Assembly (NCBI GenBank): GCA_008694505.1
Contig: VZDJ01007755.1
Span: 13,101,100-13,165,099, forward strand
From: Cyanoderma ruficeps
Lineage: Eukaryota > Chordata > Aves > Passeriformes > Timaliidae
Length of the DNA stretch: 64,000 nt
Direction of reading: 5' to 3'
The notes under the pieces are model-generated. The model was not told where the DNA came from. It ran no database searches and saw nothing but the letters and a program-made list of their open reading frames with translations. Of the stretch, positions 1 to 64,000 are shown in pieces. Within the stretch, counting starts at the first letter, position 1. Every line of letters begins with the position of its first letter. A program made the position numbers and the translations under genes.

Positions 1-2104
1 TATTAGAAATTTTGAAATAACCATAGGTCAGCTAACAGTTTAGCCTCATGGAATTCCTTGTGGTTTGTATTGGCCTCAACAAACAGGCAGTTTTGTTTGA
101 TTTGAAGATACTCTCAGTGTTATCTAAAGCCCTAATACTGGTTTGAAACCATACATCTTTGAACACCAACCCATTTAGGGTTCCAGGAGCAATATTGAAT
201 GCTGTCTCTCAGACATGTCCCTTTTTTGAAATGCCTTGCTGCGAAATAAGTTTTATAATACTAGGGGGTTGTTTTTTTTTGATTAGGTAGGTTGTCCACT
301 AATAACAGAGGTCCCAGTGCCTGATTTTGGTATCTAAAGACCACTGTCTTGTGTTCTAGCTGCCTAATTTTTTTTGAACATATTTTATTCAAACTGCATG
401 CAGATAAAAATAATGCCATTGTGTAGTGCATTACTTAGGATTTGTTTTTTTATGTAGCTTAGAAAATAAAGTATAGAATACCATTCATATCTTACAAGAT
501 GCTCTGTAGTCAGTTATCAAAAGTTTTATATCCATTCAGTTGTCTATTTTATTCTTTGTCATAGATAGATCATTGGTAGATAAATGGTCGTTTCTCTAAT
601 AAGCTTTTTCAGATAGTACCAAAGGCATCTTTGATTGAGAATATTTGTTACAGGACCTCTTGCTAGCACTCAATTATTTACAAATTATCAAGGTGAGAGA
701 GGTTGATTTAGTATTAGCATGACTTTTGCTTACTTTATCTTGAGGTTATTTTGCTCCTTGTTTCAAATGTTAAATGTGTTTTTAAGACTTCAGTCAACAT
801 CCAGCTGTTATGAATAACTTTATATATAGAGTCTCTAAGCTCAGAAATGAAGATAATCGAACTGAACACTCTTACTGGAAAATTTCACACATTTACAGCG
901 ATAGAATATGTGTGAAATTGTCTTCTCACTTGAAGGTGTGAGGCAATTTAAGCAGGACAACATGAATAGATTGTTTTTCCCACATTGTACAAGTATGTGT
1001 GGCCTTCACTGTACCAATATTTTTCAAGGACATGTGAGAGCAGTGTTGCTTGTGGCAGCCCACTGCTCTGTAACACCGAAAAGCCATATGAGCAGTTTCT
1101 TCTGGAACTTCTAGAAATGCATCTGAGTCTGGGATTTCACTGTTGAAGTTCCTGGGCTATGCCAGCTTTAGCCCTTAAGAGCACTTTCTCACTATTTAAG
1201 GTGGAATAGACTGTTAGCATACCTGGAAAGGTCTCAGGTGAGATTTTGCAATCATCATGAGGAGCTAAGTGTAGAAGTGGAATATTGCTTGGTGAATAAA
1301 GAATGCTCATTCTGTGTATCCCCTAACAATTTTTCCAATTTCATTTCAGACTACGCTTTAAGTAAAAATTGCTTTTTATTTTTTAAAGTGTTAATGTATA
1401 CTAAAATAGCAGGCAATTTAAAAAAGTAATCAGCATTTTAAATTCTACTATTATGTTTTTTAAAAGACATGGCAATATTTATATATCTGGAGATTCTTTT
1501 TTGTTATTTGAAGTGTGATTGCTTCTCTGTGGGGGAGAAGCTGAGAAAGCCAAAAGAGAAAAATTGGGGATATATCTAAGTCCTTTATCTTGAAGTAAAG
1601 AAGGCTATCAAATATGATGTGGTATATGTTCAAAACAGTTTATTTTTAAAACTGTGGTGTTGTAAGAAATGAAAGTCCATCTAGAAAGACAGAAAATGGC
1701 CAATAAAGGTAGGATTCTCAACCAGAGTCTTGGTTTCAAAATGTGAGAGTCTGATTCTTCTGGTAACAATGCAGCAGTTCATTGGTGGGTGCTTAAAGGT
1801 AATATAGACCTTTGCAACGAAATTAAAGAGAAGTGAATGAGAGTAATGAGAGAGTAAATGAATTAAAGGATACCTTAAAATACTTTGTTGTGTTCATAGG
1901 AATTATAAAGCATTATAAAACCATTTTGGTATTTGAAACTAGTAGTACATTTAAAAAATCTTCTGCAGCAAGTTAATTGTATGTTATCTTTTCTCTGAGC
2001 AAAATAGACATCTCACTTTAGAGAATGTGGGACTGATCTTTCAACTATTTGGCCTCTTTCCATTGACTTTTCCATCTTGCACTCATTATTGTAGTGTGAC
2101 TTAC
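1..2104 (-). other. Part of intron 2 of the second transthyretin gene (runs off left edge)
   Basis: This AT-rich stretch follows the 5' splice site at the end of exon 2 of the second transthyretin gene. Reading the minus strand, I found no segment resembling transthyretin exon 3 (the [10 protein letters not shown] region) or exon 4, and no repeat I can name. Intron 2 of the neighbouring complete gene is 4167 bp, so absence of exon 3 within 2104 bp is not evidence that the gene is broken. Confidence 0.6.
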
Positions 2105-2235
2105 TTTGAATTTAACAGTTCCCAAGATCCATCTGCAGCTTCTTTATATAATTTAACTGGAACATTTTGAGCTGGACTTCCTCGGACTGAATCCACAACT
2201 TTTACATAAAGAGGATGCTTGGCATCAAAAGGGTT
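2105..2235 (-). CDS. TTR-like: Second transthyretin gene, coding exon 2
   Basis: The acceptor is a pyrimidine tract ending TTGCAG before AAC CCT TTT. The exon then encodes NPFDAKHPLYVKVVDSVRGS and PAQNVPVKLYKEAADGSWEL, then LNS plus two bases of a Lys codon; the donor is AAA|GTAAGT. Relative to human TTR numbering it has His at 10, Tyr at 13, Lys at 15, Val at 17, Pro at 29 and Trp at 41. The mature N-terminal segment before the conserved PL-VKV core is three residues shorter than in the complete copy. Confidence 0.9.
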
Positions 2236-3980
2236 CTGCAATAGGAAGAGAAAAATTTATGTTGCAAGAAGGGTAAGTGACAGTCCATCAGAAAGCAGTA
2301 AGGAATACTATTCTTCAGATCTACAGTAGAGACCCTATTTTCCATGAGACAATTGCTGTGTATTGAGGAAGCATAATCTGAAACTTTCTGGGGGCTGGAT
2401 ATGGTGGAGTCAGGAAGGAAGATCTCAGGAGCTGTTGGGCATGTAGCCATGTACACCAGGGAGGCACTGCAGCTGTGAGACCACATTTCTATTTTTAATG
2501 TGGCGTGGCTTAGCTGCACATCATGTCCAGCATGAAGTCGTAACTAAATTGTGGCCTCAACAGGAAATAATTACATCCTCAAATGTAGTAGGAATGTTTA
2601 AAAATCTGCCAACCCTTCCTCTGTATTTTGGACTGAAACACATCCTCTGATACCTTGTTGCCATAGAGTTATCTCTGTTGCCACAGAGTTCCAGTTCTGC
2701 TGTAGACAAGATAAGCACCACTCCCTCCTAATAGCATATTGAATCACATTTGTCAACCCTGGAAGCTACACAAGGACAGGAGACAAAAACCTTCTTTCAA
2801 ATACAGGATGGCTATGGTTTCGTCCCAACATATTCATCACAAGTAGTGGTTATGACCTGATGTTTTACCTTTTCAAAAATAGAGTTGAATCAGGGCTTTG
2901 ACCCTACCTAAGTCTGCAGATGAAGACTGAGAAAATAGAGCTTTGTAGAAGATGCTAATCAGCAATGATCTCAAAATAGAAGTCACTGATATCCATTTAA
3001 TCATTGTAAAATGAATTGTGACGTAGACGGTGAAAAACTAAGAGCCCTCTCTTTCATGCCCTCTTGCAATCTGGAATGTTCCAGGGGCCAGGAGCCATGT
3101 CTAGTATCACACAAATGTATCAGGATGTGTCTATACTGCCTGTATGCCCAGATTCCTCATGTTCCCTTTCTGGAATCCACGGCTCCTCACTGGTTTTATT
3201 TGTGAGGCCTTGGCAAGAAGGGCTGCGCTGCTACTGCTGATTTTCCTGACTTTTACACCCTGGGGCCTCAATGAAAGGCTCATTCCTCGACAATGTTAGT
3301 TAATATTATTTTCCCAAAGATCACAGTTAAGAGGAAAAAATGACTAGTTGAGGAGAGAAAGACAAGGCTGCTTTAGGAGAATTTCAGGCTGAAGCATTTG
3401 AGTCTCTCCTGGGATAAATGAGCCCTCCAGAAGAAGGATCCTGGCTTTATATCTGTTCTTTACTTACATGGGATTAAGCTGTAGTGGGTAGAGCAGTAAG
3501 GCAGAAGTCTAGAAAAGGTCTTTCTCCAGCATGGATTTTGCAACAGGAGATGAAATTCGTCATGACACAGCTTGTTCATTATGTTATGAATGCTCAAGGT
3601 TTTTTGTCTGGTGAATATGATAGTTTTTCCTTTCTTGTTTTACATTGTTTTTCATGTAGTTTCTGTGTCTAATGATGAGTGCTACTTCTCTACCCATAAA
3701 GTCCTCTCACTAATCGTTAGAGAAGGAGAAAGAAGGACCAGAAAAGAGCAGCACCAGAGAACTGCAGTCAGTACATACCGTAAAATCAAAATCATCATTA
3801 TAATAATAAAATAATAGATTTTTTTTTTTTTTTGCTTACACTAATTAAAAATAATAGAAGAAAAAAACTGAGACTACATCAGTAGAAGGACTTCAGTCCT
3901 GAGACACTTACCGGTGGTGCAGCTTCAGAGCAAAGTGCCAGGCCAGCTAAGAAAACCAGAAATACAGAATGAAAAGCCAT
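2105..3980 (-). CDS. TTR-like: Second transthyretin-type gene, tandem paralogue; exons 1-2 only, continues off the left edge
   Basis: Two coding exons are visible: 3980-3912 and 2235-2105, separated by a 1676-bp intron with GT and AG ends. Exon 1 is 69 nt and ends in phase 0. Exon 2 is 131 nt and ends two bases into a codon. Both phases equal those of the complete TTR gene at 6193-13484. The predicted protein starts with a secretory signal peptide nearly the same as TTR's, followed by a transthyretin A-B strand region with the VRGSPA motif and a DGSW motif. It is therefore predicted to be a secreted tetrameric carrier-type protein. It lies about 2 kb downstream of TTR in the same direction, so it arose by tandem duplication. 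Only 23 of 41 aligned exon-2 residues match the first copy, so it is not an assembly duplicate. It has Lys at the position where 5-hydroxyisourate hydrolase has its catalytic His, so it is transthyretin-type rather than that enzyme. Exons 3 and 4 must lie beyond position 1; whether the gene is complete cannot be seen. Confidence 0.85.
2236..3911 (-). other. Intron 1 of second transthyretin gene
   Basis: This is a GT...AG intron of 1676 bp, about twice the 815 bp of intron 1 in the complete copy. It contains a short poly-T run (3820-3833 on the plus strand) and no recognisable gene or repeat family. Confidence 0.8.
3912..3980 (-). CDS. TTR-like: Second transthyretin gene, coding exon 1 (signal peptide)
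   Basis: The exon runs from ATG (3980-3978) for 23 codons: Met-Ala-Phe-His start, hydrophobic core VFLVFLAGLAL, then CSEAAPP. The donor is CCG|GTAAGT. It matches exon 1 of the complete copy (MAFQSV, VFLAGL, SEAAP shared) in length and phase. The ATG lies about 60 bp below a TATA box, which fixes the start. Confidence 0.92.
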
Positions 3981-4036
3981 TTTGCCTGCCACTAGAAAGT
4001 ATGTGTCAGCAAGCAGAAACTGGTGGGGGCTGTGAT

Positions 4037-4043
4037 TTTTATA
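4037..4043 (-). promoter_or_regulatory. TATA box of second transthyretin gene
   Basis: The minus strand reads TATAAAA, 63 bp above the ATG. The complete TTR copy has the same motif at the same spacing (64 bp). This predicts a 5' UTR of roughly 30 nt, as is usual for TTR. Confidence 0.8.
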
Positions 4044-4074
4044 TCAAGGCCTCCAAATTGAAACTACTTATCAG

Positions 4075-4165
4075 AATACCCCTATGACTCTCAACATGTA
4101 GATTCATACTATTTACTTAGTAAACAATGAGAAAATAAGTAACCCATACAAACATGAACCTTGTT
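4075..4165 (-). promoter_or_regulatory. Proximal promoter block with FOXA-like sites, second transthyretin gene
   Basis: The minus strand carries TTACTTATTTTCTCATTG followed by TGTTTACTAAGTAAATA. This includes the FOXA/HNF3-type cores TGTTTAC (plus 4120-4126 as GTAAACA) and TATTTAC (plus 4110-4116). The block aligns with the promoter of the complete TTR copy at 13581-13631 plus 13703-13740. As I recall it, the mammalian TTR proximal promoter has the same order of elements. Liver or choroid-plexus expression is inferred, not shown. Confidence 0.6.
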
Positions 4166-6040
4166 GGTGAAAATAAGTCTTTTCTATCCTTGTCTGTGGA
4201 AATATTGTGAACATTGCCTAGTTCAACTGCTGTGACAATTCTCTTGGAAGAAATGTCTATTCTGTTTTATTTTTCTTTTTTATTGAGGAATAATGCTGTA
4301 TTGACCTTATATAACTGAGAGAAATACAAATTTTATGCCAACTCAGCAGTTTTAGTGAGAAATTCTCCATGGTTATGGCTTAGTTTAATTGAGTTACCCA
4401 TGCTTATAAATTAAGAGATTTCTCTGTGTGTCATTCTCCTCCCCACCTCTAATAAAAGGTAGCTGGATAATCTGTGGGCTATTTTGTTATCTTACACATT
4501 CCCTATGAAGAAAAATATATTACTTTTGGTTTTCAGCATGGCATCAAGAAACCTACACATCAACTTCTGAAACATATTTAAACAGTATTTTAAGTTATAT
4601 CATTTGTCCCTTAGATGCAGTACAAGCTCAGATCTTTCCCCATATAACTGCAAGTCAACTCCTGCCAGAAGCATCTGGTTCAATTGAGGGAAATGTCGAT
4701 CCTTGAAATTAACTTTGTCTTTCTGATCTTTGCTTAGAAATACATATAAACACTCTTTTACTAGGTTTATCTTCTCATCAGATGAATGACTACAAGCAGG
4801 GTAGTTTTTTCTGTTTGTTTTGTTTTTTGCCACATATATTTATATGAGCAAATTTATGTCCTCTTTTGAGGGCTTAGCATAACCCACTTCAAATGAAACC
4901 TACTGGTTTTCAAACTTCAGGAATAGCAGGATCCCATGAAATCTCCATACTTTATGATGAGTGCTGTTTTGAAACTGTTTGCACTGCTTACAAGAGTTGT
5001 GTAACTATGGTAGCATCTAGAAATCAGTGAAAAAGTAACCAGTGAAAGATGACACGATAGAGGCAAGCTTTTGTAACTCGTGAATTCACTTGCCATGCCA
5101 TCATACCAGCAGGCTCTGGGTATGAACTCCAAGGTCAGCAGCAAATGAGTGCTGGAGGTTTCTGGCTGGCATGATTTCAGTTTCTTTCTCTGTAATTTAT
5201 GTAATCCAGTTAAAACCAATTCCTCTACTTCAAGATATTTTAAATACAGTAGGCCATGGGTTTACAGAAATCACTGCTAAACCCCTCAAAATCTTTAGTC
5301 AGTTTAGCAGCAACTTTATCTGAATCACAGTCAGTCTACAGCTTACGTTTTCCTATTTCTAAAAATATGAAGAGGATATTAAGATGATGCTTCTCTTTTT
5401 GGACTTCTTTTTAGCAATGGCTACAGATATGACTTATTAGGGATTTAACTGGAATGCACCTGTATAGGGTGGCCAGCTGCGTGACGTCAAAAATTATTTT
5501 AATATCAAAGATGTTAAAAAAGTGCTAATTGAAATTACTTCGGTACTTCCTAGATTGATTGAGTAGCCAACTTGCCAACTTTCCTCTTGAAACATCGATG
5601 TGTTGAGCTTTACCTGAAGTTTTAAGTGCAGGTACACAGATTTTAATTCTTTCAGCTCTCTGGACATACTTACTTCAATGATTTCTGCATTTTTTTGTTC
5701 TGCTGCTAGGTATTCAGAATTTTACCTATTCACCCTGTGACCTGATTGATAGTGGGACCGTATTTTCAATGTGTAAATTTGGACTACCACCGATGACTTT
5801 TTTATTTTGAGTACATTTATTTGGCAATTTTTAAGGTAACACAACAATATGAATTTCCTGTTTGGGTCAATGTATTTGGTGAGATTTCTTTAAGGTAGTG
5901 GAGGAAGATAGCAAAACTAAATCAAGTGTCTTCCCACATGTGTTTTTCAGATGTCCTTTGCACTTCCAATGCAAATCATAATACTTTAGAAAATAATAAA
6001 ATTTCACTAATTGAGTCAAAATTGTTTTAAGAAGTAATAT
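4166..6040. other. Intergenic region between the two transthyretin genes
   Basis: This is AT-rich spacer of just under 2 kb between the polyA signal of the complete TTR gene and the promoter of the second. The only structure I can support is the block at 5040-5160, which resembles 17680-17792 (listed separately). Confidence 0.6.
5040..5160. promoter_or_regulatory. Candidate distal element of second transthyretin gene (duplicated block)
   Basis: About 1.1 kb upstream of the second gene. It shares a series of short matches in order with 17680-17792: AGATGA, TTTGTAAC, TGAATTCA, CAGCAGGCTCTG, ACTCCAAGGTCA, and (G)GGCACTG-like ends. ACTCCAAGGTCA contains a nuclear-receptor half-site (AGGTCA). Enhancer function is inferred only from paired conservation and position. 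Confidence 0.45.
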
Positions 6041-6046
6041 TTTATT
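6041..6046 (-). terminator. TTR: PolyA signal of TTR
   Basis: AATAAA on the minus strand, about 147 bp below the TTR stop codon, giving a short 3' UTR as expected for TTR. Another AATAAA overlaps the stop codon itself (6192-6197) but is too early to be the main signal. Confidence 0.75.
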
Positions 6047-6192
6047 GACTTGTCTGAAGTTTGCCAGGTTACAAAATGGAAAAAAAATACAACTAATGTA
6101 GCAAAAAGTTATGCTTTAGCAGTAGGAAAAACCTTCCTCCTAAAAGCCTATGATAGTTCCAGTGGAGGAAAGTGTGAAAAGACAGTACATGT

Positions 6193-6300
6193 TTATTCCT
6201 TGGGATCAGTGACAACAGCAGTGGTTGAGTAGGAGAAAGGGCTGAGCAGAGCAGCGATGGTGTAGTGGCGGTGACCGGAATCATTAGCAGTGAACACCAC
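6193..6300 (-). CDS. TTR: TTR coding exon 4
   Basis: After TTTTCCAG the exon encodes [20 protein letters not shown] and [15 protein letters not shown], then TAA (6195-6193). Ala108, Ala109, Leu110, Ser117 and Thr119 line the hormone channel and are all present. Confidence 0.97.
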
Positions 6301-9300
6301 CTGGAAAAGAGGAAATTTGTGGTCATGATGAGCAAAAAACAGTCAAAGATACCTTATAAACAACTAAGCAGCACACCCCACTTCATCTGCAGAGCACTTT
6401 GCTGGTTCTGTTCAATGCTTTTACCCTTCTGGAGGGTATTGCTTCCTGTTACTTTGTGATTGCCAAGGACTGAGATATTTGTGAGATTTGGACTGAGCCT
6501 CAGCTGCGGTGAAGCTGGATGGAAATACCCACACCTGAACCAGGCAAACTGCTTTGTGATGTGGAATGGGAGGGTTTAGGGGGAGGTATCTCAAATAACC
6601 AGTAGGAAAGACAGGGGTGAAATTCCACCTAAGGAATTTAAATACAACCCCTGTGTAACTGTGTCCAAACAAGGCGGGCAGCTGGAACCCAAAGCTACTT
6701 TCTGTACTTCAGTGCCCCCTCCTGTTTTTAAAATTGACCCACTGGTGATGGGTCAGTTTTTGCATTAAGAACTGAGTGTCTAGACTTGCCAGAACAAGGA
6801 GAGACCCTCGCCCTAACACAGTTCAAATCTGCTGCTCTCCAAATCAGTGCAATGGGACTTGGGACACCCAATTCCCAGGAAAGTATCGTCACCTGGGTTA
6901 AATTCCAGCTTTCTTTAGCTTACTATTTATCTATTTTTAAAACCATGATGCACTTTCTATAGGTGGACTAGAGAGTTGTCTCCTACAACCAAAGTTTAAG
7001 CTGCTGGGACATGAGGACTGCAGGCTTCAGTTACCTTGTACACAGTCACTCACTGAATTCTACCCACTTCCCAGGCTAGTTTGTTGATCTGTAGCTATTC
7101 TATCAAGGAAAAGCTTCTTGAGCCTAGCTGGAACAGTCTCAGTCAGGCACTTTTAAGCACCTTCTGAGCCGTAGCCCTTGCAACTTTCAGACATCCAAAT
7201 GGTTAGGGAATACTTTTGAGTTTGTTTTTTTTTTTTTAACCTAAATCACCCAGACTGCACCCCAGACTTTTATGGACCTGGGATTCAGTCATTTGTTTTA
7301 GTCTTCCACAGAGCTCCATGAACTTGTAGTTCGAAATGTTCTATAATACTACCAATAGCTGTTCCAGACTACCTTAATTGGGAAAACTTAAATTTAGTGA
7401 CAGATTAAGCCTGAAAAATGTAAACATATTTTTGGATGTGCTAAGCAAATGTAGTAGAATGGAGCACACAACAAATCAGTGTAGGACTGAAAGCAAAGGG
7501 AGAGACAGGACATTATCATATTGCTGGCCTGCTTGTGAAATTTGAGTATCAATGAAATAGTAGTCTTTCTTTCCCACTATGGTTATTTCTTTGCTTTTAT
7601 ATATATATATATATTTAATTGCATGTTCTGGTACTGAACATCATTTTAAAAATAGAAGAAGAATTGGGTTTTTTTCCTGTAATTACGTGTCATATTAGAA
7701 TTCAGAGATTTTTATGTGACTAATATGGGGGAAATACCTCTGATTTAGGCATAGCTTATTTCCTATAAAATTAGGGTTTCCAAGTCTCTCCATTCCTTCA
7801 GCATCAGTAAAAGCAGTCTCTTTTTCTTGGTACATTTTTTTCTTGTTTGTTTTTATAAAACAGGCTACTTTTGAATAATGTAGCTCTTTTTGAGCAAGAT
7901 TCCCTACTGGTATGAGTGGGTGAATGGGCAGAGCTACATTTTGGAAGAGCTGTGTCAGCATTTGCAGGGAACTTGGCTGCTTCCTTTGGCTTAGCTGGAT
8001 ATTTATTTGCTTTATTTTCCCAGTGCTGTGTGGCAGTGAACCACTTCACTGATTGATGCTGCTCCTTCAGTATTAAAGGGCTTTGTTTGCTCTCTCCAGC
8101 TGATGCCACTACACAGGCAGTGTATACTGGTTATCAGGGATATTTGCCACTACTCACATCAGCGTATTCATGGAATGCAGAAAGCCCGAGCGCCTTCCAG
8201 TAAGAGCTGGTTTCAAACTTCACCATGTATTTTCCCTCTACAAACTGTTCTTCTGTCGTGAGCTCATGGATCTCCCCATACTCTGTGGTTTTCCTGTAAT
8301 GATTAAATATCTATATAAATATTTTTTACTGACATTTAGATGCTAAACAGAAGCAGTTAGTGTGGAATATTAAATAGCAGTGGTGCCAAATTCTATATTG
8401 AGCAGTTTCTAATAATCTGAAATTATTCCTTCCCTCTATGTAGTCTATGTTTCCATACGTTACAGAATCTATCCTTGCTGCCAACTCACCCATATACATC
8501 ACAAATCAAAGCTGCCTGGTTTAAGATCCCTCTTCTAGTATTGTTTAACTTGTACCAAATGTCCTCCGGAGCCAAAGATTACTGTCTTAGGAGAAGGATT
8601 GTCATGATGAGAGGCAAGATGCCAAATCTCAAAATAAAACTAAGGAGAGAAGAGAAATTTTATTGGAAAATTATTTTGTTCTCTAGTTATTAGCACTGAG
8701 GTTATGGAGTTTATTCCTATACACTGATGTGATTTTATGTGACCCTGAGTGGTAATGTCTTGGAAAAGCAATTTAGCATCACAAGATCTTAATAATTAGA
8801 ATTACAACGCCTTGGCCAAAGAGCAGGGGCGTCTTCTATTGGGTACCATATAAATGAGCAATAGGAATTCCCAGCTCAGAGCTTATGTGCTCAGTTTATA
8901 ACAAAAAACTGTGGAGGAAGAAACTCCAGCAGCAAGAAGGAAGTGTAGCTGTCACTGAGCCCTATTTGTTTGAAAAGCAGGCTTTTCAAGGTTTGTATGA
9001 CAGCTGTTTAAATATTTACATACTTAGCTCCTAAACCCCATTTATCTCTTTTCCCTCCTTTTACTTAGTTTCTGATTTTTTAACCTTTTGTGTTTGTTTG
9101 GTTTTGTTTGGGCATTTTTCTGCTGAAAATATTTATTTGATATTTACAGCACTTCATAATCACATAATGTAGTTGAAAGAATAATGAAGAAGCCTTGACT
9201 GGAAGAACTAGTGGAACAGTCCTGTCTTATGGCAAGGAGTAACTGCCTAGGCAGAAAACAAACTTGAGCAGGAGGAGAGGAAGTGGAGAATGCAGTGACA

Positions 9301-12300
9301 TGCTGCTTATCTGGGACAGAATCTGTTGTGTTATTGGGCTTTTTTTTTCCCCAGTCTCTTTCTCCTCCTTCACCCTATTTGTAATCTTTGGTTAATGGTG
9401 GTAAATAAAAAAGACTGAATGACAGAGTTTTGCTTAAATTAAGAGATAACAAGATTGAAAATCCCATGCTAATTTTAATTTTTCTTATTTGTCAAGACTA
9501 ACAAAATCTCTCTGGTCCAATACAAGTGTAATCAACTGTATCAAACCTGCAGAGAATCAAAGTCCTATTTGAAACAAGTATCACAGTCAGTTTGTAAAGA
9601 ATATGCATCTGTTTTCCTTTAGTTTAATTAGTAATTCCTGGTTTAATCTATATTGCTTTATTAAAATAAGAAAGAGTTCATTTGTGAGTGTCCTTGAAGC
9701 TGTAAAACAGAATTACTGAGATCCTGCAGAAGAGACGTTTTTAGCAATCCACATACTTCTGCTTATAATCTGGATAGTCTAGGCACAAAGCAATTAAAAG
9801 GAAAAATGGTGTCTGCCTCAAAATCTTTGTTCAGAAACACAAATTAGTTTTAGTTTGAGCAAAGTGTGGATGGAGCTGGAATGGTGCTTTCCCTAAGAGG
9901 TTCTGCCCTAGAGTGTCAGATGTTAACCATCCAGAACAGCTGGGGAACTGGAAAAAAGAGCTCACTTGAAAAGGCATGCCTGCTACCAGAAGTCAATGGC
10001 ATTTTCTTTATTTTAATTATTAAGTGGTAGCCATTCAATGCAACTGGTCTCACAAGGAAGCCCTTCAGCATTGCTGCTGCACTGGCAGGCAACAGGACAG
10101 TGTGTGATTCAGAGCCTGGAGGAGATTAACACAAGGCAGAGGATGCTCAGCATTCAGCACTGGTAGGAAAACACTGTGATTGCTTCTGAACAGCACTTGT
10201 ATTTCTGTCTGAAATCTGGGGGATTGAATATAACATGGTTCTTTATTCTTAATAGGATGTGGACTGCCAGCATCTGCTGTAAGATGGACAGTGAAGTTAA
10301 AAAGCTGTGCTTTTCCAGTAAAGTTACTACAGTGCCAGCCCGTATTGTGATCCTGATTCTCTTCTTGACTCTCTGAACCTTAGCTGTATATTGTGGCCAG
10401 GTTAAATCTACACTATCTATACAATGATGTTATGAACTCTTAGGACCCTTACTGCAACTGTACTCTCAGATGCAGGAAATATCTCTGGAACATAAGGTCT
10501 CATTTTGGAGTTAAAAAAAAAAAAAGAAGAGAGTTGGGAAATCATTTCAAATACACAGAAGTCTTTTCTTTCATGACTTGTAACCTAGGTCACATGAAAA
10601 CTGTTCTGTGACTGCAACTCTTGAACCACGTGACAAGACCTAGATTTCCAAAAACTTGTGAGAAGCGAGAAGGTCAAAACTAGTTATGGGAGGAACTAAT
10701 ATAGAATCCAAATCACATGTTCTATGCTTTAAACCCTTCCTCAGTACGTGTCTCAGCTCAAGTTATCTCTTCTTGCATATTTTTAGCTAGAGCCATTCTG
10801 GAATAAACCTCTTAATAAAGTCAGCTGCTACTATTCTAACCCCCCCCAGTGCCCCTTAAATACCATTACTCAAATTCAACAGTTGTTACATACATTTGCT
10901 TAATTCCATGAAGTCTGCTTCCAAAGTAAAAACAAGAAAACAAAATGGTAAAAACATAACTACAACAGACATTTGTACAAAATGTAACTTTCCCATATGT
11001 ATCTGCTAGGAAGTGTAACTTCAAAATGTTATTCACCTGACTGGAGTATTTACAGATTGTGTTCCTGGACTTCATTCATATTCTCAGCTGTTTCAACACA
11101 GGGAAATTCAGGCTTCCCCAAAAGAATAAAATTGTAATCGCATATGAAAACTTGGTTCAAACAACTGTCATCGCCCATAGTCTGTGGCATCACTGAAAGC
11201 AACCTTGGTTATGATGCAAGGCAAGAAAAATGCCAAAATCTTGACCTGCAATAAAAGTTGCCATCCCCCAGCAAAATGGTCTTCACTTGCCTAGGATTAA
11301 TCTTTGCAATTTATATTTAAGAAGAAGTGATTAAATTTTCTTGAGTGTACTAACCTAAAAAGTATCAACAGACGTTGCCTAAGAACTACAAGATTTGTCT
11401 CCATGGGTTTGTTGAGAGCAGCATTGCAAACTAAACAAGAAAACAGTTATGCCCCAGAAGTGAGGGCATTTAATAATGGCATTACATTTATCTATTCTTC
11501 TGTAAAATTGTATTTTGTATTACATGTTAAACAGCACTTTGTGAAACATTTGAAATTGGTTCCCTATTAATGAATGGAATGCTTAAGGATGTTATCCTTG
11601 TCTTTGCTTTCCTTGAAAAAAAAAGTCATTTTTCATAAAGTTTCTCTGTTCATTAAAGTACATAAATCCATTTAGGATCATTTATTCCTAGGTTAACACT
11701 CAGCCCTTGGGAGTGAAGTTGTTTGTTTCTTACAGTCTTGTAAACTCTCTTGCTACTTTCCAATGGGGAAAAGTGGTTTTTATTATATAAAAAGAAACCA
11801 TTCAGGTGGACAGAAAGTTATCCTTCTTTACAGCCTTCTTTTTTTTTCTTTTTTTCCCTGCTGCTTTTATGTAAATCATGCTATAAAAAATTCTAATAAA
11901 AGACAATTAAAAACGTACAGTTGACTCATGTCCATTCTTGTGCTTATCATTTTGTGCTTGAATATTCTGCTGCTACTGTAGATTTCTCTTGAGTTATTTA
12001 AAAATCTGATTCAACAAATTGTCGCAATGAAAGTTAAATGTGTGTGCTGACAAAGTTTACAGAGAAGATTTTGTATGTGACTGCTGCTAATAAAGCTCTA
12101 TATCCATTGCATATGAAGATAGGTTAGTCTGAATTACCTACAAAATGCTGGTAAATAAGCTTTTTTTTCTCTTTCTATAGAAAGGAAAGATAATATTGAA
12201 GCTAGAAGGAAAAAATAAGTATAAAAACTAGTCCCTTACAAAGATAAGATGAGCATCTGGGCATATTTTTGCAATTAGTATTTCAGTCATGGATAAGTTT

Positions 12301-13484
12301 CACTTAAATCTAATGGATTTTAGATCAGAATTCATATGCTGTGAACACTGATAGTGTGTCAGAAAACATTTTTCTGTTTGATCAGACCTCCATTCCATCA
12401 GCTCTTCAACTGCTTGCCCAAGGCACCTTGAAAATGGGTCCAGAAGGCCATACAACTTACCCAACAGCAAAGTCCTGCCAGCTTCCATCTTCAGCCTGTT
12501 TAAAAACTTTAACAGTTACATCAGATGCAGGGCTTCCTCTGACTGCATCCAGCACTTTCACCATAAGAGGGCATTTGGAATCAACAGAGCCATGGGAGAC
12601 CTTGGGGAAAGGAGGAGAAGTTGTATAGGAACTGTTCACCAAGCCTGCAAAAATCTTCTCCCAAAGAAAAGATGTATTCTAATTGTAGCATTACCATTCA
12701 CTTAAAAGTAAGTTCTCTGACAAATGCTATTCAAAGCTGATTTCCAAACATCTATTTCTTAAGCAGAGTATCTTAGAACTTTATACTGGTAACTTTATTA
12801 CACACACACAGATTGCTTGATCGATATTTGGAGTTGCTCTAAATGGCTCTAGGAAAATGGTAAAATGTTACACCTTTCTAATGAGATCACAAATATGAAA
12901 ATAGTAAATTCTTGTAAGTGCAAAGTATGTTAACTAGGGAAACGAACAAAGAAATACATATGACATTCTAAGGCTGAAAGAATATCCCTCTCTTAGGCTT
13001 CATTACACTATACAGAATCCTTAGTCATACCTCAAAAATGGTTTTTAGTGCTTTAGAGAAGCACTTGTTTGGTGAAGCTGTCTCTTTATTGAGAATATCG
13101 GATGTGAGTCATGAACACATAGAAACAAAGGGAAAAAAACTCACACCACCCAGATCCCTTATCCTTCCATCTTCCATAATACCTTAAAATAGATGAATAA
13201 ATGGCAAAAAAAAAAAAAAAANNNNNNNNNNNNNNNNNAAAAAGAAAAAAAAAAAGTTTAAAGAATTCTGAAGATGCTACAATAAAAAATCCAGAAATGG
13301 CATTCTGGCAAAGCCCAACGGTTACAGAATTTCATGGATGAGGAGGATGCTAGTCATCCAGAAAATGTAGATTATCATTCTTATAATGATTGAGTTTGAG
13401 TACAAAGAAACTCACCAGTGGTGCAGCTTCAGAGAAAAATACCAGTCCAGCTAAGAAAACAACGAGCACAGACTGAAAGGCCAT
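6193..13484 (-). CDS. TTR: Transthyretin (TTR), complete, four coding exons
   Basis: Exons are 13484-13416, 12600-12461, 8293-8158 and 6300-6193. The coding length is 453 nt, or 150 residues plus stop, the length I recall for avian TTR. Transthyretin is a secreted homotetramer that carries thyroid hormones and binds retinol-binding protein; liver and choroid plexus are its main sites of synthesis. The sequence shows a 20-23 residue signal peptide, the extended avian N-terminus [43 protein letters not shown] and the C-terminal YSTTAVV. Human-numbered hormone-channel residues Met13, Lys15, Leu17, Glu54, Ala108, Ala109, Leu110, Ser117 and Thr119 are all present. Introns are 815, 4167 and 1857 bp with GT-AG ends. 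An upstream in-frame ATG (13598-13596) lies above the TATA box, so the start at 13484 is the right one. Confidence 0.97.
6301..8157 (-). other. TTR: TTR intron 3
   Basis: 1857-bp GT-AG intron. It contains a short (TA)n run near 7598-7615. No gene or repeat family recognised. Confidence 0.8.
8158..8293 (-). CDS. TTR: TTR coding exon 3
   Basis: 136 nt after ATTACAG. It completes Gly and then encodes [20 protein letters not shown] and [20 protein letters not shown], then HEYAD; donor GAT|GTGAGT. The length equals that of mammalian exon 3. Glu54 is kept. Confidence 0.97.
8294..12460 (-). other. TTR: TTR intron 2
   Basis: 4167-bp GT-AG intron, AT-rich. I see homopolymer runs (for example 10513-10524) but no exon, RNA gene or repeat family I can support. 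Confidence 0.8.
12461..12600 (-). CDS. TTR: TTR coding exon 2
   Basis: The acceptor CCCCAAG precedes GTC TCC CAT. The exon encodes [40 protein letters not shown] and WQDFAV, and ends two bases into a Gly codon at GG|GTAAGT. It is 140 nt. Cys10, Met13, Lys15 and Leu17 (human numbering) are present. Confidence 0.97.
12601..13415 (-). other. TTR: TTR intron 1 with an assembly gap
   Basis: 815-bp GT-AG intron. A poly-A tract from about 13206 is interrupted by 17 Ns (13222-13238), marking an unresolved homopolymer in the assembly. Confidence 0.85.
13416..13484 (-). CDS. TTR: TTR coding exon 1
   Basis: This exon has 23 codons encoding the signal peptide, from [20 protein letters not shown] to APL, with donor CTG|GTGAGT. 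It is phase 0 at its end. The ATG is 64 bp below the TATA box. Confidence 0.96.
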
Positions 13485-13541
13485 TCTGCTTGCTGTTAGT
13501 GAGCCTGGATGCCAGCAGCCAGGAGCTGAGGGGATTTGGGA

Positions 13542-13548
13542 TTTTATA
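13542..13548 (-). promoter_or_regulatory. TTR: TATA box of TTR
   Basis: The minus strand reads GGCTATAAAATCCC, 58-64 bp above the ATG. A CCAAT motif in inverted orientation sits immediately upstream (plus 13550-13554). Confidence 0.85.
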
Positions 13549-13580
13549 GCCAATCCACAACAAAACAGTCTGCTTATTGG

Positions 13581-13631
13581 GTGCCCATATGACTCCAAAA
13601 CTGCTGATTCTGATTATTTGCTTAGTAAATA
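13581..13631 (-). promoter_or_regulatory. TTR: Conserved TTR proximal promoter block
   Basis: The minus strand reads TATTTACTAAGCAAATAATC followed by AGAATCAGCAGTTTTGGAGT. From memory this closely matches the mammalian TTR proximal promoter (the AATAATCAGAATCAGCAG stretch), which binds HNF-family factors. TATTTAC (plus 13625-13631) is a FOXA-like core. The second gene has a diverged version. Confidence 0.7.
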
Positions 13632-13702
13632 GCCCAATCCTAGAGTCAGTTCATGAATAGCACTGCCATTGAAGTCAATGGAAAGACTGCAGGATCACTA
13701 GA
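13632..13702. repeat. About 70-bp insertion splitting the TTR proximal promoter, probably an old interspersed repeat
   Basis: The promoter of the second gene runs straight from the FOXA-like core into GAAAATAAGTAAC. In this copy the two parts are separated by about 70 bp containing CCATTGAAGTCAATGGAAAG. That motif resembles old amniote interspersed repeats with TTGAAGTCAATGG-type sequence; I cannot name the family. Confidence 0.45.
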
Positions 13703-13740
13703 GCAAAGAAAATAAGTAACGGACACAAACATGACCCTTG

Positions 13741-16700
13741 CCTGGGGAGATTACACTCATAGAAAGCCCTCCACAAAATGACCTTTGTTTGTCCAGAAAT
13801 CCAACCAGTTCTAGGAGATCTTCTTTATCTTGCCCTCAGGTTGTGCATAGCAATGCCCCAATGCTTTCTCTGCATCTGTCCCATGTTTCTTCTCAGTATA
13901 TTCGGTGCTCTCTGAGGATCAGATCTCACATAGGGATGCAGACTCACTATATGGGTGACAGTTTGTTCACTGGGTAGTTCGAGCAGTGCTGGAATCCCAG
14001 TCAGTCTCCCTGCTTGTTGGAAAGGAGCAATGTCTCTGTTTTGAGAGACAGCTTAGATGGGATCTGACACAATCTGCCACCCACCAGCAGTTTCTAATGA
14101 TTCATCTTGCCTAACCTTCAGGTAGACACTGAGGTCCCCTCTTAGTCACTGGGAAAAGACCTGTACAGGGCTGTTCCCTGGGAAGCTTGCACCATGTACC
14201 CCAGAAGGAGCCAAGGCAGCCAGCAAAAACTAGTAGCTTTTGTTAACATCTGGCTAAGGTACTAGTTGCCAAACCTTCATTATGCTGGGAATGTTATTTT
14301 TACATGTACATTTGTACATTTCTACATTTGTAAGTGTACAAATGTACATTTCAGGTTTTTTTCAGCTGGTTTTGTTCAGCTGCATCACATAAATTGTCTA
14401 TACTGTACCTTGTGGTAGTTGAAGGACAAAGAAACTGCCCTGTTTAGCAGTTCCTTTTCCCCATGCCCTAAACAACCCTGAGTCTACATTTTTCAGGAGC
14501 TGGCACTCATTTTTTACTTATTTCACAGTATTCTAACAAAAAGCAGTTTCCCCCCCTTAACTTGAATAGGATTATGATGAAGGTCTTAGAGAGAAATCAT
14601 GGATGGTATTCTCCAGAGACTTTCATGCCTTCAGGCTGCTTTTTGCAGTTTTTCTCTCTAGACAAAGTTGATTTTTGACAAAAAATCTATAATACAGTAA
14701 TCTCCTGCACTGGGATCAAAGTGCTCTTTGTCCTTACAGCAAAGCAGGCTGATACGTAGGTAACATTCTACACACACTTTGCCTGCACGTAAAAGTCAGT
14801 GCAAGGTGCCCAGTGGTAACAAACCATGCTGCAATCCAATGCCTGTGGGCTGTATCCAGATCTTGGAAAGTTAAATGCTGCTCCTAGATCTGTGCAACAA
14901 CATATTACTTCATTATTTTGTGCTCATTATTTGTGAATATTTCCCTGGAGCAATGAAGCTTTGTATGTCTGGAAGAGAAATTATCTGTATTCTAGGGCAA
15001 GTAGGCTGTCCTGTGTTTTGCTGTCAACTGTTCTGCAAGGAAATAATGGCAAGAAGTTAATTATATTGGCACTTGTCTGCATGAGAAATTGCTCTCCTTT
15101 GGGACAATTATTTTAAAAATAATGATTTTATTTTAGGTTTTCCTGCAAAGTACCAGTTTCTGAAAAATCAGGTCTACAAGAATAGTACATTTCAGCTGTC
15201 TGTATTATTTTGCTTCCCTCTTCTATAACACTGACCTTTTGGCAGCTGCTTCTTAGAGTGAATAATGAGCATGAAAAAAATTCTCACCCCAATATGATCT
15301 TTTTTGCCTTGTCCTTCATTTGCTGTTTTTCTCAACTCTCAACATCCCATACATAACCTAGACAGGGATTCTTTGACTACTAGCAGGGACACCAGTTTGA
15401 GTGGAAACTAGATTTTGTGTGTTTGTGAATCTCCATTCACAGATTTTGCACACAAATAGATTATTTCTATAAGTTCTAAGATACGGGTGGACTCAGTGAG
15501 AAGGTAAAAAAAAAATCTACTGTATCTCTGATCATGAAGCATCTAGAATTTATATAGAATTCTATTAAAATCTATGTGAACCTAATTTAAAATTACTACA
15601 GCCTAGTGAAAGCAAACCCTCCCTCTTCTATTGTCCTCTCAGGTAGATCCTCCCCCTTCTATTGTCAGCCTCAACTTAGTACCACAAAGTGGTAATATTT
15701 TCCATCAAATGTATGTGAAGGCTTAGGGATTTGGAACAGCTGACAGAGAAGGATGGTTCTCCCTTGGTAGGATGATTGTGGGAGGAAAAAGGAGAAAGAG
15801 GATGGGTAACTGCTGAGCATCCAAGGTGCTGATTGACTGTTGTCAATCCAAGATGCTGATTGACTATTGTCTGTCTGTTGTTAAACATTTTCTGTGCAAT
15901 GGGATTCTGAAACTTACATACTGAATAATTTATCCCAGATAAAAAATAAGAGAAAGTGAAATGAAAAGGGGCTGAGCTCTGAGATGTAAGTGAAGCTGGG
16001 AAACTCTGGGCTTTCTGAAGGAGGAGGGAAGCTGCCATGAAGAGCAGGAAAGTAGGCAGCTCCCAGGATACATGCCACAGGAAAATGGTGCAGCACAGAG
16101 CAGTAGCATAAATGCTCTTTTGTAAGAAAAGAGTAAACAGAGTCGCTGAAAACTCAACAGAAAGAGATATTTAGGAATCCCGGTGTGGAAGAAGCTGTAG
16201 GGTTACATAGCTAAAACAGAGACAATATGAGGATATACAGTGCAAGCATCTGGGATCTAGGGGACTCATGAAACTCAGAAGGGTTGCTCACGCAGCATAC
16301 AGGGTTATTAAGAGTGCTGGAGAAGAGAATGGCTCTGGTGTGCCCAGTAACCTCAGCTTTATGGAAGCAAACAACTGTGAGACCCCCAGTTATGGAAAAA
16401 TGTAGATAATCTTCAAATACGTGAATGTTTTGAGGCTTATCTGAATTTTAAATCAATTGAACTTCATCTCTGAAGAATTAGGATTAATGCCTATTTCTAA
16501 TTGAAAGTGTGTTCCCTGTTTGGAAGCATTACAGTGTTCAGGTCAAGAGCAAACATGTCCTGCTAATACTCTTGTTTATGTCAAGGATTTTTCCCACTAT
16601 GCTACAGCATTTTTCTCTCTCTTGTATGTAGTCTCACACACTTAGGCTTGTTTTACATAGATAAGCTCCTTATTCTCTGCTGCATTCCCTTTTATTTGAC

Positions 16701-17679
16701 TCTATTTAGAAAGCCAACTGCTACTACATAACAAAATGCTCAGACAGGCTGGAATACCTGACTTTGACCATAAAAACCTGTAAGCTTCTCCTGTGACATT
16801 GGAATGAAAGGGCCTGATAGATGGTAAGCCATTAAGTAATCTGGATAGAATTCCCTAGTACTGTTCAAAGAATTAATAAATTCCTGGGCTCTGAAAAAAA
16901 TCCTTTCTATAACATAGAGACCTGAATGTGACACCATTTTTCACTTCTCTGGAGTAACATTCCATAGGGACTTATAGGAAAAGACTTGAAGTTTACATCT
17001 CCAAGGAATTCACCTGACTTTTCTGAACTAGAGCCAAGAACTCTATGAGTTTTAGTTCAGGTGTCTGCCAGCTGAGTTGCTGTGGCAGAGCTCTAGCACT
17101 TAAGGAGAGTGCTCAATGCAGTAACTGCCTGAAGCCAGTGAGGAATTTTCTGTTGCTTTCAGTATTTGCTAATTATATAACATTTCCCCTCTCTGCAAAG
17201 TCAGGGATAATGCTTTTCTAATTAATAAATGTGCTCAGGGAGGTTCATGTTTGAGCTTGAATTTCAATTTTAAAGAATGGTATTAAAAATGGTGGCATTT
17301 CAGGTATGCGTGGTGTTTGCATATTTATCAGCCTTGTTCGTTTTCATTTTCACTGAGGAGTATGTCTGTTTTTTGAGTTTTAATAGTCTCTCTCAGATTT
17401 CCATAGGACTAACACTGCCCATTTATTTGGAAGTAAGGAAACACTACTGATCTTATGCAGAAAAATAAGAAAGACTTACTTATTTTGTATCTTAAATCAA
17501 ATCCAGTTACTTCAAATGTCAGGAAGTGGATACTACTGTTAGCAACAATTTTGAAGACAGATGGGTTGGGTTGGTCTTGAGGTATAAAATCACAGGATTT
17601 TTTATAATTTCCAAGGTTGTATCCATGGAGCATCCTGGGACATAGCTCAAAGTCCAAAAAAAAAAAAAAAAAGAAACAT
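13741..17679. other. TTR 5' flank, no gene seen
   Basis: About 4 kb of AT-rich non-coding DNA upstream of TTR. It holds a perfect 14-bp inverted repeat (listed) and simple A runs. None of the short open frames resembles a known protein. Confidence 0.6.
14305..14348. repeat. Perfect 14-bp inverted repeat with 16-bp loop
   Basis: TGTACATTTGTACA at 14305-14318 is the reverse complement of TGTACAAATGTACA at 14335-14348. The arms are themselves near-palindromic (TGTACA units). It lies about 0.8 kb above the TTR start. Function unknown. Confidence 0.85.
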
Positions 17680-17792
17680 GCAAATAGATGATTCTTGCTT
17701 TAGGGCATTTGTAACATATGAATTCATCTGGCACCTGTTCATCTCAGCAGGCTCTGAAGCATTTAAACTCCAAGGTCACTGGGCACTGAACA
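17680..17792. promoter_or_regulatory. TTR: Candidate distal element of TTR (duplicated block)
   Basis: About 4.2 kb upstream of TTR. It matches 5040-5160 upstream of the second gene in ordered short blocks (TTTGTAAC, TGAATTCA, CAGCAGGCTCTG, ACTCCAAGGTCA). Both blocks have the same orientation relative to their genes. A distal TTR enhancer is known in mice; equivalence to it is inference. Confidence 0.45.
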
Positions 17793-20700
17793 TTATTACT
17801 TCATTAGCCACCTCTATAGGTCTTGTGATTTCTCAAAAACAAACCTCTGTTATTCAATTTTAATATGTATCCATGTCTACATATTAATCTATCAGTCTAG
17901 ACAAGTGATTTAAAAAAGACACCCTAATTCAGTTTATGCACAAAGCTAACTGAATATCCCTGTGCCAGCCTTAATATTTCCTGTGTCTGAAAGATGCTGG
18001 AACTTGCTACAAGATCAATGTTTTTAAAGGTCAATCTATTTATTAAAATGATAAGGTGGTTTATATTTTAAATGTATCTTTTGTGCCATTCTTACAGGAA
18101 GACATACACAATAAATCTACAGCATTATGCAAGTGTTTCAATAACAAAAAGAAACCTTAACAGAGGTCACTATTTTCCTAGGGTCCTGTCTAGGCTCTTT
18201 GGGAGTATATTCTATTTTTAAGCAAATTTCCATCAATTATCAATTTGTTCTCAGTGGACTGCAGATATCAAAAGATTAATTAGAGCAGACATGACAATGA
18301 AAATCTTCCTCTAGCAATAACGACCCAAAGAGGTTCTGTAAGGTTAAATTATAATCTTTTCTTAGGTAATATATATTTGCTAAGCTGTTGCAGCTATGCA
18401 CTTTGTTCATCATCTTGCTGTTTAAGACTGTAAAATGCTGAGTCTAGGGGACTTCATTATGGTACCTGAATACAAATAGGTGTGAGGAAATGCCTGTTTT
18501 TCCATCATGCAGGGCCACCTGAGTAGGCTCTTGAAAAGCTTCTGCAAATTTGCACAGGGCCAAATTAGCCACTGGTTAATGTCTTTTGAATTACTCAAGT
18601 CTCTGTTTCGTGGAGATCATTGTAGATAACTGTAGATCACCAGACTCACATGGATGCAGCCTCCATGTGACCTATGGCTGGTGTGCCTGTGAGTGCCACT
18701 CTGTCAAGTGTCCTGGGCCACCCAGATCACATCTCCCTCCTGTCCATCTGTCCCACCTTGTAATAGGATCCCCACCGGCCCTGCAATAAAATCCCCTGGG
18801 CATGTTGTTGAGTAGGAAGTTACCAAGTGACAGTGACAGTTACAGTGACATATTTATGCCTTTCTTTTTTATTTATTTATGCCTGCTTCCTGCCAAAAGC
18901 TCTGAGGAAATGCTGTACTAATCATTTTATCTCATAAACAGAGTTCCTATATCCACCACGGGCTTCACTGAACTTTGGCATCAGCTTCCAAACACATTTA
19001 CCAGTGTCACTGGTCTGACAAAACCAAATGAGTGCCTCATGAAAATGGATCTGAGAGGAAACAACCTTGTATCTTGTAAGGGATAAAAAGAAAAATGTAT
19101 TTCAAAAGGGAAGGGACAGAATGGATCATGACCCTATGTACAATGCATTGATAATTTCTGTCTTTCATTTTTTATGGGGGTTTTTTCCTTTCTTCTTTTT
19201 GTTCTTTTTCAAATTTTAAAGACATGAATAGAGTATAGTACAACATTTCAGGGAGAAAAGCCTAAGGGCTAGACACTTTTGTGAGGTGAAACCAGCAAAA
19301 GAAAAGTGTTAACAGCTATTTTAGACAAGCCATTGGTAGTAGATTTTTTAGCTTTCAGAGCCAATTTGCTACTTCTGCCTGTAGCAGATGTGAAAGCTAG
19401 CTCTGTGATCCAGGTAGGAAACACTTGGTGAAGGCATACTAAACAAAACAGGAGTAGCTTTGAGGTAGTGCTTCTCAGCATGTTACCCATACACTGAGCT
19501 GTACGGACAAAAATGATTCACACACTTTGAAATGCAGTGGGGTAGGTGAGTCAACAGGAGATTAACTGGCTGCTATTCCGTGTTATATTGTAAAGGAAAA
19601 TCTTGCCTCTGTATTCAAATTCACAAACTCTCCAGTGTGCTTTCTTCATGAACTGCTGCGTGCCTTACATAGTGGCAAACACAGATTTCCGCTTAAATGG
19701 ATGGACAAAGGCAACATGTGTATACTTTTCCATGAGTAAGCCTCTGTGGTTATATCACCCTTTACCTACTGCCAGCCAAGCTGGGAGACTGAATTCCAAT
19801 CACTTAACAGATACATGCTCAGGTTTATAGAGTGCAAGCTTGTGAATAGGTCAATGCAACACTTGCTGCAGATAAAAATAGCAATTTCTTTTCTTACTAT
19901 CTCTGAACTCGGTTCAGAACATTTTCAGTACCACAAAAATAAAATAACTAATAACTATGAGCTGAGCCTACAACCTAGCTGTATCTATGACTTTTGTGCC
20001 ACTGTTCTAGATCTACAGTCACAGCTATTGCAGAATCTGCTTTTTGCAGTTGAGGGGGGCACTTTATCCCTGCCCTGTGTAGGCCCCCAAATACCACTGC
20101 TGAGAAACTGTTCAGTCTCTGGACTGTTCACAACTTTTTCTGCATCTGTCAATAATCGTAGCAAAGCAGAGGCTGTTGTGTCTTCAAGACAAACTCAAGC
20201 AGAACAACCACCATCTTATCCAACAGACCTCTATGTCTCATGCAGTTTGTAGTGTCCAGGGGGTGAAACAGTGGCTGGCTTACAGCAGCCAGTTAGGTCT
20301 CTCCTAGAGTTAGGAAAAATGATTATTGCCTGTACTCAGGTCCAAGAGGAAGGAAGTTGGAGCTCCTGTCTCCCAACGGGTTGCTTTACAAACCTGGAGA
20401 CCACATAGTGATTTTAAGCATTTTATAAAAAAAACCTGCTCTGCAAGTGGAGTGCTGGATGAGTATGGAGCAATTGGGGATTATTCCCACCCCTCACTCT
20501 CATGAGGTGTGGAGGTCAAGTATGAACTGTGTTTGCTGTACTGGCCTTCTAACAGTAGTTCCCAGACCACTCCTGCTCCTCATCACCCCAGCCTTCATGC
20601 AGAGCTGACCTGGGAGCCACATCAGATCCCTGGAGGTCAGGTAGCGCCCTCCCTGATTGTAGGGTAGCACTATGGTCCCTTCACTTCTACACATCCCATG

Positions 20701-22644
20701 TCTTCCTGAAAGTGCATCACAGGCCATAATATTGGAGCCACTGGACACCAGATTAGGGAAATATGTACTGGTAAACTAAATTCGTTTAATCCCCTTCATC
20801 TCTCTGATTTTCTCCTCTAAGCGTGATTCAAAAGAATTTTAATCCCTCTCATGTAGGCCAGAGAAGGCATCAAGGCCAGCAGCTAGTCCACACCTAGCAG
20901 AACAGTTGCCACACTTTATGTTCTCATTCTGCCTTAAAAAACTCTCGAGTATGGCCAAATAGACAAGTCCTTAGAATTGCCTGGATGCTTCAAAAGGCTT
21001 TGAAATGTCAGATCAAAATCCTTACCCACTCTTGCTAACTAGCATTCTCCCTCAATAGAGGACAAAAGACTCATGCACCCTGAATGCCTTTTTTTATTCT
21101 GCTCTCCTTCTTGCAATTTAAAAGATTCCCTCGGTCTTTAGTATTGGACTTCACTACACTGTTGGCTACTGCTTTGTACTGATGATTTCCAATGAGCTTG
21201 ACATCATTAGTTATTGGGCTCCTGGTGGCAAGGAAGAAGTAAATTTTAGCTTTTTCTTTAAAGATGATACTCAGCACGTAGGTGCTTTAGTCTTTGTAAA
21301 ATGATGAAAGAAGCTTAGCCTGAGGTGAGAAAAACCAGTGAATAACTCCAGCCCACGACTATTATCTGGGGAATATTTGACTACAGACAGAACTGTAGAT
21401 CTTTTATTAGTATCAACTTGATAAGTCTATTGAAATTTCTCCACAAAGTACAAAAAAAGTCACATGAAAAGAGGAACACATACTAATTTTGCTCTTTCTT
21501 TGTGCCATTATGTGAGGAAGGCTGTAAATAGCAGAACTGTGTAATTGCTAGTCACACTCCTTTCTGTTGAGCAATTTGTCTTTTTTTTTACACCCAGGGT
21601 TGCCATGCAGAAGTTGGGGAGATCTCAGTGCAGGAAAGCACTGGCTTATGAGACTTTTTACCTCCTCTGCCTGAAGTGCAAGCACAACTCTGTGCTGCAT
21701 ACATCCAGCTGGCTTGGGCATGGTGGGTTTGTTCCCTGTACAAGTCCATAAGTGCTCTCATAACATCTACCAGCACAGGTGTAATTGCCTTGAGAAATCA
21801 CCCCCTGGGCTCTCTTAAAAGCCAGAAATCCTGGCTATTCTTCACACACAGCCACCCAAAACAGTAGAGAAGAGGTAACAGAGTGCCCTATTCTGCCCTT
21901 CCTCTTTGCTTGCTGATCAACTCCTTCCTGAGGTGACACAGTCCCGTGGCCCATGGCAGGGTATCCAGCAGCCATGGAGCCCTGCAGGCCCCTTGGACAG
22001 ACCACTACCACTGTGTTTTATTTGGTCAGGAATGAAGAACTCCAGCAAACTGGAGCAGAGCCATGTTGTGGTCCAAAGAGCCTCTCTTAAACAGGGTGCA
22101 TGGGTCTGCATAGGCAGGTCTTGGCTGCTGAGTTTCAGAGCAAAACATTACTGTAAAAGAAAACAAACAAAAAAAAAGTCATGTCCTTGGCTGAAGATAA
22201 ACCCAGCAAAGCAAATTAAATCCTTTTAAAATGTAAATATTAATTTAAACTTTCATTTTAACAGCACCCTTGGGTCTGTTTTCCCTTGGCTGGAATACCT
22301 CCCCTCTCTCCTCTGCTGCTGGGCAACACTACTGGGATGGGAGCCCATCCTTTCCACAGTGCAGGGAACAAATTACTCAAGGTGGGAGGAAGCTGTTGTC
22401 GACGGAGTCTTGTCTCTGGGGATCACGACACGTGCAAAGGAAAAGGCATCTGAACTGGACTATGGGAAGAATCTGCTGGATGCCAAGCAGGCCATGCAGT
22501 CCCACCAGGCACTCCAAGATGTGGCTCAGCCTGGTTGTTTAGGAGCTTTTAGCATGTCTTTGAGCTGTCTCTCTGTCCCAGACTCACAGCAACACTGTGA
22601 AAGATGATGCCTTAGCTGACTGCTCAACTCTGTAGTCAAGAAGC

Positions 22645-22730
22645 ACAGGAAAAAAAAAAAAGGTAAGGAAAAGAAAAAAGGTAAGAAAAAGAAGGGGGGG
22701 AAAAGGTAAGAAGGAGATGGAAAGAGGCTG
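22645..22730. repeat. Purine-rich low-complexity tract
   Basis: Almost only A and G on the plus strand, with an imperfect repeated unit around GGTAAGAAAAG(A). It is a simple repeat, not coding. Confidence 0.7.
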
Positions 22731-23739
22731 AGATATAAAGAGCATGATGGCAGCCACCTAAATTTACCTCTTTTCTGATGTTTATGAAAATAGCCAAACC
22801 TAAGAGTGGCCTCAGGTACGCTGGCACTCTTTTGGGTGCAAAATGTCTCTCAAAGATAGGACAATGAAGGCCAGTGGCTCTAGGTAGGGATCCTTGCTAA
22901 AGAATGCCACCCTCTTACACCTCTCCTGAGCATCTCTGTGACACCGAATCTCCCAAAAATATGATGGTTGCTGTTTGACCCACCAGTTAAGAATAATTTC
23001 CAGTGCAGTAGTTTTGGCCCAATGGTCCCTTCTTCCACATTCCCTCTTCTGAAGATGTATGATTTTAATGGAGTTTGTGGACATGTGTGTCTGGATTAAT
23101 CTTGTGTTTCTGTGAGTAAAATTTACTAATTCTAATAAACAATGTTATTTGCCCAACTGAGCTGTTCTTCAGGCAACTTGAAATTCAGGTATCTGCACTT
23201 ACCTTGTGCTGAAAGGCACAATTCCCAGTAGCTGGGAAACCTGTTGTGCCTGCTCAGAGAGGGACCTTTTTTAATCTCTGCCCAGCAAAGAGAGGAATTT
23301 TAAGTCAACCTGGCTTTTCATCCTCAGTTTGTAATTCTGTTGCTAAGTGGCAATGAAAGAAGATTATCGGATCACAGATTAACAGAAACCTCTATTCAGT
23401 GCTCTTGTGTAATTACACATTTCAGTATACTTATTTGAGAACTGAGCTTTAGCTTCTGTGCTCCTACTTTAGCCTCACCCCTCCAGAGATTTTTATCCTC
23501 AGGGTCTGATCAGGATCCTGATAAATTGGCCTTTCCTTTCCACACTTAGTCTCTGCACCCTGGACTTGCTCTGGCTGCAGGAGTACCCTGAGGGTCTCTG
23601 CTCTAAGGGGGTCTCAGAAACTACAGTCCGACCCTAGTCTTTTGGAATAATTTATTTTGGGAGAAAGCAGAAAGAGTATATAAAATGCTTTAAAGAATTC
23701 AGACCCTTCAGAGGTTACCCATTTGCTTCCTCCACTGAT

Positions 23740-23818
23740 AAATTCCCTATTTTTCTCTCTCTCTCTTTTTCAAGCTAACAAATTCCCTATTTTTTTTCTC
23801 TCTCTTTTTCAAGCTAAC
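23740..23818. repeat. Two-copy tandem duplication, unit about 40 bp
   Basis: The segment AAATTCCCTATTTTT...CTCTCTTTTTCAAGCTAAC occurs twice back to back, differing mainly in the length of the T and CT runs. This suggests recent slippage or duplication. Confidence 0.85.
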
Positions 23819-26739
23819 ATGTTTCATTCTCTCAGACAAAAGAGGCTAAGCAGCATAAAAAAGTGGAGGAAGACACAAGCGTGAGTGGCCGAGATAATTA
23901 TTAAATATTAAGGGTGAACCTCTGGCAGAAGTTTAGAGTGGGTTTTGAGGGGGAACACAGTGCAAAGGGCACAGAAAGATCAGGAAACAGCATATCTAGC
24001 TAATGCTGGGAATGCAGACAGAAAGGGAAGGAGAAGTCTGGCAAGGAGATACAGTACGTCAGCTGTGAGGAGAAGGTGCTAGTACACAGCACGTACATTC
24101 ATACAAGCGTGAGGAACAAAGGCCTCCTTATGTAGGAAAATTTTTTGATTATTTTAAGTAGTAAAGCTGCAGCAGGGAGAGCCATTCAAGGAACAGGAGA
24201 CAGAAGAAAGGCAGAGCTGTTTGGGGACCCATCTCTGTAACTGAGCATGAAAGAACATGAACTAAGCATTTAACAGGAGCAGGGAAGGGGTATGGTTGGA
24301 GGAATAGCCTGGTGTAAATTCAAGTAAAAGGAAGAAATGGCATGGAAGGATGGTGAGAAACAAGAGCTGCAAAAACAACAGAAGGGAAGCCTTTGTGCAG
24401 GGAGAGAGGATACGCTTTCAGGCAGTGATGGACACATAAATAGAAACAGAAAGCAGCAAGGTATAGAAAAGTAAATCTGTTGGCAGTTCAATACACCTGC
24501 TTTACAGGGGACAGGTATTTTCAATATTCTATGCTCAAGTCTCCAAGGGAAGCAGTAACTCAAGAACAAACAAGGCTGAAATAATATTTTCTGAGTCAGC
24601 CTCTGTGTTTTAAACTGTAGCTGACATTAAACATGTGCTGCCCCTGTGCTTACTCAAGACTGTGTTTGCTGGACATCCTGTTTTACAGAGCTCTTTGCAA
24701 AGTAGACATTGGGTTACTTGGTCTCAAATTTTAGAAGGAATGAACACACGCTGTCATTTTCTTATGAAGTGCTTGTGTAATTCTCCTGTCAATTCAGTCT
24801 GCTGTAGCTTTACATGTAACTTCTCTTTGGAGGTAACTGTGCTGTATCCAAACAAGACACCGTGCTCACTAAGATCAGTTTTTACTCAGTAGCTGGAGCA
24901 GGGTAGCTACTGCTAAGAGTAGTGGGTCCAAAAATGGAACCCCTCTTGCTGGGATGAATCAGCTGTTCAAACACAGGGTAAGCATTCACTTTGTGGCTCC
25001 TACACCAGAACAGATTTTCCCCATGTATATTATTGGTCTCCTTCAGACTCAAAAAAGACAATTGGTAAAATGTAGGAGGTGTTTGCTGCCCTTGAGGTTT
25101 GGGCACAGCACCCTGGATGAGGACAGGACGTTACTTCCTTTCTTTCCTCATTCAAATCAATTAGGATCTGATACACAATTTTTTTGAATTTCAGTCTGAA
25201 GAGGTAACATTGACTCCATCATGGCAGTGCCCATGGACCACTCCAGAAGTAACAGCTGGAATACCTTGCCATGTGGAGATGGCAGAAAACAGAGAAGTGA
25301 GCAGGCAGATGGATCAGTTTGTACTTCTGTACTTCTGTACTTCAGCAGTGATATATTGCTTGTGATTGCTGACCCCATGAGCAGCCTGCTTTTGGTGGGG
25401 GAAAAAAAAAAAAAAGTTTTATCTAGTATCAGGTAGGGCCTCTTCTTCTGAAGCCATTCTGGAAGGAAGAAAAAAAATACTCTTCAAAAACAGAGACCAT
25501 TTTCTTTTCATTCCTACAGATGTCCTGCTGTTTTTGTGGTTAGTCATCTGCAGTCTAAACTCCAACTTTAACCAGAGTTATCAAAAACTAAATTGCTTGT
25601 ACCCATGAAAAGTAAATTACTAGGACTATGTCAGCCTTGCTGTTTGCCAGACTATTCAGTTATGACAGGATGACTAATTTACTCCTCACCTTGTAATTAC
25701 ATATGTTCCCCTATATGACTGATGTGATTTACAGAAACTCCCATTAGAATGACACTTGCCAGGCTGAGCTCTGCTCAAAAGGAAAAGAAATACCTGAACT
25801 CTCTCATGGTGTCCTTGCCTAGATGTCGAGGAAAGTACCAAGAGAACCCTGTTGAAGCAAACACAACAGTGCCTTCATTGCAAAAAGGGTCTAGTCTTGA
25901 CCTTAGGTCAAGTTTAGTTTCCTCTTACAAATCTTCCATAATAATGAGGTGGAAAAAGAAAGAACCACTGATAAAAGAAAAACTGCATTCTGTGGAAAAA
26001 CTCTAAAGCACGGACAGAGAAAAGGGGTGGAAAACATACCCTATCACAAAGCACATAAGATTTTTCTTTTTCCTAGCGGACATCCTGTGCTGTGTTGTGC
26101 ATTATTTTTTATCAATTTCTTCCTATTTTTTGCTGATTAAAAAACCCCCAAAATCTATAATAGGTCCCTTTCTAAAGACGCCACTGATGGGTTGTTCCTT
26201 TTGACTTAGAGTGATAGCCATGCAGAAGCCACCACACAGTGAACTGCGGTGCTGGAATGCCTTTTTTGTCTACTCTTGTAGCTTGACTCATCACCTGTAT
26301 AAGCCCAGCACATGGGTAGAGGTATCTCAGGTTAAAACTATGCAAAACTGAGAAGAAAAAAAAGTGATGGAAATGGGGATGGAGACGTTGCTCTGGCTTA
26401 CTAGATGATTAGAGCGCTGATCCCTCAAGGCACTCTTTGTTAGCTGCAGTTCTATTAATCAGGTTGTATATTGTTTCTCTTTTCATTACAGCATGAGTCA
26501 AAACTTCTGAAAAAAATGCAGTAAGAGAGTCCTAAGGGATTCATCTTTTGAGAGCAGGAATGTGTTGGTATGTTGCCAGAGAACATCTTTTTTTTAAGAG
26601 ATCAATGACAAAGCTGGGAAAAGTCATTATTATTTGGAAGGGATTGGTTACCTACATGAAAGGAAGAGAGAGGCTGTATTGCAGCCCAGGATCTTGTCCT
26701 TTATTCCCATGGGCTTTACTGAGCCCACCTGGTTACATT

Positions 26740-27055
26740 TCAATGTCACTAACGACGCGTTTGTAGCCGAACCAAAAACCTTTCAGCTGCAACGAGGCTG
26801 GAGCGGTTTCACCGAGACTGGCGTGTGGTGTGAGGGCATTTCTGCGGCCGCTCCGCTGCCCGTCCCTGCCAGAGGTGTCGGTGTCCCCTCGCTCCCTCCG
26901 CCGTGTGACCCTCCCGCTCCCGCTCCCGCAGCCCGGCGCGGCCGCGCCTCTCGCCTCCCCCGGCAGGCGGGGACAGCGGTGACGGGCTGCCACCTGCCGG
27001 CCTCAGCCGCCGCTCGCCTCCTCCTCACACCCCGCGGCGCGTTCCTTCCATTCTA
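26740..27055. promoter_or_regulatory. Isolated CpG-rich block (orphan CpG island)
   Basis: About 300 bp with dense CpG and high GC (for example CGGCGCGGCCGCGCC, CGCGGCGCG) in otherwise AT-rich intergenic DNA, about 13 kb above the TTR start and 6 kb below the DSG2 polyA signal. It ends abruptly at an A-rich stretch (27055-27070) and is followed by a CR1 copy. No convincing protein is encoded; the open frames crossing it look like composition artefacts. It could be the promoter of a non-coding RNA. Confidence 0.6.
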
Positions 27056-27119
27056 GGAAAAAAAAATAAATTATTCTTCTTGTACTTTTTGTTGGTTTGG
27101 TTTTGGTTCCGAGGCAGTG

Positions 27120-27735
27120 GGGCAGGAGCTTTCCTACACAGAAGGAAGGCCAATGGAATCCTGGGGTGCACCAGGAAGAGTGTGGCCAGCAGACTGAGGG
27201 AGGTGAGCTTCCCCCTCTAGTCGGCCCTAGTGAGGCCACATGGAGTGCTGAGCCCATTTCTGGGCTCCTCAGTACAAGAGAGACAAGGAGCTACTGGACA
27301 GGGTCACAAAGTGAGGGTCACAAAGATGATTTGGGGTCTGGAGCACCTCTTTTAGGAGGAGAGAGTGCAAGAGCTGGGCCTGTTTAGTCTAGAGAAGACT
27401 GAGAGAGAATTTCGTTAATCCATATAAATATCTTAAAGACAGGTGTCAAGAGAATGGTGCCAGTCCCTTTTCAGTGCCCAGACACAGGACAAGGAGTAAT
27501 GGCCATAAAATAACATTCAAGACATCTCACCTCAACATGGGAGGAACCTCTTTCCATTTAGGGTGGCAGAGCACTGGAACAGGTGCCCAGGGAAGTCATG
27601 GAGTCAATAGGGATGTTCAAAACCCACTTGGACACATTCTTGAGTAACTTACTCTAGGTGACCCTGCCTTGGAAGGGGGGTTGGAGTAGATGATCTCCAG
27701 GGATCCTCTACAACCCTAACTATTCTGTGATTTCA
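27120..27735 (+). mobile_element. CR1 LINE 3' fragment
   Basis: The plus strand carries typical avian CR1 3' sequence: 'gcctgtttagtctagagaagactgagagagaatttc', then GGAGTAGATGATCTCCAGGG, ending at TATTCTGTGATTT, which corresponds to the CR1 terminal ATTCTRTG repeat. The 5' end is truncated, as usual for CR1. Confidence 0.9.
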
Positions 27736-30700
27736 TGAAGGAAAGATTTAATGGTTCTGCTTTGTGAAATGTGTTACGCCTTTGGTGCCTCCTGGTCATC
27801 TGTTGGTAATAAAGATAACAAATCAATTCTTTTATTTTCTTTTCACTCACACCAGGAAAAATGTCAGCCATTCCTCTGCTGCTGTGATACAGAAGCTTAT
27901 CTGTGGTGGGAGACAGAGCCAAATATAATAAAAAAATCACCCCAAAAATCATTCTGTTACCAAAGTAAACAAAAAAAAAAATTATATATATGCTTAAGAC
28001 AGATTTCCTTTTCTCTTCCCTTTGAAAGCCTGGATTTCTTTTCTAATGCTTTGCAGACAAACTTAATGCACTTAGATAGAATTGTCAAACTCCAACTCCT
28101 CTAAACAAAAAGCCACCCAGTCTACTGGATGAGTGGGCGGCACTGTGGAGTATTTCAATTCCTGTTGATCCTTTAATCTGGCTGTAGAGCACAGCAGGAA
28201 AAGGTAGACGGGAAAGAAACAAAGAGGGGTTATCTGAGGGGCAGGGCCTTCCAAAGCAGGCTCCCTGTGACATGAACCCTGGTGGTACTAACTGCCGATT
28301 TATTTGTGGTACAAATTCTTTCCAATGCAGCAAACATTCCTCACACACCATTTCTCCCTGACATACAGCAGATAATTTTGTAAACTCAGACCAAGCAGTA
28401 TGTTCGGCACATTCTCTTTCAGGAACAATTTAAAAAGTAACAGCTTCTCTTCTTCCACACATGCATATTGCATCACATTGTCATTTTCTGCTCATCTCAA
28501 ATTTCAGCTGATGCAGTAAGAGAACCTCAAACTGTGTTTAGAGCAGAACCTCACTGCTTGGAGGCTTTCTACCTCAAACTATTTTATTGCTCCTCAGACA
28601 CATCACATCAAGAATGTTTTTGTTTCATTCCAAATTTTGTTCTATCCATTCCATTCTTCTTCTTCTTTTGTCATAGGTCAGAATACTCCTTCTCAGTGAA
28701 AAACCTGAATAAGATATCTGAGAAGTAAGCGAAGACAGTCTGGAACAGCATCATGTTCTGCCCTTCCCTCTGGATTTTGCACTGTGGATGCAGTGTCCCT
28801 TCCTTGCCCACCCCCATCCTGCTTGCTGGCAGGACAGTGTGAGCAGCAATAAAGGCATCAACACTTTTTAAGTGCTGCTCAGCAATAACTAACACAGCCC
28901 TGTGTTAGCAACACGATTCTGGGCATAAATGAAAAGCAGCACCAGAGGAGCTCTATGAAGAAAATCAATTCTATCCCAGGCAAAACCAATATGGTGGGAC
29001 GCCAGGCTGCACTACAAGTTATCAGTGTGATTTGTAGAAAGGGGATCACAATAAAGGGGTGAGATCTTTGGTAAATGATACACTGAAATACCTCTTGTAA
29101 GTATGTCAGTGGATGTCTTGAAAGTCTATGATTTTCTAGCAGAATGTTTATTTAAATATCTCCTTCAAAAGACTTCCTTAATCCTTAAACCAACAACTAC
29201 ACTTTATACTGACCTGGATTAATTTACTAGTCAAATTTTACTGTGGCTGCTTTCCCAGCTCCTGTTACTGTGTTATTGTACTTGTATCTTCTTTCAAATT
29301 GACACCGGTTTGCAGGAATTTTCTTGAATTTGAAAGGAGAACACAATGGAAAAGAGTGAGGATTTTAAGGCAGCTAAGTTTTTTTTTCTTATTTTAACCC
29401 TCTCTTTCAAAAAAAAAAAAAAAGTTATCCTGAGTGTCTCATGAATATTTTGAACAAATCTTTTGAAGTAACACAAGCAGAGTGAGCCAGGCAATTTATC
29501 AGAGTTTATAATGACAGTTGATTCTATTCAAGTTGTAAGGGATATTTTCATGTGAGAGAAGACCTTGTTCAGTGGCATTCTATCTTCCCTTTCTTCAATA
29601 AGAGCATCCTAACTAACATCAAGGGTGCTGTAAGGTCAATCTGTTTGGACTTGCTTCACATGGTATCAAATATTTAAACGCTCATTAATGCAAAAAACAG
29701 AGGTGTAAGAATGACCCTTGTGCTCCTTGTTCAGGACACGTCCTTGAGATCTGTTCCAGCTTGTTTACCTGCTGTAGTAGGGACTTCATCTGCCCCAGGT
29801 GACAGCCATTTATCCACAATGCAGGAAGCTCAACTACTAACCAGTTCCACTAGCACCAGCTGGAAGATGGTATTTGAAGTATTTCTTTACCCATCTGACA
29901 CTAAGTGTAATTTGCTTACTTGCTTAAAGAGATACCTGAAAAACCTCACATAGAACCCTGACTGTTATGGTTTGATTTGTTTGTGTTAGGGAAAAATACT
30001 TTATTCCAGTAAAGCAGAGTATAGGGAGTTCCAAGTTACCAGAAGTATGAAAAATCAAATATTTGTATAGATTTGTATTTCATCTCTCCCACCTCTTTCC
30101 CACAAAACCAAGGTAGGATGGATGACAAGGAAACTTTTCGCTAACAGATCTATTATTTGGACAGTACCTCTCCTGGAGTTCTGATTCAAAAAGAGTGTGA
30201 GAGGCTTCCTGTCTTTTCTGCTGTTGCAAAAATCAAGCTTGCTGGTTACAGAAGTGTGACACAGGATGCGAAATAACAAAACAGGGCACACAGGGCAAAT
30301 CTGCCACTGACAGGTGTGTGATAGATCAGGTGAGAGATCCATCACCTGGGAGATGCAATTTGGCTCCATCTAAAAGCTGATGCTGTAAGTATATAATTGC
30401 TTCTAGTTGGAAGCTCTGCTTCTAGTCTTATTTTCAAGAAAGAGGTAAGTGGTAATACTTAGGGAATATTAATAATTATTATAATAATAGTAATGAAGTA
30501 AATCATCTGCCTTACAGAGGGACCTGAGAGCTTTTTATAAGGGAAAGAAATCTCAGGAAGCAAGGAAGGCACCAGCTTGATTAGAGTGAGTGGCAAGAGA
30601 AGGTGGCAAAAACACCCAGCTGGGATGGAGGTATCCTGGGCTGGGCTGTCCTGGGCTATCACAGCTCTGCCCTTGGTACCCAGCCCAGGGTTTGTGCCCT

Positions 30701-33487
30701 TCTGCTGCACAGTGCCATGTCACTGCCACTCAGCTACTCCCAGCAGCTCAGTGCCTGCCACCATCCCACGTCCCACAGCTGTTTGGGAGGCTGGATTCAA
30801 GGCCTGAGGGAGACCCATAGCTGGTACCAGCACTGTCTGCTCAAACTCCTGCTCTCCCCCAGGTTTAAACTTTAGCCATGCTCCAAAGATCTTGGATAAT
30901 CATTAGCCAGAGAATCAATGCTGTTTTTTGCGCAATCATTGTGAGGTGATATCTCTGAGTTCTATTTGCTCTAGCAAATAACAGATAACAGATCTAAGAG
31001 AAAATAGTCTGATGAAACATTTGAAACGTAGATCAGAAACCAGCTTGGAGGTGAGGTGGGAAGGCTACAAACCATCCTGCTTTCCCAGCACACAGTAGAA
31101 CAAACTTTGCCATGTGGTTTTCCCCCAGCATGTCCACAGCACCTCCTGAATGCACTCCTACCATATGGCTGAAGACACATTCTGTTACGTATTTCAAGGA
31201 AATGAGTTTCAGGGCAATTTTAAAACCAGTGCTACCACTCCATACACATCAGTATCTAACAGAAAATAATGAACTAAGTAGTGGGAACATCTGCACAGTG
31301 AGAATCCCTCTCTCCCTAGGCTTCTCTAACTAATACAAGATAATGTTGGAAGTTTCACCATTTGGCATGTAAAAATTTTTTGCGTTTTTTGCTTAGAATT
31401 ACATTTCAGCTGTGGGCCCCAGTGTCATGCCCCCTTTCATTATAGCCTCTGTGGCTCCACAAAATGGGCAGTTGTAAAAATGAGTATAATTTCCTCACAT
31501 ACCAGCCTAATGCAATAGAGAACAGATATCCAGCTCTGCATTTGATTTTTGGTTGCCAGGGTACTGTTGTGCTGTGGAGACCTGACCACCTGCAGTGCTG
31601 GTTCCTGGAGTGAGGTCACAGGGAGAAACTGAGAGCTGGGGATTACAATCACTTTGTGTGGTTCAAGAGTTACACTAGCTACATTTGGGCAGTGGTTTCC
31701 TGGCAGTGACTCTCACTAGTCACACCAGAGGGTTGGGGCACTGGGCATGGCTTATTGGGCAATCAGGGCCCTGCCCCACATAATTTTTTTTTATTCAGTG
31801 ATTCCTGTCTATGCAAGGAAAGCAGAACACCATTTCTCCTCATCCAGTCATCTTAATCCATTGTTTTGCCCCAGATGAGTGCTGTCTTGTTACAACTTGA
31901 TGTCAAGCCTCTCCTGGATCATGCTGAAAATCCTTGTCATCCAGTATGCCATCTTTGTAGCAGCAGCCACCCAAAGATGCCTGTGGAAGAAGGTTTTCCT
32001 AACAGGGTTCTCAGCTTCTCCCATGTCTGGAAGCCATTCTTCATGACTGTGTGTTCAGTAACCCCCAGTGCCTTGTTTCTCTATACACTTGGGCCTTGAA
32101 ACCATGCAAACTCTATGTACTTTGAAAGCCTGCACAGCAGCAGGCAGAGGCCAGCTTTCCTGCACATAAGGTAAGAAGGACAGATGGCTGTCAATGTACT
32201 CTGAGTTCCCTGGAAGCTGAAAGGCCACCAGGAAGGAGAAGGGGCCAGGAGAGGAGACAGCCAGCACCACCAGCTCCATCACTGCAGTGCACACAGAAGG
32301 AGTGATGCATTTTTGAGATGCCTCAAGGCCATAAAGACTTAACATCACTCTCCTAGAGATAGCAGCTGGCTTACTTAACTTTTTAAAAACTGATTTACTG
32401 CTGATAACCCTGACAAGCTTTACATGTTTGATGGTGGACTATGGTCAAATTCCCAGTAAAGAATGGAGCCTGGAAAAGATTGTACTGTTTTGCAAAGTCT
32501 AACCGAGCTCCACCTAAACACTGACAGATGACACAGATATATTTTTTTGTGGATATGCAGGACACAGGCTGCATTCTTGTTGTGGCAGGCTGGCTCATAC
32601 TCATGGAGTCCAACATACTCAGCAAGGATTCACAGGTAACATAAATCACAGAAGAGCAGCATGGATATAATCCCTGTCATGCTGGCATTTCAGCATTAAC
32701 TGCGCTCTATTATCCTTAGATAAGAAAATTACAGACTTTGCTTTTCCTTTTGAAGTCACAACAAGGCATCTCTCACAAAGATAAGTGTAGGGGGCTAGTC
32801 CCCCTCTCGGGGTTATCTGGTAGTCAGATGCTAACCAGGAACTTCCATTAATTTGGGTCTGTACATTCCTTCCACCAGTCACTATTGTTTACAAAACACA
32901 GCTCCATTAGAAGTGAGTGACTTAATCTGATGGATGTTCTGCCAGCATTAACACATGCTGATATGCTGATAGCAACTGCAGCCTTGGTACAAAACTAACT
33001 CAAATAATGGAGACTTGCTCTAAACGAAATCTATTCAAACAGACTCTTTACAAGCAGATCTGTGAAATAAGTTTATATACAAACATTACACTCTTACATC
33101 TTCTTCTGGATGTTAACAACTGCATGTTTTAACTCGTTATAAAACTGAGACTGTTTTATGCAATGTTGTCTGGAAGCATAAACTGATTTGAAGGGTTTGA
33201 CTCAAAGCCTAGTAAATCTATGGAGGGGATGCTGCTCTCTTGCATCAAGTTAGTACAGAATTTAGTGCACTTAGCCACAAGGCAGAATTCACATTTTTGT
33301 TAGAATCTTTAAGTTACAGCAGGACACCGACTTTTTTTTACATCTGCATCTTTCAGATATTCCTTGAGGCTGTTCGGGAAATCTCAGTTCTCACTCCATC
33401 TTTAAACTCTTCATTTGCAGTAGGAAAGCCAGTGTTTTCACTGGGGTAGCTGCTTGAATGGAGAATTAAAAAAATACAGTGGAGTTC
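27736..33487. other. Intergenic DNA below DSG2
   Basis: No gene supported. A-rich and T-rich runs and short open frames without recognisable domains only. An (ATA/TAAT)-rich stretch lies at about 30466-30495. Confidence 0.5.
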
Positions 33488-33493
33488 TTTATT
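33488..33493 (-). terminator. DSG2: Probable polyA signal of DSG2
   Basis: This is the first AATAAA on the minus strand below the DSG2 stop codon, implying a 3' UTR of about 1.7 kb. Long 3' UTRs are usual for DSG2. No transcript evidence is available here. Confidence 0.5.
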
Positions 33494-35187
33494 TTAAGAT
33501 TGCATAAACCCACAAAGATGCTCTATTAGAAAGTCAGAAAAATGGTGACAACTTGGAACTGCAGGCTTGCTTAGAAATAAATACATGTATTTTTAAAATA
33601 TAGAGTAAGAGAGAAATAACGAATAGGTCCAAGCAAAGCAGAGAGTCTGATATGTTTGGAAATACTACTTCCCTTAATGTAATGGCCCATCTGTCATGGT
33701 TGAGCACAGCCATGGTTCCTAGTTTATGTATTCACGTTTTTGAAGCAACTTTTACTATTAGTAAAACTAAACACAGAGAGCATTTCTAGTCAAAGGCAGA
33801 ACACATCAGTGGAAAACATAACACTGCAGCTGCAGGAAAATTCCAGGAGATGGAGACAAGCTGAAAGTTCTGCAGGTCCACAGGATTTGTAGTACCTTAT
33901 TACCAACTTGCTGATTTCACAGGTGTGACATAAACATGCTACCTATGCCTCATTCTAAAATATTTCTACTCTGAGAAAACACAAGGAGTGTAAGACAAAT
34001 TTTCCTGTATAAAATTAACTTCAGAATGTTCCAAAGGGCATACAAATACTTACAGGTGCATATATACATACTGCCAAACAGTGCAGTACTGCTTCCGACT
34101 TTTAGCACATAAACTTCAAGGAAAGGAAAGTAAACTCAGATGTTGCAGAGCTAAAGCGAGTTTCCTCTTGTCCTGTCACAGCCAAAGGAAGCTGTCATTA
34201 CACAGCACTATACCAGCCACTCAAGCTCTGGTACTGAAACTAGTGGAACCTCACACACATAAGGCTGATTTCTGTGTCTGTGAACTCACACACACAATTC
34301 CAAATACTGAATTGTACCTGTAAATCAGATCCTACAGATTTCCAAGGGCCGTAAACTTTGCAGACAAAGCTGCTTACTGAATCTTTGGCTCTAGGGCTAA
34401 GGTAAGCCTTGGCTTTTTCTCGTAAGTTAAATGAAGTGGAAAATGTACACAATGCAAATGCTTACTTGTCCATGTCAGTGTAGACCCACACAAAGTAATG
34501 GAACTTTTAGACTGAGGTAATGAAAAATTGCAGTTCTCAGCTTTTTTGCTACTTGCTCACTTTAACTGCTGTGGTAACATGCAAGTATTGATTGCTTAAG
34601 TTACAAATTCTGATAACCTGAAATTGTGACATCCCTTCAGGGGATCAACACACCACTGCCCTGAAGGCATACTAGCTTTGCTGGCCTGGGCTTTCTCATG
34701 AAGATTTCTTAGCAAGGCTCAGGAGGAGCTACCATGGCCCACAACACAATGGCAAACACACAATGAGAAACTGATTCCCCTCACAGGACTTCAGATACTC
34801 AATAGCAGTTCAAAAACTTTACTTGTGCTTCCCAGGCTACTATCCATCACTAGATTGGAGACTTTTTTTCCTGTTTCCCATACTTAACACAGCTCTGGTT
34901 ATGTGGTATTGTTACACTATCTGTGTATTAAAAGCAATAACAAAAATAGCAAACCAGGAAAAAAAAGTATTTCCCACATCTTTCCACTTCTAAAGCATCC
35001 CTGCCTATGTAACATAAAACCAGATTTCACTACTTGCTTCCTGGTCATATAATCCATATTTATACAAACTAGTGCAAAATGAGTATATGTCATTCTGAAA
35101 GCCCCTGCAAATTTGGATCTCATAGAAAAGGCAGGACACATGCAGACAGGAGGGTGCTGGACACTGCCACCCCTGCAAGGAGCCAGG
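33494..35187 (-). other. DSG2: DSG2 3' UTR (inferred)
   Basis: The stretch between the stop codon and the first polyA signal. AT-rich, with no other gene seen. Its extent is inferred only from the signal position. Confidence 0.45.
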
Positions 35188-36213
35188 CTATGAGCGAGTG
35201 TACTGCACTGTGCTGTATTTGGTGACCCTGGAAGACTTGCTCAGTGTGGCACTGGCAGGAGGTGGCCCTTGTAAATCAGAGCCCACCAGATTAAGTGGGG
35301 AGTCTGTGATCAGAGCATGCTCTTGCCTTCCTGAGCCGGCACCTGTTGCCTGCTCAGCTCTGCTCTGCAGCCCTGAGGCTGTCAGCACCCTTTCCTTCAC
35401 CACCGTGCTGCGCTCCTCTGTGGAAGCGGGGAAGCTGAGCGAGCCCTGCTCTGCAGCAGGCACAAGCACCCTCTCTCGCTCCCTCACCACCACGTACTGC
35501 GAGTCAGGAAGATCCTGAACTGTCAGGGCTCCCGGCCCTGCACCTGCCGACTTCACCATCCTTTCTTTAACCACCATGTTACCTCCGTGTGGCAAATCAG
35601 GGATTTTCACCATCCCCTGAAGGCTTGATGCAGGTGCCAGCACTCTCTCTGTCACCACTATGTTCTCCTTAAACTGGGGGTCTAAAAAGACAGGGGCTGA
35701 GTGGGCAGGAGCCCCCAGAGAATAGGATGTTTCTGTCACGGTGACATTGCTCTCCGTGTGGCCTGCGGGGAGGTGCTGGGCACTGTGCTGCCCAGAATGG
35801 GATGATGAAAAGGTTGTTTCTGTGACCACCTCCTTGGACAGGGTGCTTTCCCCTGTGCCACTGCCTGTGTGCACGGGTGGGATGGACTGGAAACCACTGC
35901 CTGAGGCAAAGGCTTGTTCAGAGGTGGAAGCATTTTGCTGATCTAAGAACTGTGACTTTGCTTCACTAGCACCAAAACCTGATTCATTCTTGTAGCCACC
36001 ATCTTTCAGGTTAATCTGTCTGCCTATACATATTTCTGCTAGAGTCTTAAACTTGTCTCCTAAATCATCAAGAAAACGGTCATCAAGATCCCCCTCAATG
36101 AAGCTGCAGCAGCCAACAGAGCCGTGAGGGGAGCCTGATTCTCCCTGGGAATAAACCAGGAGACAGTCTTTCGCAGCTTGCTCTTCATCTTCATCCGCGA
36201 AGGAGACAGCTTT
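35188..36213 (-). CDS. DSG2: DSG2 coding exon 15 (plakoglobin-binding region and desmoglein repeats)
   Basis: 1026 nt after CTGCAG. Starts [20 protein letters not shown], then [20 protein letters not shown] and [17 protein letters not shown], the conserved catenin-binding segment. About six repeat-unit domains follow (for example [50 protein letters not shown]), ending YSTVQYTRS and TAG (35190-35188). Confidence 0.95.
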   Translation of the reverse strand, partial: KAVSFADEDEEQAAKDCLLVYSQGESGSPHGSVGCCSFIEGDLDDRFLDDLGDKFKTLAEICIGRQINLKDGGYKNESGFGASEAKSQFLDQQNASTSEQAFASGSGFQSIPPVHTGSGTGESTLSKEVVTETTFSSSHSGQHSAQHLPAGHTESNVTVTETSYSLGAPAHSAPVFLDPQFKENIVVTERVLAPASSLQGMVKIPDLPHGGNMVVKERMVKSAGAGPGALTVQDLPDSQYVVVRERERVLVPAAEQGSLSFPASTEERSTVVKERVLTASGLQSRAEQATGAGSGRQEHALITDSPLNLVGSDLQGPPPASATLSKSSRVTKYSTVQYTRS

Positions 36214-39200
36214 CTGCAGAGAGAAAACAAAAGCAAGCAGAAGTTCATTAATGCCAGCTCTAGACTTAGTAATTTTGAAAAATCAGAAATGCTTGGACGA
36301 AAAGGTTGAAGTAAAAAATTTAACTGATCCCACAGAAACTGTCAACCAAGTGAGGGCTGTACCTAATATGTTTTTTTTTTCTTTTTTGAAATTAGTCTAA
36401 ACTTGACAGTAAATTTGATGAGAAGAAAAGTATGAGATTATATTTAAAATCTTGGATACCATCACCACCTGCTGCTGTTCCTTCCAGGAAATGTGCCATT
36501 TGTGATACTGCTCTATATTAATGAAGAAATTGTCTTAGTTTTAGTTCAGTGAGTGAACTTCACCTCCAACTAGGTTTTTGTGGGAGAATACCAAGACCAT
36601 TTCTGAGAGGATCCTAACATTTAAACAAACATTTATTGAGCACATGTTGACATGTTATCACCTACCATGGCCCTTTTCACTAATGCAGACTACAGGATCA
36701 CATCCAAGATGCCCAACAGGAAACAAATCAAAAAGTTAAATGGATTGGTAAAGCATGGATGCATAGTCCACCACGTAACTTCTTAGGCTCTCTGCAGACC
36801 ACCTGGCAACAAGGAGGGCTTACGAATTCTGGCTACAGTGCTTACAGGGTCAGCTCAATCGTAAACCAGCGTCTGCCATGGAGCTGCTGTGGAGATGGCA
36901 CAAATATCTCTGTATGTGTTTCCAAAAGCTCCAGTTCCAAAAGTGAAGACAGCCAAATCCTCTGGGCCTGCTGAACCAGCTTTATCTAATATTGCTCCTG
37001 GCTTGTGCCCAGAACCACCTTTCTGCCACATCTGCAGTTCTGGACTGCAAAATAGCTCACACATCTGCGTAATGCACTATATATCAAGACCCAATTTGAC
37101 TCTGCATTGTTTGTCTGCATATGATCCTGAAAGTAGACACATGACCCAAGATTCTGCCAAGAAAAATCAGCAGCTGAAAGTATTTGGTTTGGTTACTTGT
37201 CTGTCTCCTTACCCCTAATCTGAGATATTTTAGCCTCCCAGAAGTTGTATGGATACTGAGTATGGCTTCCTTCCTGCAGACTTCATCAGGCAGTTATGCT
37301 TAAAGTATGTCACAAAGAGTGGAAGAAAAGGAAGATACTCTCTCGCATCTGTTCACCCAGCAGACCAGTAGCTAGAGCACTCTGAGACATATAAGTACCT
37401 AAAGCTCAAATCCTTCCCTGGCCTGAGGTGGAGATTCGAACTTGCACAGCTACCCCCCTGCAAAACCACATCAGCTGCCAGCTGTAGGGTGTGAAGACAT
37501 TTTGCTTGTACAGATGATGGTGCATGGGAGTCAAACTTTCACTACAAGGAGCTCACCAGCCAAAGGACTAATGGTGTGTGTTACATGAAGGGAAATAGCT
37601 TCAACAAGTAGGAACAACCTACTGGCTAATGGTTAGGTCATTAAAAAAAAAGGAAGGGGATTGCAACATATGCCTCATACACTTTTGATGAATGGCCCTT
37701 TACCCAGGCTGCTGGGCAAACAGACAAGGCAGCACCACTTACTGCATCAGCTACTTTGAAAATACAGCCCCACCCACTGGTGTATGACATCTTCAGCTTA
37801 TCTTCCAAAAACCTGCTCCGTGGTAAAGTTTGGAGCTGTGACTCATGATGAGTCAGAGGTGCCTCCCTAGAGACCAGTTTCATGTTCTTAAGTCCCTGAG
37901 ATTTAGATCACACAGTCTTTCTCAGGGCTTTTTTCCCTGGAAAGGCGCTCCTTTGCTATTGCTGAGTATTCTGGATCCCATCCACAAATATCTTCCTTGA
38001 GAGAAAGGCCTATTTGTGTGATATCTTGCAAGCATTCAGTGCTAGAAGACTGAGTATCGTCACACTCCAAGTCCTGCATGTGTGGCTAATCCAAAAAACC
38101 TTAATGCCCCCAACTCCACATGCACAGTATCAGGACTGTTTATATCCACATATCTACTCACCTCTGTCTGTCATAACATGAACGATATTTCACAATGCTA
38201 AGTGTAAATATCAAAAAACTGTTCTTTTTGGGTCATATGCTTACATCATTGAAGTAGTCTCTTAAGAATTCTTCATTCATGGCTCCTGCTGCTCCCACAG
38301 CAACTCCTCCTCCAGACATGACTGTCTTGCCATCTACAGCTGCCATGCCTCCAGCTGCTCCAGCTGCCCCAGCTGCCATGGCTCCATAGTCAGCAGCAGA
38401 AAGAAGACGCCTTTGCTCTTCCCATCTTTCCCTGGTAATAGTGCTGTGATGTTCTCCTACATGAGAGGCAGAGCTGCCTGCTCCTATTAGAGCTTCTTCT
38501 CCACTCATTCCTGCTGCTGCTCCTGCCGCTGCTGCTGTTGTTCCTCCTTTCAAGTTCCCAAGTGCAGTGGGTGGAATGAAGCTCAGCACTGGCTACATAA
38601 ATAAGACAAATTAAGATGTGACATGAAAGCTTTGCTGTATAGCACAAGGAACTCACCAAACCAGCAGTAGGGCTGGGTGGGAACGGGGAGGGTGCTGTCT
38701 TACGACTTGTTTGAATTTGCACTTATACATGTTGCTGCAGAGTAAAAGGCTTCCTAACATAGGGTGCAACTTCCACAAATGTATTGCCAAGAAGGTTCAT
38801 GGAAATGTTTCTATAGATCATTGTTTTCTTGAAACTCAGAGGATTTAAAATGAAAAAAACCAACAAAAAAAATAAACCACAACAAAAAAGGCTTGCAAAA
38901 CTCCAGGGAACTTAGCTGTTCCAAGAAAAACTCTGTCCAGTTTTCCTCAGACACAAAGTGGGGAAGTATGCACTGTGGTGCTGCTTGGCCTTTTCTTTTT
39001 TCCTAGCAGTTTGGCTTCCTTGTTAATCATCTTTTAACAAGAATTTGGTGTGAGCATTGGCCTTAAATCAAAGTCTGTTACCTTGAATTTCTGTTATTGT
39101 GCAAAAGCATATCAGTGTCATGCCCTTTTTGAAAACCTTGTTTTGTAGCATAGCAACAAAGAGAAAATTTCTCTGGGCATTTGCTGTTCCCTCTGCAGAT

Positions 39201-42200
39201 TTGCACCTTTTTCTGCCCCCCCCCCNCCCCCTTTTTTTTCTTTATTTTTTTTTTTTACTAAGGAATTTCCTCTGTTTAAAAGAGAAAATACACAGGGAAG
39301 TAATTTAAAACAGTCTGAAACTTTAAACCAACCAAGGGAAGCTCAGCATTAAAACCCATTATTTTGCTGCCTTGTCATGCTCCCAAATGGACACAGAGCA
39401 TTCCAGGCTTGCAAACGCAAAAGTTTCACTCTCTATTGGTTCAGCACTTTTCCCGCAGTCCTATCTTCTGCTCAGATATGATCAACATTTGCTTGATTGC
39501 TTTCCCTATATTTGGAGATTTAAGTGCTATGGTTGCTTTTTCTACAGCTGCTGGCGGAAGTCATCTCCCACACATCCTTCGCTGAGCCTCACAGGGTTGA
39601 TTTTAATTAATGTTCATGTGTTGTTAAAATCGGTTGTAGAGATCTGAAATATCCACCTGTAGCGTGGAAGAGGCCTCAGGTGCCAAACTGAACACGGGGA
39701 TAGACATCAAAGGGAAGGGCTATTAGGGATACATGCCTTCTCCTCAGGAGCTGCTCCTTCACTGTTCCACTGACGCAACATTGCTTCACTGTAGTCTGGT
39801 ATTTGAGCAAATGTCTTTCCTCCACCAAATCCCTTTGCTCCCAAACCACCAGGACACAGCAGCAGTAACAGTGGAACAACTGTAGGGAAACAGAAGGTTG
39901 CCATTAACTGTGTGGTTATTAGGACCTTAGCATACTTACAGCCACTGTAAGTTTGCCCAGCTCCCATAACCAAATGTACTTTCAATGAGCTAGTGAGTAT
40001 GAGGGCTGGCAAGGACTGAAGAAAGGTTCCCAAATATTCAAGGCATCTCCTAGAAGTATATGCCAAGGCAAGCTTCCTAGAGAGCAAACTGACAACTAAC
40101 ACATCAGGGTGAGAATCCTGCAGACGGCCACACATGTATGTAGCTATACTTCTATCAAAGATCTCACATACCAGTTCCAATCCTGTACAACCTATCACTG
40201 TACAACCTCAGCATTTCTAAGTCCTCCTCTTCTTTTACTACTAGATAACAACATGGTGTAATGTACATTCCACCTCACCACTCCTTTGACATGCCTACAG
40301 TGTTGCCTTGGGGACTCAAAATAACCCAGTTTCAGAAGCAGAGAATATTATTCCTGTGGCATGGACTTTGTTTTATCACAGTTAGATTGCTGCCAGCACA
40401 AGCAATAAACTATTGGAAGTTTAAATGTAGCACTGCTACACCTGGCCACACCATAATTATAAATATTCTTATTTTTCTTTTATTTTATCTCACCAAAGAA
40501 CAATGTCACCTGCTGCTCTGAGCAAGGCAGTGAATCTGCAGTGACAGAAAAGAGAGTGGAGAATGTCCTGTGGTTTGAGTAGGAAGAGCTAGGGTTCACC
40601 TGGGGACATCTCAGAATACCAAAAGCATTCCTTGCTGCTTCCTCACTTGTTATTTACTGCACCATAAACAAATATTAAAAGTTGTTCATATTAATTTTAA
40701 AATGCACAGCTTGAAAACCTTTGAGGGTGAAATGCTGATATTACCAAAATTAGCTGGGGATCTGCCATGACTTCCCACAAAACTAGCAGTTTACACAGAA
40801 TGAATCAAGATGATAAGACCTGGGAGCTGGACTGCTGATGCTTTGCAGACCACATTTACAGTGCTTCTGAGATAACGTGAAACAATTACTTACGCAGCAG
40901 AAGTAAAAATGCCAAGATGATCAGTGCAACCGCTGCTGGTCCCAGACCCACCGACTTCCCGCCAACAAACTTCTCCTGGCACACGCCATTGTCTGCACAC
41001 TCACAAACAGTCAGCTCCAGAGACTGTGGCACAGCACAGCTGACCCCCTGGAAATCCTTTATTAGCATGGGAACTTCAGTTCTGCCTGGCTTCAGGTTTT
41101 GTGGTATCAGCTGTATGCTGGTGTCTGAGGCAGAAGTGGAGGGAGGTTAAAGAAAAAAAAAAAAAAAGACAAGAAGTGACCAGAGAGAAAATTGACTCCT
41201 GTAAACCAACTAAAATACAAATACAACTGTTACAGTCTTCCAACAATTCTCCTCCAGTTAAGCCCAGCCAATGCAATGGAATTAAGATTAATTAGCTGCT
41301 GCTACAGTATATGTGCTTTTGTTTTTATCAAATAATTCATGCTCACTTGCAGCCTCAGATAATTGTGAAATTTCACATGACCAGAGACTTAGCATGGAAG
41401 ACGGCCCAATCACCTGTACAGCATCAAACATGTCATCTGGATAGATACAGGGTGAACTCACAAAGAAACAGCTTCAGTCTTGAGGAGATTAATCTGCTGT
41501 AGGCCGCAGACAGACATCAGGAGCCAACAAAATATCTGTTCCTGTGGCTATGTCATGTCAAGGACTAACTAGGCAGAAGATCACAGAATGATTAAGGTAG
41601 GGAGGAACCACAGTGGGGCATCTGGCCCAACCTCCATGCTCAAGCAGGGTCATCCTAAAGCACATGGCACAGGATTGCATCCAGACAGTTCTCGAGTATC
41701 TCCAGTGAGAGAGACTCCACAACTTCTCAGGGCAATCTGTTCCATTGCATGGTCACTGCACAGTAAAGAAGTTCCTCCTCGTTTTCAGGTGGAAACTTCC
41801 TGTGCATCAGTTTCTGCCCACTGCCTCTTGTCCTATTGCTTGGCACCACCAAGAAAAGCCTGGCTCCACCCTCTTGGTACTCTTCCATCAGATACTGATA
41901 GACATTGATGAGGTCTCCTCTCAGTCATCTCTTCTCAAGGCTGAACAGGCCCAGCTCCCTCAGCCTGACCTTGTAAGAGAGATGCTCCAGCCCCTTAATT
42001 ATCTTTGTTGCCCGTTGCTGGATGCTCCAGGAATTCTGCGTCTCTCTTGTTCCAAGGAGGCAGAACTGGACACAGCACTCCAGATGTGGCCTCACCAGGG
42101 CACAGGAGACAGGCAGGATCACCTCCCTTGACCTGCTGGCAATGCTCTTCCCAATGCACTCCAGGACACCATGGACCTTTTGGCCACAAGGACACACCCC

Positions 42201-45200
42201 TGGCTCGTGGACAGCCTGTCACCTATGCCCAGATAATACACCACTGCGTTTTCCATGAGAAGATGGGGATAGCTTGATCCTAGCACTATTCATGAAATCC
42301 TGGTTACCACATATGAAGTAACAAGTCAGGCAAAGATGGTCCAACTGAGGGAAGACAACACACCCTAGAGGATATATCTGGACTTTTATAAACTTCAGAG
42401 AGAAGGGAGCAGAATGCAAATTATGGTCTTAATGCCTGACTCCATAAATAAGGTTGTTTTATTTGTCTTAGTCAGCCAAACTGTCAGTTTAACTAGAATT
42501 AATAAATTACGACCTTAGGACTTCAAAGAACTGAAAGTAATTAAAAATACATTTTCTTACCATTTCCAGATGCAATTATCCATTTTTCTGCTGTTCCTTC
42601 TGGTTCATCAATGACAGTAAAGCTGAAGGGATAACTGTTTGGGTAACCATCCAAATCATGAGCTGTAACATCAACTAATTTTGCATCCGAACACACAGTC
42701 TGCACAGGGTTCACAATAACTGGGCAGTTATCATTCTCATCTTTAACTTGAATGACAACTGTGCCAGTGATTGTTTTCCTTGGGGAATCTAAGATTTTAA
42801 AACATGAAAAATAAAATTGATTTGTGCACAAAAAATTATCTTAAAGTAAGAAAACAACTTAGTATTTTCCAAAACAGCAACATTGCTGAAGTAAGTTGAA
42901 AGAGATCTCCCTGGAGCTTATGAGAGCAGTGCTTAATTCCAAGTGTTAATAAATATATTGACTAAATTCTTCTGAAGGCAAGCTGTGTTATTACTTTAAC
43001 TTGAAAAAAAAATCCTGTATGGTTACACAGTAACATGCAGGTTATAAATGAAGAATTCTACTTAGATACAAAAGAAGTTCAGAGAGTCCTTCTTGCTTAG
43101 AAGTCAAGAAAACGTGGAACTATGAAGTCTGATGATAGGCATATTGAGATACCAGCAATTCCCACCTTGACAAGAGTTTCCTATCAAACCTATCTTTGAA
43201 AACTTTTATTAAAAGATCACCTCCATCTAGTCAAAGGGGAGAAACAGACACCTTGGGAACCCATTCCAAAAAATCAGTTGCCTGCATCTCTCCTTTGAAT
43301 AACGAGACTGCACTTGGTGCCTAACTTTAGAGACAGGCAGGTTAAACCAACTACCCTTGTAGACAGGCAAACAAACCAATTTGTGTGAAAACAAAACCCT
43401 CTCAACTTACCAGTAGTTACACCCAACATGGTGATAGTGTAGGTACCATTTACTACATGACGGGATTCATAATCAAGATTTTTAGCAAGTCGGATTTCGC
43501 CTGTGACTGAGTCTACAGTGATCCAGTTTGCTGCATCTTTTCCTTTCATGTATCTGATGAAAATCACACAATGATGGACACATTTATTAAACAGGAAAAC
43601 AACCATCATAGAAAAAGCAGCTTCATAGGAGGTTTATTCGTCATTTAAAACAGAGATCAAATCCCTAAGTCTGAGGCCTGATGCTCCTGCCACTGTAACT
43701 GGTTACAACTGTAAACATACCCTGAATGTTGAGAACTGCTTTTCCCTCTAGATCAAAGATTTAGGTATGGCTGCATTACAGAAAATACAATCAGGGAGCA
43801 AGACTGGAACAGGAGATGGAGCTGCACTGCCTGGCACTGTCCTCTTCCCCTGAGGAAGCATTAGACACTCACGAAAACCTGTATTCCAGGCATGGGGGAA
43901 AGGGGTCCATCCCTGGGTGTGCAACTCTGCTGTGCACCATTTGTAAAGGCCACGGTGGTGGTTAAATAACATTCTAGCTGAAAAGCTGTGATTCAAAACC
44001 CAAGCACACACATGCAGACGTATCTGTGTTACACCCTTTCTGTCTGACTGATAAACGCTCCTGCATATTACTTCCTAATTTTACTGGAGACAATGGAATC
44101 AGATTGGTAAATCTAATCTCAGAAGCAGACAGGTAGGACAAACACATCATGCAAACAGACAACTTCAGCCCAAACACTCATGTCTTGCCATATACAACAA
44201 AAGTAGGAGGATTTTCATCACTTGTTTTCTGCATAATAGAATATTGAAGACCATGATGGTGTTTTAGGTGTGAATTATCCTTAGCAGAAAATTATTTGAA
44301 ATTATTTCAGTTCAACATGCAAACTTTGACAATAAGACATGACTTCTGACATACTCAGTTATGATGGTTATAAAAAAAATTCTTACGTAATGTGCTCTGC
44401 TATTTTTCCAGTGTCTTCATCATAGGCTTGATACTGTCCAATAACCTGCTTTATCTGCAGTTTCTCACTTGCTTCAATAATTTTTGTGCCACCAGGGAAC
44501 ACGGGGCCTTCCCGCACATTGATCACCTTTATTTTGATTGGAATTGTTTTTGCTCTGTAATTGTGTTTAATTGACTTGTGGAACTCTGCTTTGTTTGTAA
44601 CAACAATACCCAAGTTTAGGCTTTGCATTTTTTCATAATCCAGCTCCTAGACCAATAAAGAATATAATAAAAAAAATTTCAGAATTTGTCAGAATCCGAT
44701 ATCTAGAAAACACGCATACATTTAATATTTAAATAATACTACAGCATCCTTATTTAAGTAATAAGGATGCAGATATTTAAGTAATATTTAAGCAGCAAGG
44801 ATATTACAGTGCAAGAAAGTTTCTTAACCTGTTACTCTCGCTCATTTTTAATGGATGACACCATAGATATGGCTTTCCATTACTGAATTAAACTGATTTA
44901 AGGTATGTGAAAGGAGTCCTACCCATATATTCTGCCTGTGCTTTCAGTGAATGAGTCCTCAGTTACTTGGCTGGCTCCTCCAAATTTATGTGCTTACTTT
45001 TTATTTTTTTCACCAAATCATTCACTTAATAAAGCTCATTTTTTTTTTTTTAATAATTAGCAGTTTTCAGATAAGGAAACTCGAGCAGGAAAAAAAAAAA
45101 GCTGCGAAAGGCACAATGCATCTTCAGTACTTGTGGACTAAAGAAAAGTGAAAATTTTAAAATAGACATTTCCATTAATGGAAAATAATTTCATCATCAT

Positions 45201-48200
45201 TTCAACTTAGGAAAATTCATAAAATAGTCTGTAGCCCATGGCTCATGGAACAGGTGTTGCCTGCAATATTATCAGTGGCAGGAGAAATAAAGAAATTTAT
45301 ACTGAGAGCATCAAGGACAGCCGAAATGTGAAAGCTTACAGCATGTTGCCCAAAGGGCAAGGGAAGTCTGGGGCCTTCTGCCCTGCTAGATATATTTGAG
45401 ATCACACAGAATGAAAACAGAAAACCTTGACAAAATTGTTATTGTCCATGGAATTAATGCATTAAATTTAACTGAACGCATTAAAATATTGCAAAGGAGG
45501 AGTATCCACATATTTTACATATTAACTGAATAAACACAATTTGTCAACATAGATGGATAAATTATTCTAATATTTAAAGTAGAATCTCTAAAATCTACAC
45601 ATACCTTCACAACAGTCAAAATTCCTTCATTTGTTTGAGCATCTGTTACAATTTGGAAAAAACCACCTTCGTTGCCAGAAACAAAGGTAAAGTTTGCCAG
45701 CCAGTTATCAGAAAACTCTTCATCTTTGTCCAATACTTTTATTCGCATTATTTCCACATTTGCTCTGTTTTCTTCAATGCTTCCTTCAAGCTGCAATAAA
45801 AAAAGATCCACTCTTCAAAAATATGTCATGGTTTACCTCATTTCACCAGTGCAAGGAATTTTTGCACAGTGTCTTATTATGGGATACTGGGAGGTGGAGG
45901 GGCACGCTAAAACTTGTAATTGTACTTACTGTATGACTTTCAACAACAGGTATATTGTCATTGACATCCAGAATCTTGATTTCTAAAGAACATGTTGCAG
46001 CATTCCCACCTATTTCACCACCACGGTCCTTTGCTTCCACCACCAAAGAATAGCTACTTTGTGTCTGTCATGGTAAGAAAAAGGCGTTTAATCCAGGCTA
46101 AAATTTTTTCCTTTGCTCTATTATCTCTATTACATTTTGGTAATGTCTCTTATGGTCAATTGTAACTCCTCTCTAGCTAGAAGTAAATCTCACACACAAC
46201 TACCTTGGCAGATTCTGCTGGAGTAGAACTGTGGCTTCGAAAAGGATATGGGACTTTCACATCTTCCCCACTGAGAGTCAGACTGCACTTACATAGCAAA
46301 GTAAAAAATTCCAGTGGCAGTGAACAGGGACAGGACCAGTGACACCAGCACGTCAGGACATGGCCAGAGGCAGAGCCACATCCCTCAGCCACAGAGCTAC
46401 ATTCCCATCACCATCTGCTGGCCAGGGAAAACTCTGCAAGTACAAGTCATGTCCCTGGTAATGTGTCTTTCAATGCAGTTTCATGGCAGCACCTGTCCTA
46501 ACACTTTGAGCCGTGATTTGCACGGCAGGCTACAAAAGTCCAGGTGCAACCAGCAGCTTTGGAGGTGGTGATCTAGGTTTTCTTTGCCATACGCTTCCCA
46601 GCAGAAAGAAATGATGCCTTGTTTTGGGTACCTGCTGCCCTGACTGCACAGGAGGGACAGAAAGCAACAACCATCAGGCTGGTGCTGTGCAAGGGAGGTG
46701 ACAGGAGGGATACAGCCTTGATCCCATCATCTCTTCCCTCAATCCCTGCAAAGCATGCATTGGCCGACAAGGCTTTAATCCCAAGGGAAGTTAAGAAAGG
46801 TAAGAGGGCCAGCTCTTCACCCTGCAGCCAGGGCTGAGGTTGACATAACGGGTAGCAGAAAACCAGTACTAACAAATATCAAAATGGGAGGGTTTTTTTA
46901 CCTCTCTGTCAAGGTTGATTTTTGCTACTCGAACCTCGCCAGTATTCTTATCCATGCTGAATGCATTGCTAGGGCTTTGGGAAACAATCCTGAAAGCAAT
47001 TTTGGAATTTAGATTATTTGGTTCATCTGCATCTGTTGCATTTATCCTCATTACAATTGTACCTGGAAAACACAAACAAAACGTGTCCCTTGTTTACACC
47101 ACAGGCACTGGCAAACATCCTTACTGTAATGTCAAAGATAAGATTATTTTGTTAGATGAACTGCACAATTTTCTGATGCTCTTGACTTTATTTATTTAAT
47201 GCATGAAGTTGAAGAAGTGTTCCTAAACCCAAAAGGTACATGCTAGTAGCATATTTATAGCCATGAAAAACATTGTATCCACACATCTGTAACTCACAGA
47301 ATTCAATGCAGAAATTAAACAACAGGTTAAATTCTCTCAGTAATTCTGACAGAAAAAATGTAGATACCACACAGAGCAGAAAGTACAAGCTTTTGAACAA
47401 TGAGCTACATTTCCCTCACACATTATTCTAAAGAGAGCACTAACTATTCCTCTACCCGAGCGTTATTAAAACCATTGATCTGTGTTGATGCTCTCCAACA
47501 GCTTCACTCAAAATACATGGTGGTACCCACAGTGCAATGCCCTTATAACTTATGGCAAAGGGTTTTATTCTTTGGGAGAGGGTGCACCTCAGCATCTGGA
47601 ATTCATGCCAAGAGCCATTACATATGGCTGCTATTAACTTGAAAAATTGCTGAGGTTACTCAATACCTCACCAAGCAGATGGACAAAAATTTGTTTTTTC
47701 AGATTATAGTGACATTGAAATGGACATGCTGCCAGGTATTTATTAGGTTGTTTTATTCCAGCTCTCCTAATCTTCTTGAAAATAATCTGTTGTTGTTATG
47801 TTTACTGATGTCAATAGGAAAATGGCCAGTAACAACTTCTTCAGTGGTTATGGCACAGCCGTATGTGCTTACCAGCAAAGTACCTCTCCAGCCCACAGAT
47901 AAAGTAGGGCTTTGGATGAGGATGGGAAGGTGCAGTCCCTCCCAAACAGGCTGTGACAACCAGGCCAGAAGGCAGATTTCATTTCCTGTGCAATTTCTGC
48001 AGAAGAACCGTGGCTCCTGGATTTGTGCTAGCTCTGACAACAAACCAGAGGTGCCACAAGAGGAAGTATTGTTCTCTCTTGCCCCTAGGGGGATGCTCTC
48101 CCTTAATCACACAATGCAGCTTAGCCTTGAATAAAAACCTTCATTCACTCATGGATAACCTGGCTTATGTCAGCAAGAGAACGTGCCTTGGTTACTGCAG

Positions 48201-51200
48201 ATAAACTGCTCCAAAGTGCATATTCACTTGTCCCCTTGCAAATCTTGGGAAAAACTAAAAGAAAAAAAAAATTAAAATAAAATTACCTGTTTCGCTTAAT
48301 TCTTCAATTGAACCAACAAAAACTTCATGGGAAAACACTGGAAAATTGTCATTTATGTCCACAACTTTAATTGGGAGGTCTATTGGCTCTTCCAGTTTTG
48401 CCCCATTCTTATCCAGTGCATGGCCTCGAACCTGACAACACAGACAGAAACCATAAACTAATTCAATGAGTGACTGTCACATATACAAACACATACACAA
48501 AACAGAAATACACCCATTATATATAACAAAGTCTAAATATTATAAAAGCTTATTATATATGCTTATAAATACAAGCAGGTATACACAAATATCTAGAAAT
48601 ACATTTATATAGATGTATTGTTTCAAGCAGACACATTTAAAGAAAATAAATAAAAAATGGCAGGAGGAAAAAGAAAAAGAAAATTTCAACTTACAAGAAG
48701 AATCGGAGTCTTTTCTCTGTCCACTATTCCTGTTATGTTCAGGTCACCAGTCTTTCCATTGATAACAAATAATCCATAAGGGGGGTCTGTTACTCCTTGA
48801 CCAGATATAGTGTAAGTTACTACTATTCCTGTATCTTCAAGGTCTGAATGTATCTAGTAGGAATATAACAAATTAAATAGCACTCAGTAAATAAAATCAC
48901 ATTCGAAAGCAACAAAATATTATTTCTATCTTGTAATGAACAAACAAAAATAAACATTTAACACATTTCCTTGCACTCCTTTGACTGCAGAGATGTAGAG
49001 ATGAATGCAGGAAGGGCTCCATGTTCTGTGTGATAATCTGGTGCAGGGAGATGAGAAACATCTGGATCTGGGAGCTGGTCTGGGAGGTCAGACCTAAGCT
49101 AGCAAATATACCAGGACTGGAGAAAGGATAGGGTGGAGGAAAGAAGGTCAGACCTGGAGGTGAACACATAGAAGAGGCTGCAGAGACTAGAGATGACACC
49201 CTTTCTCTGCTGTCAGAAGATATTCAAAACATCTGGAAAAGTGTGCATTGTGCCAGTATCACCGTCAAGGGGCAGCCCAAGCAGGGGGCAACAGCTTGCC
49301 ACCACCTGCAGCCATTTCATGTGCTGAAGTGGCAGGAGTGATGAATTTATGTTTCAACATTGGTGCTGAACCAGACACATATCACTCTTTCACAAAGGGT
49401 AACACCTTGATTATTTTTAGCTCTGTTTCTTAAACTCTGGGTATACATAATCATGCTCCATGTACACCACTCTGCCCAATCACCACCAGCAGATCCGGGA
49501 CCCACTTGCCAAGTTCAACCCCAGCTGAGTATGGGTGGTGGGGTGAAAAAAACTCAAAGACACTGCATTCCCCAAAAGCTTAATGAAAAATGGGGCTATG
49601 AAAAGATGAGTGACTGAGCCAAACCAGGCTTTAAAAGTAAAAGTAAAGGAAACGGAAGGAAATGTGTCAATTTTCAACTGGCATTCAATAGGCCTTTAAA
49701 ATTAAAGAAATATTCGTGCATGTGTTTAGGGAAGCCACATTATTATTTCACATTTTCATCTCTATTTTTATGTGTATTGCATACTCAACTATTTTCTGGG
49801 CTTACTCTAGCAATTGGATTCTTATAGGAATTGTCCTCCTCCTCCCGTATGAAAGCTGGAGGGACTGTCCATTCTCGCTTCTGTCTGACTAGGCTGTTGG
49901 GATGAGACAGCACTCCACTCCTGTCATTTCGATTATAAACCTGTGAAGAGACAAGATGGAACGTCAGCATTACATTTAGTCATTTCAGATAAATGCTTTA
50001 TTGCTGCTGTAGCCAAGACTTCAGATATGTTTTTGCTCTTTCAATAGCTAGTAACTTCAAAATCATGGCACAGCATCAGCCTTCTGAGTCACAGTCTAAG
50101 AGCTATACCATCCTCAAGTTGGCTGAAAAGGAAAACCGCACTGGTCTTTTCATCAAGACAGAATTAGGCAAGACAGGCTTTAGAAATATGAGTAAGTTTC
50201 CATGACCAGCAGTTGGTGAAAATACACCTGCTCTGGAAGATTTAAATGCTTGTCATCAGATGTGGGAAGAAGTTTGGCTGTTTTGAACCACCATTTCTGC
50301 CTTACCACTGTGTTTATCTTCCCACCAATACTGCCTTGTATATTTAAGCGTCTCTCTGAAGGAGAATACATGGAAAAGCAGGCCTCTATTCAATTCACCC
50401 AATGCCTCTGCCATCCCTGTTTAACTACACCTCATTCTCACTCCGCATGACACCCCTCACCCCTCTGTCCACTTTAGTTTCTACTGTCTCTGTTGACCTC
50501 CAGATCAACATATTCAATAGAACAATGGTTTTTCATCTACTGAGTTCAAAAAAGCAATTTACATTTTTACTGTATTAGGGGAAGTTTCTCAAAGTTCAAT
50601 GCCACTCTAGGTGATGGATGTAGGAATCTACTCACTTTTCAGCTTTCATTTCTCTATTCATTACACAGCTTTTACTTTTCAGAAAGTGGCAGAATTCAAG
50701 ACATCAACTGAAATAAGGCATGGCTTTGACATGTTGCTCAGAGAACCCTTCTATAGGCACTGATAAAGAAAAAGCTTTCCATTATAGCCTACCTTCACGA
50801 AGAGCCCATGTCCATAACTCAAACAGATCTGCAATGGAAATGATGATAGTCAATATTAATTCCATGTCACTTCAGCAGTACTAAAACTTAACTTTTGTGA
50901 CCTGCTTCGTAAGAACAGCAAAGCCACAATGAAGACGGCTTCTGACCTGTATGAATCAATATTTATTATTTACCCGTAACAATTTTTAAAAAGTTCACCC
51001 GTAAGCATTGACATTAAAAACATACTCTCTAAACAGATAATAATTAAATTTTGCACCTTTTCCTAGCAGGAAAAAAATTACAAGCAAGTAGGGTTCTTCT
51101 GCTAATAAATTCAGACTTTATAATAATTTTTAAACAACCATTTCTTTTCGTGCTGCATAATGCTTCAGTATTCCAAAATGATGAGGATCAACACGCCGGT

Positions 51201-54200
51201 AAGTGTTGGCTGTAGGCAGCACTTTGGAAAAGCTCCCTCTTCTGGGCAAGCCTTGGATTTGTGGCCGTGGTGGGTTACCAATCACATTAGAGAAGAAAAT
51301 CGGATAAATGGTATTTAAAGGTAAGGACTAACCCAAACATCTGCTGAAGTGTACACAACTGAAGCAGCTCTCTTACTCAGAACCTTTTGCTAGGAGGATA
51401 AATAGCATCGCTTATTTAAACAAGGCAGAGGTGCTTGCTCTGACAAAACCTTGCAGGCTAGCATTCAGTATTGGGACTGCCCACCCCTTCACACATCAGG
51501 ATACGCCAGGACCTCTATGCATGGCCTTGAATGGCTCAGTTAGGGGACAAATCCTGGCTGGAAGAAGCCAATTTATCAGAGACCCCACATTTATGTCCAC
51601 TCTCCAGGCACCAAAGACCTCCAAGTAACAACACCCCTCAAACTGCAAAAAAGGTAGGTATTGGGAAGCAGCAACAATTAAAAAGTAGGCTATTCCAACA
51701 TGGGAAACCTACAAATCAATCTTTTGAACTTTGTACCGGTGGCAAATATCGTCATTGTTCGGAAAACTATTACTACTTATATTTTGCAAGTTAGGTGATT
51801 ATTTTCTTAGGCATACTACTGCCTAAGGCAAAAAGTTGGTTTTCTACTCAAATAACTCAGTCTCTGACTAGCTTCTAGTCTGTTCACTGGGTTCTCCCTA
51901 TTCCTCCCTCTGACTCAGCCTTGATTACTGAATTGATGACAGCTTCTTTTTTTTTTTAAGATGTTATCTTGTACCCACACAATCCAGCAGCAGACTGTGT
52001 TGAGCAATGCAGCAGATTTCTGTTTCAACTTGTTCAACAAAACTGTTTTTTCAAATGGTATTTTCCCCAATGTATATATTCTGAAGACAGAAATTATCAA
52101 GCCGTAAACTCCCTAATGGATATGCATCATGAAGGGTACAGGATCTCACACCAAGCTGTTTTCATGGATGTTCTTAATCTTATTTGATTTCACTAATTGT
52201 ATGGATTTAGAAAATTTATTTTCATGACTAATGAGATTATACCAGCAAGAGTGACAGGAGAATTCTGCTTTAAAGTCAAGGTTTTCCACAGAAGTTGCAA
52301 CTCTTCTGGAAGGTGAGTAATTGTCAAGATGTCATCAGAAACATCCTTGCTTGCTCTAACTGGTAAACTGGAGGGAAAACTGTTTCTACCTCAAAACTGA
52401 ATGGAGACAAGAGGCACATGGTGAGAAGTTTCCTGGTATTGGAAACCTGAGAACCCAGTACAAACAAAAGTGTCTGAAGACCAAGAATAAGCAGATCTTC
52501 CACTCAGATGTGTGTCAAAAATGTGTAAAAAATTCCACTAGTCATTATAAAAAGAAAATCTTTCATTACGATAAGTAAAAATCAATTTGTTTGCATAGTA
52601 GCAAATTTCTCTCAAAGCATTCTAGGATAACGCTATGGTAGTAAAAAATACTTTTACTCTTGTATTATTCAATCTCCAGTCCACAGGTAGCCTCACAAGT
52701 GACTTAGAAGATATCTACAAAAATTTTTAAATGGGGAGAAAAGCACTTTTCAGTGGCATTTTCTTCAAGGACAAGTGAAATGTCAGAATTTACTGCCTGT
52801 TGAACATGAGAATTTTCTTCTTCCCCCCCGTCCCCCTTTTTTTGGTTTTTTTTTTTTTTTAGTACCTTACAGCTGCCACCTGTTGACCAGAGCTGAGAAC
52901 ACATTGTCAGAAGACAACTGGATGGTTACGAAAAAAAGGTCTGAGGCCTGAAGTAATGAAATTATGAAATACTACAGGAAAGCAGCAGAAATAGGCAAGA
53001 GGGTATGGGAAAGAAGAGAGTGACTGCCATGTATAGTGGCTGCAAGGCTGCTCTTGCCCAAATACCTGTTCATCTATACTCAGGAAGTGACTAAAGGACC
53101 AAAGAATTTCAATACAAAGCTCAGATTTAAGCTGTAAAGCTATGAAGACTGAGTAACCAAGAAGATACGTGTTTGTATTTACGATACCATGAAACAGTAA
53201 CGCATAGAAATGTGGTCTTTTCCATGTGCTGTGTGTTGGGAGATGTGGAGCTTGCACCTCCTGTGAGTCAGTTTGGTGTTGAAGACAACATGTGAAGACC
53301 ACAGAGAAGCATGCAGGGGAACCATCCAAGGTCACCTACTAGTACATCTCCTGGCCCTGAGGAAAAACAAACTATACCCAAATGCTTCCTGACAACTGTT
53401 TATCCTGTTCTTAAAAATGAGGGATGGAGGTCCCTCAGCCTCACTAACCTAAGGGGGTGCCTAGATAGCCCTACAGATGAAAAGTCTGTTAATTTTCATC
53501 TTAATTTTATTATCCTAATTTTCAGCTCCTTGCAAGTTGACCATATTGCTGCTTGCATGACATTCAGAGTAAGGCACACAAATTTACACATCTAAATGAA
53601 AGCTAAGTGCCTAAACTTTCATTATGATCAGCAGAAATATAGCCAATACCAACAGAGATCGGAACAGTGTTCAACTTGCCCCCAAACCAGTCCATATTTA
53701 TTCCTCTCTGAGCTCTACTGATTGTAAGTAGGTCCAATCAAGTATTGTAAACCCAACATAGGAGGACTTGTAGAGCAAAGCATTTGATGCAGAGAACCCA
53801 AGGCCATACAATCCATCTTTTGATGGATCCTTCAGACTAGAATTAGCTTGTTCCCACAGATCAAACATCTACAAGCAGATGGATGCATCTCTCAACATGG
53901 TTTCACCCAGGAGGGACACGATTCACACACTCTTGAGATTTTCTTCAAAAGTACAGTCTGATCCAATCAAATGGGTGCACTCAGCATCCCCTGCACATCC
54001 ATGTACCTTAACAAAATCTTAAACATCTATATTGAGATGTCTTAGCCTTAAACCTAATCTCCTTTGTTATGTTGACAATGCTTTCAATTCTATGGTGCAA
54101 TTCTCTTTTCTCCTACCCTTCATGTATCCGCAAACTTAACAAACATCTTACTCACTGTCTTTTCCCACATACCAGTTCTTTAATTTCCCTTAAAAAATCA

Positions 54201-56706
54201 TAAAAAAGGATTTTGTGACTTTAGACTGTGGGGTTTTTTTCTGTTCTGTAGTCTCTCCTAGACAGATTCACTTTCATCTGAAGTCTGGTATCAAAAGTAA
54301 CATACCACTTCAGTTCAATAGGATGGATAAAATAACAGACTTCATATATTTATCAGCTGCTTTCAGACCTCACCACAGCTGGGTTTTCCCTCATTTATGG
54401 AACAATATTAAAATGTTGAATCAATCCACAGATGCTTGTAAATACTTTTACCACGTTTCAACATGTTACTGGCAACAGAAGCTAGGTTGCTTTGAATTAG
54501 CTCACCTCTGCTCTTTGTAAAACCAAGGATCACTTTGTGATGGTTTTTATTTAACTTGTTTCTATGACTTCTGAAAATTAACTGCTACTGCCTCTGACAT
54601 TAGAGTAGTGATATTCAGGCCTGAATTTCATCATACACAGCCTAAGTTTAACATCCTAAACATCAATGAAGTACAATCTGAGGAAGACGTTCAGAGAAAA
54701 GGTAAATTTTGCTACTCCCATAGTAAGATTCATACATCTCTGTCAACTATTCTTTCACTCAAATGCAGGGAGTGTTCCAAGACTTTTTCTCTTGAAGACA
54801 TGATGTCCACCCCCTTTAGAAATGACTGAAAAACCTCCCAGTCTAATAATCCTGGATAGCCGTGCCCGCCTGGCAGGCCCATGGCTCTGAGTGTGTGCCC
54901 TGGACACGTTCCAAGTCCAGCCCAACCCTTTAGGTGCACCACCATTCAGCACAGCCAAACACTCCTGGAAAAGGGTCGCCGGCAGGGGCCTGGGGAAAAC
55001 TTCCATGACCTCTGCAAGGAGCCAGGGATGATGATACAAGGATGCAGTCTGCAGGCAGGCAGGGAGGGAGCACTGAGAGATACCTCCAGGAAAAACTGGG
55101 AGAGGAAGAACCTACCATCCCTGATGCTTCTAAGGTAGAAGATGCTTTGAGAACACACTACTTTTAGGCTAATTTTCTTTTTCAGTAGTTTCTTAAGATT
55201 CATAAGAAATAAATGACCCTAATCCAATACTCTCAAATAAGAAACTTGACTTTTTGCCACATGAATGCCTAGACTTGGAAAAAAACCCCAAAATTTCAAA
55301 ACTCAGCAGCGCTTCTCTCTCTCTTCTGATAGCCAACTAAGGCAGCTTTATTCACTCTAATATTTTATCCAGCAGTGAGTCTTTTAGGCCAAACTGGGTT
55401 GACTCTCAGTACATCATATCCTGACCAAGCCTCAGCTAAAATTGAGGATGACGAGGATTGAGAAAAGTAATATTCTTCAGGCAAAGTTAACAGCATCCTA
55501 AGCCAGTGCAAGCCCACCAAAATGGACAATGGTGTGGCTTCAGGTATTACAGAGAGAGGAAGTAAAAACTTTTGCACAAGTGGGACTACACGTTTTCCAT
55601 CATTAATTTGGACAAAATAAGGATAAAACTTTTCCCAACTAAACCCCAACTACTAGCTTGCTGTAAAAACAGGTTTAACTGTTGCTGGCCAACTTATGCA
55701 CAACCATATGTCTGTATTAGAGTTATAAGGCAACAGGTCTCCAGATAACAAATCTGATTTTGCAGGTTCCCAAGCTCAGGGAACAGGGTCCTGACCTCCA
55801 GTACTTTCAATTCTCTCCATGCAACAAGCCATTACTGATCCTTGCCCAGCTGCTCGGCAGCTCCCGGCACAGCCCAGGGCATGGCCCGCACCCACACCTT
55901 TGTCTGAATGGCGGCAGCCCAACTTCCGCAGGCATTCTGCCAGCCGGGAAAGGTGAAAAGCAAAAGAAAATGCCGCAGATACAATGAAGAGTTTTTCTGC
56001 AAACCAACTAGAAAGAGCTAGAAAGTATCAGTCCAAATCCAACAAACCAAGTGTTTTGTTCTCAGTTTGTTATGAGACAGACAGTCGTTGCTTTTAGTCT
56101 GAGAAAGTATTTCATAGAATGGAAGATCTAAAGGCCTATGGCTGAAAAATAGCAAGGGAAGGGCAGGAGAAAGCCTGAAGTGTCCTGGATTGTTAAGAAT
56201 TTGGTGTAATATTTCTAAGGCGATAAAGACTTTCAAACTTTTAAGTTCATCTTCTCTTCTAGCACTGTTTCCTCAGAAGGGAAACACAATTTAGTATAGA
56301 GTATGTGGAACATGTAGACAGCAACAACACGAACTCCTCAGCGCATTCCTGTTCCTCCCGGCGCTTCAGCAACCCCACCCATCCCAGATCCCGTTCCTGT
56401 TGGGATTTCCTTTCCTACCTCCACCTGCTTTCAAGCAGCAAACGGCGATGGCTTTTATCTAATTCCCAAAGAAGGAGAGAAAACCCGTTCCCAGCAGCCA
56501 CACGCAACGGGCGTTGGGAGGGCTGCCAATTCCCTATGGGAACGCCTCCCTCCGGCGACCGCACTCGAGACCCCCGCAGCGGCACCACCGCGGCTCCATC
56601 CCCGGCAAAGCAGCGCCCCGGTACCGAGGGACCCCCGTGGCAAGCAGCACCCCGCACTCACCAGCAGCGCCAGCAGTCGCACTGCCGCCACGGGGCCCCG
56701 CGACAT
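35188..56706 (-). CDS. DSG2: Desmoglein-2 (DSG2), complete, 15 coding exons
   Basis: Desmosomal cadherin that spans the plasma membrane and links neighbouring cells through Ca2+-dependent extracellular repeats, binding plakoglobin and plakophilin inside. Coding exons (high to low): 56706-56662, 50828-50793, 49940-49806, 48853-48695, 48431-48287, 47062-46902, 46064-45930, 45790-45605, 44646-44387, 43553-43411, 42788-42561, 41124-40894, 39879-39737, 38592-38245, 36213-35188. They sum to 3381 nt, or 1126 residues plus stop, against 1118 in human DSG2, and all phases close. Features: signal peptide 1 to about 24; furin site RQKR at 46-49 with mature EW (Trp2 of the adhesive strand) from 50; cadherin motifs DINDN, DVNDN and DENDN; membrane segment about 603-628; Ala/Gly-rich cytoplasmic stretch in exon 14; desmoglein repeat units (VVTER-type) in exon 15. 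All introns are GT-AG except intron 13, which fits best as GC-AG. Residue-level similarity is to DSG2 rather than DSG1/3/4, and the TTR neighbour agrees. Confidence 0.96.
36214..38244 (-). other. DSG2: DSG2 intron 14
   Basis: 2031-bp GT-AG intron with no recognised repeat. An open frame at 36855-37064 (minus) has no recognisable homology and no splice context. Confidence 0.75.
38245..38592 (-). CDS. DSG2: DSG2 coding exon 14 (cytoplasmic, Ala/Gly-rich)
   Basis: 348 nt after [39 protein letters not shown], then [40 protein letters not shown], ending [12 protein letters not shown]. The RWEE-RLLS and NEEFLR-YF motifs are shared with human DSG2; the Ala/Gly runs are richer. Donor GAT|GTAAGC. Confidence 0.92.
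39737..39879 (-). CDS. DSG2: DSG2 coding exon 13 (end of membrane segment, intracellular anchor)
   Basis: Begins [20 protein letters not shown] and ends [15 protein letters not shown], matching the human intracellular anchor. In the preferred model the donor is AAG|GCATGT (a GC donor) with phase 0. A GT four bases further (ending GCAT) with an acceptor at 38588 would also keep frame but is a weaker site. Confidence 0.88.
39738..40893 (-). other. DSG2: DSG2 exon 13 and intron 12 span
   Basis: Intron 12 occupies 39880-40893. It has GT-AG ends and contains no recognisable repeat or gene. Confidence 0.7.
40894..41124 (-). CDS. DSG2: DSG2 coding exon 12 (extracellular anchor and membrane segment)
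   Basis: 231 nt: ends the anchor domain with Cys-rich [19 protein letters not shown], then the membrane segment [20 protein letters not shown]. Donor CTGC|GTAAGT. Confidence 0.95.
41580..42245 (-). mobile_element. CR1 LINE fragment inside DSG2 intron 11
   Basis: The reverse complement reads as CR1 3' sequence. The 3' end is at 41580 (ATCACAGAATGATTAAGGTA), and GGTCTCCTCTCAGTCATCTC and CTGAACAGGCCCAGCTCCCT are diagnostic antisense blocks. It lies in the same orientation as DSG2 and fills nearly half of the 1436-bp intron. Confidence 0.93.
42561..42788 (-). CDS. DSG2: DSG2 coding exon 11 (EC4-EC5 / extracellular anchor)
   Basis: 228 nt: [70 protein letters not shown], ending IIASGN plus one base. 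DENDN is the EC4 linker. Confidence 0.95.
42789..43410 (-). other. DSG2: DSG2 intron 10
   Basis: 622-bp GT-AG intron, unique-looking AT-rich sequence without a recognised element. Confidence 0.8.
43411..43553 (-). CDS. DSG2: DSG2 coding exon 10 (EC4)
   Basis: 143 nt: completes Thr and encodes [47 protein letters not shown] plus one base. NGT is a sequon. Donor TG|GTAAGT. Confidence 0.95.
43554..44386 (-). other. DSG2: DSG2 intron 9
   Basis: 833-bp GT-AG intron. No repeat or gene recognised. Confidence 0.8.
44387..44646 (-). CDS. DSG2: DSG2 coding exon 9 (EC3-EC4)
   Basis: 260 nt: [20 protein letters not shown], through [30 protein letters not shown], to [12 protein letters not shown] plus two bases. 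LDYE and DEDTG are the expected calcium motifs. The EC3-EC4 linker lacks a DxNDN motif, as in other desmogleins. Confidence 0.95.
44647..45604 (-). other. DSG2: DSG2 intron 8
   Basis: 958-bp intron. A short locally repeated motif TATTTAAGTAAT(A) occurs around 44730-44790; otherwise unremarkable. Confidence 0.8.
45605..45790 (-). CDS. DSG2: DSG2 coding exon 8 (EC3)
   Basis: 186 nt: [60 protein letters not shown], then VK. Very close to human DSG2. NWLANFTF includes an N-glycosylation sequon (NFT). Confidence 0.96.
45930..46064 (-). CDS. DSG2: DSG2 coding exon 7 (EC2-EC3 junction)
   Basis: 135 nt: [20 protein letters not shown], then [20 protein letters not shown], then VESHT. DVNDN is the EC2-EC3 linker. 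Donor ACA|GTAAGT. Confidence 0.95.
46065..46901 (-). other. DSG2: DSG2 intron 6
   Basis: 837-bp GT-AG intron between EC2 exons; nothing else recognised. Confidence 0.8.
46902..47062 (-). CDS. DSG2: DSG2 coding exon 6 (EC2)
   Basis: 161 nt: [20 protein letters not shown], then [20 protein letters not shown], ending KINLDRE. DADEPN and LDRE are cadherin calcium motifs. Donor GAG|GTAAAA. Confidence 0.95.
47063..48286 (-). other. DSG2: DSG2 intron 5
   Basis: 1224-bp intron. The open frame at 47679-48134 (plus) has no recognisable domain and looks random. Confidence 0.8.
48287..48431 (-). CDS. DSG2: DSG2 coding exon 5 (EC1-EC2 junction)
   Basis: 145 nt: [20 protein letters not shown], then [13 protein letters not shown], then [15 protein letters not shown] plus one base. 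DINDN is the EC1-EC2 calcium linker. Confidence 0.95.
48695..48853 (-). CDS. DSG2: DSG2 coding exon 4 (EC1)
   Basis: 159 nt beginning [20 protein letters not shown] and ending [15 protein letters not shown] is a calcium-binding cadherin motif. Phase 0 on both ends. Confidence 0.95.
48854..49805 (-). other. DSG2: DSG2 intron 3
   Basis: 952-bp GT-AG intron; nothing else recognised. Confidence 0.8.
49806..49940 (-). CDS. DSG2: DSG2 coding exon 3 (propeptide cleavage, start of EC1)
   Basis: 135 nt encoding the propeptide end [10 protein letters not shown] and then [24 protein letters not shown] is the furin-type cleavage site and Trp at mature position 2 is the strand-swap residue. Donor AGA|GTAAGC. 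Confidence 0.95.
49941..50792 (-). other. DSG2: DSG2 intron 2
   Basis: 852-bp GT-AG intron; nothing else recognised. Confidence 0.8.
50793..50828 (-). CDS. DSG2: DSG2 coding exon 2
   Basis: A 36-nt mini-exon, [12 protein letters not shown], between TTGCAG and GTAGGC. It corresponds to the short second exon of human DSG2 (ICF... segment) and is too short for open-frame searches. Confidence 0.88.
50829..56661 (-). other. DSG2: DSG2 intron 1
   Basis: 5833-bp first intron. It contains a long pyrimidine tract at about 52822-52860 and no recognised gene. A more GC-rich patch lies around 54860-55120 without coding potential I can support. Confidence 0.8.
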
Positions 56707-57060
56707 GACCGCCGGGACGGGACGGGCTCAGCTCAACACGGGAATGCCGGCGGCCCGTGGAGGGGGGCACAAGTAGCCGCGGGTGGGTGGAGTATGCCGG
56801 GCGGGATCCGCGCCGGGAGGGGGCAAGAGGCAGCCGGCCCCGAGCCCCGCCCGGCCCGGCCCAGCCCGCGGCAGTGAATGCCGTCCGCGCCCCGCCGAGC
56901 TCCGCCTGCGGAGGCTGCACAGGGCAGCCCTCGGAGCGCCAGGCCCCAGCTTCTTCCCCAGGGCTCCCAAAGTTTGCGGTTTGTTTGCCCCGCTTCCACC
57001 GAGGGAGGCTAGTCGGAGCGTGCAGGAGGCGCGCAGAGCGGCTGCGACAGCAAACTGATA
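56510..57060 (-). promoter_or_regulatory. DSG2: CpG-rich promoter region of DSG2
   Basis: Dense CpG and high GC spanning exon 1 and about 350 bp above it (for example CCCGCCCGGCCCGGCCCAGC). There is no TATA box at a suitable distance. A CpG-island promoter is usual for DSG2, which is broadly expressed in epithelia. The transcription start is not resolved. Confidence 0.75.
56662..56706 (-). CDS. DSG2: DSG2 coding exon 1
   Basis: 15 codons, [15 protein letters not shown], forming the start and core of the signal peptide; donor CTG|GTGAGT. It sits in the CpG-rich promoter region, as desmosomal cadherin first exons usually do. Confidence 0.9.
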
Positions 57061-60000
57061 GATTAAGAAGTAACTGATGGGGGGAGCGTAGTCTCACGGG
57101 GAAATAAAATCGTGGGCGTTTTTAGGACAACCTTCTCTGTAACCCTCATTTTTTATGCGCTCCGAGCCATATCCTTCCTACTCTTTTCGGGCAGGGATCT
57201 TTCCTGGGTACACCTGATTAATTGATGCTTACAAAGGCATAACTGATTCTTCGTGATGGCGAAACAATTAAACCTGCTTTCTGTACATCCTCTCTTCTCT
57301 GAGGCAGTTACCTAGTTAATCTTTCCAGGATCACACTCAGTTGTGGTAAGTAACTTCAGAGCCTGCTGGTCGTGATACTATTTGTGTTACGAACTATTGG
57401 GATCGGAGAGGGGAACCAGCCCTACGGGAGTCTTTCCAATCGCATTAGGTACCTTTATTGCATGTTGTAACAATGCACAATAAATAATTCAATTTCACTT
57501 GCGACAGTTATAGTTTCCATGGCCATCATGAGGGCAAGAGCTTTACCTCAAAAGTTTTTCTGAAGTGACATACATCTGTTTGTGTTATTTATTTAGAATA
57601 TCCAAATTTACAGAGTTTGCTGATACCCCTGCATAAAAATAGTGGCCTTAATTTAAAGAAAACAAAAGGCATAAATGACCCAATATAAGTGAAATGCACG
57701 GTATTAAGGGCTTTTGTATGCCTTCTTTGTTCTGTCACTGAGTCACTGTGCTGGACTGATCACTTTATAACCACACAGAACTATGCACGTTCACACAGTA
57801 GTACACACTGAGATCCTGTGAGGATCTTCTTCAGGGTCTCAAGGACAGGGGTGTATTTTGGCCCAGGTTTAACAGCTGTTGTAGCTATTGCAGCTAATGG
57901 TAATAGAACTACTGTGAAGTTTTCTTTTAGCTGTTCCTGTTTGAGATAAATGAGGCAGAGCATGTCTCAGAGATCATTCATATTACCACCATTTAATTTG
58001 GTGATGTAGAAGTAGATTCTGCTTTCAGATGTATATTAGGTTTCCTAGACTGATGGTTAAGTATTTTTTTACATCAAAAGGCTGTAAGAGAAGAATCTTG
58101 ATTTGCAACTTTCTTCTCAACTTGTAGGTTGCTTTGTCGAATTCTGAAGCAGTTTTTTGTTGCTGACCTAGCACACTGTTAATGAGATGATAGTATATAT
58201 ATATGCATACATATATATATTTGCAACTATTTGCGAACTTTAAAAGCTGATGTGCCAGAGTAAAAATCTAAATTAATTTCTTTTGAAAAATCCTTAGCAT
58301 TGATTTCCCTTTGAAGTCACATGTGCTTACAGGAGAAATTAATAGAATAGTCTTTTCCCAGAGCTCAATGGGTGGGCCATTAAGTGTGGGTCAGCTGCAT
58401 GTCCTGGATATCCTACAAGAACCTCAGATATCATAAAAAAGTTGTTTGTTGTTTTTTTTCACTTTAACTTGGCTGATTTGTATGAAAAACTTCTGTCTGT
58501 TATCCCCGTTTTACAAAAACAATTTGCCTGCTGTTAGGAAAAAAATGTCAAACAGTATCAAATGTGTTTTAAAACAGCTAGTAAGTGTGTCAGCAATCAC
58601 TGAAGCTGAATTTCTTTCTGCCTTTCCCTCACTTAAACTTGGCAGCAGCTAAACACACCTCCTTCCACATCTGGGCTGCAGTTTTGTCCCTACAATCAGT
58701 TTTCACTGGAGGATGCATTGAGCACGGGAGGATCTTTGCTTTCCCACTGAGGACAGCAGCAATTTGGAGTTCACTGACACTGCAGACCTAAGAGAAAGTT
58801 AATCTTTGCTTTTCAAACTGTAAAAGCAGCTGAGCCCTGTTTAGTGCCTGGTGAGGAGAGGGGCTTTCAAGGTGTGAGGCATGCACCAGGTTGCTGTTGT
58901 CTCAAAGTACAATCTGTCTAAATTCTCTTGATAAAATTTTAACAGCAAATTAATTATCATCTAAAACAGCCTGACTTGTGTCAGGAGGAAGAGTGTTTGC
59001 TCTCAGGAATAATAGTTGTAAGCACAGGTGTTCTAGGTAGTTACTATCACACCCTTGCCATAGTGGCTGGATCTTGGTTATTTCCCTGAAACCTTGCCTT
59101 GCCCCCAGCTCTGCCTGCCGCTCCCTATTTGTGCTGACTAATCTTCCTTACAGCAGTGCCAGGAAACTTCTGGCTTCCCTGGGGTGGAGGACAAGGGCAT
59201 GCTTGATCAGACCAGCAGAGTCCATCTCTGCTTCTTGCAAAAGCAAGGTTAACTTTACAACAACTGTGTTTTTTTTTTTTTTTTTTTTTTCAGTGTGTAA
59301 NTTTTCGACAAGTGATTCAACCAAATGAGACAAGTGCGGTACCTAGCAAATTGTGTTAAGGTGGAAAACCCAGTGTATATTCTTAGTAATGAAATGTTGA
59401 AATTCATTTATATTCACATGAAGCTATTATACAAATATTTTGCATTGTTTGAGATTATGTCAATTATCTTTTCTGCATTGTTTAAAGATTCTTTACTGCA
59501 TTGTGGTCACAGATGCCCCTCATGTTTTGGGAAGAGATCCCAGCAGAAAGCAGTGTATCAGGGCATTGCACGGATACATCAAAATAACATTTATTTATTC
59601 AAAATAGGTGATGGATAATGCATAATATGTAAAAAATTATACACATCCAGAGGGTTTCTAACCCCCAGACAGCTCTTGAGACCAGAGCAATTCCAACAGG
59701 TAGTCACCAGTTTCGAAGTGCTTGTACGACCAAGCACCTGCAGTTTTTTTGCAGGCAAAAATGCTCTAACTGAGGAGAGTAGATTGGCACCAGGATTTGA
59801 TACTTTAAGCAAACACTTGGCATTCTAAAAATGGAGTCATTGTTGTTCCTGTGTGGGCTAACTATGTTTTTGATTCTCCATGCCTCCTGTCGTGCGGCTT
59901 AAACAAATTCAAGCAGGAATAATCCCTCCCTTTCTTTTGCTTTACCTCCTCTCTCTAACTTAACTGCTTTCACCTTATCTTTCTCTGTTCAGCTCTCTCC

Positions 60001-60400
60001 CTTACATGCATTCTTCTATTTGTTACTTGCTTGGGGTTTTTTGGGGTTTTTTTTTTTTCTTTTCTGGTGTGGTCAGGTTGTTTAACTTTTCAGGTGCCAG
60101 GTACAGCTGTGGAAATGAGTAAGCCTGCTGAGCTGTGAGCTATGGGATTGGCAGAGCTGTAAAATAGCCAGGCCAGATCCTTGCCCTGAACACAGGCGTT
60201 TTGTTACTCACAGCGTGATATACCGTCTTTTATGTGTGTGTGAAACAAGGCGTGGCAGAGTAACCCTTTTGTTGCTTCCCTCTGCATTGCAACTGGCATT
60301 GCCTGTAGACTTTTTTCAAGGTGTTGTGGCTCTCTTTCTGGGGAGACTCACGACAGAGAGCATTTAGGTAGATAAATAAACGATTGCTCTGCTGTGCAGT
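57061..60400. other. DSG2 5' flank, no gene seen
   Basis: AT-rich non-coding DNA with an alternating TA/CA run at about 58193-58220 and a T tract with one N (59271-59301). In mammals another desmoglein lies upstream of DSG2, but I see none of its exons here. Confidence 0.5.
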
Positions 60401-60403
60401 GAA

Positions 60404-60487
60404 TAGCATAGAATAGAATTAGAATAGAATAGAATAGAATAGAATAGAATAGAATAGAATAGAATAGAATAGAATAGAATAGAATAG
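60404..60487. repeat. (AGAAT)n microsatellite at the tail of a CR1 copy
   Basis: About 15 near-perfect AGAAT units directly abutting the 3' end of an antisense CR1 copy. The first part (CATAGAATAGAATTAGAAT) resembles the CR1 terminal octamer on this strand, so the array probably grew from the CR1 tail. Confidence 0.93.
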
Positions 60488-61160
60488 TTCCACTGGAAGA
60501 GACCTACAACAATCAGTCCAACTGCCTGGCCACTTCAGGGCTGACCAATTGCTACGGCATGTCCTTAAAGACACAGTTGAAAAGCCTCTTAACTATTGAT
60601 AGCTAGGGGCGTCAACCATCTCTCTCTAGGAAGTCTCTTCCAGTGTTTGAACAGCCTCTCATTAAAGAAATGCTTCCTGATATCCAGTTTGAAACTCCGC
60701 TGGTGGAGGTTTGAGCTATTCCCACATGTTCTGTCACTGGACACCAGGAAGAATAGATCAACACCTCTCTCTCCACTTCTCTTGAAGAAGCTTTAAGGAA
60801 GCAAGAGGTCACCCTTTAGCCTTCTTCTCTCCAAGGCAGACAAACCCAAAGTCCTCAGACACTTCTTATAGAACATTCCTTCCAGTCTTTTCACCAGATT
60901 TGGTGCTTTCCTATGGACACATTAACGGACTTTCACATCCTTCTTGACTTGTGTGGGGCCGCTGCACACAGTGCTTCAAGTGAGGCCACACCAACACAAT
61001 GGAATAATTTCCTTTTAAGACTGACTGGGTGTGCTGTGTTTGATGTACCCCAGGTTGGGCGTTGGCCTCTGAGCTGCCAAGGCAGTGCTGACTCCCTCTG
61101 AGCCTCCTGCTAGCCAACATCCCCAGATCCCCCTCTGCAGGACTGCTCTGCAACAACCCC
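60488..61160 (-). mobile_element. CR1 LINE fragment
   Basis: Antisense CR1 3' sequence: GTCCAACTGCCTGGCCAC, TTGAACAGCCTC, CACATGTTCTGTCACTGG and AAGTGAGGCCACACCAACAC are diverged CR1 blocks. The 3' end faces low coordinates. The right boundary is approximate. Confidence 0.85.
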
Positions 61161-61779
61161 TTTCCCATGTTATACTTGTGTATTAGCCTCTTTTTGGTCT
61201 GTGAATTTTCATCAGTGCTGAACAACTGAACTATATTCGACAGAAAGACAATTTTGGAAAGTGCACCTTTGATGGAAAAAATCTCTGCTGATTTTACTCT
61301 ATTCTGTCAAGTCCAGTATTAGTTGCAATGGTACAGTGTAAGTTTTCAGGGACTGTAGATGCAGGAATGTGGCATTCCCAGTCTCAGAAGAAAAAGAGTA
61401 TTTTTCTACTCTTTTTTTTTCTGTCACAGCTGAGGTGCATGAGCTAATAAACATAAAACTATTGTGTGTGCCTCTGTGCTGTGTTAGTAGGTAACCTGAG
61501 AAGGGGTTGGTTTAGCAAAAAAAGAGGGCTCCATTTTAAAACTGAAGAACAATGCAGGCAGGAAACCAGGTATCAACTGACCTGAAGTTTAGGCTGGAAA
61601 TTGGAGGAATGTTGAACTCTGATTGGTGGAGTTTGGAGTGTTTTGGTTGGAAATTTGGGGATAAGAACTCAATGGATTTTTGGGGCAGATTTCAGTCAAC
61701 TCATAAGAGAAGTTCTATAATGTGTTTGCGTTATCAATGGACTGGTGGTGATAACAGAAAGTCACTTCACATTTTTATA

Positions 61780-61866
61780 GAGTCGTGGAATGGTTTGGTT
61801 GAAAGGGATGTTTAAAGGTCATTTAGCCCAATGCAATGAACAGGAACATCTTCAACTAGGTTGGGC
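61780..61866 (-). mobile_element. Short CR1 LINE 3' end fragment
   Basis: TCGTGGAATGGTTTGGTTGAAAGG... and CATCTTCAACTAGGTTGGGC match the antisense CR1 3' terminus. Only about 85 bp remain. Confidence 0.7.
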
Positions 61867-62084
61867 TATAATAACACAATAATCTAATATATTAATAAGA
61901 ATAATTCCAAACTACCTAAAAAGACCCTCAAGATGCAATCTATTCTCAAATTTTCTAAGTCTTTGATAGATAAAGTGAGAAGTGTGCTCAGGAGGAGTCA
62001 CATGACTCACACTAATAAAGATAAAGTGATCAGTCTGAAGATAAAAAGGGATCTTGGTTTCATGTCCTTACAGGCTCCTAGAAA

Positions 62085-62175
62085 CTTCAGTAAGGCAGTA
62101 ATCACAACCCCAGGAGACTGGACTAGATAATCTTTTAAGAGGCCTTCCAAACCAATCCTTCTGTCATTCCACAAT
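62085..62175 (+). mobile_element. Short CR1-like 3' end fragment, plus orientation
   Basis: GACTGGACTAGATAATCTTT followed by AGGCCTTCCAAACCAATCCT and CTGTCATTCCACAATTT matches the sense 3' end of CR1, diverged. Confidence 0.65.
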
Positions 62176-62571
62176 TTTTAAAAGGTGCATTAGAAAGGAC
62201 TTATGTGTTCTCTGCATTTACAAAGAATGACAAATTTTCAAAAAAGGAAGATTCAAGTAAGCTACCAGTTGAACTTTCCAGTAGGAATAAAAGGACAACA
62301 GGGAGCCTGTTGAATGCTCCTTACTGGAAATTCTTAGGGTTAGGATGGCCATTTGTCAGGAAAGATATTGCTAGAATTGGTCTTCTGTTGACTCTCTTCT
62401 GTTCCCATTTGTGTTAGGCAAGTTTGACTGAATAAAACATAAACAAGTTAGATGGGACAGTGAATTCCAGTCCTTTGAAGCACTGGGCTTTCCTATTCAA
62501 CATTTCCTGGTGACATGAGAGGGGCTGCTGATGTAGTCAGGTCCTGTTTGTTAGTGATTGGGGATGTAGAA

Positions 62572-63020
62572 TCACAGAATCTTAAGAGCTTAAACATCAT
62601 CTAATTTCAACCTCTCTGGATGGGATGACTTGCAGACAGATCTAGATAGACTGGAACATTGGGCAGTGATTAAAGGAATGAAGTTTAACAAGTTGAAATG
62701 CTGGATTCTGCAATTAGGATGGAGTAAAACTGGGCATAAGTATGAACTGGGAGAGGAGTGACCAGGGAGCAGCCCTGCAAAAAGAGGCAGGGTCACCTTC
62801 CACTAGATCAGGTTACTCAAAGTCCCATCCAGCCTGGCCTTGAACACTCCCAGGGATGGGCATAGTGTCTCAGCACTCTCACAGTAAAGATTTTTCTTAT
62901 CTAAACTCTCTTTCAGTTTAAAGCCATTCTCCATTGTCTATCACTACATGCCCTTGTAAAAAGTCCCTCTCCAGCTCACTTCTAGGCCCTCTTCAGGTAC
63001 TGGAAGGCTGCTGTAAACTC
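62572..63020 (-). mobile_element. CR1 LINE fragment interrupted by a second CR1 piece
   Basis: Antisense CR1 3' end at 62572-62635 (AGAATCACAGAATCTTAAGA) resumes at about 62790 (CACCTTCCACTAGATCAGGT, CCAGCCTGGCCTTGAACACT) and runs to about 63020. The intervening 62636-62789 reads as plus-strand CR1-internal sequence (AAGTTTAACAAGTTGAAATG, GGGAGCAGCCCTGCAAAAAG). Confidence 0.75.
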
Positions 63021-64000
63021 TGACCTTATTACTTTATGTGCACTTGATCTTTCTTGTAATTAATTGAATGGATGGTGCTGTAGTCTAAAGTACTTCCCAG
63101 AATTAGACTTTTTCCCCCTCTCTCTTTTCCCGTTTTGTCCCATCACACCTGACCTCCCCAAGGAAAAGACTAGTTGCTTTTTCGCCTTCTCTTTCACTTT
63201 TTACCTACAAATCAAAACAAGAATATATATTGCTAAGAATTTGCCATGTTGCCTAGTTTTACATTAACTTTGCACCTCGGCCCCTGTTCTCTTGAATATT
63301 GCTTGTGGGCTTTACTTTGACTCCTAGATTCACTTTTCACTTATTCATGTTCATACTATAGGATTTTCCTGTGACCAACTTTAAAAACGTTTAAAAGTAC
63401 TCACTGATGACAAAAGTGGAAAGAAGCAATTCTGTGAAAAAGACTCATGCCTCTCACCAAATATTACTGTTAAAGGCCTAAACATACTTTATCTTAGCTA
63501 AATTAAATAACAAAGGATTATCAGGATAAGTGACAAAATAATAAACTGTAATTTCAGGAGTTTAAAATATCAGATGAGTTACTCTGTGAATCACAAATGG
63601 TGATAGAACAAAGTAAGAGCTGGCTCTGGTAAGACTTCTGTCAGAGAGGGCCATGGACGTGCACACTTCTCTGTGGGATGGTTACAGGATATGTATCCCA
63701 CCACTGATACTCTGTTGAATCAAAATACGTACTGATTTAAATGGCAAAAGAGAAAAATCTGAAATAACTCAAGGGCTGCATTCTCTTTTATTTTTTCCTG
63801 ATGGTTACACATCTATGAATGTGCAAACCATATTGGTTAACATCAGTGTTGACTGACAACTTTCTGGTAAGAATTGCCTGTTTCAGATGCTTTCAGATGA
63901 TTCTTCCAGAAGAAGTGTGAATCTCAGACAATCTGCGTTTTCAAAGGTGATGAAGAAAGCTATTTACAATCACTGGCAATTCTGCTGAATTTTTAGTTTA

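Follow-up and report, generated by a model that had tools for sequence, protein, structure and literature searches.

A second transthyretin (TTR)-type gene lies on the minus strand next to the TTR gene of Cyanoderma ruficeps. TTR carries thyroid hormone in blood and cerebrospinal fluid. The second gene begins 2.2 kb past the stop codon of TTR and has the same orientation, which bears out the tandem placement about 2 kb downstream that had been noted from the sequence alone. The best reading is that the paralogue is an old tandem duplicate that has probably been mostly under purifying selection. We assign a probability of roughly 0.6 to the view that it encodes a second liver-type secreted carrier with a TTR fold, homotetrameric or mixed with TTR, and with an altered ligand preference.

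Gene structure and genomic setting

The window, the whole 64-kb stretch of DNA that was analyzed, covers bases 13,101,100-13,165,099 of contig C480 (64.1 Mb). Exons 3 and 4 of the paralogue fall outside the window, to the left of its first base, and share contig and strand with exons 1 and 2. The exons and introns are as follows.

Paralogue exon 1: 3912..3980, minus strand, 69 nt; ATG at 3980; putative signal peptide MAFHSVFLVFLAGLALCSEA (by similarity to TTR) and first mature residues APP
Paralogue intron 1: 2236..3911, minus strand, 1676 nt, phase 0, GT-AG
Paralogue exon 2: 2105..2235, minus strand, 131 nt; acceptor TATTGCAG/AAC, donor AAA/GTAAGT
Paralogue intron 2, part in the window: 1..2104, minus strand; 2571 nt in total
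Paralogue exon 3: C480:13100632-13100497, minus strand, 136 nt; 467-602 bases left of coordinate 0
Paralogue exon 4: C480:13098771-13098664, minus strand, 108 nt, with TAG stop; 2328-2435 bases left of coordinate 0
TTR exon 1: 13416..13484, minus strand, 69 nt
TTR exon 2: 12461..12600, minus strand, 140 nt
TTR exon 3: 8158..8293, minus strand, 136 nt
TTR exon 4: 6193..6300, minus strand, 108 nt, with stop

The coding exons of the paralogue total 444 nt (69/131/136/108) and translate into 147 aa, free of stops and frameshifts. All six intron ends follow the GT-AG rule (exon 1 has the donor CCG/GTAAGT), phases 0 and 2 are those of TTR, and the third intron is in the same position as in the window TTR. 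An AATAAA is found 183 nt past the stop, compared with 146 nt in TTR, and an ATTAAA precedes it. The sequence-only reading had described a TATA box, a signal-peptide exon and an exon 2 with GT-AG sites and phases 0 and 2, all of which were recovered here (exons 3980-3912 and 2235-2105). A search for exons 3 and 4 had been set beforehand as a check. Both are present left of the window, open, and have the lengths and phases of the corresponding TTR exons. The left flank is identical to the window across a 4401-base overlap and has an N count of 0.

The resemblance to TTR (chicken 1tfp, human 4ank) extends to the signal-peptide exon, the four exons and their phases, the PF00576 domain, residues 115-122, and the order of promoter motifs. 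The lengths of exons 3 and 4 are identical to those of the window TTR. With four exons, conserved intron positions and a putative secretion signal in exon 1, assigned by similarity to TTR, the paralogue appears to have the makeup of a TTR gene proper. The 3' end of its intron 1 sits three codons deeper in the gene than that of the neighboring TTR. Exon 2 starts three codons later than the neighbor's, and the N-terminus is three residues shorter than in the window and chicken TTRs. This later start gives the paralogue an N-terminus of mammalian length. In a review of TTR evolution, shortening of the N-terminus by a splice shift is described as having accompanied a change in preference from T3 to T4 (PMC4324301).

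The neighboring TTR encodes 150 aa and is identical to chicken TTR at 103 of 119 positions and to human TTR at 88 of 119 (from position 9 on). Upstream of it, open reading frames of the cadherin family occupy 35191-45814 on the minus strand; one matches PF01049, another matches PF00028 below the cut-off, and a third is without a match. Downstream, and convergent to the TTR pair, three exons match Glyco_transf_7 families, and a PDB search with one of them returned galactosyltransferases 1 and 7 only. We take these flanks to be desmoglein and B4GALT6, from the known gene order of the TTR interval. TTR intron 1 has a 17-N run (13222-13238) in T-rich surroundings, and single Ns occur at 39226 and 59301.

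Divergence, selection and promoter

The paralogue and the neighboring TTR are identical at 89 of 147 residues, and at 73 of 121 from residue 27 on. In exon 2, the 23 matching residues counted earlier stand, over 43 aligned codons and not the 41 originally given. The paralogue aligns with human TTR 4ank without gaps over 147/147 residues. Both proteins match PF00576 well above the gathering cut-off of 25.3 (paralogue 77.9 bits, E 1.1e-21; TTR 79.5 bits, E 3.6e-22). When all six frames of the 1.025-Gb genome were searched with the TTR protein, nine candidates were scored and seven matches obtained, all on C480. These are the four TTR exons and paralogue exons 2, 3 and 4 (E 3.0e-7, 3.7e-9 and 4.3e-8); exon 1 of the paralogue is absent among the seven matches listed. 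As judged by similarity to the TTR protein, this search shows only these two putative TTR-type genes. A genome search with the PF00576 profile (eight candidates scored) found only a HIUase-like gene on contig C37. This profile search missed both known TTR genes and is thus too insensitive for excluding further copies.

Comparison of the two loci by blastn (same strand, E <= 0.1) identified five similar stretches, which are an HNF4/HNF1 block, the promoter with exon 1 (E 6e-22), and exons 2, 3 and 4 (E 2e-15 to 6e-9). At these E values, the resemblance of the two genes far exceeds what chance would give. No similarity was detected in the introns or the compared flanks under these settings. Differences between the coding sequences fall unevenly on codon positions 1, 2 and 3 (44/28/68 over 147 codons; chi-square p 0.0002). 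The part that starts at residue 27 has a dN of 0.31 and a dS of 1.37 (whole gene 0.30 and 1.03). Bootstrapping of the same part gave a median omega of 0.23 (95% 0.11-0.39, dS 0.82-2.50; 290 usable of 300 resamples), a pairwise mean over both genes that is compatible with a late loss of function. Since dS varies by exon (0.37, 0.87, 1.34, 1.94), omega is imprecise. Had one copy drifted freely since the duplication, a pairwise omega nearer 0.5 or above would be expected. When neutral drift by substitutions only was simulated, 11%, 4.6%, 2.8% and 1.9% of copies stayed stop-free at 0.2, 0.3, 0.4 and 0.5 substitutions per site. By itself, this simulation favors selection on the paralogue in a suggestive, not decisive, manner.

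At shared four-fold sites, 25 of 50 differ, which corresponds to a Jukes-Cantor distance of 0.82. The substitution rate in birds is near 2e-9 per site per year. Taken together, these values would place the duplication roughly 200 million years ago, with a wide error. Exon 1 is less diverged (11/66 nt) than exons 2-4 (129/375; p 0.004), with p 0.065 for third positions alone. The lower divergence also takes in the adjoining promoter (13406-13629 in TTR and 3902-4124 in the paralogue). Constraint, gene conversion or chance are possible reasons for the exon 1 difference.

The proximal promoters contain the same motifs, which are named by resemblance. The sites are numbered from an inferred transcription start site (TSS), set 30 nt past the beginning of the TATA box.

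Paralogue proximal promoter: 4034..4165, minus strand
HNF4-like site of the paralogue: 4165-4149, minus strand, -152/-136 from the inferred TSS
HNF1-like site of the paralogue: 4144-4130, minus strand, -131/-117
FOXA-like site of the paralogue: 4127-4109, minus strand, -114/-96
TATA box of the paralogue: starts at 4043, minus strand, -30
TTR proximal promoter, same motifs: 13539..13742, minus strand

When the 400 nt upstream of each gene are compared, the highest-scoring local alignment reaches 48, and the maximum among 1968 random window pieces is 29. In a TTR promoter map from the literature, taken here as mammalian, HNF-4 lies at -151/-140, HNF-1 at -137/-109, HNF-3 at -106/-91 and -140/-128, and TATA at -30; the map also has two C/EBP sites (PMC1464811). 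Our comparison covers HNF-4, HNF-1, the HNF-3 site at -106, and TATA. The liver-type promoter proposed earlier is supported at the motif level, with HNF4-, HNF1- and FOXA-like motifs and TATA near the positions given for these sites in the map. The distance from the HNF4/HNF1 block down to the inferred start is 72 nt longer in the window TTR than in the paralogue. Because of this difference, it is the duplicate, not the main gene, that appears to keep the published spacing. The TTR promoter has about 72 extra nt between the HNF1-like and FOXA-like sites (13631-13706), which are missing from the paralogue and from the spacing in the map.

The binding pocket and the relation to HIUase

From residue 9 on, 85 positions are identical in human, chicken and window TTR, and 23 of them are changed in the paralogue. 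A published list of halogen-binding pocket residues comprises Lys15, Leu17, Thr106, Val121, Ala108, Ala109, Leu110, Ser117 and Thr119 (PMC9405911). Five of these nine are changed in the paralogue (L17V, T106K, A108V, A109V, L110V), and Lys15, Ser117, Thr119 and Val121 are retained. Compared with the other invariant sites (18 of 76 changed), the excess in the pocket is borderline (one-sided p 0.056). Sea bream TTR departs from the list at two of the nine positions. The paralogue also carries E54G, proline for His56 and tyrosine for Met13, and Cys10, the only mature cysteine, is replaced by histidine. Glu54 is a hormone contact. The five changed pocket residues and Glu54 are all identical in human, chicken and window TTR. 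In or near the pocket, the paralogue thus differs from TTR at positions 17, 54, 106, 108, 109 and 110, and the conserved thyroid hormone pocket is not found in it (five of nine residues changed, together with Glu54 to Gly). The four retained pocket residues would still permit some thyroid hormone binding, as far as can be predicted from the protein sequence. The net charge (K+R-D-E) is -3, compared with -7 for the neighboring TTR.

Residues 115-122, which we take to lie at the subunit interface, are unchanged, and the C-terminus reads SYSTTAVV with Thr119 kept. A Tyr-to-Thr change at the C-terminus, from the YRGS of HIUase to TTR, is called decisive in the review of TTR evolution (PMC4324301). 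With zebrafish HIUase (2h1x), the paralogue shares the Pfam family and few residues, of which H56P, E61K and E66A fall in one stretch. It differs in having K, G and K at human TTR positions 15, 54 and 106, where zebrafish HIUase has H, R and H; these positions have a catalytic role in HIUase. It also differs in its TTR-type signal peptide and in ending in TTAVV instead of YRGS. On the NCBIfam equivalog TIGR02962, the paralogue scores 76.1 bits and the window TTR 76.3, both under the cut-off of 87.45. K15, G54, K106, TTAVV and the sub-cut-off TIGR02962 score rule out the paralogue as an HIUase.

The sequence-only reading had placed HIUase elsewhere in the genome, and a gene with an HIUase signature is indeed located on a different contig.

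Separate HIUase-like gene: C37:973418-974101; at least three open exons; HVLN, GRC and YTTYRGS motifs, a stop, then AATAAA

As side context to this gene, the urate oxidase gene is said to be non-functional in birds (PMC3646786). Nematode transthyretin-like (TTL) proteins, compared by partial descriptions alone, resemble the paralogue in name only. Searches of the 147-aa protein against prokaryote and viral collections returned 33 and 3 pattern matches and no relative; these are non-vertebrate sets and uninformative on birds.

Alternative explanations and significance

An assembly artefact or allelic duplicate is the explanation with the least to recommend it. The 17-N run in TTR intron 1 could be cited in its favor, yet identity is only 89/147, the introns share no similarity, and both genes lie on one 64-Mb contig with zero Ns between them. 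The probability of an artefact is negligible, divergence excludes it, and the earlier judgment to the same effect is upheld. A recently silenced copy that still looks intact is quite improbable. Current use of the gene is not demonstrable from sequence alone, which leaves room for a young pseudogene; against it, every exon is free of stops, frameshifts and broken splice sites, the promoter is conserved and the introns are not. The proportion of simulated copies that stay stop-free (2.8% at 0.4 substitutions per site, 11% at 0.2) is counted before indels and splice sites are considered. Highly improbable, in our estimation, is a pre-amniote or early vertebrate TTR/HIUase intermediate that was kept here and lost in mammals. 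Among six tree positions compared, the best-scoring one has the paralogue branching outside the TTRs of human, chicken and sea bream. Two weaker measures, bp-RELL and c-ELW, disfavor the position beside the bird TTRs, and bp-RELL also disfavors that beside sea bream. The mature part matches chicken TTR at 77 of 119 positions, yet human and chicken TTR match at 93 of 119. Five of the 23 changed invariant sites have the zebrafish HIUase residue (V32L, F44L, H56P, E61K, E66A), by either convergence or ancient retention. However, each of the six positions is compatible with the KH, SH and AU tests, and an unconstrained tree of the same sequences wrongly groups chicken and sea bream together, which indicates that the data are too short for placement. 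Identity of the paralogue to HIUase (38/112) is no higher than that of TTR (40/112). At 18 sites where chicken and window TTR differ from human TTR, it has the bird residue at nine and the human residue at three, and its exon 1 is nearer to the window TTR than the remaining exons are.

A closer competitor is that the paralogue is a functional second TTR with an ordinary role as a T4-preferring thyroid hormone distributor, serving in a different tissue or stage, or within mixed tetramers. Such a role would fit the retention of Lys15, Ser117, Thr119, Val121 and residues 115-122, as well as the liver-type promoter motifs. It would also fit an N-terminus as short as that of human TTR, since short N-termini accompany T4 preference (PMC4324301). 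We nevertheless consider it unlikely, given the altered pocket, where Glu54 and five of the nine listed residues are changed at positions invariant in human, chicken and window TTR. In the human protein, Glu54 to Lys is reported as narrowing the pocket (PMC9405911), though the paralogue has Gly instead. A108V in human TTR stabilizes tetramers without raising T4 affinity.

The preferred reading, a secreted TTR-fold carrier with an altered ligand preference, would have arisen as follows. The whole TTR gene, promoter and four exons, was probably duplicated in tandem long ago between the cadherin (desmoglein) and B4GALT genes. The duplicate appears to have remained protein-coding, with purifying selection through most of its history. 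It may be transcribed in hepatocytes, and perhaps in choroid plexus, through HNF4, HNF1 and FOXA. The product would be secreted as a homotetramer of the TTR fold or mixed with TTR, the tetramer and the signal peptide both being predicted from similarity, and its cargo may be a ligand other than the classical T3 type. With Glu54 lost and Lys106 gained, the outer pocket should be more positive, and valines at 108, 109 and 110 would alter the inner pocket. The short N-terminus has the length that, in other TTRs, is tied to a preference for T4 over T3. A bolder proposal, held tentatively and with less than even odds, is that birds or all sauropsids have kept a second TTR subtype for about 200 million years. 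With a rebuilt, more basic pocket and an N-terminus of mammalian length, it might be an unrecognized carrier of a non-T3 ligand in plasma or cerebrospinal fluid.

In the open-access titles and abstract openings that were searched, no second vertebrate TTR gene is indicated. Some bird genomes may already give the gene an automatic 'transthyretin-like' label. The available part of the review of TTR evolution describes one TTR gene, with change running through the N-terminus; that part mentions HIUase duplicates and no second TTR gene (PMC4324301). If a second subtype has been long kept, TTR is not a single-gene system in amniotes. A duplicate with altered N-terminal length and pocket beside an ancestral sister would be a natural experiment on the binding of T3, T4 and other ligands, and would bear on studies of how thyroid hormone is transported in the plasma or brain of such birds. 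The natural A108V, which stabilizes the tetramer of human TTR, and the missing Cys10 could interest amyloid research.
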